Below are positions 1-64,000 of a DNA stretch of 64,000 nt, in pieces; position 1 is the stretch's first letter; each line of letters begins with the position of its first letter. Where the stretch lies: contig OU612072.1 in NCBI GenBank assembly GCA_914767715.1, positions 22,446,001 through 22,510,000 on the forward strand. Direction: 5' to 3'. The position numbers and the translations under genes were made by a program. The notes beneath the pieces are model-generated. The model was given only the letters and a program-made list of their open reading frames with translations, searched no databases and was not told the origin of the DNA. The DNA is from Membranipora membranacea (lineage: Eukaryota > Bryozoa > Gymnolaemata > Cheilostomatida > Membraniporidae).

Positions 1-3000
1 CATACATACATACACGCGATATAGTGTTTGATGTGTTATTTCAATAGCATAATCCAACAAACAAACTGAACATACCCTGAAGGTAACTCGACCAGATGAC
101 AATTATCCATATTCAGTTCCTCTAGTCTTGTAAGTCCTGATAGCGTATCACTCAACTGATCATCTGTACTCAGATTGTTCTCTCTGACATCCAGCTGCTT
201 CAGTGATACCATCTTTGAAATGCTGCAAGGTACCAACTAAACATTGAAATTTGTTCATAACAGAGAGTGGTGAAATCTGAATTCGACATTGATAATAAGA
301 TGTTGAAGGTTGCAGTCGATTGCATGCCTCTGAAAAGTCCAATGCGCCACTTTTACATTATGGTTGTCATGCTCTGATGTGAAATCATCAAGCTCATTGA
401 TCGAGGCGTCGACTGTCCAAATTTGTGTCTTGTAAGCAAACTGTGATGGCTCTATTACCTCTGTCAATTTGGATCTCATTTATTTTATTATAACCTCATC
501 AGTAAGCTTGTCAAGGTGAAACAATATTGACACTGACCAATGGTCTTTGTGTTTGGGAGGGCTACCTTGGAGCTGAGTGGGCGCTCGGAGTGACAGGCTG
601 AACTCACACAGCTATCTACAATTGTTGTCTGTTTGCCACTTTAACCATTGAGTACAGTGTTTCAACCTATACTATATTGTAGCAACCAGCCCATAGATCG
701 CTGTCCTTTATGACTCATTGAATAATACGCTATAGCAGAGAGGAGTTTAGACATTCAAAATCTCAGGATGTTGCCTCTACCATCTTTTCAAATACTGGAG
801 TCTGATACGCATTTGGAGCCTCATAATCTGGGAGAAATCGATGTGTTATTTCAATAGCATAATCCAAAAAACAAACTGAACATACCCTGAAGGTAACTCG
901 ACCAGATCACAATTATCCATATCCAGTTTCTCTAGTCTTGTAAGTCCTGATAGCGTATCACTCAACTGATCATCTGTACTCAGATTGTTGGCTCTGACTG
1001 TCAGCTCCTTCAGTGATACCATCTTTGAAATGCTGCAAGGTACCAACAAAACATTGAAATTTGTTCATAACAGAGAGTGGTGAAATCTGAATTCGACATT
1101 GATAATAAGATGTTGAAGGTTGCAGTCGATTGCATGCCTCTGAAAAGTCCAATGCCCCACTTTTACATTATGGTTGTCAAGTTCTGATGTGAAATCATCA
1201 AGCAGTTTGATCGAGGCGTCGACTGTCCCAATGTGCGTCTTGTAAGCAAACGGTGATGGCTCTATTACCTCTTTCAATTTGGATCTCATTTATTGTATTA
1301 TATCCTCCTCAGTAAGCTTGTCAAGGTGAAACAATATTGACACTGACCAATGGTCTTTGTGTTCGGGAGGGCTACCTTGGAGCTGAGTGGGCGCTCGGAG
1401 TGACAGGCTGAGCTCACACAGCTATCTACAATTGTTGTCTGTTTTTGAGTTTAACCATTGAGTACAGTATTTAAACCTATAATAAACTGTAGCAACCAGC
1501 CCACAGATCGCTGTCGTTTATGACTCATTGAATAATACACTATAGCAGAGAGGAGTTCAGAAACTAAAAATCTCAGGACGTTGCCTCTACCATCTGTTCA
1601 AATACTGGAGTCTGATATGCATTTGGAGCCTCATAATCTGGGAGAAATCCCATCTCATGTATAAGTTGGATGTTGAAAAGTCAACATCATCTGAAGACTT
1701 CCAGACAATGATCTCAGTGGAGGCTGAAGAAGATGTTTGCTTGCCTCTCAATGACATATTGAATTCTACATCGGAAATTCCAGTTAAATGAAAGAGAGCC
1801 CAAATCCGACCAATCCATAGGGTTGCTTGCCCCACCAAACACAAAGACTATCAGCTAGGGTCAATATTGTTTCACCTTGGAACCTCTACCTGGGATTCTC
1901 TCCTGGGTAGGAAATCGGGCGGGCTAGCTGGCAATCAAGTGAGGGGAAAACGGAAAACTTCTCAAGACGGGCAAACTGCATAAAACTCAATCTAGGTACA
2001 AATTTAATCATAGTCACGGACTGGGGTCAGCTTGGGAGCATCCAATGAAAAAATTATAAAACAATATGAATTATCCACTAGAGGAAATCAACTATAGTAA
2101 TCAGTGACTATGCTAAATGAGTGAAACAAATTAATTGTAGATAGTGATTTACTGCGGACAATTGAAAACAGAACAGCAATATTCAGGCGACAATCAGGGA
2201 TTAAGAGGATGGCGAGCAACCTCAATGTCATTTAGTACAATTATAATCAATTATCAACAATTTGTTAACTCTCTTACATTGGCCCTAGTTTTTTTTTTAT
2301 TAGGATGACACTGAGACTCAAAAATTCATTCTCATTGCTTTTAATATGGAAGTTGTCAAACTACGTTTAGAGATGGCGCAACTCCCATTTTATTTGACGT
2401 TTCGACGTCATCATGTGTAATTCAGTAAAAACTGTGCCTATCAACACTTTCTTCTATCTATTATTATGCCTCAGGATACTTCTGCCTAAACATTTCAGTC
2501 TGTTTATCAAAGAATCTAACCATATCTCCAAAGCCGATATACCGATTACCGAGGATGTTCAACTGCTTACTTTCGACACAGTCACACAATATCTATCACA
2601 ATATCTTGATGCTAAACCCTAGGACTGTTTAAAATCCTTCTCTATTGATTTTAAAGCACCGTTAATACGATATCCTCAACAGTACTCAAAAACAAACTTA
2701 TAAACACAACCTTCACCCAAACATCATCGATTGGATATACAGCTATCTAACAATTGGCCCACACTTGCCAACAACGAGTAATATCATCAGGAAAGAAGTC
2801 AGATTCTATCATAACATCTACGGTTAGCCCGCAGGTGGGCTTAGCAGCACATCACAGAATATACATAATATTATTATATATGCTGACAATACCCTCATCT
2901 TGGAGTTATTTTAGCTTTGGCTGTGTCGACACCAAAAAATACAAGAAACAGGGGTTTACAAAAAAATTAAGGCGGTAATGTTTTGATTTTCTTAAAAATT

Positions 3001-6000
3001 AGTATGATGTATCAACACCATGAATAAAATCATATAAGTAATGTTTTTGCTTTTCGGTTTCTCAAAACTTTTGCATATTAGCGCTCACTACCCAACAATA
3101 AAACAAAAACCTAAATATTCCTTTGCGTTTATGATGACTGTTTTCGATCAAAGTTTAGAAACAATTTACGAGTGTAGGTCCTGGCTTGGCAGCTAAATTA
3201 CCTGAATGTGGAGCTGACCCGTTATCATACCTATCAAAATACGACAGAATTAACAATTTTGACTTCTTAGAAATTACAAACGACATTACAGAGACTGTCA
3301 TAAATAATTCCTCTGCAAAAATGGCAGTTGGGTACGATGGGATTTCCATGAAAATCATTAAAGAAAAAAAAAAATGCTATCAGCCCAATCTTGACCCACA
3401 TGATCAATCTTATTGTTCCAACATCAGAATTTCCAGATAGCCAGAAAATTGCCAGAGAACGTCCACTGCATAAAAAAGGTGATAAATTTGACTGTAACAA
3501 CTATCGGCCGATATCGATATTAACTGCAATATCCAAAGCTGCAGAAAAAGTATTAGCTATCCAACTTCGATTTTATTTGGAAAATTCTAATATTTTTATT
3601 GACAGCCAGTTTGGATTCCATGATATTTTAATCAAAAGATTTGCCATTTAAGAATTTTACAAATGATGCATGTGACTTGATAAAATCTTATTTAGAAAAC
3701 AGAAAATAATTTGTCAAAATCAACGATCATTCCAGTACAATGAAAAAGGTCGATATAGGAGTTCCTCAGGGATGTGTATTATGTCCAATTCTATTTTTAA
3801 TATTTATCAATGATTTGGTAATATCTGCGCCAATGTTTGAATATATTCTCTTTGCCGACGACACAAATATAATTTCCAATGATCCTGAAATTTTAAAATC
3901 AAATGTTCTTAAAATTGAAAATTGAACAATGATGCTTGAGTAATATATTGATTTTAAACTATACAAAAACAATTCAGGTAATTTTTAAATCCCAAATTAA
4001 GCAAATTTTAGATCCCGAACAGTACCAAATTAAAATTGGTAATCAGGCTTGAGAGACAAAAAATAGCACCAAATTTTTCGGCATTCACCTGGATGAGAGC
4101 ATTATTTTTAAAACCCATATTTTAGAAGTTTGTCGGAAATTGAACTACGTCCTATTTTTAATGCGCAGTGTACGACCATATTTCAATATTCCTACGATGA
4201 TCAATTTGTGTTGCACATTCCTTTTTCCACATTTAATCTATGGTATTGAGTTTCATGGTCATGCCGCAAATTGTAATCTTAATCACATCTATTTACTTCA
4301 AAAGTCAGCTCTCCGTGTCATACTCAAAATCCGCCCACGTGGTCATGTGACCTCTTTCTTCTCTTATTATCAAATTATGCCCATTGAAATGCTTTTTAAA
4401 TAACGCTATTTGTTACATTTTAATAATATTCGCCTTCATGGGGAGTTAGAAATTCGAGCCCCTGCCATTACAGCCACTAGGTCGAAGGAAAAATTTGCTC
4501 CAAAGAGAGCCAACAACTGTAGAGGGGAGAGGTCACTGTTAACCACAGGTGTCAACCTGTGGAATTCACACCTACTGGGGGAGGAGGGGGGCGGCTCCTT
4601 CTGCTTTGCGTTGGAGGTTGGCGTCCTCGCTGTGGGGGTCAGTAGTCTTTGTTTTCCGGCTAATCGGATGGTCGCCATACTAGTCCTGGACTAATCTGAC
4701 CATGACCTATTCTATTTCACTATTTTAGTCCTTTGATTTTAAATACAATAAATTGTTGCAGAAACCAAAAGAAAAAAAAATTGCAAATAGTGATTTACTG
4801 CGATAAATTGAAAACAGAACAGCAATTTTCAGGCGTCCATCAGGTATTAAGAGGATGGCAGCAACCTCAATGTCTTTTAGTACAATTATAATCGAATATC
4901 AACAATTTGATAACTATTTTACATTGGCCCTAGTTTATTTTTATAAGGATGACACTGAGACTCATAGAAAAATCATTTCATTGCTTTTAACCTCGTTCGC
5001 AACATGGAAGTTGTCAAACTACGTTTAGAGATGGGGTAACTCCCATTTTATTTGACGTTTCGAAGTCATCATGTGTAATTTAGTAAAAACTGTGCCTAAC
5101 ATCACAATCTTCTATCTATTAGTATGCCTCAGGATATTTCTGCCTAAACATTTCAGTCTGTTTATCAAAGATCCTAACCATATCTCCAAAGCCGATATAC
5201 AGAGGATGTTCAACTGCTTACTCTTGGCGCAGTCACACAATATCTAGATGCTAAACCCAACGGATGTTTAAAACCCTTCCCGATTGATTTTAAAGCACCG
5301 TTATTACGATATCCTCAACAGTACTCAAAAACAAACTAATAAAGACCAATCAAGTGGATGTAGGCTACAGCTATCTGACACAACGCCAACAACCAGTAAT
5401 ATCATCAGGAAAGAAGTCAGATTCTATCATAACATCTACAGTTAGCCCGCAGGTGGGCTTAGCAGTACATCACAGAAAATACATAATATTATAAAATATG
5501 CTGACAATACCCTCATCTTGGAGTTATCTTAGCTTTCGATGTTATACAAGTTATACAAATACAAGAAACAGTGGTTTACAAAAAAATTAAGGCGGTAATG
5601 TTTTGATTTTCTTCAAATTTGGTATGATGTAACAACACGACAAACAAAGTCAAATAAGTAATGTATTGGCTTTTCGGTTTCTCAATAGAGCAATGCAAAA
5701 AAACACTTGCATATTAGCGCTCACTACCCAACAATAAAATAGGGACAACAAAAACCTAAATATTCCTTTGCGTTTATGATGACTGTTTTCGATCAAAGTT
5801 TAGAAACAATTTATGTTTGTCAGGCAATTAAACGCATGACTAATTCACTAAATTAGAGAACCCTGGAAATCGTTTGACAATTTTAAGTGATGAGAAAACT
5901 CCCAATCAATTGAACAATCTGATAAGCGTTTTTTCTTGCTGCATGTGGGTTTAAGTGCCTTAATAAAGATACACATTCATATAAATTGACCTGGAATATG

Positions 6001-9000
6001 ACAACAGTATGAAAAAGATGAAAATAGACTGAGGTTTAGGCCAATGGGTGTCATTACCTGTCAGGTATCTTAGTCAGCTTACAGTCGGCCAGGTTCAGTT
6101 TCTCCAGATCAGTTAGTGCTGACAATGTCTGACCCAGCTGATCATCTCTACTTAGATTGTTATCGTATAATTTTAGGTCCTTCAGCGATGTCATCTTAGC
6201 AAAGCTGGAGAAAAGAAAATATGATTTCCACATTATTCCCTGTTTTATACAATAAATTTTCGGATAGCCCAGAGTCACTCTGATTTCTTCGCCTCACAAG
6301 GTCTTCCTATAATGCAGTGTATTCCTAAATCAAGTTTGATCCATTTTTCCCTTGTATTCAGTTTGCACCCATAATATTTCACAAGGTATGATGATTTTCT
6401 CTTAGGATTAATTTTCAATTGTCAGACAATTAGACACATGACTAGTTCTCGAAATAAGAGAATATGTGGAATCTTTTGACAGTTTTAAGTGAAGAGACAA
6501 CTCCCAATCCATTTGACACCGACATACATTTCAACTTGCTGAATCCAGGGAGGGTGGCACCCTCCCTGCTGCATCAAGGTTGATCATTTTTCCCTTGTTT
6601 TAAGTTTGGACCCATTAGGCCAGAAGCAGCTCTAGCATAAGTTGTTATGGCACGGACAATATTTGATGGCAGGATACTGATAACTTTTTGTACTTCATTG
6701 TTGTATGCTCTGTAAAATTCACCGGGTGTACCCAGTTGTACTGGTCATATTTAGAAATTAAAAGGTGTTTTTTTTGGCATTATATGTGTGGGGAAATAAC
6801 TCCAATTCTGTGTAATCTAACTAATCTAATCATGAGGGAATTCCAGGTTGAAATTGCATTGTGGGATTTCGTTGAAAATTAATTCACCAAGTAAACTTGT
6901 AGATAAGTCTGCCCGTATCAGATATCAGACCAGCACAAATTGAAAAATTTCAATTGAATTGTGTCAAACTTCTTATGGGACTAGTATGGTATTGTATGGT
7001 CTTAAGACCACTGTCTTGGGGCAATTACAAACAACAAATTTGATGTTTCAATTGCCTCTTATGTCATTTTACGGCTGGATATCTTTTGCATAACACATGA
7101 GCAAAGAGTTCAATGAGTGCCTCACTTTTCAGAAAGAAACCTAACTGTCAGAGTCTGAAAAACTTAGATATGCCAGCTTCGCATACTTTCCTAACATGCT
7201 AATGACATGATATGGGGATATGTGGTAGCGCTGTCTCTCACCTCATGCAATGGTAAAACATATACAATGCAGAACCCAGGACTATAGTCTTGACTTGTGC
7301 CAACTGTATCAAACTCTTGACTTTCCACTGATCACATATCGATAGTGTGAATATTTGGGATATGCAGTAGTGCTGCGGCTGTCCTCTTCAACTATATACA
7401 CACTTTTTCCTACATCAAATTTGTCTCACGCTATCATGTTTTGAGCAGTCTTACGTCTAGGCTGCTTTTTGTCTTTTTCTCGTTGAGATGTAGTGCTGTG
7501 GCTAACCACCTTTTAAAATGATGTGATAGAATATCTTGTTAAAATCATACATGTAGTCGTTTTCCTGCTGACCATATTAATCACTTAACATTTCAAACCG
7601 ATTGTGAAGTAAATTGCAGGTATGCTGCCGCACTGCCGCTGACATGATTGCTACAACCGGGTGCACTCTCCATTTTGAATTCAGCACATTGTTCTACCCC
7701 AGATATACCCTTGTTTTAAACTCGTAACATTTCACTTATTATTAGCGATTTGGAGAAAAATTGCGATATGCTGCCGCGCTGCCGATCTTCCGCTGACATG
7801 ATTGCTACGACTGGGTACTCTAGACCAAGTTTGGTCCATTTGCCTGCATTCCGAGTGGCCCCAGATCCACTGGTCAAGCCGCGGCTTGACCAGTGGATCG
7901 GGAGCAATAGGCATGCAGGGGACTGGATCAAACTTGTTCTAGGTTACACCCTTATTTCTTTATATTCAGCACGTTGTTATAGCCTTGAAGCATCCTTTAT
8001 TTACACTCTTAATATTTCACTCATTGAAAGCAAAATTTAGAAGAAAGGAGGATATGCTGCCGCGCTGCCACTGACATGATCGCTACAACTGGGTACACCC
8101 TTAATATTGGATTCAGCACGTTATTCCACCCTAAAAACACCTTTTATTGAATTCTTAACATTTCACTCATTATAGGCAATTTTGAGAAATATTTCGGATA
8201 TGCCGCAGCTAGACAGTATCATACTATCCTCATAAGGATCTGACATTATACTTATTGAAAATTTCAAATTTGTCCTGATCTAACACGAGCAGACTTCTGC
8301 AAGTTTAATTGGTAAATAAATTGGCAAGTCAACAAAATCCCCACAATGCAGTTTCAACCTGGAATTCCCTGAAGACTAGATTAGTAAGATTACACAGAAT
8401 AGGAGTTATGTCCCCACACATATAATGCAAAAACAAAACACCTTTTAATTTCTAAATATGACCACTACAACTGGGTACACCCGGTGAATTTTACAGAAGA
8501 AACATCAATGAAGTATAATATGCGATCAGTTTCCTGCCATCAAAAATTTTCCGTGCCATTATTTTATAGAGCAGTTCCAGCTAGGCTGCTTCTGGCCTAC
8601 ATTATATTTCACAAGGTATATGCTCTGCCAAAAAAGATAAGGATCACTTGTCAATAGTCAGGCAATTAGACGCATGGCTTGATCTCAAAATAAGAGAGCA
8701 TGTGGAAATAATTAACAGTTTTAAGTGATGAGACAACTCTTAATCCAGTTGACACTGGCATACATTTTGAATTGCTGCATGTGGGCTTTTGTATCTTAAT
8801 AAAGATAATCTTCGACATGATATAAACCTCAATGCGTGTCATTACCTGTCAGGTATCTTAGTCAGCTTACAGTATCCCAGGTCCAGTATCTCCAGATTAG
8901 TTAGTGCTGACAATGTCTGACTCAGCTGATCATCTCTACTTACTTTGTTACTGTGCAAGTCCAGCTCCTTCAGCGATGTCATCTTAGCAATGCTGGAGAC

Positions 9001-12000
9001 AAAGAAAATATGATTTCCACATTATTCCCAGTTTTATACAATTATTTTTCGAATAGCCCAGAGTGACTCTGATTTCTTCGCCTCACAGGGTCTTCCTAAA
9101 ATGCAGTGTATTCTTGAATCAAGTTTGATCCATTTTTCCCTTGTATTCAGTTTGCACCCATAATATTTCACAAGGTATGGTGATTTTCTATTAGGATTAC
9201 TTTTCAATTGTCAGACAATTAGACACATGACTGGGCCCCCCCCCTACTTATAGTATAGATTATAGATGACCATTTCTTAGCTTATAGGCTTGTAGGCTTA
9301 TAGATAGATGCAAGTAAAGATATAGATTTATAGATGTTATCAATGTAAAGTTATAGATTTATAGATTTCTTAATGTATCTCTAAAGTGTTGTCAGTGCTG
9401 TGTGTCTCCTGTGCTCTCTTTGTGTGTGTATGGTCGTTGTGTAGCAAAGCAGCACGCTTAAGTTTATAGATTGGAATTCTTAATTTATAGATATTATAGA
9501 CAGTCCTGCTGGACGATACTATAGTATAGCTTCAGAACGGAGGCAATTTTCATTGATTTAATATCAGCAATTCTACTGCCAGCCAGTTATGATATTACAA
9601 AACTGAATGGCAGCTGCCCTACTCATTGGGGATAAATTTACCTTTATGATGGTAAACACTCTGATATCTAGTATATCGACTCCACATTATGGCCCCGTTT
9701 TTCAGCATTTCCAAATTCCATGAATGTTTTGAAGGTAATATAGTTTTTTAAATTTTAACACATTCCATCGATCTCTGGAAGTGATGTAACCATTTTCTTG
9801 ACAGTGGGCTAAACATTGAGTTTGCCAAATTGAGATTGATTCCTAATTAAATGTAACAGAGATTGATGTGAGATGGTTCTTGAAAACAATTTCCATTGAG
9901 AACTGAAAGGCATTCAGATTGCATTACATTGTGGTAGCCAGTGTTTACCTTTCGGATGGATTCTGACACTTCTCACTTGTGGGTGAGCACAATTCCAAAA
10001 ATTTGAAAATCAAAACACATACATACATACATACATGCGATATAGTTTTCGATGTGTTATTTCAATAGCATAATCCAACAAACAAACTGAACATACCCTG
10101 AAGGTAACTCTACCAGATGACAATCACTCATATCCAGTTTCTCTGGCCTTGTAAGTCCTGATAGCGTATCACTCAACTGATCATCTGTACTCAGATAGTT
10201 ATCATTGACATTCAGCACCTTCAGTGATACCATCTTTGAAATGCTGCAAGGTACCAACAAAACATTGAAATTTGTTCATAACAGAGAATGGTGAAATCTG
10301 AATTCGAATAAGATAATAAGATGTTGAAGGTTGCAGTCGATTGCATGCCTCTGAAAAATCCAATACGCCACTTTTACATATGGTTGTCAAGCTCTGATGT
10401 GAAATCATCAAGCAGTTTGATCGAGGCGTCGACTGTCCCAATGAGCGTCTTGTAAGCAAACTGTGATGGCTCTATTACCTCTGTCAATTTGGATCTCATT
10501 TATTTTATTATAACCTCCTCAGTAAGCTTGTCAAGGTGAAACAATATTGACACTGACCAATGGTCTTTGTGTTTGGGAGGGCTACCTTGGAGCTGAGTGG
10601 GCGCTCGAAGTGACAGGCTGAACTCACACAGCTATCTACAATTGTTGTTTGTTTGCCTGTTTGACCAGTGCAGTATTTAAACCTACACTAAACTGTAGCT
10701 ACCAGCCCACAGATCGCTGTCGTCTATGACTCATTGAATAATACGCTATAGCAGAAAGGAGTTTAGAATCTCAAAATCTCAGGATGTTGACTCTACCATT
10801 TGTTCAAATACTGGAGTATGGTATGAATTTGGAGCCTCATAATCTGGGAGAAATCCCATCTCATGTATAAGTTGGAAGTTGAAAAGTGAGCATCATCTGA
10901 AGACTTCCAGATCTCAGTGGAGGGTGAAGAAAATGTTTGCTCGCCTGTCAATGACATATTAAATTTGATGCGATCTACATCGAAAATTCCAGATAAATGC
11001 AACAGAGCCCAAATCCGACCAATCCCTAGGGTTGCTTGCCCCTCCAAACACAAAGACTATCAGCCAGTGTAAATATTGTTTCACCTTGGAACCTCTCTAC
11101 CTGGGATTCTCTCCTGGGTAGGAGATTGGGCGAGCTAGCCGGCTATGAAGTGAAGGGAAAGGGAAAACTTCTCAAGACAGACAAACTGCATAAAACTCAA
11201 TCTAGGTACAAATTTAATCATAGTGACAGACTGGGGTCAGTTCGGGAGCATCAAATGAAAAAATCATAAAACATCATGAATTATCTACTAGAGGAAATCA
11301 ACTCCAGTAATCAGTGACTATACTAAATGGGTGAAAGAAATTTAATGTATATAGTGATTTACTGCGGACAATTGAAAATAGTACAGCAAGTTTCAGGCGA
11401 ACATCAGGTATTGAGAGGATGGAAGCAACTTCAATGTCATTTAGTACAATTATATTCGAATATCCACAATTTGACAACTCACTTAAATTGGACCTAGTTT
11501 CTTTTCATCAGGATAACACTGAGACACATTCATTTCATTGCTTTTAATGTCGTTCACAACATGGAAGTTGTCAAACTACGTTTAGCGATGGGGCAACTCC
11601 CATTTTATTTGACGTTTCGACGTCATCATGTGTAATTTAGTAAAAGCTGTGCCTAAAATCACTTTCTTCTATATATTATTAGTATGCCTCGGGAGACTTC
11701 AGCCTAAACATTTCAGTCTGTTTATCAAAGATCCTAACCATATCTCCAAGCCGATATACAGAGGATGTTCAACTGCTTATTCTTGGCGCAGTCACACAAT
11801 ATCTAGATGCTAAACCCAAGGGATGTTTAAAATCCCTCCTGATTGATTTAAAGGCACCGTTATTACGATACAGTCCAGTAAACAGTACTCAAAAACAAAC
11901 TAATAAAGAACGATCAAATGGATGTAGGCTACAGCTATCTAACACATCACCAGTACTATCATCAGGAAAGAAGTCAGATTCTATCATAAACATCTACAGT

Positions 12001-15000
12001 TAGCCCACAGGTGGGCTTAGCAGTACATCACAGAATATACATAACATTATAAAATATGCAGACAATACCCTCATCTTGAAGTTATCTTAGCTTTGGCTGT
12101 TTCGACAACAAAAATACAAGAAACATTTGTTTACAAAAGAAGAAGGGCGGTAATGTTTTGATTTTCTCAAAATTTGGTATGATGTATCAACACGACAAAT
12201 AAAGTCAAATAAGTAATGTCTGTGCTTTTTGGTTTCCCAACAGAGCAATGCAAAAAAACTGTTGCATTTTAGCATTCACTATCCAACACTAAAACAGGGA
12301 CAACAAAAACCTAAATATTTTTCAGCATATATGATGACTGTCTTTGACAAAAATTTGAAAACACTTTTTATTTGTTTGGCAATTGAACGCATGACTAGTT
12401 CTCAAAATTAGAGGTCCCTGGGAAATCATTTGACAGTTTTAAGTGATGACACGACTCCCAATCAATCTAATGTTTATATTCATGTTGGTTTTGCTGCTTG
12501 TGGGTTTTACTGATTTTTTAAGATAAACTTTCATATACCTTGACCTTAATGATGATATCAGTAGGATAAAGATAAGAATACTGAGGTATCAGCCAATGAG
12601 TGTCATTACCTTTCAGGTATCTTAGTCAGATGACAGCCTGTCAGGTTCAGTTTCTCCAGATTAGTGAGTGCTGACAATGTCTGACCCAGCTGATCATCTC
12701 TTCTTAGATCGTTACCGTATAAGTCCAGCTCCTTCAGCGATGTCAACTTAGCAATGCTGCAGACAAAGAAATATAATCTTCACATTATTCACTGTCTTAT
12801 ACAATTATTTTTCGGATAGCCCAGAGTTACTCTGATTTCTGCGCCTCACAGGAACTCCCTAAAATGCAGTGTATTCTAAGATCAAGTTTGATCCATTATT
12901 CTCTTGTATTTAGTTTGAACTCATAGGAGAGCAACTCTGAATGCAGGAAACTGGACCAAACTTGGTACAGAGTTAAATAAGAGGCTTTTGCTGTCTCGAC
13001 AACAAAAATACATAAAACATGTGATTACAAAAAAGGTTAAGGCTGTAATGTTTTCTTTTTTTTTGCAAGATTTGATGATGTATCAACACAGCGTGCAATG
13101 TCAAGACAATGTCCGACTCAGCTTATCATCTCTACTTAGATAGTAGAGATGTGTAGCTGTTTCAGTGATATCCTCATTGCAACGCTGCAGACAAAGAAAT
13201 ATGATTTTCACATTATTTCCCGCTTTATAAAATTATTTTTCGTTTAGCCCTGAGTCGCCTTGATTTCTTCGCCTCACAGGAATTTCCTAAAGTGCAGTGT
13301 ATTCTTAGATCAAGTTTGATCCATTTTTCTCTTGCATTAAGTTTGCACTCATAAGAGAGCAACTCTGAATGCAGGAAAATGGACCAAACTTGGTAATTCC
13401 TCTTACAGAGTAAAATATGTGGCCTTGGCTGTCTCGACAACAAAAATACATAAATAATGATTGTGTAGCAGATTTGTATAGCTATCAAAGATTTCCTAGC
13501 AGCGCAATGCATGAAAAACTTTTGCATATTACCGTTCAGCCTGTGTATATCCATTTATCAAGAGAGAACAACTCGAAAATTAATTGTTACAGTAGTGAGT
13601 TCGGATTAAAAAAAAGAGTTGCTCGATTTGGTTATATAGGTCAGCTTATTTAATTTGCCACACACTGGCTTATTTTAGTCAAAATTGTAAACATGCTGGA
13701 ATTCAATGTATTTAGGTTTGTAGGGGTTTTCAAGCATGTTGAGCAAGAATATGAAGGTTGTTTATGGAATCAATTGCCTGCTGCCGAGCTATGGCAGCAT
13801 TTGGCATGAGATCAAGAAAAGCTCAAATACTTAGCAAACAGACGAAAACACAAGTCATGGGGTAAGAAACCCTCAGAAAACTGAGTAATGCATTGCAAAT
13901 TGTCTTAATTTACCCGCTGACTACTGACGGCAGCATTTGACGTGACATCATGAGAAACTCAAATACATCACAAACAGACAAATACCCCAGTAATGAGGTG
14001 ACGACCTCCCAGGGAACAGAATACAGCGTTGAAATTGTCGTAACTGATAGTATGGAATAAATAAAGTACATTTTGATATATTTATTGTTTTATTTCATTC
14101 ATATTTAACTTTTTCAAATACACAAATTAAGTAATTGTCTCATGTCAGCCGTTCACCATCTGATCCTCACATAGACTTAATAATAAACCTAGACAGGTCA
14201 CGATATACAGCTGAAGTGAGGCACTTAATTGTGGGGCTACGCAACGTCATTGGAATGTGTAGAAGCAATGATGCTATCATTGATTTACTGTCCATAATCC
14301 AGGTTTTTTGCTGATAACTCTCGGATTTATAATTTGAAAATTGATAATTAGGCTACTCCTATTGATGATTGTATCGCATACCCATTCATGTATGCAAAAC
14401 AATGATCAAGTACATAAACTGACTCTTCATTCAATAAAAATTCTAACAATGACACTGGAAAAATAAAAATGGGAATTTAAGACTTTGGTAAAGATAAAAA
14501 ATAGTAGTATCGTCAGGGTGACCGGCCAAATAGGCAAATGTAACTGTAAGAAGATTCTGGTTGGTTGATTTGCAAATATATCAGCACCACTGTACGAATC
14601 TCTAGATCAAGCATGATCCAATTTGCCTGCATTTAGGCTTTGAGGTGCAGGCAAAAGGGATCATGAACTTTCGTCCTATTCGTTGTAGTTGTCCTATGCT
14701 ATGTGGACAGTTGGTAGACACTTGAATTTGTTTGGCATTGCAGCATTTGAAAGGCATCTTTTGTATGGAACCAAGTATGAGGACTTCAATTCTGGAATTT
14801 GTTTAGCAAGGAGCTGAGAAATTTTAGAAAATGTCCATATTTAGACCAAACTATAACTATATAGAGTTCAGAGTACAAAGATCACATGCAGGATTAAAAA
14901 ATCAGTGATGTGCAGCCGGATGCGTTTGAAAACATAGGCAATTGAATATGGATTTATACCACTAAGAAAACGCCACAAATAAATCGAGACAAATTTATTT

Positions 15001-17356
15001 GTTGAATTTTAACGTTTTTCATTGTCCATTGCACCTGGAGTTGTCCAACTACCATTTTAAAAAAGGCAATTTCTTGTTCTTTTTTTATCTAAATTATCAA
15101 ATAACTTAATCTTTGCTAACAGATTCTTACATGTATACTTTCAAATACAACTGTGAACATCCTGAATTATAACAAGTGCATATATTGTGTGTACTGAGCG
15201 AATATTTTCTATGCATATGATATAAACCTAGAATTAGTGATCACGATAAGATCGCACAGTAAGTCTGTTTGCTTATAAATTAAACTTCTCCTGTTAATGT
15301 GAGTCAGGTGCAGAAGGCTCAAACTATGGAACAGCAATGCATCAATACTGCTTCTACCTGATGTACATGGTGATGTTAGTGAGCTGTAATGACAGGAGTT
15401 ATCACCGTTTTAAAAATCAATCTATGATCATTTTTTAATATCTCACTATTTATTATAGATCAATTTCACATAATAATCAGCTTGAATACAAATACATAAT
15501 CACCCTAACATACCTCATTATATGTGATGGTACAATGTAAATTTTAAATAATTATCAAAACACAAAACACAGGACTATCACTTACCTTACTGAGGCCTGA
15601 CTGGCGTATAGTAATACAATTAAGTTGGCCAATAATCTATACCATTCAGATTATCTTAAATTGTCATAATTATTGTAGCAAGTTATGCCATTAGCTTTAT
15701 AGGCTCAGTTTATAATTTTACTGATATTGTTATATACAACATTAAGACAACGTAAATGGCCCACACAGAATATGTACCATCGTTAGTTTAATAGGAGGTT
15801 ACAGATGGGCTGTGTTATATAATATTTATAGTAATTAGTATATAATGTGCCGACATGGTAATCTTACATCCTGCTTATATTGATGATATATTTACCTGTC
15901 GGGCATCTTAGTCTGATTACAGTCCTGCAGACTCAGAGATACCAGATCTGCAGTTAGTGTGGATAGACACTGATTCAGCTCATCACTTCCATTTATGTGA
16001 ACATACAGATGCCTAAGTGACGTCATCTCTGATAATCTATAACATACCAATACGGATATACATACTTCAAGTATGTCAATCGCATTAGAGCCTACACTAT
16101 AACCTCACATCAATTTTTCTACCCTTGGAGAATGGTGACTAACATGGTTTGATCAAACTCTGCATGCAAACTTGGTACTGATATTAACAGTAAAGTCAGC
16201 ATTATTCTGAAGGGGGAATATGTGAGAAACTATTTTGGATCTATAAAATTAAAATCAGTTTGATAAAAATCTGAGCTCACTAACCTCAGGCTTTTGAGGC
16301 TATTTTCTTGCATATCAACCGGCAACAGATAATTCACTGATTTAGATAGCCTCTCTGATAACTCTGCAGGTACGTCATCTTTAAATAATAAAGCTATCTG
16401 ACCAGCTGAAGCTGTCTCTCTCTCCAGCTCTACTAGAGTCAGCTCTCTATCGCTGAATAGTAATCGCCACAAGGTTTGTTTCCGTACATCAGGATCATCC
16501 CAGTTACTGTCACCCTGCTCCTCCCAAGCTACCCTGTATCCTGTAATAATCAGAAGCAAAATAATAAAATGGTCATGAATGAACCTTTGAAATAAAGGGA
16601 ATATTATTATTATGTTTTAAGTGAAGATTCTCAACATTCATTATCTAAATGTTGTAAAAATTTTTAAATCTGGAACAAATACTACATGCATTATACACAC
16701 ATGGCATCAGCTAATGATTCCATCCCACAAAGTATAGTTATATTATTTGCTGAAGAGAATATTCTTGTGAAAATAGTTTGCAATGAGCAACGCAATTTAC
16801 TACCAAAATTGATGTTCAATTTGGAGTTGTATGCTCTTGTTGTATCAATAGTCAACCGCAAAATCCCTCTTAAAAAAAGGATTTTGACTGTTAGCCTATT
16901 TTTGCAATAAGCAGGAGTGAAGGTTGAAATTAAGACCAAGACTGTGTGCACTGTTTTTTGCCGATATCCTCCCAGTATCATCTCATATCAATAATATGAT
17001 GGTTCATAGCATCACAGTGAAGCTCTTCATAGTTGTTAGATCATAATGTTGCTGATGCAGTCACACATCCTCGAGATTCTAGTTGTTGTGGAACTGGTAT
17101 ACAGTAGATGAAACCTCAGTCCGTAGACTGTCAAAAAAACTAGGGCAGTACCCTAAACTTTTTTGGACTTCGAACCAACTAATCAGCGAAAGCAATGAAC
17201 ATTGCGGACACCTTATGAGGCCATGTACACAATTTGATATGCTGTATTCACCCTCAGAACTCACTTTTGTCTGTGCTAAGATTTTCCTCTTCTCTGCCTT
17301 GCTCCATGATTGAAAGCTGCAAGTTGTGGGATTCACAGGACAGCTTTGGCAGCAAT
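1..17356 (-). CDS. Leucine-rich-repeat protein gene, 3' part (multi-exon, runs off left edge)
   Basis: Span of a minus-strand LRR gene assembled from exons at 17356-17265, 16540-16285, 16036-15896, 12756-12610, 10243-10097, 8992-8846, 6204-6058, 1032-886 and 222-76; the last still ends in a splice donor, so the gene continues beyond base 1. Every LRR exon enters after two codon bases and leaves after two, so exons can be added or lost without breaking the frame. Most LRR exons are 147 nt (49 codons, two repeats of the L..L.L..N/C.L type). LRRs of this kind bind protein ligands in sensors and receptors, including NLR proteins. No NACHT, TIR, death or membrane domain is visible here, so the class of LRR protein is undetermined. 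The gene has clearly grown by duplication of exon-plus-intron blocks. Sure of LRR exons, less sure that all belong to one transcript. Confidence 0.75.
76..222 (-). CDS. LRR exon, type 1 (last one in window)
   Basis: A 147-nt exon with acceptor TTGCAG and donor GG|GTATGT. It encodes two LRRs (SLKQLDVRENNLS and RLEELNMDNCHLVELPSG). It is the upper-window copy of an 810-bp tandem duplication shared with the exon at 886-1032, from which it differs at a handful of residues. Both copies are intact and in phase. Confidence 0.85.
886..1032 (-). CDS. LRR exon, type 1 (tandem copy)
   Basis: A 147-nt exon, acceptor TTGCAG, donor GG|GTATGT, encoding SLKELTVRANNLS and RLEKLDMDNCDLVELPSG repeats. It lies exactly 810 bp from its twin at 76-222, and the flanking intron is duplicated with it. 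Differences are concentrated in the variable positions of the LRR surface (for example DVRE versus TVRA), which is what is expected if repeats diversify in binding specificity; that last point is inference. Confidence 0.85.
1850..3168. repeat. Duplicated intron block R, copy I
   Basis: Non-coding block (from about CAATATTGTTTCACCTTGGA to GTTTAGAAACAATTTA) that recurs at 11060-12368 and, from the middle on, at 4785-5818. It contains a conserved stretch around GACGTTTCGACGTCATCATG and short ORFs in plus-strand frames that are not preserved between copies, so I read it as non-coding. It ends where the LINE remnant begins. Confidence 0.8.
3169..4777 (+). mobile_element. Decayed non-LTR retrotransposon (LINE), reverse transcriptase part
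   Basis: Plus-strand remnant of a non-LTR reverse transcriptase. Readable pieces in shifting frames are GYDGIS near 3330, RPISILTA near 3510, GVPQGCVLCPILF near 3760, the catalytic FADDT near 3853-3867, TKFFGIHLDE near 4070 and the C-terminal palm/thumb region to about 4560. The family is of the Jockey/CR1/L2 kind from motif order; the exact clade is not determined. Several frameshifts and stops (about 3640, 3930, 4400) show it is dead. It lacks an endonuclease domain (5' truncated) and ends in an A-rich tail near 4765-4777. It sits exactly between block R copies I and II. Confidence 0.85.
4785..5818. repeat. Duplicated intron block R, copy II (starts mid-block)
   Basis: Begins at TAGTGATTTACTGCG, equivalent to position 2143 of copy I and 11355 of copy III, and runs parallel to them to about 5818 (GTTTAGAAACAATTTA). 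The missing left half and direct abutment on the LINE tail suggest that the LINE marks a recombination or insertion junction. Confidence 0.8.
6058..6204 (-). CDS. LRR exon, type 2
   Basis: A 147-nt exon with acceptor TCTCCAG and donor CAG|GTAATG. It encodes two LRRs, SLKDLKLYDNNLS and DLEKLNLADCKLTKIPD, preceded by the FAKMT cap shared by type 2 exons. Phase matches its neighbours. Its intron context (AATTGTCAGACAATTAGAC repeat downstream) is shared with the exons at 8846 and 12610. Confidence 0.88.
7615..8200. repeat. Tandem array of about 145-bp units, 3.5 copies
   Basis: GATATGCTGCCGCGCTGCC-type unit starts recur near 7619, 7767, 8051 and 8196, each followed by CTGACATGATTGCTACAAC-like sequence and by ATTCAGCACGTT. 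The second unit is longer only because a MITE is inserted in it. Intron of the LRR gene; no coding potential shared across units. Confidence 0.75.
7818..7944. mobile_element. TA-flanked MITE (Tc1/mariner-like target) with a perfect palindrome
   Basis: A 127-bp element whose ends are inverted (TCTAGACCAAGTTTGGTCCA versus the complement of TGGATCAAACTTGTTCTAGG). It is flanked by TA at 7816-7817 and 7945-7946. The neighbouring tandem unit at about 8091 reads CTGGGTACACCC without the insertion, a natural empty site. The core 7864-7899 is a perfect 36-bp palindrome centred on CCGCGG. Related termini are at 12885-12975, 13305-13397, 14600-14660 and 56937-56995. Confidence 0.8.
8846..8992 (-). CDS. 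LRR exon, type 2
   Basis: A 147-nt exon with acceptor TCTCCAG and donor CAG|GTAATG. It encodes IAKMTSLKELDLHSNKVS followed by the second repeat NLEILDLGYCKLTKIPD. Entry and exit phases match the other LRR exons, and it is closest in sequence to the exons at 6058 and 12610. Confidence 0.88.
9231..10009. other. Unexplained insertion-like stretch between duplicated blocks
   Basis: A C-run at 9229-9238 interrupts the AGACACATGACT intron repeat found after other type 2 exons. The following 0.8 kb is not seen elsewhere in the window. Its first 270 bases are rich in TATAGATTTATAGA-like words, and it ends before a (CATA) run at 10016-10035 that opens a type 1 block. No ORF or terminal repeat recognised; possibly a mobile element remnant. 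Confidence 0.4.
10097..10243 (-). CDS. LRR exon, type 1
   Basis: A 147-nt exon, acceptor TTGCAG, donor GG|GTATGT. It encodes SLKVLNVNDNYLS and the second repeat RPEKLDMSDCHLVELPSG; the usual Leu of TRLEKL is Pro here, a mildly disruptive change in the LRR core. Flanking sequence is the third copy of the block duplicated at 31-1650. Confidence 0.85.
11060..12368. repeat. Duplicated intron block R, copy III
   Basis: Counterpart of 1850-3168, complete and not interrupted by the LINE. It continues smoothly into GGCAATTGAACGCATGACT, showing what the ancestral sequence to the right of copy I looked like before the LINE junction. Confidence 0.8.
12610..12756 (-). CDS. LRR exon, type 2
   Basis: A 147-nt exon with acceptor GTCTGCAG and donor AAG|GTAATG. 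It encodes IAKLTSLKELDLYGNDL and NLEKLNLTGCHLTKIPE, phase 2 in and out. It is the first of the duplicated 147-nt series in transcription order. Confidence 0.88.
12885..13397. repeat. Two MITE copies of the AAGTTTGATCCA family
   Basis: Copies at about 12890-12975 and 13307-13397 start with AGATCAAGTTTGATCCA and end with TGGACCAAACTTGGTA, enclosing TCTCTTG and GCAACTCTGAATGCAGGAAA. They flank the decayed LRR exon at 13100-13184 and look duplicated along with it. Related to the TA-flanked element at 7818. Confidence 0.65.
13100..13184 (-). pseudogene. Decayed type 2 LRR exon
   Basis: Acceptor CTGCAG is followed by sequence homologous to the start of type 2 exons (AGAGATGATAAGCTGAGTC matches the DDQLSQ segment), but an in-frame TAA interrupts it (ATC TAA) and similarity stops after the DDxLS segment, so the second LRR and donor are missing. 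A relic of one more exon duplication. Confidence 0.75.
13398..15895. other. Long intron or spacer of the LRR gene, nothing coding seen
   Basis: About 2.5 kb of AT-rich sequence with scattered short ORFs lacking any family resemblance. A MITE-like inverted pair (GATCAAGCATGATCCAATTT and AAAGGGATCATG) is at about 14603-14670. I see no exon with a convincing phase and splice sites. Confidence 0.5.
15896..16036 (-). CDS. LRR exon, divergent first repeat pair
   Basis: A 141-nt exon, acceptor TTATAG, donor CAG|GTAAAT. It encodes LSEMTSLRHLYVHINGSDEL and a second repeat DLVSLSLQDCNQTKMPD. Two codons shorter than the other LRR exons but in the same phase, and it joins cleanly to the upstream 256-nt exon. 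Confidence 0.82.
16285..16540 (-). CDS. Exon just before the LRR array, unrecognised domain
   Basis: A 256-nt exon with acceptor ATTATTACAG and donor GAG|GTTAGT, open in one frame. It begins YRVAWEEQGDSNWDD, continues through an amphipathic stretch (TLWRLLFSDRELTLVELER) and ends NSLKSLR, which reads straight into the first LRR exon. It is rich in Leu, Glu and Asp and probably helical. I do not recognise the family. It resembles the linker or helical cap that precedes LRRs in NLR-type proteins only in position and composition, so I make no functional call. Confidence 0.75.
17265..17356 (-). CDS. Candidate upstream exon of the LRR gene
   Basis: A 92-nt segment with acceptor ACTTCAG and donor AAAA|GTGAGT. 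Read with one leading base it gives 30 codons starting LLPKLSC and ending SIMEQGREEENLSTDK, and leaves phase 1, exactly what the next exon (16540) needs. A related segment at 20827-20906 keeps the LL and SIM residues in the same frame, supporting the choice of frame. A second open frame (CCQSCPVNPTTC) would leave the wrong phase. Confidence 0.5.
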
Positions 17357-18207
17357 CTGAAGTTAAAGAAACAATTATTATGAATGCCATCAAAAAATTA
17401 TCAAAAAATCAAAAAATGTTTAGTGTCTTGGTGTGTACGTTACCAGGAAGGAATGGAGTGATGTGAGCTGATGTAGATACAATTATAATTAGTGGATAAG
17501 TGATAACAAATCTGAGAACAAAGGTATTACTTTGTTCTTTGGTCATTATTAGCGAAAAAATTTAATCTAGCAATATTCAACGGTTGAAGGATTAATGGAC
17601 CCCATAGTATTGGTGTTGAAAGTTGAGGAAATGTACATGATTGTTGGCTTTCATAGCTCTCTAATAGTCATTTCCTACACCTTTCATACAGATAATTTTA
17701 TGTAAAAGAAATTTGATTTAGTCTATAAAACCTTCATGTTGCATCAATTCAAATAAGAGAACCATGGATATATATCTGTATTTTATTTTGCAGCCGATCT
17801 CCATGCCGTAATTATGTGTGGCCTTGAAGAGATAGCCTACTGTTCATTGTTGAACGTTTGGTGATATCAGGTTGTCTCAGCTAAGTGATGGCACTGCTTC
17901 CAACAGTGACTTATGCGGATGAATACGGCCACCGAAACGCATACCCTTGTAAGAGATACTGAAAGTTTACATTTTCTAGCGTTTCGAAAGGTTGTAGATG
18001 CAAGATGATTTCAAGAGTTGATTTACAGTTTCAACTAATTATTGACTAGATTTTTTGATATTGATGGTCCCGTTAGCAATGTCAATATTCAGATGAGGAA
18101 ACTTTCTGGATTCAAATAAAGGGAAGTGATCAGATTTTAATTTAAATTTTAGCGCAGTTCAGTCATCTGTTGTATAAATCTCTCTATATTAGTTTATAGT
18201 CTCTTAC

Positions 18208-18283
18208 CGAATTAGATATTTTACGGTTGACTGATTTCAGATTGTTGACCCCCAGAACTTCTGCTGTTTCTGCTGTATTAGTG
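18208..18283 (-). CDS. Candidate exon, gene unknown
   Basis: A 76-nt segment bounded by TTTCAG and TCG|GTAAGA, open in only one frame (TNTAETAEVLGVNNLKSVNR and following). Splice sites are good. Its exit phase does not match the exon at 17356, so either an exon in between is missed or it belongs to another transcript. Confidence 0.35.
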
Positions 18284-20826
18284 CTGAAAGAATAAATGAG
18301 CGCTTTTTACACAGATTAAGAGTCATACTGATCACTACAATTATACAGAGAAAACACCATATTAAAACCTTCCTTTAGGGTGCGAGGGAACAGTTTTCAG
18401 ATCACTTCATTTGGAAATCTAGGGGATGCAATGCCTCCCTGCCTTCTCAGAACTATGCGCCTGTAATCAAATACAGTTTCAGTCTGATGTTTTGGAATTT
18501 GATTCTGAATTTTTGGGAAACACCAGTTATTTCTAAGATTACAGTCTGATAGGATTGGCTCTGATAGCTTGAGCTCCAAACCACTGAATTCACTTCTCCC
18601 TACAGCATTGCAGCAGGAACATGCACTGCTTTATGTGAATGAATTAGCGTAATTGGATTTCAATAGGATGATTTATTGTTCATACTGATGATTGTATAGG
18701 ATCTTTTTGATGTCAGCACTGAAATTATCACACTATTTATTTGTAGATCGATGAGGAAGTAGCTCATCTTGTGAATGAAGGAGCACACACCCATAATGAT
18801 GATGTATGTAAGCATTAAAGCCGAAAAGGTCACTTTGTTTGGCCAGTTACACTCTCACCACAGAGAAAAGTTAAAACGCACTTTCTCGCATTGTTCTAAA
18901 TTTTGGTGTACAATATATTCACTATGGTCGCATCTGAAATTCAGGAAATTTCTAGTTGTTGCTCTATTGCAGCAGATGGGAATTCCCCACTACATGTAAC
19001 GTTCATGGAAAAGACAGGTCAAAAAAGGGTTGCATAAAAATTGTTGCGGCTAATTGGTATACTCCCAAAAAAAGTAGCCAATCTCGAGAAAAAAGTTTGG
19101 TGATGCATGCCCTAATCCTCCATACGTCCGCCATACATGGACGACAATGTGCGACAACCAAAAGGACTAGCCCTAAACCTAATGACCTTTTTCAGGACCA
19201 CCAACTATAAATGAAGTGATTGTTTATTTATGTCACATCATGAAAAACATTAGTAATAATGTTTTGTTCACAATAATATACACTAATACATGACATCATC
19301 ATACTCGTGTTTACTCGAATCCTTTATACTTTATCATACTAATCTCTTAGATGAGATACATTGAGTTTTGGTCATTACAACCCTCACAAACTCCCAAAAT
19401 AATCGATAAGAATATTGTTTATTTGTGGCCGCTTGTTGGCTGAATGTTTCATCAATTAATTTAGTTAAATGAATTAAATTGAGCATGCATGGCATCATCA
19501 ACTAGAAAGAATAACTTGTTGAAATCAGACATGTACTGTTAAGTTGAGTTGAATTGCGTTTGATTTTAAACTTGATAAGAATTAAAAGGCATGCTCTTGA
19601 GTCAAGTGTTTAATCTTGCATCAAATGTGATCACATCTAAATAAGTCAGTGCCACATAGTGAGAATCATCATGCCGAGCTCATGAGCACAGATCTCAGTA
19701 GCGGAGAGTTAATGTGGTGCCCCTATAACCCGGAATCCTACAGCTGGATCAAACTTGATTGTACTCAACTCCTACATCCTTTTGAGATCATATACCTTAA
19801 TTGATCTGACAATGCAGAAGATAACTGTACTCAGTTACGAATCTTAATTCTTGAGAATCATGAATAAATAATAAATTATGTAAGAGCTCAGCTTTTTTTC
19901 AGATTGCCAAGAAGCACATGGATTAATCATTTTTAGGGGCCATGAATCGCCATTGCCTTGATAGGGAAAAATTTAGAAAGATGCCTTGTAATGTTTAGGA
20001 AACATTTCTGTTATGAGTGGTTGGTATCGTAATATCCTCCTATCATACCGGTCTATACTTTATTATTCTATTCTATTCTAATAATGATAGTACCACTTGA
20101 GAAAAGGGTTGGTTTGTGTTACCACACTACCCACATTTAAGTTCATGTATACTCACCCTAATTGTTCCTTAGTTTTGTGTAGCCAGGTCTTGCAACATAA
20201 GTAAGCTCCATTTGTTATCATACATATCTAGTAAGTTATTCTCTCAAATCCTCCGGTAGAATACTGTGAACATAAAAACAATAGTTGAACACCCCAATAG
20301 CAAAATCAATTATAAAAAAATTGGTCTTTGGTAGGTTAAGAACGTGTTGGGAAACCTTTGATAGCCACTTTCATAAATTACCTTTAACCATTACATACTA
20401 TTCAATACGTAACTAGTACAATGTATTTATACTCTGTGTTATTGCATGTTTCTCTCATCAGTGATTGGAATGGATTTTCAGTTCAGACACTATCTTTGCG
20501 AACTAGTCCCATGCTGGATGTGGCATGGCAAGACATGACCTTGAAAAAGCTTGCCAAGTGAAAAGTGAAACATGGGTATGCTAATTAACGCCATCAATCC
20601 GATTTGGGGATGGTGAGATAGAGTAGACAAATTTCAAGTTTGATTGTATTAGCCCCAGCATTATCAGCTTTGTTAATCTCCAGATATTCCAGACGAGTCT
20701 CACTATGTCTCAATAGTATCGTAAGGATTTTGTATCTATAATTTAGGCAGCAGAGAATACTTGAATCTCGATAAGAAATTGTTGTGTTAATCGCTCATTT
20801 CTCTCTAGCTTTGTTTCAGAACTCAC
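18284..20826. other. Non-coding stretch
   Basis: About 2.5 kb of AT-rich DNA with short unrelated ORFs only. No splice-bounded exon or clear repeat recognised. Confidence 0.45.
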
Positions 20827-20906
20827 TTTTTTAGTTGCTCTCACTTTCTTTTTCTCTGACTTGCTACATGATACTAGGAGCTACGTAGATAAGCAGGGTC
20901 AGCAAG
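20827..20906 (-). pseudogene. Broken duplicate of the exon at 17265-17356
   Basis: Starts at acceptor TTTCAG, ends at AAAAAA|GTGAGT, and aligns to the 17.3 kb exon through the LL start and the SIM-x-Q-x-RE segment. The Glu codon after SIM is a TAG stop and the downstream frame is also broken. About 3.5 kb away from its intact counterpart, so an older block duplication in which this copy has died. Confidence 0.5.
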
Positions 20907-22842
20907 CTGAAATAGAAAAATAAAAGATGATGATAAGCAAACTACTAGGGGTAGAAGGGTAGCTGGGATTATGTCTTGAATACTCAGATCAAAGCAGTTC
21001 AATCTCAGAAGGGTAAAAATCAAAGTGAGTCTAGTAAGATCAAAGTTATTACAAACATAGCCTAACAGTTTGGCCCTCACATAAAAGGAAGGCAGATCGA
21101 GATGGGAGGTCACAGTCAGCCCACTGGCTGTAGCACAAACAAGTGAATTTGAGTAGTGGACTATGGCACGAGGGGCGGGTGCCATGACGATCGAGATTTT
21201 GTGCCAATGAGTTGAAACCTCCCTACACTGAGAGATTGAAGAGTTGGCAGTCTCCCTGGTTGCCAACAGTGTAAACACACAGATAATGTAAAATTACCGA
21301 AAGTGACAATATGCACTGAGGGCTGCAAGACATGGATCGATACGCTCATCGACCCACAAGGGTGGCTAAATGCTGCTGGGGCCGGCCATGGGAGGTCGTA
21401 CTAGAATAGGCCTCGAAAAATCCCTTGTCATATTGTTTCTAGCTGAAGACCTGTGTGTTGCGCAGTGGTTGCGCACCACTGTATTTTGTTTCTAACCATT
21501 CAAAACGGACTATGTAAAATAATACGGACAATGTAAAAAAGCAAAGATGAGAGTCTGTCTTGGAAGGGTCACCAGGAGGAAATGGAGTGGGCCAAGCTGA
21601 TGTATGCTCCTTAGAGCTATACAAAATTTAAGAGAGATATAAACAAAAACTGAGAAGAAGTCAGGAAGCGAATGTAAACTTTGAGAGTAGGACATTTATT
21701 GGTACCATAATTAATTTCATTCCAATCATTTTATCTTCTTTTACATGAAGATTACATCATATCACTATTTAATCAGCCTCATTCATGGTATTAAGTTATG
21801 AGGACAAGCACAGCTTGTTAATATGATTCATACCTTGATAGCCTCTCTGCTTAGGGCACTATGACAAAACGCTGTTAAATGCCCAAATCGCATGAAAAAT
21901 ATAATCAAACCATATATATAGCAACTTACCTTTACAAGACTGAACTACACTAGCGGAAGTCCCAATCTGCTTGCATGATAGCGAGTGACTTCACGTTATG
22001 AAATGCCGTACAGTAAGTTGTGATCTATAGCTATGAACCTGTATGTGAATAATACATCAGAGTAGGAGCAACAAGATCGATAAAACATTAATGTTATTAA
22101 AAGGGCTTTATAAATTCTATAACTCCTAGCGGCTTTGTCAAACCTGATAGTGTATTTGTTTTAGCTTCTTTATAAAAATTCCAACAACAATAGGTACAAC
22201 AGGCTGCTAACTGCCTACTAGACAGACTTGTATTGGGTCATATTGCCTTTTATACCTGCTCATATAACTGGATTGAAGTTATTGATTCTAGCACTAATCA
22301 TAACTACTCACTATTGTCACATGACATAATTGTTATTATTGAATATAGCACTTAGCACATACCCTGCGTTTATTGTCCCAATATTTAGACTGTGCGCTTG
22401 GTAACGGCTGACAACAGCTAGACGAGATGGAGATATTATAAGCAATTGTTATTCAATTAAAAGTAAATTTGTAATGGTCAATGCTAAAGAGACGACGCAG
22501 TATTCTCAAAACTTAATATTTGGCTGTTAGAGGAATGGGGCAAAATTCTGACTGATTACTAAAATGAGAAATTCATGAATACCGAATAGCTGCCAATACA
22601 CCTAATAGTTTGAGCACGGTCTGGGACGATTTCTTGGTCAGCTGTACTCGGTACTGCTTCATGATATGGTAGTGGATTAGTACGATCACGGCCAAACGGA
22701 TACCTTAAAATAAATTTCCTTCAATGGGAAGCATTTTGTATTGTGATTATCTGAATTGTGTTTCAAATTCAAGATGAAACAGGCAGATAAAAATAGACGT
22801 ATTTTGAAAAGGTAAATCGGCAAATAAAGGAATTACAAAGGT
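20907..22842. other. Spacer between LRR-related segments and the Gypsy element
   Basis: Holds a 24-nt segment at about 21557-21580 (minus) bounded by CATCAG and CTG|GTGAC that resembles one at about 17441-17464, both in the same order relative to the duplicated exon. Otherwise short ORFs without recognisable homology. Confidence 0.35.
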
Positions 22843-22847
22843 TATAG

Positions 22848-23067
22848 TGTAGTGACTACTACTTTGGAGTTGTTTACTCCCTAACTTATACATTACTACT
22901 TTGGAGTTGTCTACTCCCTATTGTGGCTTATTACAGCAGCCCAACTTGATACCAATTATTATTGTCAACCATCTTGAACATGTTTAGATTTCTTGGTTAG
23001 AGATCATCATTTATTATCAGAAGAATAAACAGACTATTCATTGCCATCACAATTAGCAGTTCTTACA
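22848..23067 (+). repeat. 5' LTR of the Gypsy element
   Basis: 220 bp, TG...CA ends, preceded by TATAG. It contains an internal direct repeat: ACTACTTTGGAGTTGT followed by TACTCCCT occurs twice, about 44 bp apart. Identical to the 3' LTR. Confidence 0.97.
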
Positions 23068-23068
23068 A

Positions 23069-23086
23069 TGGCGACGAGGATGGGAT
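23069..23086 (+). other. Primer binding site
   Basis: TGGCGACGAGGATGGGAT begins two bases after the LTR end. A TGG start is what pairs with the CCA end of a priming tRNA; I do not assign which tRNA. Confidence 0.7.
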
Positions 23087-23197
23087 TATGAGTTCAAAAA
23101 AATATCACAAATAGTGAATCTGACAAGATAAGCTGCTAAACTTTCTGTGTGAAGAAATAGCTGTGAGCTCTCTGGAATAGACAGAATAAGATAAGTA

Positions 23198-26100
23198 TTG
23201 TTTACTATTTATTGCTGTATCAATCCAAACTGGCAAATGGATACCAGAGGCCCAAGTCATTTCACACCAGATGGGGATGCTAGCACAGTATCAGTCAATT
23301 GGGATGCTTGGCTTGAGGAATTTGAGGCTTTTGCTGATTCAAAAGGGCTGTTCAATTTGGCAGGGGAAGATAATGCAAATATGAGAGCCCAGAGGAAAGC
23401 TTTATTACTATATCATGCAGGCCCAAGAGTAAGGGAAATTCATAGCACACTTGATCAAACACAGAGAGATCAATATACTGAAATGGTAGCTGTTCTACAA
23501 GGCCATTTCCATATAGCTCCTAACATCACCTATCAGCGACACATGTTTAGGCAATGTATACAGAAGGAAACCGAAACTATATCCCAATACTGTGCTAGAC
23601 TCAGAAAATTGGCCACCCATTGTGATTATGGCGATGCCCAAGCTGTGAATAACCAAATCCGTGATCAAATAGTAGAAGGTTGCACAGCCGATAAGTTGAG
23701 GGAAAAGCTATTGGAAGAGGGAAATGCACTCACATTGCAAATACTATTGACACGGTCAGCAACACATGAAGCTGTGGTCCAAAGGTCCCGGGAGATGAAT
23801 AATGCCTCGGCAATAAACCGTGTGGCCTCTGGATCCACTGCCAGAAAACCTAGTTTCACACAAGAGACTGAGGGTGCTAATGTATGTCCCCGTTGTAATC
23901 TCACACACAAACCTCGTGAGTGCCCGGCATATGGAAAACAGTGCCGTAAGTGTGATGGAATGAATCACTATGCTCGGTGCTGTCAAAACAAGGCCAAACA
24001 GAATGGCCAAGGTGCGAATGCAGGATATTACAGATCTAGAAGGGCCAACAATGTAAATGTGGGGGATCACCAGCAAGCCAGCCCTGAAACAGTGAACAAT
24101 AATTCTGAGAGCCCAGAATTTGTATTCAATTCTTACCATGTACCTTTAGTGTGTAATAGTAACTCTCTAGACAGAGTTAATGTCTATGTCGGTGGTGTAT
24201 CAGCGAGGTTTATAATAGACTCAGGGTCAGAGTGCAATGTGATGTCACGGGATACCTATGAACGTTTGAGAGCAAGTAAGTTTATTATCAAACGGTTCAT
24301 CAGTGGAGGACCAAAGATTCTCCCGTACACAGCCAAAGAGCCTATTCAGCCAGTAGGTAGGGTATGGTGTGATTTACAGCTGCATAACAACACTGCTGTT
24401 TTAGAAGATGTCGCATTTACTGTTATTCCTAATAAAGGTGAATCTTTGTTAGGAAATGAAACAGGTAAACAACTAGGTGTAATCAGGATTATAAATAGAG
24501 TAGGCTTAGATGATTATGAAGCTAGATATCCAAGGCTGTTCTCAGAGGTATTGGGTAAGTCTAAGAATGAGATAAAGCTGACAATTAGAGATGATATAGC
24601 GCCTGTTGCTCAGCCATTCCGAAGAGTGCCACTGTTGTTGAGAGATAAACTAGCCGCTCACTTAGATGAGCTTATCGCACATGATATAATAGAGAAAGTC
24701 GAAGGTCATTCAGGGTCATCATGGGTAAGTCCAGCAGTGATCATTCCAAAGAAGGAATCCGGTAAGATTAGGTTATGCATTGATATGAGGAGAGCCAATG
24801 AGGCTATAGTTAGGCACCAACACCCAGTCCCCGCCGTAGACGAGATGCTATATGACATGAATGGGGCTCAGTACTTTTCGAAGCTGGACATGCGCATGGG
24901 GTTCCACCAATTTGTTCTTCACCCTGAGTCCAGGGATATCACAACTTTCAGTACTCATTTAGGCCTATATAGATATAAGAGACTCATGTTTGGGATAAAT
25001 GCGGCTCCAGAAATATACCAGAAGGAGGTCGCCAAAATTATCCAAGGCCTGCCGGGTGTAGCAAATCTTGCCGATGATATCATTGTCCATGCCAAAACAA
25101 GGGAAGAGCACGATCGTAGGCTGGGTGAGGTGTTCAGTCGTCTAGAGCAGGCTAACATGACTCTGAATAAAAAGAAGTGTGAGATTGGGGTTCAGCAGTT
25201 AGAGTTTCTCGGACATCTCCTTAGTTACAAGGGTATTGATCCCCATGGTTGCAAAGTCAAGGCAGTCAAAGATGCTGCTGTTCCTAAGACAGTTGGTGAG
25301 TTGAAGAGTTTCCTCGGTTTGACTAGTTATATGTCTAAGTTTATTCCACATTACTCTCACACAACTGATGTGTTGAGGAGGTTGTCAGCGGGTAAAAATT
25401 CCCGAGAGGCTATATGTTTGTCAGATAAGGAGATTGTGGCTTTCAATCAGCTAAAGGCTGATTTATGTAATCATGATACTCTGACTCACTTCGATACTAG
25501 TTGTGAGACTCTGCTGTACACAGATGCCAGTCCTGTGGGGCTAGGCGCAATACTGGTACAGATTCAAAATGGCGAGCCCAAAGTGGTTAGCTATGGAAGT
25601 AGAGCATTGTCTGATGTCGAGAAAAGATACATGCAGACAGAAAAAGAAGCTCTAGGTATTGTCTGGGCATGTGAGAGGTTTCATCATTATCTCTTTGGTT
25701 GTCGGTTCAAAGTGGTTTCTGATTGTGAGCCTCTTGAGTCCATTTATGGAAACAAAACCAAGAGGACATCCCTTCGTATAGAGAGGTGGCAGCTTCGTTT
25801 ACAGTCATATGATTTTGAGATAGTTCGCGTAAAAAGCTCAGATAATATTGCTGACCCCCTGTCAAGGCTTCTATGTTCGAAAAAGGCGACTGAACACCTG
25901 GTAGAAAGGGAAAATGTTGAGCTCTATGTACGTAGTGTTGTGGAGGACAATGTGCCATCGGCAATCACACCCCGCTATATTGAGGAAGTCTCTTATATGG
26001 ATGAGGAGATTAAGGCCTTAAAACAAGCTATAAGAGCGAATTCATTCGACAATGTTGATATACCAGCTGTATATAGGGCCATTAAAAATGAGTTATGTGT

Positions 26101-27412
26101 CATAGGGGAGTTAGTTTTGAGGGGAGGTAGGATAGTAGTACCTCAAGAGCTCAGACAGAAGATGCTTGAGATAGCTCACGAGGGTCATAGTGGGATGGGA
26201 GGCACCAAGAGATATCTACGAACAAGAGTCTGGTGGCCCGGAATTGACTCTGATGTAGACAAGTATGTTAAACACTGTCACGATTGTCAGTTGACCAGTA
26301 AGCCACTAGATAGGCAGCCAGTAAGGGTGACAGAACTTCCCAATGGACCATGGGAAGATCTTGCCTTAGATTTTTTGGGTCCCCTGTCTAACGGTAAGTC
26401 AGTTCTAGTCTTAACAGACTATTATAGTAGGTGGAACGAAGTAAAGTTCATGACAGTCACAAAAGCTAGTGATGTTATTTCTTGGCTGAAATCAGTATTT
26501 TTTACGCATGGGTATCCACTCAGCATGAAGAGTGACAACGGGCCACAGTTTATCTCTCATGAGTATGGTGAGTTTTGCTCCGGGTATGGTATCGAACAGT
26601 GTCTGACAACCCCTAGGTGGCCTGAGGCCAATGGTCAAGTGGAGAGACAAAACAGATCCATAATGAAGCGTATTCAGATTGCACACAACAATAGGGTAGA
26701 CTATGAGAGTGCCCTCATGACATGGCTGTTTACATATCGTAATACACCACATTCCATTACTGGCAAAAGCCCAGCAGAGATGTTATTTGGGCGTGTGCTT
26801 AGGACTAACTTGCCAAGTCTGCCTAATAGTTTTGATGACGTTGAAGCTAGAGATAGAGATAGTGAGATGAAACACAAGATGATAGCCACCCGTAACGAGA
26901 AGTTGGAAACTGGTAGTGGCAATAATCACCAGCTAGAGATAGGCAGTTTTGTTTTGGTTAAGAGAGATAGTCCATCTAAATGTCAGACACTGTTCCACCC
27001 AGATCCATTTGTGGTAATGGACATAAAAGGCTCTCAGATCACTGTAAAATCCAGGGCAGGCCGGCTGTATAAGCGTAACATAAGCCATGTTAGACCGTAT
27101 TACTGCTCTGAGAAACCTGTTGTAGATGCGGACGTGGATTCTGAAACGCAGGGAGCCTTAGTAGCCACCCGCCCATCACAGATGATACCGATAATACCAA
27201 GGTCAGAGAACGATACTGAGACGGTAACAGATAGACCAGTTCAAGTGACGCCGCCTACAGTACCACCGGCACTTGTCGAGATCGAAGATATACCTCAGGC
27301 AGCCAATATGCCCAGCTCATCACAACCAAATGTGCCTACTCCTCGTAAATCTGTACGAGCTAAGAATCGGCCAGCTAAATATGATGGTTTCGTGACCGAG
27401 TACCACACCTAG
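23198..27412 (+). CDS. Gag-Pol polyprotein of the Ty3/Gypsy element
   Basis: Single uninterrupted 1,404-codon ORF; a second Met at 23237 (MDTRGPSHF) is the more likely start. Gag occupies about the first 220 residues. Two Cys/His knuckles (CPRCNLTHKPREC and CRKCDGMNHYARC) lie near residues 229-262, and the protease motif IIDSGS near 338. In the reverse transcriptase, LDMRMGFHQF lies near 563 and the catalytic LADD near 624. RNase H TDASPVGLGAIL is near 775, the integrase zinc-binding HxxxH...CxxC near 994-1030, and the integrase D, D, E at DFLGP (1058), SDNGPQF (1112) and PEANGQVER (1143). Gag and Pol are fused in one frame with no frameshift site. The tail after about 1290 is Pro/Ser/Thr-rich. 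All catalytic residues are present, so it may be active. Confidence 0.97.
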   Translation: MFTIYCCINPNWQMDTRGPSHFTPDGDASTVSVNWDAWLEEFEAFADSKGLFNLAGEDNANMRAQRKALLLYHAGPRVREIHSTLDQTQRDQYTEMVAVLQGHFHIAPNITYQRHMFRQCIQKETETISQYCARLRKLATHCDYGDAQAVNNQIRDQIVEGCTADKLREKLLEEGNALTLQILLTRSATHEAVVQRSREMNNASAINRVASGSTARKPSFTQETEGANVCPRCNLTHKPRECPAYGKQCRKCDGMNHYARCCQNKAKQNGQGANAGYYRSRRANNVNVGDHQQASPETVNNNSESPEFVFNSYHVPLVCNSNSLDRVNVYVGGVSARFIIDSGSECNVMSRDTYERLRASKFIIKRFISGGPKILPYTAKEPIQPVGRVWCDLQLHNNTAVLEDVAFTVIPNKGESLLGNETGKQLGVIRIINRVGLDDYEARYPRLFSEVLGKSKNEIKLTIRDDIAPVAQPFRRVPLLLRDKLAAHLDELIAHDIIEKVEGHSGSSWVSPAVIIPKKESGKIRLCIDMRRANEAIVRHQHPVPAVDEMLYDMNGAQYFSKLDMRMGFHQFVLHPESRDITTFSTHLGLYRYKRLMFGINAAPEIYQKEVAKIIQGLPGVANLADDIIVHAKTREEHDRRLGEVFSRLEQANMTLNKKKCEIGVQQLEFLGHLLSYKGIDPHGCKVKAVKDAAVPKTVGELKSFLGLTSYMSKFIPHYSHTTDVLRRLSAGKNSREAICLSDKEIVAFNQLKADLCNHDTLTHFDTSCETLLYTDASPVGLGAILVQIQNGEPKVVSYGSRALSDVEKRYMQTEKEALGIVWACERFHHYLFGCRFKVVSDCEPLESIYGNKTKRTSLRIERWQLRLQSYDFEIVRVKSSDNIADPLSRLLCSKKATEHLVERENVELYVRSVVEDNVPSAITPRYIEEVSYMDEEIKALKQAIRANSFDNVDIPAVYRAIKNELCVIGELVLRGGRIVVPQELRQKMLEIAHEGHSGMGGTKRYLRTRVWWPGIDSDVDKYVKHCHDCQLTSKPLDRQPVRVTELPNGPWEDLALDFLGPLSNGKSVLVLTDYYSRWNEVKFMTVTKASDVISWLKSVFFTHGYPLSMKSDNGPQFISHEYGEFCSGYGIEQCLTTPRWPEANGQVERQNRSIMKRIQIAHNNRVDYESALMTWLFTYRNTPHSITGKSPAEMLFGRVLRTNLPSLPNSFDDVEARDRDSEMKHKMIATRNEKLETGSGNNHQLEIGSFVLVKRDSPSKCQTLFHPDPFVVMDIKGSQITVKSRAGRLYKRNISHVRPYYCSEKPVVDADVDSETQGALVATRPSQMIPIIPRSENDTETVTDRPVQVTPPTVPPALVEIEDIPQAANMPSSSQPNVPTPRKSVRAKNRPAKYDGFVTEYHT

Positions 27413-27582
27413 TGACTGGATGTTTCAAAAGAAGCATGAGAAACTGTGGAGTCAGTCACCATGAGAAATCATGTTACACAGATATCTCCAGTATACAACA
27501 AGTATAATTACATACAGAGACACAAAACATTCTTAGTTGCCGCCACCATGAACCTGGTGCTCAACGTCAAAGTAATTGACAT

Positions 27583-27591
27583 AAAAGCGGA
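27583..27591 (+). other. Polypurine tract
   Basis: AAAAGCGGA directly abuts the 3' LTR start, the position used to prime plus-strand DNA in LTR elements. Confidence 0.6.
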
Positions 27592-27811
27592 TGTAGTGAC
27601 TACTACTTTGGAGTTGTTTACTCCCTAACTTATACATTACTACTTTGGAGTTGTCTACTCCCTATTGTGGCTTATTACAGCAGCCCAACTTGATACCAAT
27701 TATTATTGTCAACCATCTTGAACATGTTTAGATTTCTTGGTTAGAGATCATCATTTATTATCAGAAGAATAAACAGACTATTCATTGCCATCACAATTAG
27801 CAGTTCTTACA
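27592..27811 (+). repeat. 3' LTR of the Gypsy element
   Basis: 220 bp, identical to the 5' LTR, followed by the TATAG target duplication. Confidence 0.97.
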
Positions 27812-27816
27812 TATAG

Positions 27817-29464
27817 GATCTCATTTGAGATAGTTTCTCCAATTATGAGGCTGAATCAGAAGCAAACCACAAGCTTAATTAAAGCTTTCTTCTAAATTAA
27901 TGTGGCAAGCCATAGACACCCAGGGTTGGTGATTTTCACTTCAGAAAATTTCTTGAAATATGAGGACAATTTATATGTCCTTACTGTGATATTTACCTAT
28001 TATTTGGTGAGAAAAAATACATTGTCTCAACACTTTAATGTTGTGCTGGTTTGCAGTCAATCAATCAAAGCTAACGTACATGGCCAATGCTATGCAATGC
28101 TATATTGTAAGAATCAACATACCAATATAATATTGAGGGATAAAATTTAGGGGGCACAAACACCAATTATGCTAACCAATTATGCTAACCAATTATGCTC
28201 ACCGAATAGTAGTGACATCGTAGGCGCCGATGAGTCTGTGTTTTATCAAGCATGATAAAAAATCAGTATATAAAAGTCAATACTACACTGGGTCTAGTTG
28301 CCTGTATTCGGGTTTGCTCTCCTTCCGCTGACAAGCCTTTGCTGGTTAGCAGGAGAGAGGAGGGTGGGGGGGGGGGGGATATTCCGAACGCAAGAGAACT
28401 GGATCTAACACGATATAATGCTCTACAGACTCCACCTTGTTCACCTAATTTTAATACGTTAGCTATTGGAGGTAAAGGATTGAATAGCAACAGTTGATAT
28501 CTGACACAGCACTACACTGAATAGAGCGGAATAGTCTTCAATTATCTCCACTAACTTTTCCTCATAAGTATTAAATATTTGAGCGCAGATAAATATAATC
28601 AAAATTTTATTTGATAATGTTTTGCTATGATCAAAGCTAATGTGCAAGTCATAATTGTTGTGTCTAAATTAAATTGAGTTTTAAGAAAATGAATGAGAAG
28701 AGAAAGGCTGATTGTTATTGGGTATGTACATCGTGGTCTACATAAATGTTGCACAGTAACTATAGAGGTATATGACAATGAGTTAAATGGAAATAAGGAT
28801 GAAAAATTAAACAGTTAATATGGTTGAAAACTGGTCATATGGATAAGATACGATCCGTGGGTAGAAAAAAATTCATTTGCTCGTTATTTATCAAATATGT
28901 CTCACAAAAAAAGTAGATGCCAAAAAGATAAAAAACACCTGACGTCTGTTTTGTCGTCTCAACAGCAGCATCAATCGTTACAAAAATGCATGATTATATG
29001 AAAATAGAATGGAGGCGAGTCAGTGCTGATTGGATTGAAGTCTGATGCCACAAAATGCCGAGTAGACTGATTCTGAATTGTCATTATTGACTTTGATCAA
29101 GCGTTCATGGAGAACAAAACGAGTATGATTCAACCTATACATAAAAAATCGCACTTTGAAATCGCAGATTTAGCCAAAAACACTAAATGGAACCATAATT
29201 GCAGGCCAAGGGAGTCAGCCAAGTATCAACTGTAATGTAAAGAAAATTTTAATTGAAGCGCAGAGCCTCATTGTCTTCAGTAAGTCATAAATATATAACA
29301 TGTATGTACAGAGGATACAGAGGAAACATATCAGGTTTGTAAAATACCAATTGGAGATACAGAATAAGAGCATAAATAATAAGAGCTCTATATATACACC
29401 AGGATTTCAATCCATAATAACTTATCGTAGCTCAGAATAGAGTTTGTTTATAATCTGACATTAC
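27817..29464. other. Spacer downstream of RAPGEF1
   Basis: AT-rich spacer. It contains three tandem copies of CCAATTATGCTAA at about 28163-28198 and a 13-14 bp G run near 28366. Short ORFs only. It may include the 3' UTR of RAPGEF1, for which I see no certain poly(A) site. Confidence 0.45.
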
Positions 29465-29600
29465 CCGATCTGACATTGTCAGATTAGCAAGTGCTGATCA
29501 GGTTTACCAAATCAGCGATAACCTGTTCAGCGATTATCCGATCAGGATTACCCGATCAGCGGTTACCCGATCAGGATTACCCGTTCAGCGGTTACCCGAT
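29465..29600. repeat. Degenerate tandem repeat spanning the RAPGEF1 stop codon
   Basis: Units such as GATCAGGATTACCC and GATCAGCGGTTACCC alternate about nine times. The last unit contains the end of the RAPGEF1 reading frame (minus strand GGTAACCGCTGA), so the final codons and stop are part of the repeat. Confidence 0.8.
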
Positions 29601-29708
29601 GGTTTAATCTCTTTGGATCTTTCCCACATTTCATCATCGCTGGAGTTGTGATCACTAAAGTTATCCAAAAACTGCAGAATCTTCGGATCTTTCTTGAACG
29701 GATAAACT
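29585..29708 (-). CDS. RAPGEF1: RAPGEF1 exon 15 (last; C-terminus)
   Basis: Acceptor TATTGTAG; 124 nt to the stop at 29587-29585. It encodes the end of the CDC25 domain (DPKILQFLDNFSDHN) and the typical C3G tail W-x(4)-K-x-IKP. The closing codons GNR-stop fall inside a tandem repeat. Confidence 0.88.
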
Positions 29709-32700
29709 CTACAATATACAGCGATATAAGCAAGTGAGAAATAGATATTTCTAATGATAGAAACAACTTACACATTTACAGAGAAAACGGCTCATAAGAA
29801 TAATTCAGTCTTTTGCAGTATTATTTTAGATATTTTGTCTTCCTCCCATGATGTCTATAAGCTCCCCTTATATGACACAAACTGGGAGGCTGCAATATAA
29901 CATGCATATTTGATGCTAACATGTACAGTGCCTTTTTCCCGCACAGTTTTTGCAGCAAACGAGGGAATCTGCATGTTTACTGAAATGATGTGGCTGGAAT
30001 TTTCTCTCATGATACACTGCTGTGCAGTCATTAACACAAATAAGGGAAGGGGTGGTGAAATTGGAATATTATTGGAAATGGTCTATTCTTGACAAACTTT
30101 GTACGTTGGAATGAGGGGAGGGGACAAACCTTGCCAATATTCCTTTGAATTGTCAGGTGGTGATTTGGCACCCCCTCCCCCCTATTTAGCCGTTATGGTG
30201 ATTCTAAGATCATATTACGTTAGTGTTACCACAACTGTGACTAAATTTTGCGACTTTTGAAAGTAATTGCAAGTGAAAGTTTGTTTCACCCTCGAGGTGT
30301 CCCTCCATTTCCGGAGGGGGAAACCCAAAGCAAATGACGACTAGTTGTGTCTCCCAAAACAAAGCTGATGAAGAAAGGCTTAATCTGGACCTCCTTCACT
30401 TATATCAGTACCTGCTGATGTGTTTGAAGAATTTTATTTTTATATGTAAATTTGCACATCATATAAGTAGCCTACATTTATATATAAGTACACCAATATG
30501 TATATATATATATATATATAAGAACACATATTATATGTAGGTACAGATCCAGTTCTATAAGATATCTACTTACGGTTTACGGAATCTCCTCAGACATTCG
30601 AGTACATTGAACAGATGCCACCTCATCTGAAAGTTTATATTCCCGTCAGCGAGATTAGACGTGTTACCCACGCGTATAATAGTCATATCGTTCAATATCA
30701 GACCACTGTAAGAAAAAGTGTTCTTATGTTAATAATAATGATAATGGGTTTATTTATATACCACTTGATCTAAGCCACAATGGGTTGCAGTTTACTGCAC
30801 GGTCACTGGGTCCAAGCACTCCATAGCCAACCCTGACTAATGAGAACCTTCATCTCATAAAGCGTTGGTACACCTTGTTATTATAAAACCACAAAATAAA
30901 TGCAAATGTGACTGACTACTGTATGAGCAACACAACCAGGACCAACTACATTAGAATCAGACTAGCATAGGCCGAGCAAGCTTTGAGAAACGGCAGAGTA
31001 CAAGTGGCTCATAAATTATCAGAAGCCTGGAGAGTTGTGAGCCATTTTCTGAGACAGGTATACTTATAATGTAAAGGTTTGTTTCACAGAATTAAACCCT
31101 TCTCATAGAATGGAGAAATTAGCATAACCCTATCCAATTAAAACACTCAACACAGGGGCTGATCTGACAATGATCTCATTGGCTGTCCCTACTAGCTTGC
31201 AGAATGTAGCCTGGGAAATAGTCTTGAAATTCTACTAGGGACTGGCTATTTTTGCAAGCCCTTTGTTTGGCTCATTATGCAACTCCAGATATGGATTTCG
31301 GTGGTTTGTTTGTTTCCTTAATTTTACCTCACCAAATTATAACACACAGCTTTTTACATTAACTATTTTTGTTACCCGAGTATGCTTCTACTGGTGAACA
31401 ACAATAATAGATTGATTGTGAGAGGGACAGGTTTCTTGGTGTAATTCTGAAGTTCTCCACCTTGTTTAGAATACTGCTCATGGTGGCCCAGTTTTCAAAG
31501 GTACTCAAAAGGTACTCTTTTTTCCAAATATTGAAATTAGAACCATTTTAGGAACTTCTCATTACAACTATGATAGAAAATCAGTTGAAACTGGGCCAGA
31601 GGCTGTTTATGAGCTAAGGCTAGTATTCTGAAATAAACTGAGAACTCTAGAAAGATACCAAAGCACCTGTTTCACTGATAATTAAGCTTTTATTGTTGTG
31701 TACCACTAGCCTTGTCACGCGGCCACTGGTTTTGGATTTTTTGGTTCTTTGGGTGGCCTTGTATTTCTCGGTATAGTATCGGCAGTTGTCTTCTGCTGTT
31801 TTAGCTCTAACCTTCACCACTTTGAGCTTTGACTCTTTCTCTGTTCCATAGGCAAATTAATTAACTTTGTCGTTTATCATATTCAAAATATATATAAATA
31901 AGTTGATTACACTACATATTGCAGTAATGATGTTAAAACATCGCTAAGTTGCAGAAAATTTAATACACCGATGAGTATGACCATGACCTTGACCTTGATC
32001 ATGGTCTTACTCACGGGTTTTTTAAATTTTTTTCAACTTAGCCATGTTTTCACATTATTACTGCAATGTTTAGTGCAATCAACTTATTTATATTTATTTT
32101 GAATATGACATATGACAAAGTTAATTAATTTGCCTATGGAACAGAGAAAAAGTCAAAGCTCAAAGTGGTGAAGATTAGACCTAAAACAGCAGAAGACAAC
32201 TACCGACACTATACCGAGAAATACATGGCCACCCAAAGAACCAAAAAATCCAAAACCAGTGGCCGCGTGACAAGGCTAGTGTATCACTACTAGCATACTT
32301 TTGTAACGGCGGTGAGCGTTACTGCTGTACAATACATATTATTCACACTTTTTCAAGGCTTGATCCAATTCATTAAACATGGTAGTACGGAGTTGCGTCC
32401 TATCATTCACACACTTCTACTAGGGACATATAACTTACATATAAGGTATACAGGGAGGCTCTGCTTCACTGAGCGCTGTACGGTATGATTTAAAGCTGCT
32501 TGTACAATCTATCAGATGGAAGTACTCTGATATCATATCCTTCTCCTGTCTCGGCCAGTCGAGTCGACTAACCGGAGCCGAGTCCAGCGCGCTCAGTAAC
32601 GCCAGCAGTGAGTTAAAGTTGTTGTGTTTCCGTAAATGCTTAATAAGATTAAAATTTAATTACGCAAGGCACAGTCACTTGATTTAAGTTGAATACTTGG

Positions 32701-35700
32701 ACATAACAGGCAATTATTACAAAGAGAATTGGCTAAGCAAAAAACGTTAGTGAGTCTATGCAAACATGGTTGTTATCATTTTACAACCGTGATCTTGTTC
32801 AAATTTTGAAAGAGTAGATACTGAGCGTATTTGCCAGCCACACAATGGTTTTTCATCTAATGCAACCAAAGATTTAAAATACTAGTCATTGATGCAACTG
32901 TTTCGCTTTGAAGGTTTGCTTTGTAAGTAATAATCGCCAGTGTGTTTCTACCTTTTGTCACAGAGATCACTAAATGTGACACTCTCATCAAAACATAATG
33001 GGCAGGCGTATCTCACTACATGATGAGCACTCTATTGGAGCATCTTGTTTTTGAATCACCCTACCCTAGAGGAAAAGTTCGCGTTTAGCAATAGCTCTGA
33101 TAGCTAACCCTAAATCTAGCTAACATTGACTCACCCTCTTTACTTTATATCGAATCCCACCTCAAGTAGCCAAAATTATTGCTAGCCAAAATTAAGTCAC
33201 TCTAAATCTAGCTAAACTAAACTCTAGCTAACATTCCCCTCCCTCCCTCCATTTGTTGATTCTCTACACATGCTCCAAGCTCACAACCTGCTGTGTTTAA
33301 CTGTTCCATATTTTAAGGCTAATGGACAAGGAATGGACTGAGAGACTAGTGGATGCCAGATTTGGAATCTCCATGCCTCGTTACTTTACTGTGCTGCTAT
33401 CCAGTGTTGAGATATAGGTAGCGATGCCTGGTGCATGTAAAAACGCAATGTAATGAAGCGTAGAGATTCTACATCTGGCATCCATGAGTCTCTCAACCCA
33501 TTCCTTGTCCATTAGCCTTGGTCATTTAAGCCATAAAAAATAGAATATATAATTGATTCCTATTCGCAAATCTGCGCTGATAAAATGATAAAATCTCTCC
33601 CTACACACTCACCTTGAGTATATGTACAAATTTGATGAAGTATTTCTCTCTGATTGCCTGATCGTCTGGTTTGAGTATTACATTCCTACACCACCATGAC
33701 ATCTTATTAAAGTGCTCCGTAAACTGTACCAGATTGGGGCACCTGTAGAGAGCAAGTAAACACAACATTACTGATGACTGATACTCGGTACACAGCTGAC
33801 TGAGTGTAGGTCACTTTGTACAGGCCATATTTTTTGAATCGTAGTCAGATAATTGATCTACTGCTAGCCTGCCTGCTTGAAAAGATTCTATGAAAGCCAT
33901 CTCCAAATGGACAGACAATCATGATTTGATATCACCTGGGGTCTCTGCCTATTGCTGCCTGTTTATGGCACTACATTGACGGTTGATGGTGGGGTGGGGG
34001 TGGAAAAGTCAACGATGCCCTGTTTGAAACGCTTAAAACCGCTTCCATCTCGATGAAAGTTGGCCTCACTGAACTACATAAAGCTCAGAGAAGACACCTG
34101 GATATATGAACTGTCAACTAATGGGCATATTATTTTCAGATTAAGATAGTTGAAATCAGAATTCAGAATCAAGGAACTTAGTAATGACAGGAGTATGACC
34201 TACCATTCTGAGAGTGAAGTCTCAATTAGTATTAATATTTTAGATAACAGAACTCAATGAGCACAAATTTAACTGACTAGCAGCAGCACCTGTGACTTGC
34301 GAATATAATCTACACCTTACTGTACAATCTATCATATTGAGTCCACCTGTACCACAGGCTAGGTCAAATGGAGCACTGCTCGGGTCTTGTAATCAGACGG
34401 TGTAACTGATCAAAACCTCCTCAGTTACCATCAGAAGCTCACCAAAGATGGGTTCATTGAATTTATCTTTGCTTAGTATTTATACCCCATAAGATATGTC
34501 AAAGTGTCCTAGTAGAGTGTTGTATATATATATAGGTGTTTTTCCCGAAAACAACGTGGCACCAGAAGGATTGGAGGGTAGACCACCCCGCCCAGAAGCT
34601 TTGTTGCTCATTGGTCCTTAGTCTAATATAAGTGAGTGTATAACTTACTTTTCTTCGTTCTGTTCTCTAGACCAGGTGAGAAGCTCAGGTAATTCTAACC
34701 TCTGATAGAAGTCTGTCTCTATAAGTGTGAGATGCTCTGCAATCTCGTGTGACTTGAAATCCACCAGTGTTAAAACTCGCCTGGGAAATACAAACAGAAC
34801 ATGTGTTATAGTGCTTGTGAGAGAATCAGATCTTTGGTAGCATGCTGAGTTCTTAGACTAATATTTGTAATAGTGCTCTAGGCCCATACACAGCCTGCAG
34901 CTCAGTTTCTAGTGATTTTCACAGTTGAGATGTGAAGGTACTAAAAAGGTACTACAGAGAAACTCTTTTCATGATAGCATTTACAGTAGTATTATTCATT
35001 CACAATCACGCTAGGTCATGGTGAATGCTGAAACCTTTGCGGATGGATCAGATGCAAATCGATATTCTCGGGAGCTCATTATATTGAGCTAGTTTTTCTG
35101 CAGGTAATTATAAATGTGTCTGGCACTTCGGATATGGGCTTAGAGTATACATTAATTTGAGAGAAAATGAACTGCAGAAAAAAACATACTGATCTTTGAT
35201 CCGGTAGCATTAGCCTTATTCACGCGGCCACGGGTTTGGTTTTTTGTGGTGTTCGCGTGAACAAGGCTAGGTAGCATCAATTGCTTATTACAAGATCAAT
35301 TCAGGGAGTGATTAAAATCACATGAATCGTTGACAATTTGCGCCAGTCATGTGCTATCAAGCATTGACTGAATATTTGTGCACAGCACGATTATGAATTT
35401 CCTAGAGGGGGTAAAGAATTCGCGAGAGAAAAGGTTCTTCATTACCAAGAAGCTTGAAGTAGCATAATTCAAGGCTGGCTAAAACTATATATATTAAAAA
35501 GATTGAGTAAAACTCCAACCTAAATTAGCCAGAACCTAGTGCCTTTACATTAAGTCGGCATAGGTAGAATGAAAGGGGCTGACTTAATTCAGCTCCTTTC
35601 ATTCTACCTAGTCAGCTAAACCTGAAGCTGAACTTAACTCAGCTGATATTTACTCCTCATGCGTATATCAGTCTACTTTTACTTACGATGGAGATTTGGG

Positions 35701-38700
35701 GCCGGACGAGGGAGCTACAATCTGCAGTTCCTGAACAGGCCTCTGATTTGGGTCACATTTCTCAAGCACTTTACGTCTCATAATCTTAGCGAGCGTCAGT
35801 TCTCCCTCCCTTACCAACTCTGTGACTAGCTTCAATAATCTCAGGCTAATAGCCTCTTTTAGTTCGCTGGATCTGTATAATGGTAGATGACATAATTAGC
35901 GTTGTGTGAAATTAGCATCGAAGTTATTTCCGATCTTTGTCTTACAGAGAAATCTTGCTCAGGATGTCAAATGATCTGACACCAACCCAGCCTTGTCACA
36001 CAGCTATTTTTTGTAGCCACGTGACAAGCTACCACCAACCCTTCATTGTCATCTATGTCTGATTCTGCAGCCAATTTATGCCTCTTGTAAATCCATTGTG
36101 GTGTCTCATATTTTAGTAAGTACATATAGAGACTAAAGACTGGTTCACATTGTCCCAGATAGCGTCGGGATAGCATCTGGGATGCTGATCCCAAATGGTC
36201 CCAGAAAGAGTATGTCTTTTGTTTACATTGCAAAACTGATCCCAGATAGTCCCAGATCATCCCAATGTTGTATTCACATAGTACCAAGATGAGAAATGCG
36301 TCTGTGTCATTAACGGGAAAGTTCCTAAGCGTCTAACTTTTCCGTTGCTGGCCCAGACTCATTTCGATCGTGTTGTATTTATATTCACAATGTCTGGGTT
36401 GGCTGCAATGGACAATGTGAACTAGGCTTAACAGCCTGCTCAACTACAGGCAAATGCTACTTTAACTCCGGTTTTAAGCACCGCAATGACTAAATAAGGA
36501 ATCAACGTTCAAATAAACTTTTATGAGAGAAGAGAATAACGAAATGATGAGGCTTACGTCAGCTCATCCAGAACTCTGACGAGGAGGGAGAAGGCGTTTC
36601 TGGACAATCTCTTCTTAGAGACATCTTTAGAGTGAGCAAACTTGTTATATCTGTATAGCAGTTTATCTATGAGATCTTCTGGTGTGATGAATGTCCTGTA
36701 GGTCGTCAGAAAAGCCTCCTGATACATGAAATCTAGAATAGAGACAGCAGGTAAAATATATATCAGGGCAACTATATTGTCATTACCTGCTTGGCTGGTT
36801 TTATTTTAGGTCTAATTATGAGGTAATTTTGGGCATATGGACTTGAAGGTAAGGTCAATATTATGTTAGCATGTATTGTAGTTCTGTTCAGCCCAAATCA
36901 GTAACCAACAGGTCCTCAGTTTCAAGAGTTAAATTCAAAATCTAAATAAGGCGCAAATTGAGTCATATATGGAACAAATTGTGGTAAATGCCGATAAAAG
37001 CAATTTTCCTCTACAAATTTGTGGCTTTCTATGATATAAGTAAAAAGAATCATTTCTATATGGATCAAGTCTTAAATAAAGGCTAGCCTATGTTTGGAGA
37101 CTAAAATAGTGTAAGCAAAGATTGTAACATTGAACTCCCAAGCCTCCCCAAAGATACCAGTGAAGTCCATACATAAATATTCTATTTGTGATCATAAGTT
37201 TACCCATAAGCCCAGTGGGGTGTAAAACCAAACCAGACAATTATTGCTGCCCATATAGTAATCAATTCATACTTTTGCAGCTTATTGTTCCAACTTAGAA
37301 AGACAGGATCTATGATTTTCAATAAGATTAGTCCTAATAGATTAGTCCTAATAGATTAGATGATTCAAAAAAGATTTGTATTGAAAGTCTGCTTTGTAAA
37401 TTAATCGGAAATAGTAAGGCTTTTTCCTGTTCAACAATCAATTAAATGTCCTATAAAGTTGGGAACACTAAATAAAACGGGTAAAATACATAAGTAAGAG
37501 GATCTGAGTTGACCCAGAACTAAATAAAGACATAAATATACAAGCAGCGCTGACGCATTAAAGATAAGCTGAGCAGAGCCAGATCACCATGTCTCAGACA
37601 GATCACCATGCCTCGGACAAATATCAGCTAACCTCGCAGGAAACCAAGAGAAATACTACCTAACTTGATCATGGTGAAGTGAGATTGATCAGATTTTATA
37701 CTGAAATGCAATATTTGAGCTTTCCCCTCCCTCTCTCTCACCAAATGTGAACCCAATTAAATAAGGAGGCTTCATTCCGAAGCTGACCTGTTTGATAACT
37801 TTAGAGTCAAGGACAATCTCAGAATCCCGCATGAGAACAGGAAGGTTTTTGATGGATATTTTTGCATTCGGATTGCTCAAGCGCCATCTTAACATTTCTA
37901 ATCAGTTGGCATATCCAGTTATCATAGCCTGGTCATGCTGCTACTTTTTGGGTTTAGGGAAACCAAAAATGTAGCGGCTTGTAGCGGCTTTAGTTATTTT
38001 ACAAGTGGTTATATGTGAGGTTTGTATTATTTACTCTAAATCAACTCAACTGTAGTGAAATGGAAGGTCAGATTACAATGGCTGTCAAAACATCGAGAAA
38101 GCTGTGCAGCATGTTATTGAAGAGAGGCTATTCCAGCAATATTCCCATAATGCAATTCATCACATTCTGGGCCTATCGACAACTACTCGCCTCTGCTGAG
38201 CATGCAAAAGGAGACTCACTGCAAATTAACATGCCAGAGCTAAACGGACTGAACTGATGCTCAAGGACAGATTCTGAGCAGAAATGTTTGCAAGATGAGC
38301 AGCACATTGGTGCGCAACCATAACGTCAATCAGCAGAGCAGAGATAAATCATATGAGGGATTAACGTAGCACTGCATTCGTAAGTGAGAAAATTGCAAAG
38401 TTTCACATTCAGTGATGGGATAGCTGCTAGGAGTCATTAGGATACCGAAATGAATATATAAAATTCTTCATTATAATATCTGGGCTGGTTTGTCTTGTGA
38501 AGCTTGTTCTGGTGAAATAATTTGTAAAAAACAAAAATTTAATAGGATAGACTAAACAAGGTAAAGCCTTGGACCACATAAAAGTAGTTTCACTACATGT
38601 GCCGCCTCAGCTCCGTTCAAACAACAAGTTTAGGTGAAACCTCTCAAACTACAAATCCTACATTTAAGTGCAAGTGATCCAAGATTTGCCCTCTAAATTC

Positions 38701-41280
38701 AGCCACATCATAGAAAAGAAACCCTGTTATAAGTAATACCAATATCCCACTATATATGTGAATGTGTTAGATTTTTGCCTGAGTGCCCTGTCTGCTTTAA
38801 TAAGGGATTGATTGAGATCACTTGGGCACACAGGCTAGTTAGATATAGAAACATGATCTAAATGGCGTAAAATGCGTAATTGAGTCCAACACACTGCTTT
38901 TCTCAGGGATGGTAGAATTCACAATGATAAAAAAGAAGAAGGCTGGATCTCGGCTGAAAGGAGGGCAGAATCTAGAATTACCTGAATCTGCGTCGACGTT
39001 TACCAGTGACATTAAACTGTCGGCTGGCCCTAAATCTGCACACAAAACACAGCTAAAGTTAGAGGATGAATTATACACAAAGTAAGCTTTCATGTTTATA
39101 CCCCTCTAAATCTAATACCCACACATTTAGTATTTACTGAGGCATGGACTCGGACCTGGTACATTTTAATGGTGGACTTCTATGGTACATTTATGGTTCT
39201 ATAACCGGCAGCACAGTAGCGTGAAAAGCTAGTTATTGGCGACAGCGGACGGTGTATGATGCTCATGACATATGAGTTTATACATGGATGAATGGTCTGT
39301 CTGTCTACAGAGAAGGCTTTTCGACTCTAAAACTAAGTCTGAGAACCGCCCATTCATAGAACATCCCTATGTAAACTCACATATGCCTACTGCACAGAAA
39401 TTGAGCGGCCGTTTCAAGCAGCGACTTGGCTGGTAGCAGAAAATAATATTAACAGTACTATCAGCAAAAAACGCTGAAATCTGGCAGCGGGTCTATCATT
39501 ATAGCAACTTAAACTGCAATGCGATGACATAAAGTTACATTTGCCACCAGCTCAAATGCCAATTAAATGAGATGAGATATAATTGTTTATCATACAATGT
39601 TTTCCTACGTGTGTATCGTACACTACGAGGGTGTCTACACTACCACCCTTCAGCCCTGACATGATCTTTGACGAGCCACCCTAAAAGCAAAACATTGGTA
39701 AGTGAATGAAATATTCAGGCATCGATACGAGCATCGGCAACTTACATCCAAATATTACACTAGAGGAGTTATGTATTTGCATGAGGAGAAGCTAGCCATT
39801 TCATATACTATCAAACTACCTGACATTCAACCTTAGCTAACGTTTACTCATCCACTCGGCTTCATATAGACTCCCACCTCAGGCAGAAAAAATATAGTGC
39901 AAGCTAACATTAAGTAACCCCTAAAGCAGCTAAATTAAACTCTTCCTAACATTACTCATCTAGGGTCATTGTAAATTCAGCAATACAAACAGTTGCGTAA
40001 GGGAAGGCAACTCCCATCCATTAAATTAACAAAAATTAAGAAGCTAACATCCTATTGTATACATGAGGACAACAGTTTGTAATACAAGGACGCCGCTTCG
40101 CACATATTATTACAAGATTACCTAATATCTACCTAGGAGAATATATATCAGCTAGATTCCAGTTTAGACTGTTTAGGGGTGACTTTATGTTAGCTACTGC
40201 CCATTAAGGCTAGCTAAAGTGGATGTGTAAATGTTAGCTAGCAATAATATTCACTATTCAAAGAATAAAAGCGAGTTTTTTTCCTCCCTCAAATACCTTA
40301 CTCATAGCATCTAGCATCTTGCGCCCCTAATTGTAGTACTTACCTTACGATGATGGTGATTGGTTGGTTTAGCAGCGCTTGAGGAGGCGGTACTTGCCTG
40401 ACGATGATGGTGATTGGTTGGTTCAGCGCTGGAGGAGGCGGTACATACCTTACGATGATGGTGATTGGTTGGTTTAGCAGCGCTGGAGGAGGCGGTACTT
40501 GCCTGACGATGATTGTGATTGGTTGGTTCAGCGTTGGAGGAGGCGGTACTTACCTTACGATGATGGTGATTGGTTGGTTTAGCAGCGCTGGAGGAGGCGG
40601 TACTTGCCTGACGATGATGGTGATTGGTTGGTTCAGCGCTGGAGGAGGCGGTACTTGCCTGACGATGATTGTGATTGGTTGGTTCAGCGTTGGAGGAGGT
40701 GGTTGTATTAGATGAGATACTACCGACAGCACTGTCACTGGATGTGCTACTACCTTCACTTTCTCTGACTAAAATAGAGATATTAGGTAAAGGTCAATGT
40801 TTACTGATAACTAACTATACTGCTATTATTTACAGGTGCAACCTTATTCACAGTCACTATATGCTACCTTATTCATAGAAGAATGAGGTGGCTCACTTGG
40901 TTGGAGCACCGGTCCTTTAGCATACAAATGTTGGGGTTTGGTTGCACCAAGGTGTGCTCCGATCTGCCTGCAAAGAGAGACCAACCTGGCGCGGATATTA
41001 TGCCTCAGCCCCCTTTTTTAAACAAGTCACTATATTACAGACTTAGTATAGATCTGAAGTGATCTATGACTAAAATGGAGAGATCAATTCATGGTTTCTG
41101 TTTACTGAGAACCAAGTTTACAGCTGACATGTATGATATTTTACTATAATATTGTCTTAATTGAAGTTCTAGGATACATCTCTGAAGGGCCATCATACAC
41201 ATTAAAAATGTACTGCTTGATAGACTGACTAGCTACATAGAACGCTAATATATATATACCTATATACATATGTACATATG

Positions 41281-41312
<32 letters not shown>

Positions 41313-44300
41313 CAATGTATATACATACACACATTTGTGCAATAAAGTGTCATATATTATATATCCCACTATTGTACCCATAAAAACCCTGGACAATGAG
41401 TGATTCATATATGTATATATATATATAGTGGCTATCAGTGTGTAGGGCATATCTTTGCATTGGAGTTGTCCGACCATGTCAGGCTATTTTATCTACCATT
41501 AATTACTATTGGGTTAAGGATGCCCAACATGATTATTTAAGAGGATTTAAGACATGATTTTTTGTGGGTCATATAAAATGACTCCTTATTTTTGAGTGAC
41601 ACTTAGTTGGGGCCAAATACACACAGATGACACTTAAATGCACAGATTTGAATCTATATATATATATATATATATACATATACATATGTATATATACATA
41701 TCGCTGAAGTCACATAATGGACAGACTTTGAGCATGTTTGGGATTATGAGACTGATAGTCTGCAGTAACGCCTGAGATTGGTATCTTATGAATCCTTCTG
41801 TCAGGAGTAGTTCTATGTGTCAGGCGACAACCTTCCTTTGTCCCGCCCGATGGCTGGCCCTGTTGTGCCACGCTGCAGTTGGACAAGCGCCAGGAAATGG
41901 GCCACATCACATAAAGTGACGCAAAAGTTTATTGTAATAAGGAGACACCAAACTCCCCCCCCCCCCCCAACATAAGACAAGACACCGGAGGAGCACTTAC
42001 TGAGAAGTTCTCTCACATCCACCATATCCAGAGGATTTAGCTCGGCGTACTCAGGGTCCTCAGGCTCAGTGTCTGAGAGAGCTAGTGATGATCTCTGTGA
42101 GGACGGGCCGTATGACTCATCACCCTCACTCACCTACAGCATATTATAAGAAACTAGGCTATAGTGAACAGAAGGGTTACTGATGGCAAAAGAATCTTCC
42201 ATCCTGTGTATGGGATTTTTTATTGATTATTAATAATCTATTTTCTCTCCACAGCACATGTTGGCTTTTGCCTATTATCTAATTTGTTAAATGAATGAAT
42301 TTTTATTGATCATTAACTGATGTGACATCTTCTCTTTCTCAAGTAGTCGGTTTGACAGCGCCAGGCCAGCAAAATATTTTATGTTTTCAAATCCAGATTC
42401 TGACCTCAGTGAGATTTTTGCTGCCGCTCCCTCAGTCCCCTCCATACCATCATGGAGCATCATAGCATGCCTGTTTTCTGGACACTGATGTTGCGGGTGG
42501 TACATGTAGCCCCCTGCTCCGCCATTGTGCATCAGCATAGCCTGTCAACAAACACAATTCATTACAGTTCCAATTACCATTCGAAGTTCACTATAGATTC
42601 ATAAAAAACACAGACAAATTGGCTTTTATCCAAAGAAACTATCACATAATTATAAGCCTGTAATTCATACAGACCACTTTATATTCATAATGATATAGTC
42701 TACCATATGAGGGGAACTTAATCATATTAACCAGTAGTCTTAGCCCCCAAGAATCTTGCCCTCCCTCGTCCGACGGGGGGGGGGGGGGCAAGTCTGAGAA
42801 CTATGTAGGAGTTTGCTAAAATTGTCTGCTCTTGTAAAATACAAGTACTAAATCTGCAATATCTTTTGAGTTTTACTCCTTCCTGAAGAAAGATGTTATT
42901 CTGTGGGCCGTCATTGATATGTGTGCATCTTTTGTTTACCATCTACAACTCTAAATATCCCCAGAAGAAGCTAAGGGACAAACGCCAATGTAGTCTGGGC
43001 CCTCCAGACCTTTGCCCCCGCCCGATGGCCCCCCGGCCAGGGACTCCCCAATGTCTTTATATAGTAACCTCGTCACGCGGCTCCTTTTTTTGGTTAGGGG
43101 AAAGTAGCTGGGTGACAAGGCTATCTATTTAGTATTAAGTATGTTTGCCGTAGCCTGTAATTTGGACATGATGACCTAATGACTGGATTATGGATAACAT
43201 CTGCAGACAGTGAGATCCAGTCAAATATATCACTCTGACCTGAGCTGACTTGATATATGGGGGTAAAGTCTTATAAGGCTTCCTGCACTACAAACTAGCC
43301 TAGTGCCATATTATAATGCACAATTAAATGTTCTAAATGTTAGCTATGTCGAGTACTTAGAGTTTTAGTGTGTGGTTACATGGTGTTTTTAAGTGAGAGC
43401 GCATGTGGGCCTACTCAGTGTCAAAAGTTAATCCATTTTTGGTAAGCAAGGCTGCCACATTTTCTGTGATGGCAGGTTCAAATCAGAGACAGCAACAGAA
43501 GTTCAGGGGCGTGTCTGGGGGGACTGTCCAGCGGGGGTCGAGAGTCTGGGTGCTCAGACTGTAGATGACATAAAGTCAAGTCAAAAATAGATGATATTCT
43601 TTGGATAAAGCAAGCCTTAGGCGTTTATGTAAAACAATGTGCTCAAACATTGTCATGTGGACCCTACACAGCCAATGACCGACTAAATAATGCACATTTG
43701 GAAGTCTCTGTACTTTGTGACCTCCTGTGTGGATAACGAGATTTACTCACATGATGCTGCAAGAGTTCCCGCTGATGTTGCTCTTGCATGTGGAGGTAAA
43801 ATTGACGTCATGTAAAACTGTCGACGGGATTGAACTCCGACAGTTGTGTCTCAGTGCCAAACACATGCATGTATGACTCAACTGTGAAAATATGAGAAAT
43901 CAGTGATGGTTAAAACAAAGTATAGTATTCGGAATAATGTTAACTTAACCTATCCAAGTTCCTAATCATGTGTAGTCAATATATCATCTCCCCCCCCCCA
44001 CCCCTACAGGTAGAGGGCGGGGTAAGATAGCGGATTGTCGCTAACTAACTACTGTATGGAGCCTGTGAACAGAAACTAACAAATCACTCTAGATAATGTC
44101 AATCAGGTACGCCTTGATCCAAGTTGCAAACCAAAATACCCTGAGCCACAATAGATTGACAATAAAAAGCATACACATAAAATAGCATAAAAACTTATTT
44201 TTGTAGGTAATTTACTAAAGTTATACCAAGTTTAGAGATAGTTGGTTTCTTTTTGTGCACCATGTCGCAATTGCTCACAAGTTTATGACTTCTGGCGTCT

Positions 44301-47300
44301 AGAGACAATCCTAGTGCACTTTGTTACATCTCCAAACTCAAAGTGTCAAGAATACGACGCGAACAATACTTTATTATCTTAATACCAGGACAATTACAAG
44401 TGATGTTATCCGACCTAACCAATCATGACTTGTGTAACAAACTCTGAACCAATCAGAACTCAGTTCAAAATGCTCAAACAATACATTGTGGGGCGGAAAC
44501 TATCAAACTATTCTATTGCCTTTATCTAACTGGGATAGATCAATTAGAATATCCCAAAACAAAAAACAACCAACCAGTGATCTTGATTACAGAAGTAAAC
44601 CTAGAATAAAATATCAGCCAGTTGATTGTAACCTTGTCTCCCAGCACATAACCAACATACACGACATGAATAATTGATGCCTATGAGCTCTTGGTCATCC
44701 TTGTGACTGTATACCTTTATAGACGTTGACACAGACCCCACAAAATGAGCATTCAGCACCCCACCTGGTGATACTGCACGCCCTCTCTCAAACAATCTTT
44801 GCTCAAATACGTCCCTGACACCTCATTTTTTGATTTTTCAAGTCTTTTACATCTGGAGGACCAAGTTTCAAATCACTGTGACCAACATTTGAGGAATAAT
44901 GATCTGAAGTAGAAGTGCTGGCTCAATTGGTAAGAAAACTTTTTATTCAGAAACCTTAACTCAGCAAGACGCTACAGTCGAGCTAACATTACCGCAATTA
45001 CTGTACTAAGCCGACCATTGAGTGTGTCTGTTGTTGTTTTCTCCTCATGAAACACTTTTATTGCGTCTTGTAACTCCCTCCCTATTCACTTTGAAGGACA
45101 TTAACAGGGGGAGGGAGGTGTTGAGTATTTCATAAGGAGAAAACAACAGCAGACACACTCAATTTCCAGCTTAAAATATAGTCAATGTCATAATGTTAGC
45201 TCCGCCATTACATAATCCTGAGATTGGGATCCCCGAAGAGCAAAGTTTTTCAACCAACAAGTCAGCACTTCTGTTTCAGGACATTACTTCTCTCAAAATA
45301 ATCACAGAGATTTGAAACTGGGACCTATATATTTGTAAGAAGACATAGATAAACAATATTTATTAGGTTAGAGCACCCTCTATAATACCCACATCATTGT
45401 AGTGTCTCCTGTATTGGTTGATATCTAAAGGATATAGTTTTACTCAAGTGGCAGCAGGTGAGATTTTGTACAATTCTGTTTGATCAACAAATCCAAGACA
45501 TTTTATGTATACTTGTGATCTTATAACTTGTAGATCCCTAATGATATAATCATCTTGTCTTGTGGATCTAAGAATATTATTAATATTATTCTTAGATCCA
45601 CAAGATGATTATATCATTAGAGATCTACTGTTAGGGTTACCAAGTGCTCAGATTATCTTTGTCACTTTATTAGCCCTGATTTTTAAAATTGTTACTGAAA
45701 ATATTTATAATTTCTCTTCCTGCTAATAGCTTTTGTTTGGAATAATTTGAGCACAGCAGGCTAACTTACTGTCTATAGCTCGCCCTCAAAGATTTCCACT
45801 GGACTGTTTCTTACTAGACAGCGAGTCTTCTACCAGAACATCAGACCAAATATTCCTTCTCTTTCTGACCTGAGTCACTGCTAATAACGTCAGGATAATA
45901 ATAACAGTTGAAGTAACGATTTATACATTTAGTGTTGAATCTAAATTAAAGAGATTACTCAGGTTTCACATCTCGTACATATCATGATGTCATTTATAGC
46001 GGAGGACAGCAAAAGACTGGCTGTTTTTAACAACACATCATATTACATAAAAAAGTTTCAATTAGCCCCACTTTGGAGTTGCTTCCCCTCTACACGATTG
46101 ACCACAAAAGAAGGAGGCATGTGATACAAATTCAGACACACTGGATACGAGTGAGCTTTGCGTGCATTTCTCATTGTACAAATGTAGTGTTTGATACCAA
46201 TGTTCGTTAAACATACCGCCATCTTCTAGCAGCTTGAACTTCAAAAGTCGAAACCAATAAAGACTACGTTCAGCAGAATCAAAAATTTAGAAGCAAAACT
46301 TATAAGCTTACTAGAGAGACATTTAGACTATACACATACTATACCTGCTTACTGTCGCCTGTGAGTAGATGATGATGCCGAGCCGTTCATTTGGAGTTTT
46401 CTCTTCTTACCGTCATCACTCAGCTCCGAGTCTGCATCATCTGAGTCGTCTCCTCCTAACCTGGGACTCTCTCTGAATGTGTGAGCTCGTGAACATGGCT
46501 CTGAAATAGCGCAACAGATTGAGTGAAGTGCTGAGAAACAATTCAGGGACTTATATGCTTGACTTTCTATACTTGACTCATTTTATAACTCCAGAATTTA
46601 CCTTTTAATTATTGAGGTTCAATCATAACTTTCTAAATGGTACCAACGAAGTTGTAAATTGAATCAGCACCAGCCAATATGATGAATATATTAATTATGA
46701 CAACCGAAAAAGCCTGGCTTTGGATAGCACTGGTAGAGATAAGATAAGATATTAATAAACTGTAGCTATCATAAGAGTCAAGGCTTTTGAAAACAATTTA
46801 ACGTAACAGTATTTTTGGTATGATATTGAAAAGCCAGCGTTGAGTTGGCTGAAAGCGCAACATCAGCGGCTCGTATATCAGCAAGCCGACACACTAAACT
46901 GTGTCAAAACAACACTGCTTCATACTCAGATTACATTCTCATAAACCTGATAATAGGATGGTTGCTTACAATTCCTCTCCACTCCTAATATAATCTTTAG
47001 AATGCTTCAACATTACAAGTCAAACCAGAAGTCTATCTATGATCTAGGACAAATAATATGACACGTTTGTGATAGCTTGGTAGGGGGGGTTAGTTAAGCA
47101 AACATACAGGCATACCATCACAATATGGGCTAACTTAATCATCATCAGATTAGTCTGTCTCAGGTTAGACAACTGATGCCTCGCTGGGAAATTTGTGCTT
47201 AGAATGGATTCTGTATCGCTCAAAGATAGCAAATCGAGGCCTTGATCCCAAAATTGTCACCGAACAGGCCCATAATTTGCACAATCTGATTGCCAACAGT

Positions 47301-47905
47301 ATGGAATCAAAACACTCCCTGTTATTGACACTAAACTTCTGCAAACAATTTGCCCATCAGGTGACAATCCTGAGAATGAAGCTTCTATTAGTCATCGATA
47401 CAGAATTCAATGAGTGAACATTTCCCTGACTGGCAGCAGTAGGTTAAACGTTAATGTGACCTGATGACATGATAAGCACACGCTGATGACCGAATCTTAC
47501 CCACACTGGTCACGTGATATACTATTGCATGTATTTCTCTGATCGATAGAGAGTGAATTAAGCCATTTAGCAAGAGTACCATCACAAGGAATTTGGTGTG
47601 ACCACCCATGTTCAATTTTATTAACTAGGGGTGGGTACATGTTAGGTACTCATATTAAATTGACTCTAACGATCAGAGATACACATGATAATAGCGTAGT
47701 CTCAATGTCAGTGTGAATCTTATCTTCCCTTATACTAACCTTGAGGTGCTCTGTAGCTCATAGCCGGATTATTCGGCCGAAGTAACGGATCTGGAGCGAC
47801 GTAAGAACTCTTTGAACTGCCGCCATCATCACTAGCTTTGATCTGTCCGACTTCCTCGTCACCAGAATCAGTGCTCTCTCCTTCCTCTACTTCTCCGTCC
47901 TCCAT
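29585..47905 (-). CDS. RAPGEF1: Rap guanine nucleotide exchange factor 1 (C3G), 15 exons
   Basis: Whole-gene entry; exons are listed separately. C3G catalyses GDP/GTP exchange on Rap1 and acts downstream of Crk adaptors at adhesion sites. Exons at 47905, 46500, 43881, 42541, 42128, 40768, 39680, 39035, 36732, 35872, 34780, 33742, 32638, 30705 and 29708 (minus-strand starts) have matching phases throughout and sum to 2,295 nt (765 codons including stop) with the longest exon 6. The C-terminal half has the Ras-GEF N-terminal (REM) motif FLTTYRTFITPEDLI, the CDC25 start FKSHEIAEHLTLIE, QFTEHFNKMS, HLRKHNNFNSLLALLSALDS and EAEPPCIPYIGLIL, all close to animal C3G. The N-terminal half is acidic and Ser/His-rich with no clear Crk-binding proline motif. 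One in-frame TGA interrupts exon 3. Confidence 0.9.
30574..30705 (-). CDS. RAPGEF1: RAPGEF1 exon 14 (CDC25 domain)
   Basis: 132 nt, acceptor CTTACAG, donor CC|GTAAGT. Encodes GLILNDMTIIRVGNTSNLAD and NINFQMRWHLFNVLECLRRF, matching the C3G GLILQDLTF and NFSKRWQQFN region. Confidence 0.92.
31703..32283. mobile_element. Large fold-back element with TAGCCTTGTCACG ends
   Basis: Two inverted arms of about 280 bp: CACTAGCCTTGTCACGCGGC at the left is mirrored by GCCGCGTGACAAGGCTAGTG at 32281, and the inner arm sequences (ACAGAGAAAAAGTCAAAGCT and so on) mirror too. Flanks GTGTACCAC and GTGTATCAC match at 8 of 9 bases, a likely target duplication. Lies in RAPGEF1 intron 13. The centre carries CATGACCTTGACCTTGATCATG. 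Confidence 0.85.
32439..32638 (-). CDS. RAPGEF1: RAPGEF1 exon 13 (CDC25 domain core)
   Basis: 200 nt, acceptor TTATTAAG (weak pyrimidine tract), donor AT|GTAAGT. Encodes HLRKHNNFNSLLALLSALDS, then SYRTALSEAEPPCIPYI; this is the catalytic helical-hairpin region of the exchange domain. Confidence 0.92.
33315..33519. mobile_element. MITE with about 56-bp terminal inverted repeats
   Basis: AAGGCTAATGGACAAGGAAT at the left is mirrored by ATTCCTTGTCCATTAGCCTT at the right, and the match continues through GGATGCCAGAT. 205 bp in total, in RAPGEF1 intron 12. Target duplication not clear. Confidence 0.8.
33613..33742 (-). CDS. RAPGEF1: RAPGEF1 exon 12 (CDC25 domain)
   Basis: 130 nt, acceptor CTACAG, donor AAG|GTGAGT. 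Encodes CPNLVQFTEHFNKMSWWCRN and EKYFIKFVHILK, equivalent to NLTQFTEHFNNMSYWVRS in C3G. Confidence 0.93.
34649..34780 (-). CDS. RAPGEF1: RAPGEF1 exon 11 (start of CDC25 domain)
   Basis: 132 nt, acceptor TTCCCAG, donor AA|GTAAGT. Encodes LVDFKSHEIAEHLTLIETDF and LPELLTWSREQNEE, matching C3G DFHSHEIAEQLTLLDAELF and WAKEQNEEK. Confidence 0.93.
35211..35269. mobile_element. 59-bp hairpin MITE with 8-bp target duplication
   Basis: TAGCCTTATTCACGCGGCCA to CGCGTGAACAAGGCTA, flanked on both sides by GGTAGCAT (35203-35210 and 35270-35277). The 8-bp duplication is the hAT-superfamily hallmark. Intron 10 of RAPGEF1. Confidence 0.85.
35561..35610. repeat. 50-bp near-perfect hairpin
   Basis: TAGGTAGAATGAAAGG is mirrored by CCTTTCATTCTACCTA with AGCC/GGCT-like continuation and a short TAATT loop. 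Located in RAPGEF1 just outside the donor side of exon 10. Confidence 0.85.
35687..35872 (-). CDS. RAPGEF1: RAPGEF1 exon 10 (REM-CDC25 linker)
   Basis: 186 nt, acceptor TATACAG, donor TC|GTAAGT. Encodes LRLLKLVTELVREGELTLAK, matching C3G LVFRLVCNGELSLARVL, then a Pro/Ser-rich linker. Confidence 0.9.
35989..36033. mobile_element. 45-bp hairpin MITE with 8-bp target duplication
   Basis: AGCCTTGTCACACAGCTA pairs with TAGCCACGTGACAAGCT around a short T-rich loop. ACCAACCC flanks it at 35981-35988 and 36034-36041. Same family as 35211 and 31703. Confidence 0.75.
36136..36429. mobile_element. MITE, possibly PIF/Harbinger type
   Basis: Ends AAGACTGGTTCACATTGTCC and GGACAATGTGAACTAGGCTT are inverted. 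TAA lies at the left flank and TTA/TAA at the right, fitting a 3-bp TWA target. 294 bp, non-coding, RAPGEF1 intron 9. Confidence 0.65.
36558..36732 (-). CDS. RAPGEF1: RAPGEF1 exon 9 (Ras-GEF N-terminal/REM domain)
   Basis: 175 nt, acceptor TATTCTAG, donor AC|GTAAGC. Encodes YQEAFLTTYRTFITPEDLID and RNAFSLLVRVLDELT, diagnostic of the C3G REM domain. Confidence 0.95.
38982..39035 (-). CDS. RAPGEF1: RAPGEF1 exon 8
   Basis: 54 nt, acceptor TGTGCAG, donor CAG|GTAATT, phase 1 in and out. Encodes LGPADSLMSLVNVDADS and leads straight into the REM exon. Confidence 0.75.
39596..39680 (-). CDS. RAPGEF1: RAPGEF1 exon 7 (pre-REM strand)
   Basis: Strong acceptor TTTGCTTTTAG; encodes MSGLKGGSVDTLVVYDTH, the GG(T/S)xxxLV strand that precedes REM domains. 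The donor T|GTATGA at 39595 is chosen because it alone restores phase 1 for exon 8; a more upstream CAC|GTAGGA at 39608 would create a stop. Confidence 0.7.
40337..40702 (-). repeat. Seven-unit minisatellite duplicating an exon-intron boundary
   Basis: Units 40337-40390 (54 bp), 40391-40441 (51), 40442-40495 (54), 40496-40546 (51), 40547-40600 (54), 40601-40651 (51), 40652-40702 (51). On the minus strand the 54-bp units end CGTAAG|GTAAGT (one GTATGT) and the 51-bp units end CGTCAG|GCAAGT. The 51+54 alternation shows a 105-bp higher-order repeat. Confidence 0.97.
40344..40768 (-). CDS. RAPGEF1: RAPGEF1 exon 6 with ladder of alternative splice donors
   Basis: Acceptor TCTATTTTAG. The unique part encodes a Ser/Thr-rich segment (RESEGSSTSSDSAVGS), followed by up to seven repeats ending PTNHHHR(K/Q). 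Each repeat end is itself a good 5' splice site: exon ends are possible at 40659, 40608, 40554, 40503, 40449, 40398 and 40344, all phase 0, so isoforms would differ by 17 or 18 residues. The longest form adds 105 residues over the shortest. The His/Asn/Ser-rich repeat has no recognised fold. Which donor is used cannot be read from DNA. Confidence 0.75.
41240..41700. repeat. (TA)n/(TATG)n microsatellites
   Basis: TATA/CATA-rich runs near 41250-41330, 41407-41427 and 41656-41702, in RAPGEF1 intron 5. The ORFs rich in Tyr, Ile and Val across them are artefacts of the repeat. Confidence 0.85.
42001..42128 (-). CDS. RAPGEF1: RAPGEF1 exon 5
   Basis: Encodes SLALSDTEPEDPEYAELNPL and MVDVRELL; donor A|GTAAGT. 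Two nested acceptors (AG at 42134-42135 and at 42129-42130) keep the same frame; the inner one fits the exit phase of exon 4. Acidic, Ser-rich, probably disordered. Confidence 0.75.
42405..42541 (-). CDS. RAPGEF1: RAPGEF1 exon 4
   Basis: 137 nt, acceptor TTGACAG, donor GAG|GTCAGA (fair). Encodes MLMHNGGAGGYMYHPQHQC and HAMMLHDGMEGTEGAAAKI: Met/His/Gly-rich, low complexity. The frame stays open well past this donor, so read-through into a longer exon with an alternative end is possible. Confidence 0.7.
43066..43124. mobile_element. Hairpin MITE, degenerate member of the CCTTGTCACGCGG family
   Basis: CCTCGTCACGCGGCTC pairs with AGCTGGGTGACAAGG. Flanks ATATAGTA and ATTTAGTA are nearly alike. 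RAPGEF1 intron 3. Confidence 0.6.
43751..43881 (-). CDS. RAPGEF1: RAPGEF1 exon 3, interrupted by an in-frame TGA
   Basis: 131 nt, acceptor TTTCACAG, donor CAT|GTGAGT, phase fixed by both neighbours. It encodes VESYMHVFGTETQLSEF...VDSFT, then TGA at 43810-43808, then RQFYLHMQEQHQRELLQHH, a helical Gln/His-rich segment clearly still in frame. A single C-to-T change in a CGA codon would explain it. Alternatives are an alternative start downstream, a variant allele or an error. Confidence 0.72.
44858..45325. mobile_element. Large fold-back element
   Basis: About 470 bp with imperfect inverted arms of roughly 220 bp: CAAGTTTCAAATCACTGTGA versus the complement of TCACAGAGATTTGAAACTGG, GTAGAAGTGCTGG, AGCTAACATTA, and the well-conserved core GTGTGTCTGTTGTTGTTTTC at 45021. 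RAPGEF1 intron 2. Confidence 0.8.
45530..45628. repeat. Long near-perfect palindrome
   Basis: GTAGATCCCTAATGATATAA mirrors TTATATCATTAGAGATCTAC, continuing through GGATCTAAGAATATTA to the centre; the arms differ mainly by a 5-base insertion (TTGTC) in the left arm. RAPGEF1 intron 2. Confidence 0.85.
46411..46500 (-). CDS. RAPGEF1: RAPGEF1 exon 2
   Basis: 90 nt, acceptor ATTTCAG, donor CG|GTAAGA, phase 1 in and out. Encodes PCSRAHTFRESPRLGGDDSD and DADSELSDD: acidic, disordered. Confidence 0.78.
47740..47905 (-). CDS. RAPGEF1: RAPGEF1 exon 1 (start codon)
   Basis: ATG at 47905-47903 in context AACAATGG; donor AAG|GTTAGT. Encodes MEDGEVEEGESTDSGDEEVG and a Pro/Asn stretch. The acidic start fits the rest of the N-terminal half, but with no family signature here an upstream non-coding or coding exon cannot be excluded. 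Confidence 0.75.
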
Positions 47906-49683
47906 TGTTTATATGTAAGGGGATCAATGCAAGCAACTCTCCTAAAACAATATTGTCACAATGTTGGCTATCAGGTATTACGTTTTACGTTTAGGCCTAC
48001 GCTATGCGTTGACATTTTATGGTCTTATCTTATGGTAGACAAGTTATAACAGTAGACATGATTGCAACTCCCAGCTACAGAGAGGATGTTCAGAACAGAA
48101 TATATTTTCATTGCAGAATCAGCCAAGTTCGTCGTCTGCAACTCCTCCCTCCAAGTGCGAGCACATAAAGTTCAGCCGCAAACGAAAGAAGACCATTGAC
48201 AACACCTATGTTCTCCACGGCATAATTATCCCCCAGGTAAATTCCACCAAGTACCTTGGAGTAAAGCTGGAAAAGGACCTACGGTGGAACACAAACACCA
48301 ACTTCATATCAGCAAAGGCAGCCAGCAGACTAGGATTCGTCTCGAGGACTATCCCATTCACTCTTCCTCATCTACGAGAAAAAGCCTATAAACAGCTGGT
48401 CCGTCCTGTACTTGAATATGCTAGCACTGTGTGGGATCCGACCTTGACCACCACCCAGAGCAACGCGCTAGAGGCTATCCAGAGAAAGGCAGCTAGGTTA
48501 GTAAACAACATCAGTAGGACTGACAGGACCACAAGCACAATGGAGATACTATGCAAGATGAACTAGGAGAAGCTATCATCCAGGAGGGAGTCAAGAAGTC
48601 TTGGTCTATTCAGAGCAATTCAACTTTAATGAGATTGCCACCACTATCACTGATTACATCTCCCCTCTCTCAGCTACATCTGGTTTTAGCAGGAGGCATG
48701 AAATGCAATATCACATCCCTCACTGTCACTCATTACACCACCAGAACAACTTCTTCATCAAAACAGCGAAGGCCTGGAACCAGCTACCTGTGAGCAGTAA
48801 TCTCCTCGTGGCACCACCTGTGGCAGTCTAGACTGGCATGACAGAGAATACCCGATGATCCCATGATACCGACGCGGAACGAAATACGGAGTAGACGATT
48901 ATGCCATATCTCTAGGACCTTCAAAAGAAGCTGGAGATTACACTACAAGTAGCAAGTAAGTAAGTAGATGGCCCTAGATCTTTAACATGATTCTTTCTAT
49001 TTTAAAATAGTCTATTAATTAAAATTATGAATGAAGCATGAATTGAATAAGCCTAGAACATGGCCTCAAGAAACAACAATTGCAAAAGATTGCTATGAAA
49101 AGTAAGCTTCTTAATGCCTACTGTGGATCTATATAAGTGATCACTGCTTGCTTAGATAATCATTGTTTGTTTTGTAAAATCTGCTACATACAACGAAACG
49201 AATTCACAGGAATCCTCCAGCTAGGGCTACGCTAGTTACAGTAGTAGGGAAAGCTACTTATCTCAGATCCACCACAATGTCAACCATAACTGCGCCACAC
49301 ATATAAATATTTCACTACAATCACCTCACCTCAAGACTGTACATATGTAGATAGCTCAATTTGGCTTGTTCTGCAGACAGTGCATGTATTTTTTTCTTCA
49401 CTCCTCACTTATCATCAGGGAGTTACAAAACAAAGATTTTACTTTCAAACTCCTTGCTTATCATTGTCCAGCTTTGACTTTTCTTTTTCAATTGCAACAC
49501 TCTTAGGATAGGAGATAAAAAAAAAACCTCACTTTTTGTAACACATGATTTGATTGGCTGCATTATGATATGGAGTATTGGTATCAGTATTCTTGGAGAG
49601 AAAAAGTTAGTAGGGCACTCAGGATTACTTTATTATCACATCATTTGTGGTGTCTTTGACATTTGGAATCTACTGCTTTAAAG
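47906..49683. promoter_or_regulatory. Divergent intergenic region between RAPGEF1 and AP2S1
   Basis: 1.8 kb separating two head-to-head starts, so it should contain both promoters. No TATA box at a convincing place for either gene. About half is occupied by a truncated LINE. Confidence 0.5.
48100..48966 (+). mobile_element. 5'-truncated non-LTR retrotransposon (3' end of RT ORF)
   Basis: Encodes only the region after the RT catalytic core: STKYLGVKLEKDLRW, YKQLVRPVLEYASTVWDP, LEAIQRKAARLV, then in another frame IATTITDYISPLSATSG and NNFFIKTAKAWNQLP. One frameshift near 48560. It ends with AAGTAAGTAAG, a tail of short repeats rather than poly(A), as in several L2/CR1/Jockey-type lineages. A different lineage from the LINE at 3.2 kb. 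Confidence 0.85.
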
Positions 49684-49686
49684 ATG
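49684..49686 (+). CDS. AP2S1: AP2S1 exon 1, start codon only (inferred)
   Basis: AAAGATG|GTATGT is the only ATG in the upstream 1.8 kb directly followed by a consensus donor. The family protein starts M-I-R-F and exon 2 opens with I-R-F, so exon 1 must end in a bare ATG at phase 0. Intron 1 would be 1,136 bp. Confidence 0.55.
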
Positions 49687-52600
49687 GTATGTGCTAGCAA
49701 TTGCAATTTGATATAGCCCAATATAGAACCAGGCCTATGGAATTATGCCTGATAGACATCTTAATTAATTTATAAATAGATTTGCTCCCTGCAAATTTGT
49801 ATAATAATCTTGTAGGGCAGTATGAATGGTTATTTGTATAATTCTGCCCTACCCATGTTAGGGTACTTGTAAACATGATGGTCTCACTCAGCAGGTAGCC
49901 ACACAATGACTGATTTAACTGCGTGTGTGCATGATTTTCTATTCAACCAAACTTTACCTAAGCTAAGCGCTGACTAACTGACTGGAGTGAGTAGCATGAT
50001 CACAGACAGTAACCCTACTCTCAGTGCTGACTAGCTAAATAATAGCTCTCAATATTGATGGGCTCCTGTGAGCTTGTAAGCATTTATATTGTCGAGGCGT
50101 CTTGCATCAATCATACACTTTGTGCATGAGCACCCAATCAATTTAGGGCGGTAATCTTTGCACCTTAGCACTTGGATTTATCCATTTGTGAGTTCTCAGA
50201 CTGAAGAGTTGCCCGTTCGCACTGGTTAAACATTAACTTTATGTGCAAAATGTAAATGTAATAGGTCAATTGGGCCGGTTTGTGACACTGTCGCTGCGAT
50301 GCAGAGTGACTCGTATCGTAGAGTCGCTGCAGTGCATAGAAGCTTATATAGCCTCAGGGAGTATGCAGGCAAATTAACTGTCAGTACATCCTGGGCTGTG
50401 GTTGACGCAGGTTTTCTTGGTACATCATTGCCATTTATTGGGGTAGTTTTTTTTCAGGTCAATCAGTTCAACATTACACGCTGTCATTTCAGATTGATTT
50501 AGTATATGGATATGGTTTTCTTTTTGTTCATGACAGTGTTTTGGTCAATACGAGACTGATTAGTCAAAAAATCACTCACGTTTCATCATAACTTGCCAGT
50601 ACCATGAAAGTATGAAGTCATTGAGAATTATTGGGTAGTTTAGTACACCTGCATTCCTTTACCAGATCATATCATCAACAAAACAATTATTATTTATGTC
50701 AGGTCTTCCTCACTTATAGCATACTAAAATACACTATGCTATCTAGGCTTATTATTTGGACTGACCCTATTTCATCCTTGTATGGCTGACATTAATATCA
50801 CTGATTATGCTTGCTGTTTCAGATTAGGTTTATTCTGATACAGAACCGAGCTGGTAAGACACGTCTTGCTAAGTGGTATATGCACTTCGACGATGAGGAG
50901 AAACAAAAACTGATTGAAGAAGTTCACTCTGTTGTCACTGTGAGAGACGCTAAACACACAAACTTTGTAGAGGTAACTAACTCAGGTTCCTATTTAAACC
51001 TTCCATATATTATTATTGGGTTTTATTCAAGAAGTTCTTACGGAACATGCCCGGTTTCAGTTTCTCACTGCCCTAAGTTTGTTTGAGTTACAGGAGCTCT
51101 AAAATATTTTTTTAATCTTACCTCAGTTGGCCACCAGACAAACATTTTAAGATCTATTTGATAAATGATTTCAGCTAAATTGGAATCAATCAGTCATCAC
51201 ACCTGTTATAAATAAGTGCCTGCACTCCAGTCCCCAGTTGATAATTGCTCACAATTAAAACTGTTCTCACTTTCTCTCAAACTCTGAAACAATCCTACCA
51301 ACACAGAAAAGCATGTTCATATTAAAGTAAGAATCAGGTTTGAATCATTCTAGAGTTCTCAGTGTTGTTTAGACCACTCTGTAAGGTCAATGAACTGTGG
51401 CTTATTCGCAACCAATTTTCACTCACTCAAAGTTGAGATGAGAAGGTACTGAAAGGTGCTTTCTTAACGATAAAATATACAATATAGTACCTTTCTAGTA
51501 CCTTCTCATCTCATTTTTGTCTGAAAATCAGGTGAAAATGGGCCATAGGTAATCAGCGTTATAGTATGTTTCTAAATTAGACTGAGAACTCTAGAATCAT
51601 ATAAAAAATATGTTACATTCACAGTCACTTTAACTAAGCCTAGTCTGATCCATCGTCATACTTATAATTTTATCCAAACCAAACTTCTAGCTCACTCTTT
51701 ATCATGCTACTCATGTCATGTTTTGTAGTTCAGGAATTTTAAGATAGTATACTGACGATACGCCGGATTATTCTTCTGTGTATGTGTGGATACCGCCGAC
51801 AACAGCTCTTAGCTTATCTAGAAGCTATACATAACTTTGTCGAGGTGCTCAACAAATATTTCCACAATGTCTGCGAACTAGATCTAGTCTTCAACTTTTA
51901 TAAGGTAAGTCTTTTACTGGGAGAGGAGTAAAGTATTCGAAGGAGGAAAAGTTTCACACAGACTTGAAATTATGGCTAGCTAACATTTAACTCAAATTGG
52001 TTTCTTTATGATATTATCTACCGCCAATTCCGTGCCCAGTCCAAAGCTAGCAAGAATCGGTGCTAGTTAACATGAAGACACTCCTGTCTAATCGAAGCAA
52101 AATTAAACTTTAGCTCATATTCATTCCTCTGGGTATCATGTAACCATTGCCGTTGCCAAATTGTTTGAAGTCAGGAAAACTGAAAAACATTGTCGCTGTA
52201 ATTTTAGAAAAAAAAAATGAGTTGCACCCCCTGATCCAATCCTATTTATATTTACCTCATCATGATAATATGAGATGGACCCATAGCTTTGAACATTAGG
52301 TGTAATAAAAAATGACAATCAAAGACCTTAACAAAAGAACATCCCCGCCTAACTATAGCATATCCTCCAATAAACCTAAACAATATGACAAAATAACCCA
52401 CACTCCCTCCTTATTTTTTTGTGGTTTTCTCTGACACATTTTGAACGACTATGTTTCTTTTGCCCAGTTCAACAGTTTGGTGGCCTAGTTACTATAATTC
52501 GGTTTGTCTTGAGAGTTGTGGGTTATCTTTGGTTGCACAAGACTTGATATTCTGTTTGCCTCTGGGCCAAATTGTATAAACAGACAAGGTGTAAGCTCAC

Positions 52601-53253
52601 TTAGCCCGGTACTGACATGTGAATCTTTAGACTGACCTCTCACCTTACATGAGGAAAAGATTCTGGCAGCTACGTATATAAAATTTACTGTTTAATTGTA
52701 GCCTAGATTTAATCATGTAGATCTGCTTAATCTGACTCTATCGTTGTATATTTTTGAGGAAAGACATCCACTTTCATTGCCGTATTTTTTCGATGTGTAG
52801 TATCAGACCACACAGAACTTATTTAGGCATGTTTATAGCGAAAGCGTAGAGTTTGGTATATTTACCTTTACGCACTATCAAATTGGAGTTGTCCACTCAA
52901 AAACAGTGGTTCAAGGAGTGGACAACTCCTGAATGATGCTAAATTGCCTTTGAAATTCCACATTTTGTTTCTTAATCATGCTGATGATACTCGTTTGACC
53001 AACCTTAGACTTCTTAGTGAAATTCTGTAACAATTTTTTCCATTATATCATTACACAAGGAATTACACCCCCTCCCCCTGCCAATTTTAAGGAGAAAGCT
53101 ACTGTCACTCACTTTTCATGTTACATATAACTTTTTGTCCTTTTACTGTAGGTGTACAGCGTGGTGGATGAGATGTTTTTAGCAGGAAAAATTAGGGAGA
53201 CGAGTCAAACCAAAGTACTAAAACAGCTCCTTACGCTCGGATCACTGGAATAA
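49684..53253 (+). CDS. AP2S1: AP-2 complex subunit sigma, four exons, exon 3 damaged
   Basis: Whole-gene entry for the small sigma chain of the AP-2 clathrin adaptor, which sits at the plasma membrane and helps recognise dileucine sorting signals. Exons 49684-49686 (ATG only, inferred), 50823-50972, 51729-51904 and 53152-53253 join in phase 0. The product would be 142 residues, the normal length, and almost every residue matches animal AP2S1. Exon 3 has a TGA in place of the first Arg of the invariant YRRYAG and a 2-nt insertion after DNS. As it stands the reading frame is not translatable in full. Confidence 0.85.
50823..50972 (+). CDS. AP2S1: AP2S1 exon 2
   Basis: 150 nt, acceptor TGTTTCAG, donor GAG|GTAACT. 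Encodes [20 protein letters not shown] through [14 protein letters not shown], the beta-strand core of the longin-like fold. Intact. Confidence 0.97.
51349..51595. mobile_element. MITE with TCTAGAGTTCTCAG ends
   Basis: TCTAGAGTTCTCAGTGTTG and the complement CTGAGAACTCTAGA close a 247-bp element flanked by ATCAT on both sides. Internal inverted pair AGATGAGAAGGTACT and AGTACCTTCTCATCT. A related, more decayed copy lies near 31443-31655. In AP2S1 intron 2. Confidence 0.7.
51729..51904 (+). pseudogene. AP2S1: AP2S1 exon 3 with in-frame TGA and 2-nt insertion
   Basis: Acceptor TTTTGTAG, donor AAG|GTAAGT, 176 nt instead of the expected 174. It encodes [11 protein letters not shown] (51753-51755), [17 protein letters not shown], then two extra bases (about 51807-51808), then [20 protein letters not shown] and the rest in the shifted frame. 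Splice sites and all other residues are conserved, so the damage is recent or not real. Confidence 0.85.
51965..52130. repeat. Copy of the CTAGCTAACATT dispersed repeat
   Basis: GGCTAGCTAACATT opens a stretch ending with TTAAACTTTAGCTCATATTC. Related copies: 33095-33240, 39830-39965, 40130-40240 (inverted), part of 35610-35680 and 55185-55250. Short non-coding family, probably a MITE. Confidence 0.6.
53152..53253 (+). CDS. AP2S1: AP2S1 exon 4 (C-terminus)
   Basis: 102 nt from acceptor TTTTACTGTAG to TAA. Encodes [20 protein letters not shown] and [13 protein letters not shown], the normal C-terminus of the family. Intact. Confidence 0.97.
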   Translation: MYSVVDEMFLAGKIRETSQTKVLKQLLTLGSLE

Positions 53254-55920
53254 GTCTACTATACATCATCACTATATCTGTAATACGTAACGCAATCGTA
53301 ATCTGGATATATAACTGTACCAGCAGGCAAACCTGGAGAGTTCATCCTCTACTTATTCATTTGGTCCTTAGTTTTACTAGTTTGGAAGCAGTTTGTAATA
53401 TAATGACCAGTTTATATATACATGGCTCCCGATATAAAGGAGATTAACATTTCCATACCATAACTGTTGTTGAGTAATTCAGAGCATTAGAATGTGATCG
53501 ATTTGAGCTTTAGTTATGATGATTACGTCACGTTATTATACATCATATATCCGAAGACCAAACATTACATAGTGATGATGAAACTGCATTTTTCGAAGAG
53601 AGAGTCTTGCCCAAGTCAATAAGTTTTCTGATATAAAAAATGACTTTACTGGTTGAAGTCGTGTGTTACTACTCATGTAGCTGAAAGTGGTACTATGGCA
53701 TCAAAACTTCTTTCATCTTCATGTGTACTATGACTAGCGATGTTTGGTTATTGATTCAAGTAGATTTAATGGTGGTTTTTTTTCCTCACTGGTCCCTGTA
53801 ATACCATTCCATGGTGTAGCTGTTGGAAAAGCTGACAATTCTAAATACCATTGAACTGTTTACTTATTTTTGTAAAGTGTTACGATTTTGTGTAATACAT
53901 CATCGTCTATATTTTGTATCAGTTATTACTTACTTTATTTTATCAATGTTGCAGCAAAATAGAAAAAAAAATGTGAAAAAGACTTAGAAAAGCAAAGTTT
54001 GATGATTTCGCTGCGAAACTTTCAAGAAAGGCGGAAGAAAACTTAGGTTAGTGTTCACTTAACCTTTTAGTAGAGCTCTCATCATCACAAGTCAACTATT
54101 TAAATCTTTGTGCAAGTTTTATAGAACATGTCAGAGCGTATGTCATAACCTAACCCGCCGGTGTTCTGAGGGTATCGGGCCAGGGCTGGATATCCGAATT
54201 TGGCAGGACCGCTCTTGGAATTCCAGGCCGCATTGACGGAATTATTCAAACATGTTCTATTAATTTTGACACCCCAATTGATATCATTGTTTGGTGTCAT
54301 GATTGACAAAATAGTCTTCCAGTTTTCAATTTTGACATCAAACATCTACTGCCAACCTGATAATAATTCGGGGAGTGTGCCGCTTTGAAGCACGCTCCAA
54401 AAAAAAGCTGTAAGTTGTGACAAATTATTCATAATATATTGACTTATGATGTTGATGTCTCACATTTTGATCAGTCGTCAGTTCACAATAGAGCAGTTCT
54501 CGCCCTCCCTTTGCGTTTGCTGGTTCCCTTCTCAGGCATTCGGTGTCACCACCTCCCCTCCCTACTAGGATGGAAACTAGCAACGTCGCTATCATTAGGC
54601 AGTTCAAGTTTGTTCATTAATGTTCGGTTGAGCCAATATATAGAGTTGACTGACTTCCTAAACTTTAGATTAGATATCTGACTGTTCTCACCGGATGTTG
54701 CTGACAGGCAGATTTGTCTGGGCGTTAGCCACACTAACTGTATATAGATTACAGTAGTCACTCCCATCATCTCATCCCAAAAACTTCTGGTGTCCGACTC
54801 CGATTGTTTTTTAATTGCATATAGTGTCAAATTTATGCCTATCAAGTATGTTAAAAAATGGTCAATGAGTCCTTCCAAGCTCACCTCTCCTCTTTTGTGA
54901 TATAGAACTAGTACTGAGTTCTGTCCACCATGGAGGATTAGGCTGAGAGGCGAGATGCCAGACTTAATCTGATGTATTCATGAGAGGACAACTCTGATTT
55001 TAATGAGTTTTAACACCAAAATTTTCTCAAAAACAGGGTATGTGAGATTGCAAGTAATACTTGAGAGTTTTGACTGAGTATGATTTTTTTATCATGTACA
55101 TGGAGAATTCGGTGTTTGTCCAAATGAATATCTGAAGTTATAGAAATGAATATCTGAAGACATCAATTCACTACCGTCCCCAAAATAGCTAGACTTAATT
55201 CTAGCTAATAATATTTACTCCTCATTGGTATATGAAAGCGTACATATGTAAAAGGTCTTACTAATTCTATTCTGTAGCAGAGTATAGCAGTAGGGCTCTC
55301 TACAGAGATTGAAGTGGCGGCGAGCCTGGTTTTGTTGTGCACTGGTGATAAACGACTAATTTAGGGGATATATCTGCGACCTTCCCTCTCTGACTCCACT
55401 CCTGAAGTGGCGCGATCAGTCTGTATATAGGCCCTGAATATCGAGGGTTTGGGAAATTATGAACAGGAAAAAGATACAAAACAATTTAATGGAATACAAG
55501 CACAAAAATTCCCTACTCAATCATCCATTTGATCTCCACAATTGTCCATTCCCGCTCTCAGTGAATTTACCCTGGCTTTGGATTCAGCATCCAGAGATAG
55601 CTCAAGGCAAATGTTGATCAAGCGTAATATTTAATTGGTGATAAAAACTTATACTGCCAACAGGATTTTCCCCAACCTTTATATCTTATCGAGGAAGTAT
55701 TCTGAAAGTTCTATCGTAAAATTAATGATCTGTGTAAGTTTAATAATAAAATGTAACTCAGATCAAAGGATGACTAATTTTAGACCATGCTGGACATAGT
55801 GAATACTTCTGGCACCTCCCTTTGCGATCTCATACAAAAATAAGGATGTTGTGTCCTATCGGCTACATGGAAGGTCAAACTAGGCTATTTGTAAAATACC
55901 ACATAAGCACCAATTAAACT
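53254..55920. other. Region downstream of AP2S1, no gene seen
   Basis: Contains the expected 3' UTR of AP2S1 and AT-rich spacer. A 112-codon minus-strand ORF at 54546-54884 has no recognisable family or flanking splice logic. The dispersed CTAGCTAACATT-like repeat recurs near 55185. Confidence 0.45.
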
Positions 55921-56075
55921 ATATCCTATATTGTCAGCACACTTGTGGTGCAAAACCATTTAATCTGGCTGCCTGCCAATCTGAAATGACAAACAACATC
56001 TTGCTGTTAATGGTTTGCCAGAAACTGTTTATTTATAGTGGCATGTCAAGTAACCGCCCACTTAGTTTAAGTGTT

Positions 56076-56143
56076 CAGACTCCAAGGCACAGGGAGTTAC
56101 TTGCGCAAGCTTGCGCAAGTAACTCCCTGCGCCTTGGAGTCTG
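56076..56143. repeat. 68-bp near-perfect palindrome centred on AAGCTT
   Basis: CAGACTCCAAGGC at the left mirrors GCCTTGGAGTCTG at the right, with GGGAGTTACTTGCGCAAG and its complement inside; only about one base pair is mismatched. Inserted in the first copy of the 350-bp repeat. Confidence 0.9.
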
Positions 56144-56276
56144 AGCATCAGACTACCGCCCACTAGGATTAAGGCTATATTTTCATACAGCTTCATTCAG
56201 ATTTTGATACTTTCTTTCCTGATACATATATAGACATCAAACTCTGACCCCATGACTGTCCCATCTGAATACTAGT

Positions 56277-56370
56277 AGTACACATATACACATATACACA
56301 TATACACATATACACATATACACATATACACATATACACATATACACATGTACACATGTACACATATACA
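56277..56370. repeat. (CATATACA)n microsatellite
   Basis: About ten CACATATA units. The Tyr/Met/Cys-rich minus-strand ORF across it is an artefact. Confidence 0.9.
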
Positions 56371-56762
56371 TCGCTCATATAACAGATTATATTAAGAAGG
56401 AAAAACAGAGTAAGGGTATATCTTTACTCTGTGATAGAATGCTTCACACTGGCTATGTAATATCAGATTAGCTTCTATACAAAGGGCTATCTACCGCTAA
56501 AAAGCAGAAGTTATAACAGAGACTATCTATAGTCTCTGGTTATCATACAACAATTTGCCATAAATCATTTTATGGACTGCTAAATTGAACATCATCAGGC
56601 CGCAGGGTCATTATTAAACAATTGTAACATATCTGATCTATATCACTGATATGTGATGTAGCATCATTGGCTAATAATTAAAAACACCACTGGGTGTAAA
56701 TAATAAGTTAACATTTATCGATTCAAGATGAATTCAAGGTTAATTATGACAGGCACTAAATA

Positions 56763-56940
56763 TTGACATTGGTCACTGGTCACCACACTGGGCAGCCGCT
56801 GGTCACACCGCTGTTCACTCCGCTGGTCACGCCGCCGGTCACGCCGACGGTCACTCTACCGGTCGTTCCACCTGTCACACCGCCGGTCACACCAGCGGTC
56901 ACACCGCCGGTCACACCAGCGGTCACACCTGCAGCGAGAC
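56763..56940. repeat. 12-bp-type minisatellite encoding VTPP/VTPA in one frame
   Basis: CGGTCACACCGC-like units repeat about a dozen times from 56800 to 56935. The plus frame reads PVTPPVTPAVTPPVTPAVTP without stops, but it has no upstream exon or family context. It runs into a MITE-like end (GGAATGCAGGAAGTTGGATT). Confidence 0.8.
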
Positions 56941-57783
56941 CAGTGAGAGGGAGCAACCGGAATGCAGGAAGTTGGATTAAACTTCATCTCGGTATGTCTG
57001 TCTTTGATAAATTATTTTTCTGACAGGTTCTGTGAAATAATTTGGGTTTGCTAGAAACGACCATACCCTGCCCAAGCAGCTTGAGGGACACAAAGTTTGA
57101 CTTTGACTTTTGGTAAAATGATACGCAGACATCACACGTGGAGCTCATGTCTTTTTCCTACAAAAAAATCTGCCAAATAATGAAACTGACATTCCTCGCT
57201 CGATGCTATGTGATAAATCTGATGCTTAAATGTTAGCTTGATTTTGTTAGATGGCAGTTGATATGAACAAACACTTCATCTGGCCACTCGCCAATCTGAG
57301 TTGATCATGTGGGTTAAAATCTGTCACAACAACATTTTTCTGTCACATAGTAGCCAAAAACTTGAGATTTATATTGGAGTGCTTAGTCTATGTATGTATG
57401 TCATTGTATTCATCTCATTCACTGAGAAATAAAATGTTTGTGTAATGTACTCTGGGTAAAAACTTGTAGCAGCGGCTACGCATAAACATATTTTTCTTAC
57501 AAGCCAAAGACTATCGGCCATACAATTCATGTGAGATATTGTTACATTGATACAGAGATATATAGACATCACACGCTTTGGGCTGCCCAAAACGGCTACT
57601 GATGAAAGTTGATTTCAACCTGTTAACTAGGAGAAGAGAGCTTTAGATCAGAAATTTGGCAGAGCAGTTGCTCTTATCTACAGAAAACTTAGTCGCATGA
57701 TTTCTGACTCAATCAGCTTTGCTTTAGAGTGTTTTTACTAATTGATGGTATCAATGTCTGCAGCTTAGTTTTATGCTACTTAC

Positions 57784-57880
57784 CTAAACAGACATTTGAG
57801 GGTTGAATCCTTCAGAGTATCCAGCTGGTCCCCTGTGGTTTCTCAGGTAAACCTTAAAAGATTCTGCTCAATCTCTCCTC
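57784..57880 (-). pseudogene. Exon-like segment with stops in every frame
   Basis: Bounded by acceptor CTGTCTCAG and donor TAG|GTAAGT. The best frame reads GEIEQNLLRFT, TGA, ETTGDQLDTLKDSTLKCLF. It could be a decayed exon or chance; no family recognised. Confidence 0.3.
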
Positions 57881-58450
57881 CTGAGACAGTAATCTGTGAA
57901 ATATTTACAGATTAATATTCATATTTACATTATAGTCTCTAATCTACAGGCAATGCACTGCGTTCTGATTCCTTTGGCTTAGTTCTGGTGTTAAGATATT
58001 ATTTTGTGATGTGATGCGCTTCTCCTATCGACCAGATAAGTTTAGTAACTGCTGAACTTCCTCGCTCACTGCTGTGTATGAATCTAATGCCTTGATATTA
58101 ATCTGATATTGTTGGATGGCAGTAGATATTAATGGCTTGGCTCCACGCTTGTGTTGCAAAACCCTTTTAGCTGGCTGATTGCCAGGCTAAAATAATCATT
58201 TGGGTTAAAACCTGACATTTCAACATATTTCCCTGTTAAGTTGATGCCAACAAAATTTATAGTTATATTGGCATATCAAGTAGCAGCAGCCATGCACAAA
58301 CCTATTGCTCAGTAGGGCCTCAGGCTACATTTTTGTACAATTAAAGTAAGATGATCTTGTCCTCTTGATTTTAACTCTTGATACTGAGTTACACAGGCAG
58401 CACACTTTGACCGCATGACTGTTTCTTCTGATTACTGATAATAACTAGAA

Positions 58451-60230
58451 ATGCCACAGGAACAAATACCACAAAACCTCAGGGGAAGAATAATAAACTC
58501 TATATTTTTAAATAGTTTAATTGGCGACTGAGTTGTGTGAGATGAATAGTTGAATGGATTCTCCAGTAGGCTGTCGGTTTTTGGTGGTGGATGCCAGGCA
58601 GTGACAAAATACAGGCTTGTAAGTCACAGTGGCCTTAGGCACAAACCTCCTATGAGGTTTGCCTGTATTGACAAGCTTGTCAAGAGCCTATTACACTAGC
58701 TAACATCGAAATCATCATAATATATACAATTGGCTCTCTATTTTCCAACGGACAGGGGTTGATTACAAACACAGCTGGGAGTATCAAATGCAATTCTAAG
58801 TCACAGTAAAGCCGTAGCTATACGAGACGATGTAATCACAGGCCGATGGCATGTCTAGACATGCTCAGCCGATCTCACACTGCTATACAGGCCTATGAGT
58901 TAGTACACAATGGTCTAGTGAGTCATAGTGGGGTCATAAATCAGGTGCCTAGATTGACCAATGAACTCCGTCAGTTCAATCGATTGACCAATGATATTTA
59001 ATGGGCGTGTTAACAAATGACCGGATATAGATGTCATATTAAATCCGGGTCTTTGTCACTTTGAATCTTCCCCAAATAAATTTTCAGTCTTCTGTAAAAT
59101 CGATTTTCCTATGCTCTACTATGTATGTCATTCTCATGTCAGGACAGCTTCCATTTCCAAGTGATACAGCTATTACCTTCCATATTTTCACTACAGCACC
59201 ACTCCTATCTTTGTAATTATGGTCTGTTTTATGATAAATAGGAGGATGTGATTTTACTACATATATTATCAACTTCTCCATTTTTGATAGCCTGTCATGA
59301 TTTGATAGATGACGTGTTTAACAGCGTAATTATTGAAGCAAGCAATCAACAACCAATCAGCATAGATGATCGTCCAGATCACTCGGGCAAAAGACCAACA
59401 AGTTCGATGTCCACTTAACACGAGTAATCACTCGTGCAGATCCACCGATTAACCACTCGTGACCCCAAATCGATGTAAAAATCGTCTCGTGTAGCTACGG
59501 CTTAAGACTGCCACTGATTAATATTTACAAGTGATAATACTTGTACTCATCGTTATTGGTTATTCATCATTCGAAGCCAATCAAATTTTGCTGTTTCTAT
59601 ACTTTCATTGGATGTGTTTTTAGGCCTATCTATCGCCTATGTACTTTCTATGGACAAAACCATGTCACAATCGTAATTCTATCGATCACTTGATATGAAT
59701 TTATGGATCAGTGGTGATATACATATCATGGCTTTTTGTGGAGACAGTCAGGATGAAAAATTTCCAGTAAACACCAATTTAAATTTACAACATAAATATC
59801 ATCCTATGACATCCCAGAAAGTGTTTTCCACGCAACCTTCAAATAATTTGCAGCGATTGCTGCAGACTTTTCATAAATGATAGATTTACTTCTCAAATAA
59901 GTTGCTGCTGCAGACACAAATTTAATCAACAACATAAATATCATCCTACGCCATCACCATTTTTGCGCCTTTTGTGGTTTGCAAAGTGGTATTGCAGACA
60001 CTTCATTAGTATTGTGCTGACAAGTGACATCTTAAACCATTCTTCATTGCAAGAAAGTAAAATTCAATTTTTTATGAATCATACATTTTTTTGTAAATTT
60101 TCATCACAATTGACCGCAAATTGACAGCATCCTCCACATGATTTTTGCCTCGTTTTCAACACCGAGAGGAGATTAGAATTTTTTTATGGTCCATCAATAA
60201 ACTGTGTCACGCAGTGGTGTTGAGAGGAAA
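58451..60230. other. Non-coding stretch
   Basis: AT-rich with short ORFs only. A duplicated pair CCATCACCATTTTTG/ACATAAATATCATCCTA occurs at about 59790-59950, a partial local duplication. Confidence 0.4.
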
Positions 60231-60235
60231 TATTT

Positions 60236-60290
60236 TCTTACCCCAACCCTGTCAGGCCAACGGCCTGACGCCGGGGTGGGTTTAGGAGGG
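60236..60290. repeat. GC-rich hairpin CTGTCAGGCCAACGGCCTGAC
   Basis: GTCAGGCC pairs with GGCCTGAC around a short loop, extended by AACCC/GGGTT-like outer bases. Resembles the core of a short hairpin transposon, or a rho-like stem of no known role here. Confidence 0.5.
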
Positions 60291-61194
60291 GCGGCTGAGC
60301 GCCCTCGTGCGCTAGAAAATTTTTCACATAAGGGAGCAAAATATAGCAAATCTATCCATATCACAGTGAAATAATGTGATCATTTATTCATGTGATAATC
60401 CCTTTACAATCTTGCTTTGCTATGGTAGATTGAAGTCGTTAAAATTTGCCCTGCTGGAATTTCCAGTCCCACCCCACTAAGATAACCTCCTACTTAAAAT
60501 GAACATGTCCTTTGAATAACCACCTGCTAGGCATAATGTGCCTGCAAATTTCCAATGAAATCACTCACAGAGACAACCAGTTAGAACACAAGTATGATGA
60601 TGATGGTGGTGAATGAGTGGGTCCAGCCTACTAACCTGAATTGAATAGGGCACAGGGTGGGTGAATGAGAGAGAAAGAAGAATGAGACTGAGAATGAAAC
60701 TCTAACTGTTTCCTCTATTCACCCACCAAACAAGCTTAATCTATTGGTCAGGAGTACATCCACTGTGGAATATACTAGAATTAACATACCTCTTAGTCTT
60801 GGAGAACTGAAATTCGGAAGAGATTGTTGTTATTCTATTGAAAAACTTTGAAAAACATGGACACTCATAGGAAAACCACTGAGCTTGAGATTTTGCTTTA
60901 GCAAGAATATAGGATTATTTCCATAGAATAGACTCAAATGTGCACTCTCCCAATCAAAGAACTGTACATATGTGAATTTTTAGGCTATGACCTTTGACTG
61001 ACCTGGCCAAATTCCAGATGAACACACAACAGATCAATCTTGTGGGTGGGTAGTAATAATTTCAGGAAGTATGTTCAAACTAAAAAACTTTTGGTCTAAA
61101 AAAGGAGACTTGAATAAAACGTCCCTTGTAACGGTCATTGACAACTCCAAATAAAAGAGAAGAAAAATGTATCAGAATAGACATTCAGTGCAGT

Positions 61195-61295
61195 TTAGCC
61201 CACCCCAACGCTGATGATGGAGCGTTGGGCCTACTCCAACACCAAAAACTCTTACCCCAACGTCGTTGGGGACCGTTGGGGCTCCCCAACACCAC
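61195..61295. repeat. Cluster of GTTGGGG hairpins
   Basis: CCCAACGCTGATGATGGAGCGTTGGG, CCCCAACGTCGTTGGGG and CCGTTGGGGCTCCCCAAC lie back to back within 100 bp, so several competing stems can form. Not coding as far as I can see. Confidence 0.6.
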
Positions 61296-61299
61296 TGAG

Positions 61300-64000
61300 T
61301 GTCACGTGTACGTCATTGGCACAGCAATAAGTATATGCAACAGATAGAACTACAGTCTGGAGCATTGAGCCATTCAGTTCAGTGTCATCAAGATCATCAG
61401 TCTGTCGAGAAGTGTGTTGACAGACGCAGCAGACAGTAATATTGAAAGCGACAATCCATATAATATCATTTTAATCATATCCGAGATCAGTAATGTCTTC
61501 TGATCATTGTGTACCTTGTACGTAATCGACAGCACTAACGTAGAGAGCAGCATATATCGAACATGTATATACCGATCAAGAGCATATCTAATGGCTGGCG
61601 CACATAATGACGGGAATCCAAACAGCCATCGCAGTCAATGTGAACATCAAAATGACTCAATCAAGTCTCTCTGGGTCAGTCTGGGATAGTATCTAGAAAA
61701 TTTGTAACTGTCAATTTTCCTGATACCGTCCCAGGCATATGTATGTATACAACTGACTCCTCACCCCTACTGACCTTGCTGTTTGCTAAGAAACAGAAGA
61801 TTGGCTGCCCCTAAAGAGGGACGCAAGGTGCCCTAATCCTCATACTGAGAATGTGATGCATTCTAGAAAACTAGAATGCATCCTAGAGGTGAAGCCATAG
61901 AGGACCTCCTAATCATAAGTGTGCAGCAAGCTGCCAAATCTGAACTGGCACTAATCGGCCATGGCAGTGACACTTTGATCTTAGCAAATAGGCGGAGAAG
62001 CGATCACCCCTACTGACCTTAGATACTCTGCTATCAGGCGACCACCTCAATATTAGAGGTAGAATAGAGCTATGGTGACAGTGTTTTAGAGCACAATGTG
62101 TGCAGTTTTTAAATTTTATATATTTTACTATGTACATCAATTTTTAGAGAATTAGTACTTAAACCTGTTTTAGCTCGACAAAACATTTGATTGTTTCACC
62201 ACATGTGGCAGAGATAGAATACACACACATATGTAATACCGAATCAGGAAATACTCTGTTACACAACTGATTGACAGTCTGGGATAACTTTTCCTTTATT
62301 ATTTTTCTTTCAATGCTTAATGATCACTTCCCCCTTTCGATTCATCCTAAGCACAGATATTTATGCTGTTATTGAATCTGTTTATTCTTCTATCGAAAAC
62401 AAATTTGTTATTTGGGTAATTTAGCTGTTTTCCCTTCTATTGAGAGAGGACAACTCTCAGCCCCCTTCTGCATATCGCTCATCAATCATCATTGTATGAG
62501 GTCCTTGCCATAATTTTTTGCGAAGCCTATAAATAATAACAATTATACTCTGATGACCGGCAGAACCATTAATGGCTTAAGGTCCCACACTCAGTGTTAT
62601 CCAGAAAAGCATTTCTCAGAATCATGCCGGCTAACAAACATTAAAAGTTGGAATAACAACAGTATGTTTTATGTGCAATTACAAAGGGTGTAGGGGGATT
62701 TGAATTTGGTTGTCGACTTAGTCAATATGATAATTTTTTTTGAGAGCCTATCATGACCCAGCAACTGAAACCCAGGTGCCCTGTGTCACATTCCGCAGCC
62801 AATTATGGAGGTCAGGGTCGAAGACAAATCACACTAGACTGGACACTGAGCATCAAAAAGCGACGTCTCACTGTGGTAGAAAATTTAATCAGTGCATAGC
62901 ACTTGTACATAAATCGGTTACAAATTCACAGTATTTGACAGCATTGTTGGCCTGCTGATTTTAGCAAAACTTATGATTTTTTCCTTTCAATTTTCTTTGA
63001 ATTTGGTGGTCAGAGATGTGTTTACCTGTCCTTTATTATTTATAGAAGCAACACCAATGGTTTGTATGAAAAAAATGATGCAAAATATATGATTATGTTT
63101 CAATATTGTCTTAGACGTGATTAAATGGAATAATCTTACTGAGATTCTGCCTCCCATTGTCTTTGTTGTCTAGCCTTGATGGCTGCAAATCAGAGCATAC
63201 CGCAGAAGGAGAGTTTTAATGTGAGAGTTACACTGGGATGCACATTTAAGGTCATGCCTCGCCATAAAATTTTTTGGGTCCTGTCAATGCTCAGGATCAA
63301 AAAAGTCTAAACCCAAAATTTGACAACGTTACGCCACGACGTAATGTCATAGCGCGGCGCTGAATTTCAGCAACATGTCAAAACCTATTGTCACTATTGT
63401 CCATTATAAAGACATCGCAAGTTCATGGAGCAAAAGATGCAGTTAAAACATAAAGACTACCGTTAAATCATGCAGCCATAACAACAAGAATGTTCAATGT
63501 TTGATGGGACTTGAAAAATAATGCCATTCAAATTCACATACTGATAGCTAAACCATCAGTGTTGACAATGCTAAAAAGAAAGTGAGCTGTATCAACTCTT
63601 GTCCAAGGTGGACAAATGTGATTATCCTAGTGCCCCCACTAGCCCACTGCTGAACAATATTGATGAAGAAAAATGGATGTGCCAGTTGGCAATTTGGAAT
63701 TATCTGACGTCAATACTCGTTAAAATTTAATTATGTGAAAACCGTACTGAGACTGAAATATTTTTTTCTGATAGGGGCATCCTTTAAAGCCTTGGCGAGG
63801 GCACTTGGCATACATTTTTGAACCAAATGACACTCTTGTGTTGGAGAAGAAGTATAATAAGTGTGCCTCTCATGGTGTCTTCTAGAGGTAGACTGTAAAG
63901 TCAATATTTATTTTGTCCAGCTAACTTCAAATAAGTTATATGTTGAGTGAACAATTGCATGGGAATTACCTACAAACATATCCTTTTTGCATATTCCCAA
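61300..64000. other. Right end of window, no gene supported
   Basis: AT-rich spacer with short ORFs that show no family signature and no consistent splice structure. A small inverted pair CATTCTAGAAAACTAGAATG is at 61859. Confidence 0.4.

Follow-up and report, generated by a model that had tools for sequence, protein, structure and literature searches.

A minisatellite across an exon-intron boundary multiplies a 5′ splice site-like donor in a partly decayed RAPGEF1 cluster of a bryozoan

The RAPGEF1 cluster of the bryozoan Membranipora membranacea carries a minisatellite whose repeat unit spans the junction between exon 6 and the following intron. We analysed it in a stretch of 64,000 nucleotides (the window; 22446001-22510000 of contig C8, a contig of 27 Mb) and across one genome assembly of 339,339,785 bases in 18 contigs. 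The copy in the window displays seven sites resembling 5′ splice sites, spaced 51 or 54 bp apart, within a truncated member of the family. The array is probably a neutral exon-boundary minisatellite in an amplified, partly decayed cluster, in which the first donor of the parent gene would most likely win over the donors behind it.

In the window copy, the array occupies 40337-40702 on the minus strand. Tandem Repeats Finder delimits it at 40336-40703, both with a period of 51 (7.0 copies, 89% match) and with a period of 105 (3.5 copies, 94% match). Each full unit comprises 45-48 exonic and 6 intronic bases, so that tandem duplication multiplied the 5′ splice site. An earlier note on this DNA had described a minisatellite that multiplies a phase-0 donor across the boundary, and unit anatomy, Tandem Repeats Finder and the sequence all bear this out. 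Its seven units of 51 or 54 bp hold as a count of donors; strictly, the array consists of a 45-bp exonic first unit followed by six full units.

Along the minus strand, the donors are separated by 51, 54, 51, 54, 51 and 54 bp, and their dinucleotides run GC, GC, GT, GC, GT, GC, GT. With the slash marking the exon-intron boundary, CAG/GCAAGT occurs as donor 1 (40653-40661, last exon base 40659), donor 2 (40602-40610, last exon base 40608), donor 4 (40497-40505, last exon base 40503) and donor 6 (40392-40400, last exon base 40398). AAG/GTAAGT forms donor 3, the first GT donor of this copy (40548-40556, last exon base 40554), and donor 7 (40338-40346, last exon base 40344), while donor 5 reads AAG/GTATGT (40443-40451, last exon base 40449). 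Exon 6 follows the acceptor ttttag/TCAGAG, starts in phase 1 and extends over 40344-40768 with the last donor; the first donor would end it at 40659. The possible lengths in this copy are thus 110, 161, 215, 266, 320, 371 or 425 nt. All seven donors join in phase 0 to the acceptor of exon 7, ttttag/GGTGGC, whose first exon base is 39680. The three GT and four GC donors, their common phase, the open frame of the array and the acceptor at 39680 can all be read in the sequence as the earlier note had given them. Exon 12 is reached without a stop in all seven modelled splice forms, in a model that leaves out exon 7b and in which the single counted stop lies beyond the exon 12 donor.

Two linked kinds of unit make up the array, one of 51 bp (..AEP..HRQ, with CAG/GC) and one of 54 bp (..AAKP..HHHRK, with AAG/GT). 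They alternate as a 105-bp dimer, except for an extra unit of the 51-bp type at the array start. The repeat period and the donor positions suggest that GC and GT alternate because this dimer was duplicated. Across the whole cluster, CAG precedes all 21 GC donors, whereas none of the 61 donors with another triplet at -3 to -1 is GC. The GC state is therefore tied to one subtype and most likely arose once and was then copied. The four GC donors, put forward as striking in themselves, lose that standing; counting them as four events was rejected in favor of one copied repeat subtype. CAG/GCAAGT fits U1 at eight of nine positions, all but +2. GC-AG introns are a known class of splice sites, which the putative GC donors resemble in their strong consensus apart from +2; they differ in being bound to a single repeat subtype.

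Only about 1% of single changes to the unit consensus create a stop. Because the unit is nearly stop-proof, the open frame of the array means little, and we rejected it as evidence of translation. The units at 40337-40702 also contain CCTCCTCCAG or close forms, which look acceptor-like by eye. No protein among 553 candidates matched the array region at E <= 0.001. Scanning the 64-kb window for Rfam families and tRNA genes also gave nothing, and neither did pattern scans of viral contigs.

The gene family is identified by Pfam matches to RasGEF_N and RasGEF in the joined window exons and by bryozoan C3G proteins, the best named relatives among 102 matches: Bugula neritina at 77% over 61% of the query and Watersipora subatra at 71% over 69%. 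The query for these searches, and for the genome search with exons 10 and 11, joined exon 7 directly to exon 8, without exon 7b. All exons lie on the minus strand. Exon Ec (43757-43882), which matches residues 274-313 of Watersipora C3G, is the 5′-most RAPGEF1 piece found in the window. It is followed by exon a (..YAELNPLDMVDVRELL, 42001-42133), placed by sequence and bryozoan protein comparison, and, downstream of exon 6, by exon 7 (39596-39680), placed by sequence and comparison of copies. Exon 7b, of 54 nt (38982-39035), was found by its match to the Bugula and Watersipora proteins; inspection by eye did not show it in the two other relatives read, P0004 and P0005 (Lottia). Exon 8 (36558-36732) falls inside the RasGEF_N match and exon 9 (35687-35872) comes next, while the RasGEF match starts in exon 10 (34649-34780) and includes exon 11 (33613-33742). 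Sequence comparison places exon 12 at 32439-32638, with an approximate 3′ end, and, approximately, exon 13 at 30573-30710 and exon 14, encoding the C-terminus, at 29588-29707.

The window locus is a 5′-truncated RAPGEF1 copy with an in-frame TGA, and not an intact gene. The family assignment made earlier therefore stands, but the intactness that went with it does not. The TGA lies in exon Ec (VDSFT*RQFYLHMQEQ); five other copies share it, six have the sense codon TCA, and in the remaining five the exon was not found in the stretches read. Residues 1-273 of P0003, the N-terminal part with a proline motif, have no convincing match in the window. In contrast, the copy at 22.943 Mb, which lies about 457 kb away from the window array, is preceded by matches to P0003 residues 18-88, 96-149, 152-196 and 219-275 in this order, followed by an exon Ec with TCA. 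The frame of this copy is open from exon 6 to exon 12 with each of its four donors, AAG/GTAAGT, CAG/GCAAGT, AAG/GTGAGT and AAG/GTCAGT, which lie in frame 54 nt apart. On this evidence, which covers exons other than a and b and takes exons 13-14 as search matches only, the copy at 22.943 Mb is likely the intact parent RAPGEF1 gene.

The window copy may then be a dead pseudogene whose array has no consequence, so that only the intact copy matters. We regard this as marginally probable, and it is compatible with the neutral reading of the array. The truncation and the TGA speak for it, as do three private replacements in exon 7, where the window copy reads VDTL..VYDTH..KHY and the intact copy VDAL..VYATH..KHD. 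Exons 8-11 point the other way, with two private synonymous changes and no private replacement among the 14 copies compared, and a start at MQEQ.. just past the TGA is conceivable. P0001, a JGI protein from a contig of 1,359 bases that is spliced over exons 8-14, suggests that some member of the RAPGEF1 family is transcribed. Its match to exons 8-12 is equally good in the window and intact copies, and it lacks two residues of window exon 13; on both counts it was rejected as proof that the window copy is expressed. Its start, within the intron that precedes exon 8, makes it uninformative on the array.

A genome search with the array found 17 matching places, 16 of them on the minus strand; all are on contig C8, in the interval from 20.6 to 22.95 Mb. 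For exons 10 and 11, the search gave at least 19 places each, most of them sharing one orientation, and its 107 scored matches are confined to this contig. Two further copies, with exon 11 at 22.365 and 21.288 Mb, have neither exon 6 nor exon 7 within the sequence read around them. Exons 7, 7b, 9, 10 and 11 are present in all 17 array-bearing copies, exon 8 is absent in one and partial in another, and exon 12 lay inside the stretch read for nine. An evident lesion in exons 7-12 marks seven of the 17 (L009, L012, L016, L018, L019, L021 and L023).

The arrays hold one to seven donors each, 83 in total (60 GT, 21 GC, one GG and one CT), and the expectation that repeat copy number varies is thus borne out among the 17 paralogues of one assembly. 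Even two copies with 8 differences across 1,295 flanking bases have four and seven units, so that copy number varies between close paralogues. Copy L024 (C8, 22.627 Mb) has a single unit with the weak donor AAA/GTCAGT and is probably a contraction of the array. Trees of the array flanks and of exons 10-11 (L026-L042) are strongly discordant, which points to gene conversion or unequal exchange between the copies. The first donor is AAG/GTAAGT in 15 of the 17 copies, or 15 of the 16 other than the window copy. The last donor is GTAAGT in the window copy only and differs in the other 16 (15 of the 16 multi-unit arrays), where it reads GTCAGT, GTCAGA or GTTAGT. Exchange has probably deprived the window copy of the unit types that are usual at the two ends of the array. 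The likeness of these unit types across the other copies may reflect descent alone.

The proposed history would begin in the bryozoan lineage with tandem duplication of a unit made of the last 45-48 exon bases and the first 6 intron bases. One early daughter unit would have gained a C at -3 and a C at +2, giving CAG/GC, and this unit would have spread as dimers were later duplicated and repeats exchanged unequally. Amplification of the 3′ part of the gene into the cluster may have followed, with copy number and unit order continuing to change, and the window would represent one truncated, nonsense-bearing product of this process with its seven donors. Both in the parent gene and in the majority of copies, splicing would most likely take place at the first donor, a perfect AAG/GTAAGT that yields an exon of 113 nt, with the other units mostly removed as part of the intron. 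The downstream donors could yield occasional in-frame forms, longer by 18 residues per step. We infer this preference from the strength and position of the donors, strength having been scored with a human weight matrix.

Near-identical neighboring donors often compete. A rather unlikely alternative is that the array is neutral but that splicing proceeds at substantial levels from several donors side by side, producing a C3G ladder in steps of 18 residues that has no selected function. The intact copy would lend itself to this: its four donors, three GT and one GC, are in frame at intervals of 54 nt. Whether as such a neutral series or otherwise, use of several of its four donors would give C3G proteins with linkers 18 residues apart, a ladder that would change with the minisatellite; we consider this possible, if doubtful. 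In mouse and human, alternative splicing affects the Crk-binding region of C3G, where a brain-specific insert follows the fifth proline tract (PMC7606606). Splicing variation in length is therefore already known in this general region, and the likeness lies in a change of length between the proline tracts and the catalytic part. The mammalian forms arise from added exons, whereas donor copies are concerned here. Against substantial parallel use stand the top score of the first donor, which gives an exon of ordinary length, and the weak last donor in 16 of the 17 copies.

The array had also been proposed to serve as a selected linker, tunable in length through donor choice and repeat number. 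Its units of 51 and 54 bp, its variable copy number and its place in the linker just before the RasGEF_N match are in keeping with such a role, but the units do not evolve as it would lead one to expect. Among the 66 units after the first donor, 42 variants (counted as if independent, although they are not independent events) comprise 33 replacing and 9 synonymous changes, against 26% synonymous expected (p=0.60). Variable columns in these units number 16, 9 and 7 at codon positions 1, 2 and 3. The repeat units after the first donor vary like neutral DNA, with no detectable codon constraint. In exons 8-11, compared in 14 of the 17 copies, 42 variants include 17 synonymous, 24 replacing and 1 stop, against 25% expected (p=0.03); the difference in synonymous share between array and exons reaches only p=0.10 in a Fisher test.

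Divergence among copies is 1.0-1.7% in exons 8-11, 2.6-10.8% in sampled introns, 1.2% in exon 6 before the repeat, 4.3% in exon 7, 5.4% in the first unit and 5.0% in the last. Because the first unit, which is coding in any reading, also evolves fast, the missing constraint cannot by itself establish the later units as intronic, and a disordered linker would show a pattern like that of neutral units. The donor core is more variable than the rest of the unit (7 of 9 columns against 25 of 45; diversity 0.144 against 0.066).

Frame gives a mixed picture. All GT and GC donors are in phase 0 in 13 of the 17 arrays. A 53-bp unit shifts the frame in three related copies, and a fourth has lost 17 bp before the first donor. 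All three copies with the 53-bp unit carry the TGA, whereas five of the six TCA copies have wholly in-frame arrays, a pattern that leans toward the healthier copies being under some constraint on frame. In Bugula and Watersipora C3G, the linker at the array position is short and without repeats, so the same array in related species, which the earlier note had suggested looking for, is not seen at the protein level; such proteins would not show an unannotated intronic array. Together with the frame-shifting unit, the 17-bp loss, the diverse donor core and the truncated, nonsense-bearing state of the window copy, the lack of codon constraint makes a maintained tunable linker very unlikely. That the cluster is partly an assembly artefact, with haplotypes or repeats laid end to end, is more improbable still, given places on one 27-Mb contig with differing spacings, lesions and mosaic relationships between copies.

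The human CBS 31-bp VNTR, which reportedly affects splicing, is the nearest known case within a limited literature search. In PMC2630376 it is written c.1444_1467+7(16_21). By that name, its unit likewise joins an exon end (24 nt) to an intron start (7 nt), with a junction in each repeat and a varying copy number. Its 31 bp are not a multiple of three, however, so its donors would change the frame, whereas the RAPGEF1 arrays have mostly 51/54-bp phase-0 units, mixed GT and GC donors and 17 paralogous occurrences. VNTR terms gave no match in PMC7277093. Within this search, the array is unusual, and what is new relative to the CBS type are units in multiples of three, the GT/GC mixture and 17 parallel arrays.

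The window contains several further features outside the RAPGEF1 locus. A long open frame at 23195-27409 on the plus strand has reverse transcriptase, RNase H and integrase matches above the cut-off and gag and protease matches below it, as in a Ty3/gypsy-like retrotransposon. Open frames at 3159-4400 and 48039-48563, also on the plus strand, appear by eye to be pieces of non-LTR reverse transcriptases; the second has no Pfam match. On the minus strand, repeated leucine-rich-repeat-like open frames at 849-1289 and 10060-10275 are alike by eye, with Pfam LRR matches below the cut-off at 849-1064.

Our analysis separates the eye-catching window copy from the intact gene, and it is on the copy at 22.943 Mb that any test should be made. 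It also illustrates how intron bases can become potential codons through a minisatellite. Donor choice among near-identical sites is usually studied in built minigenes, whereas here nature provides 17 arrays with one to seven donors in comparable contexts. Their GT, GC and weakened sites come in varying order and are paired with one shared acceptor sequence, which makes them a natural splice-site competition series in one genome. RNA reads assigned to individual copies would test first-donor preference, the limits of exon length and the strength of GC donors. If a ladder from several donors proves true, this presumably young cluster would amount to a competition experiment between splice sites that nature has set up within a single genome.
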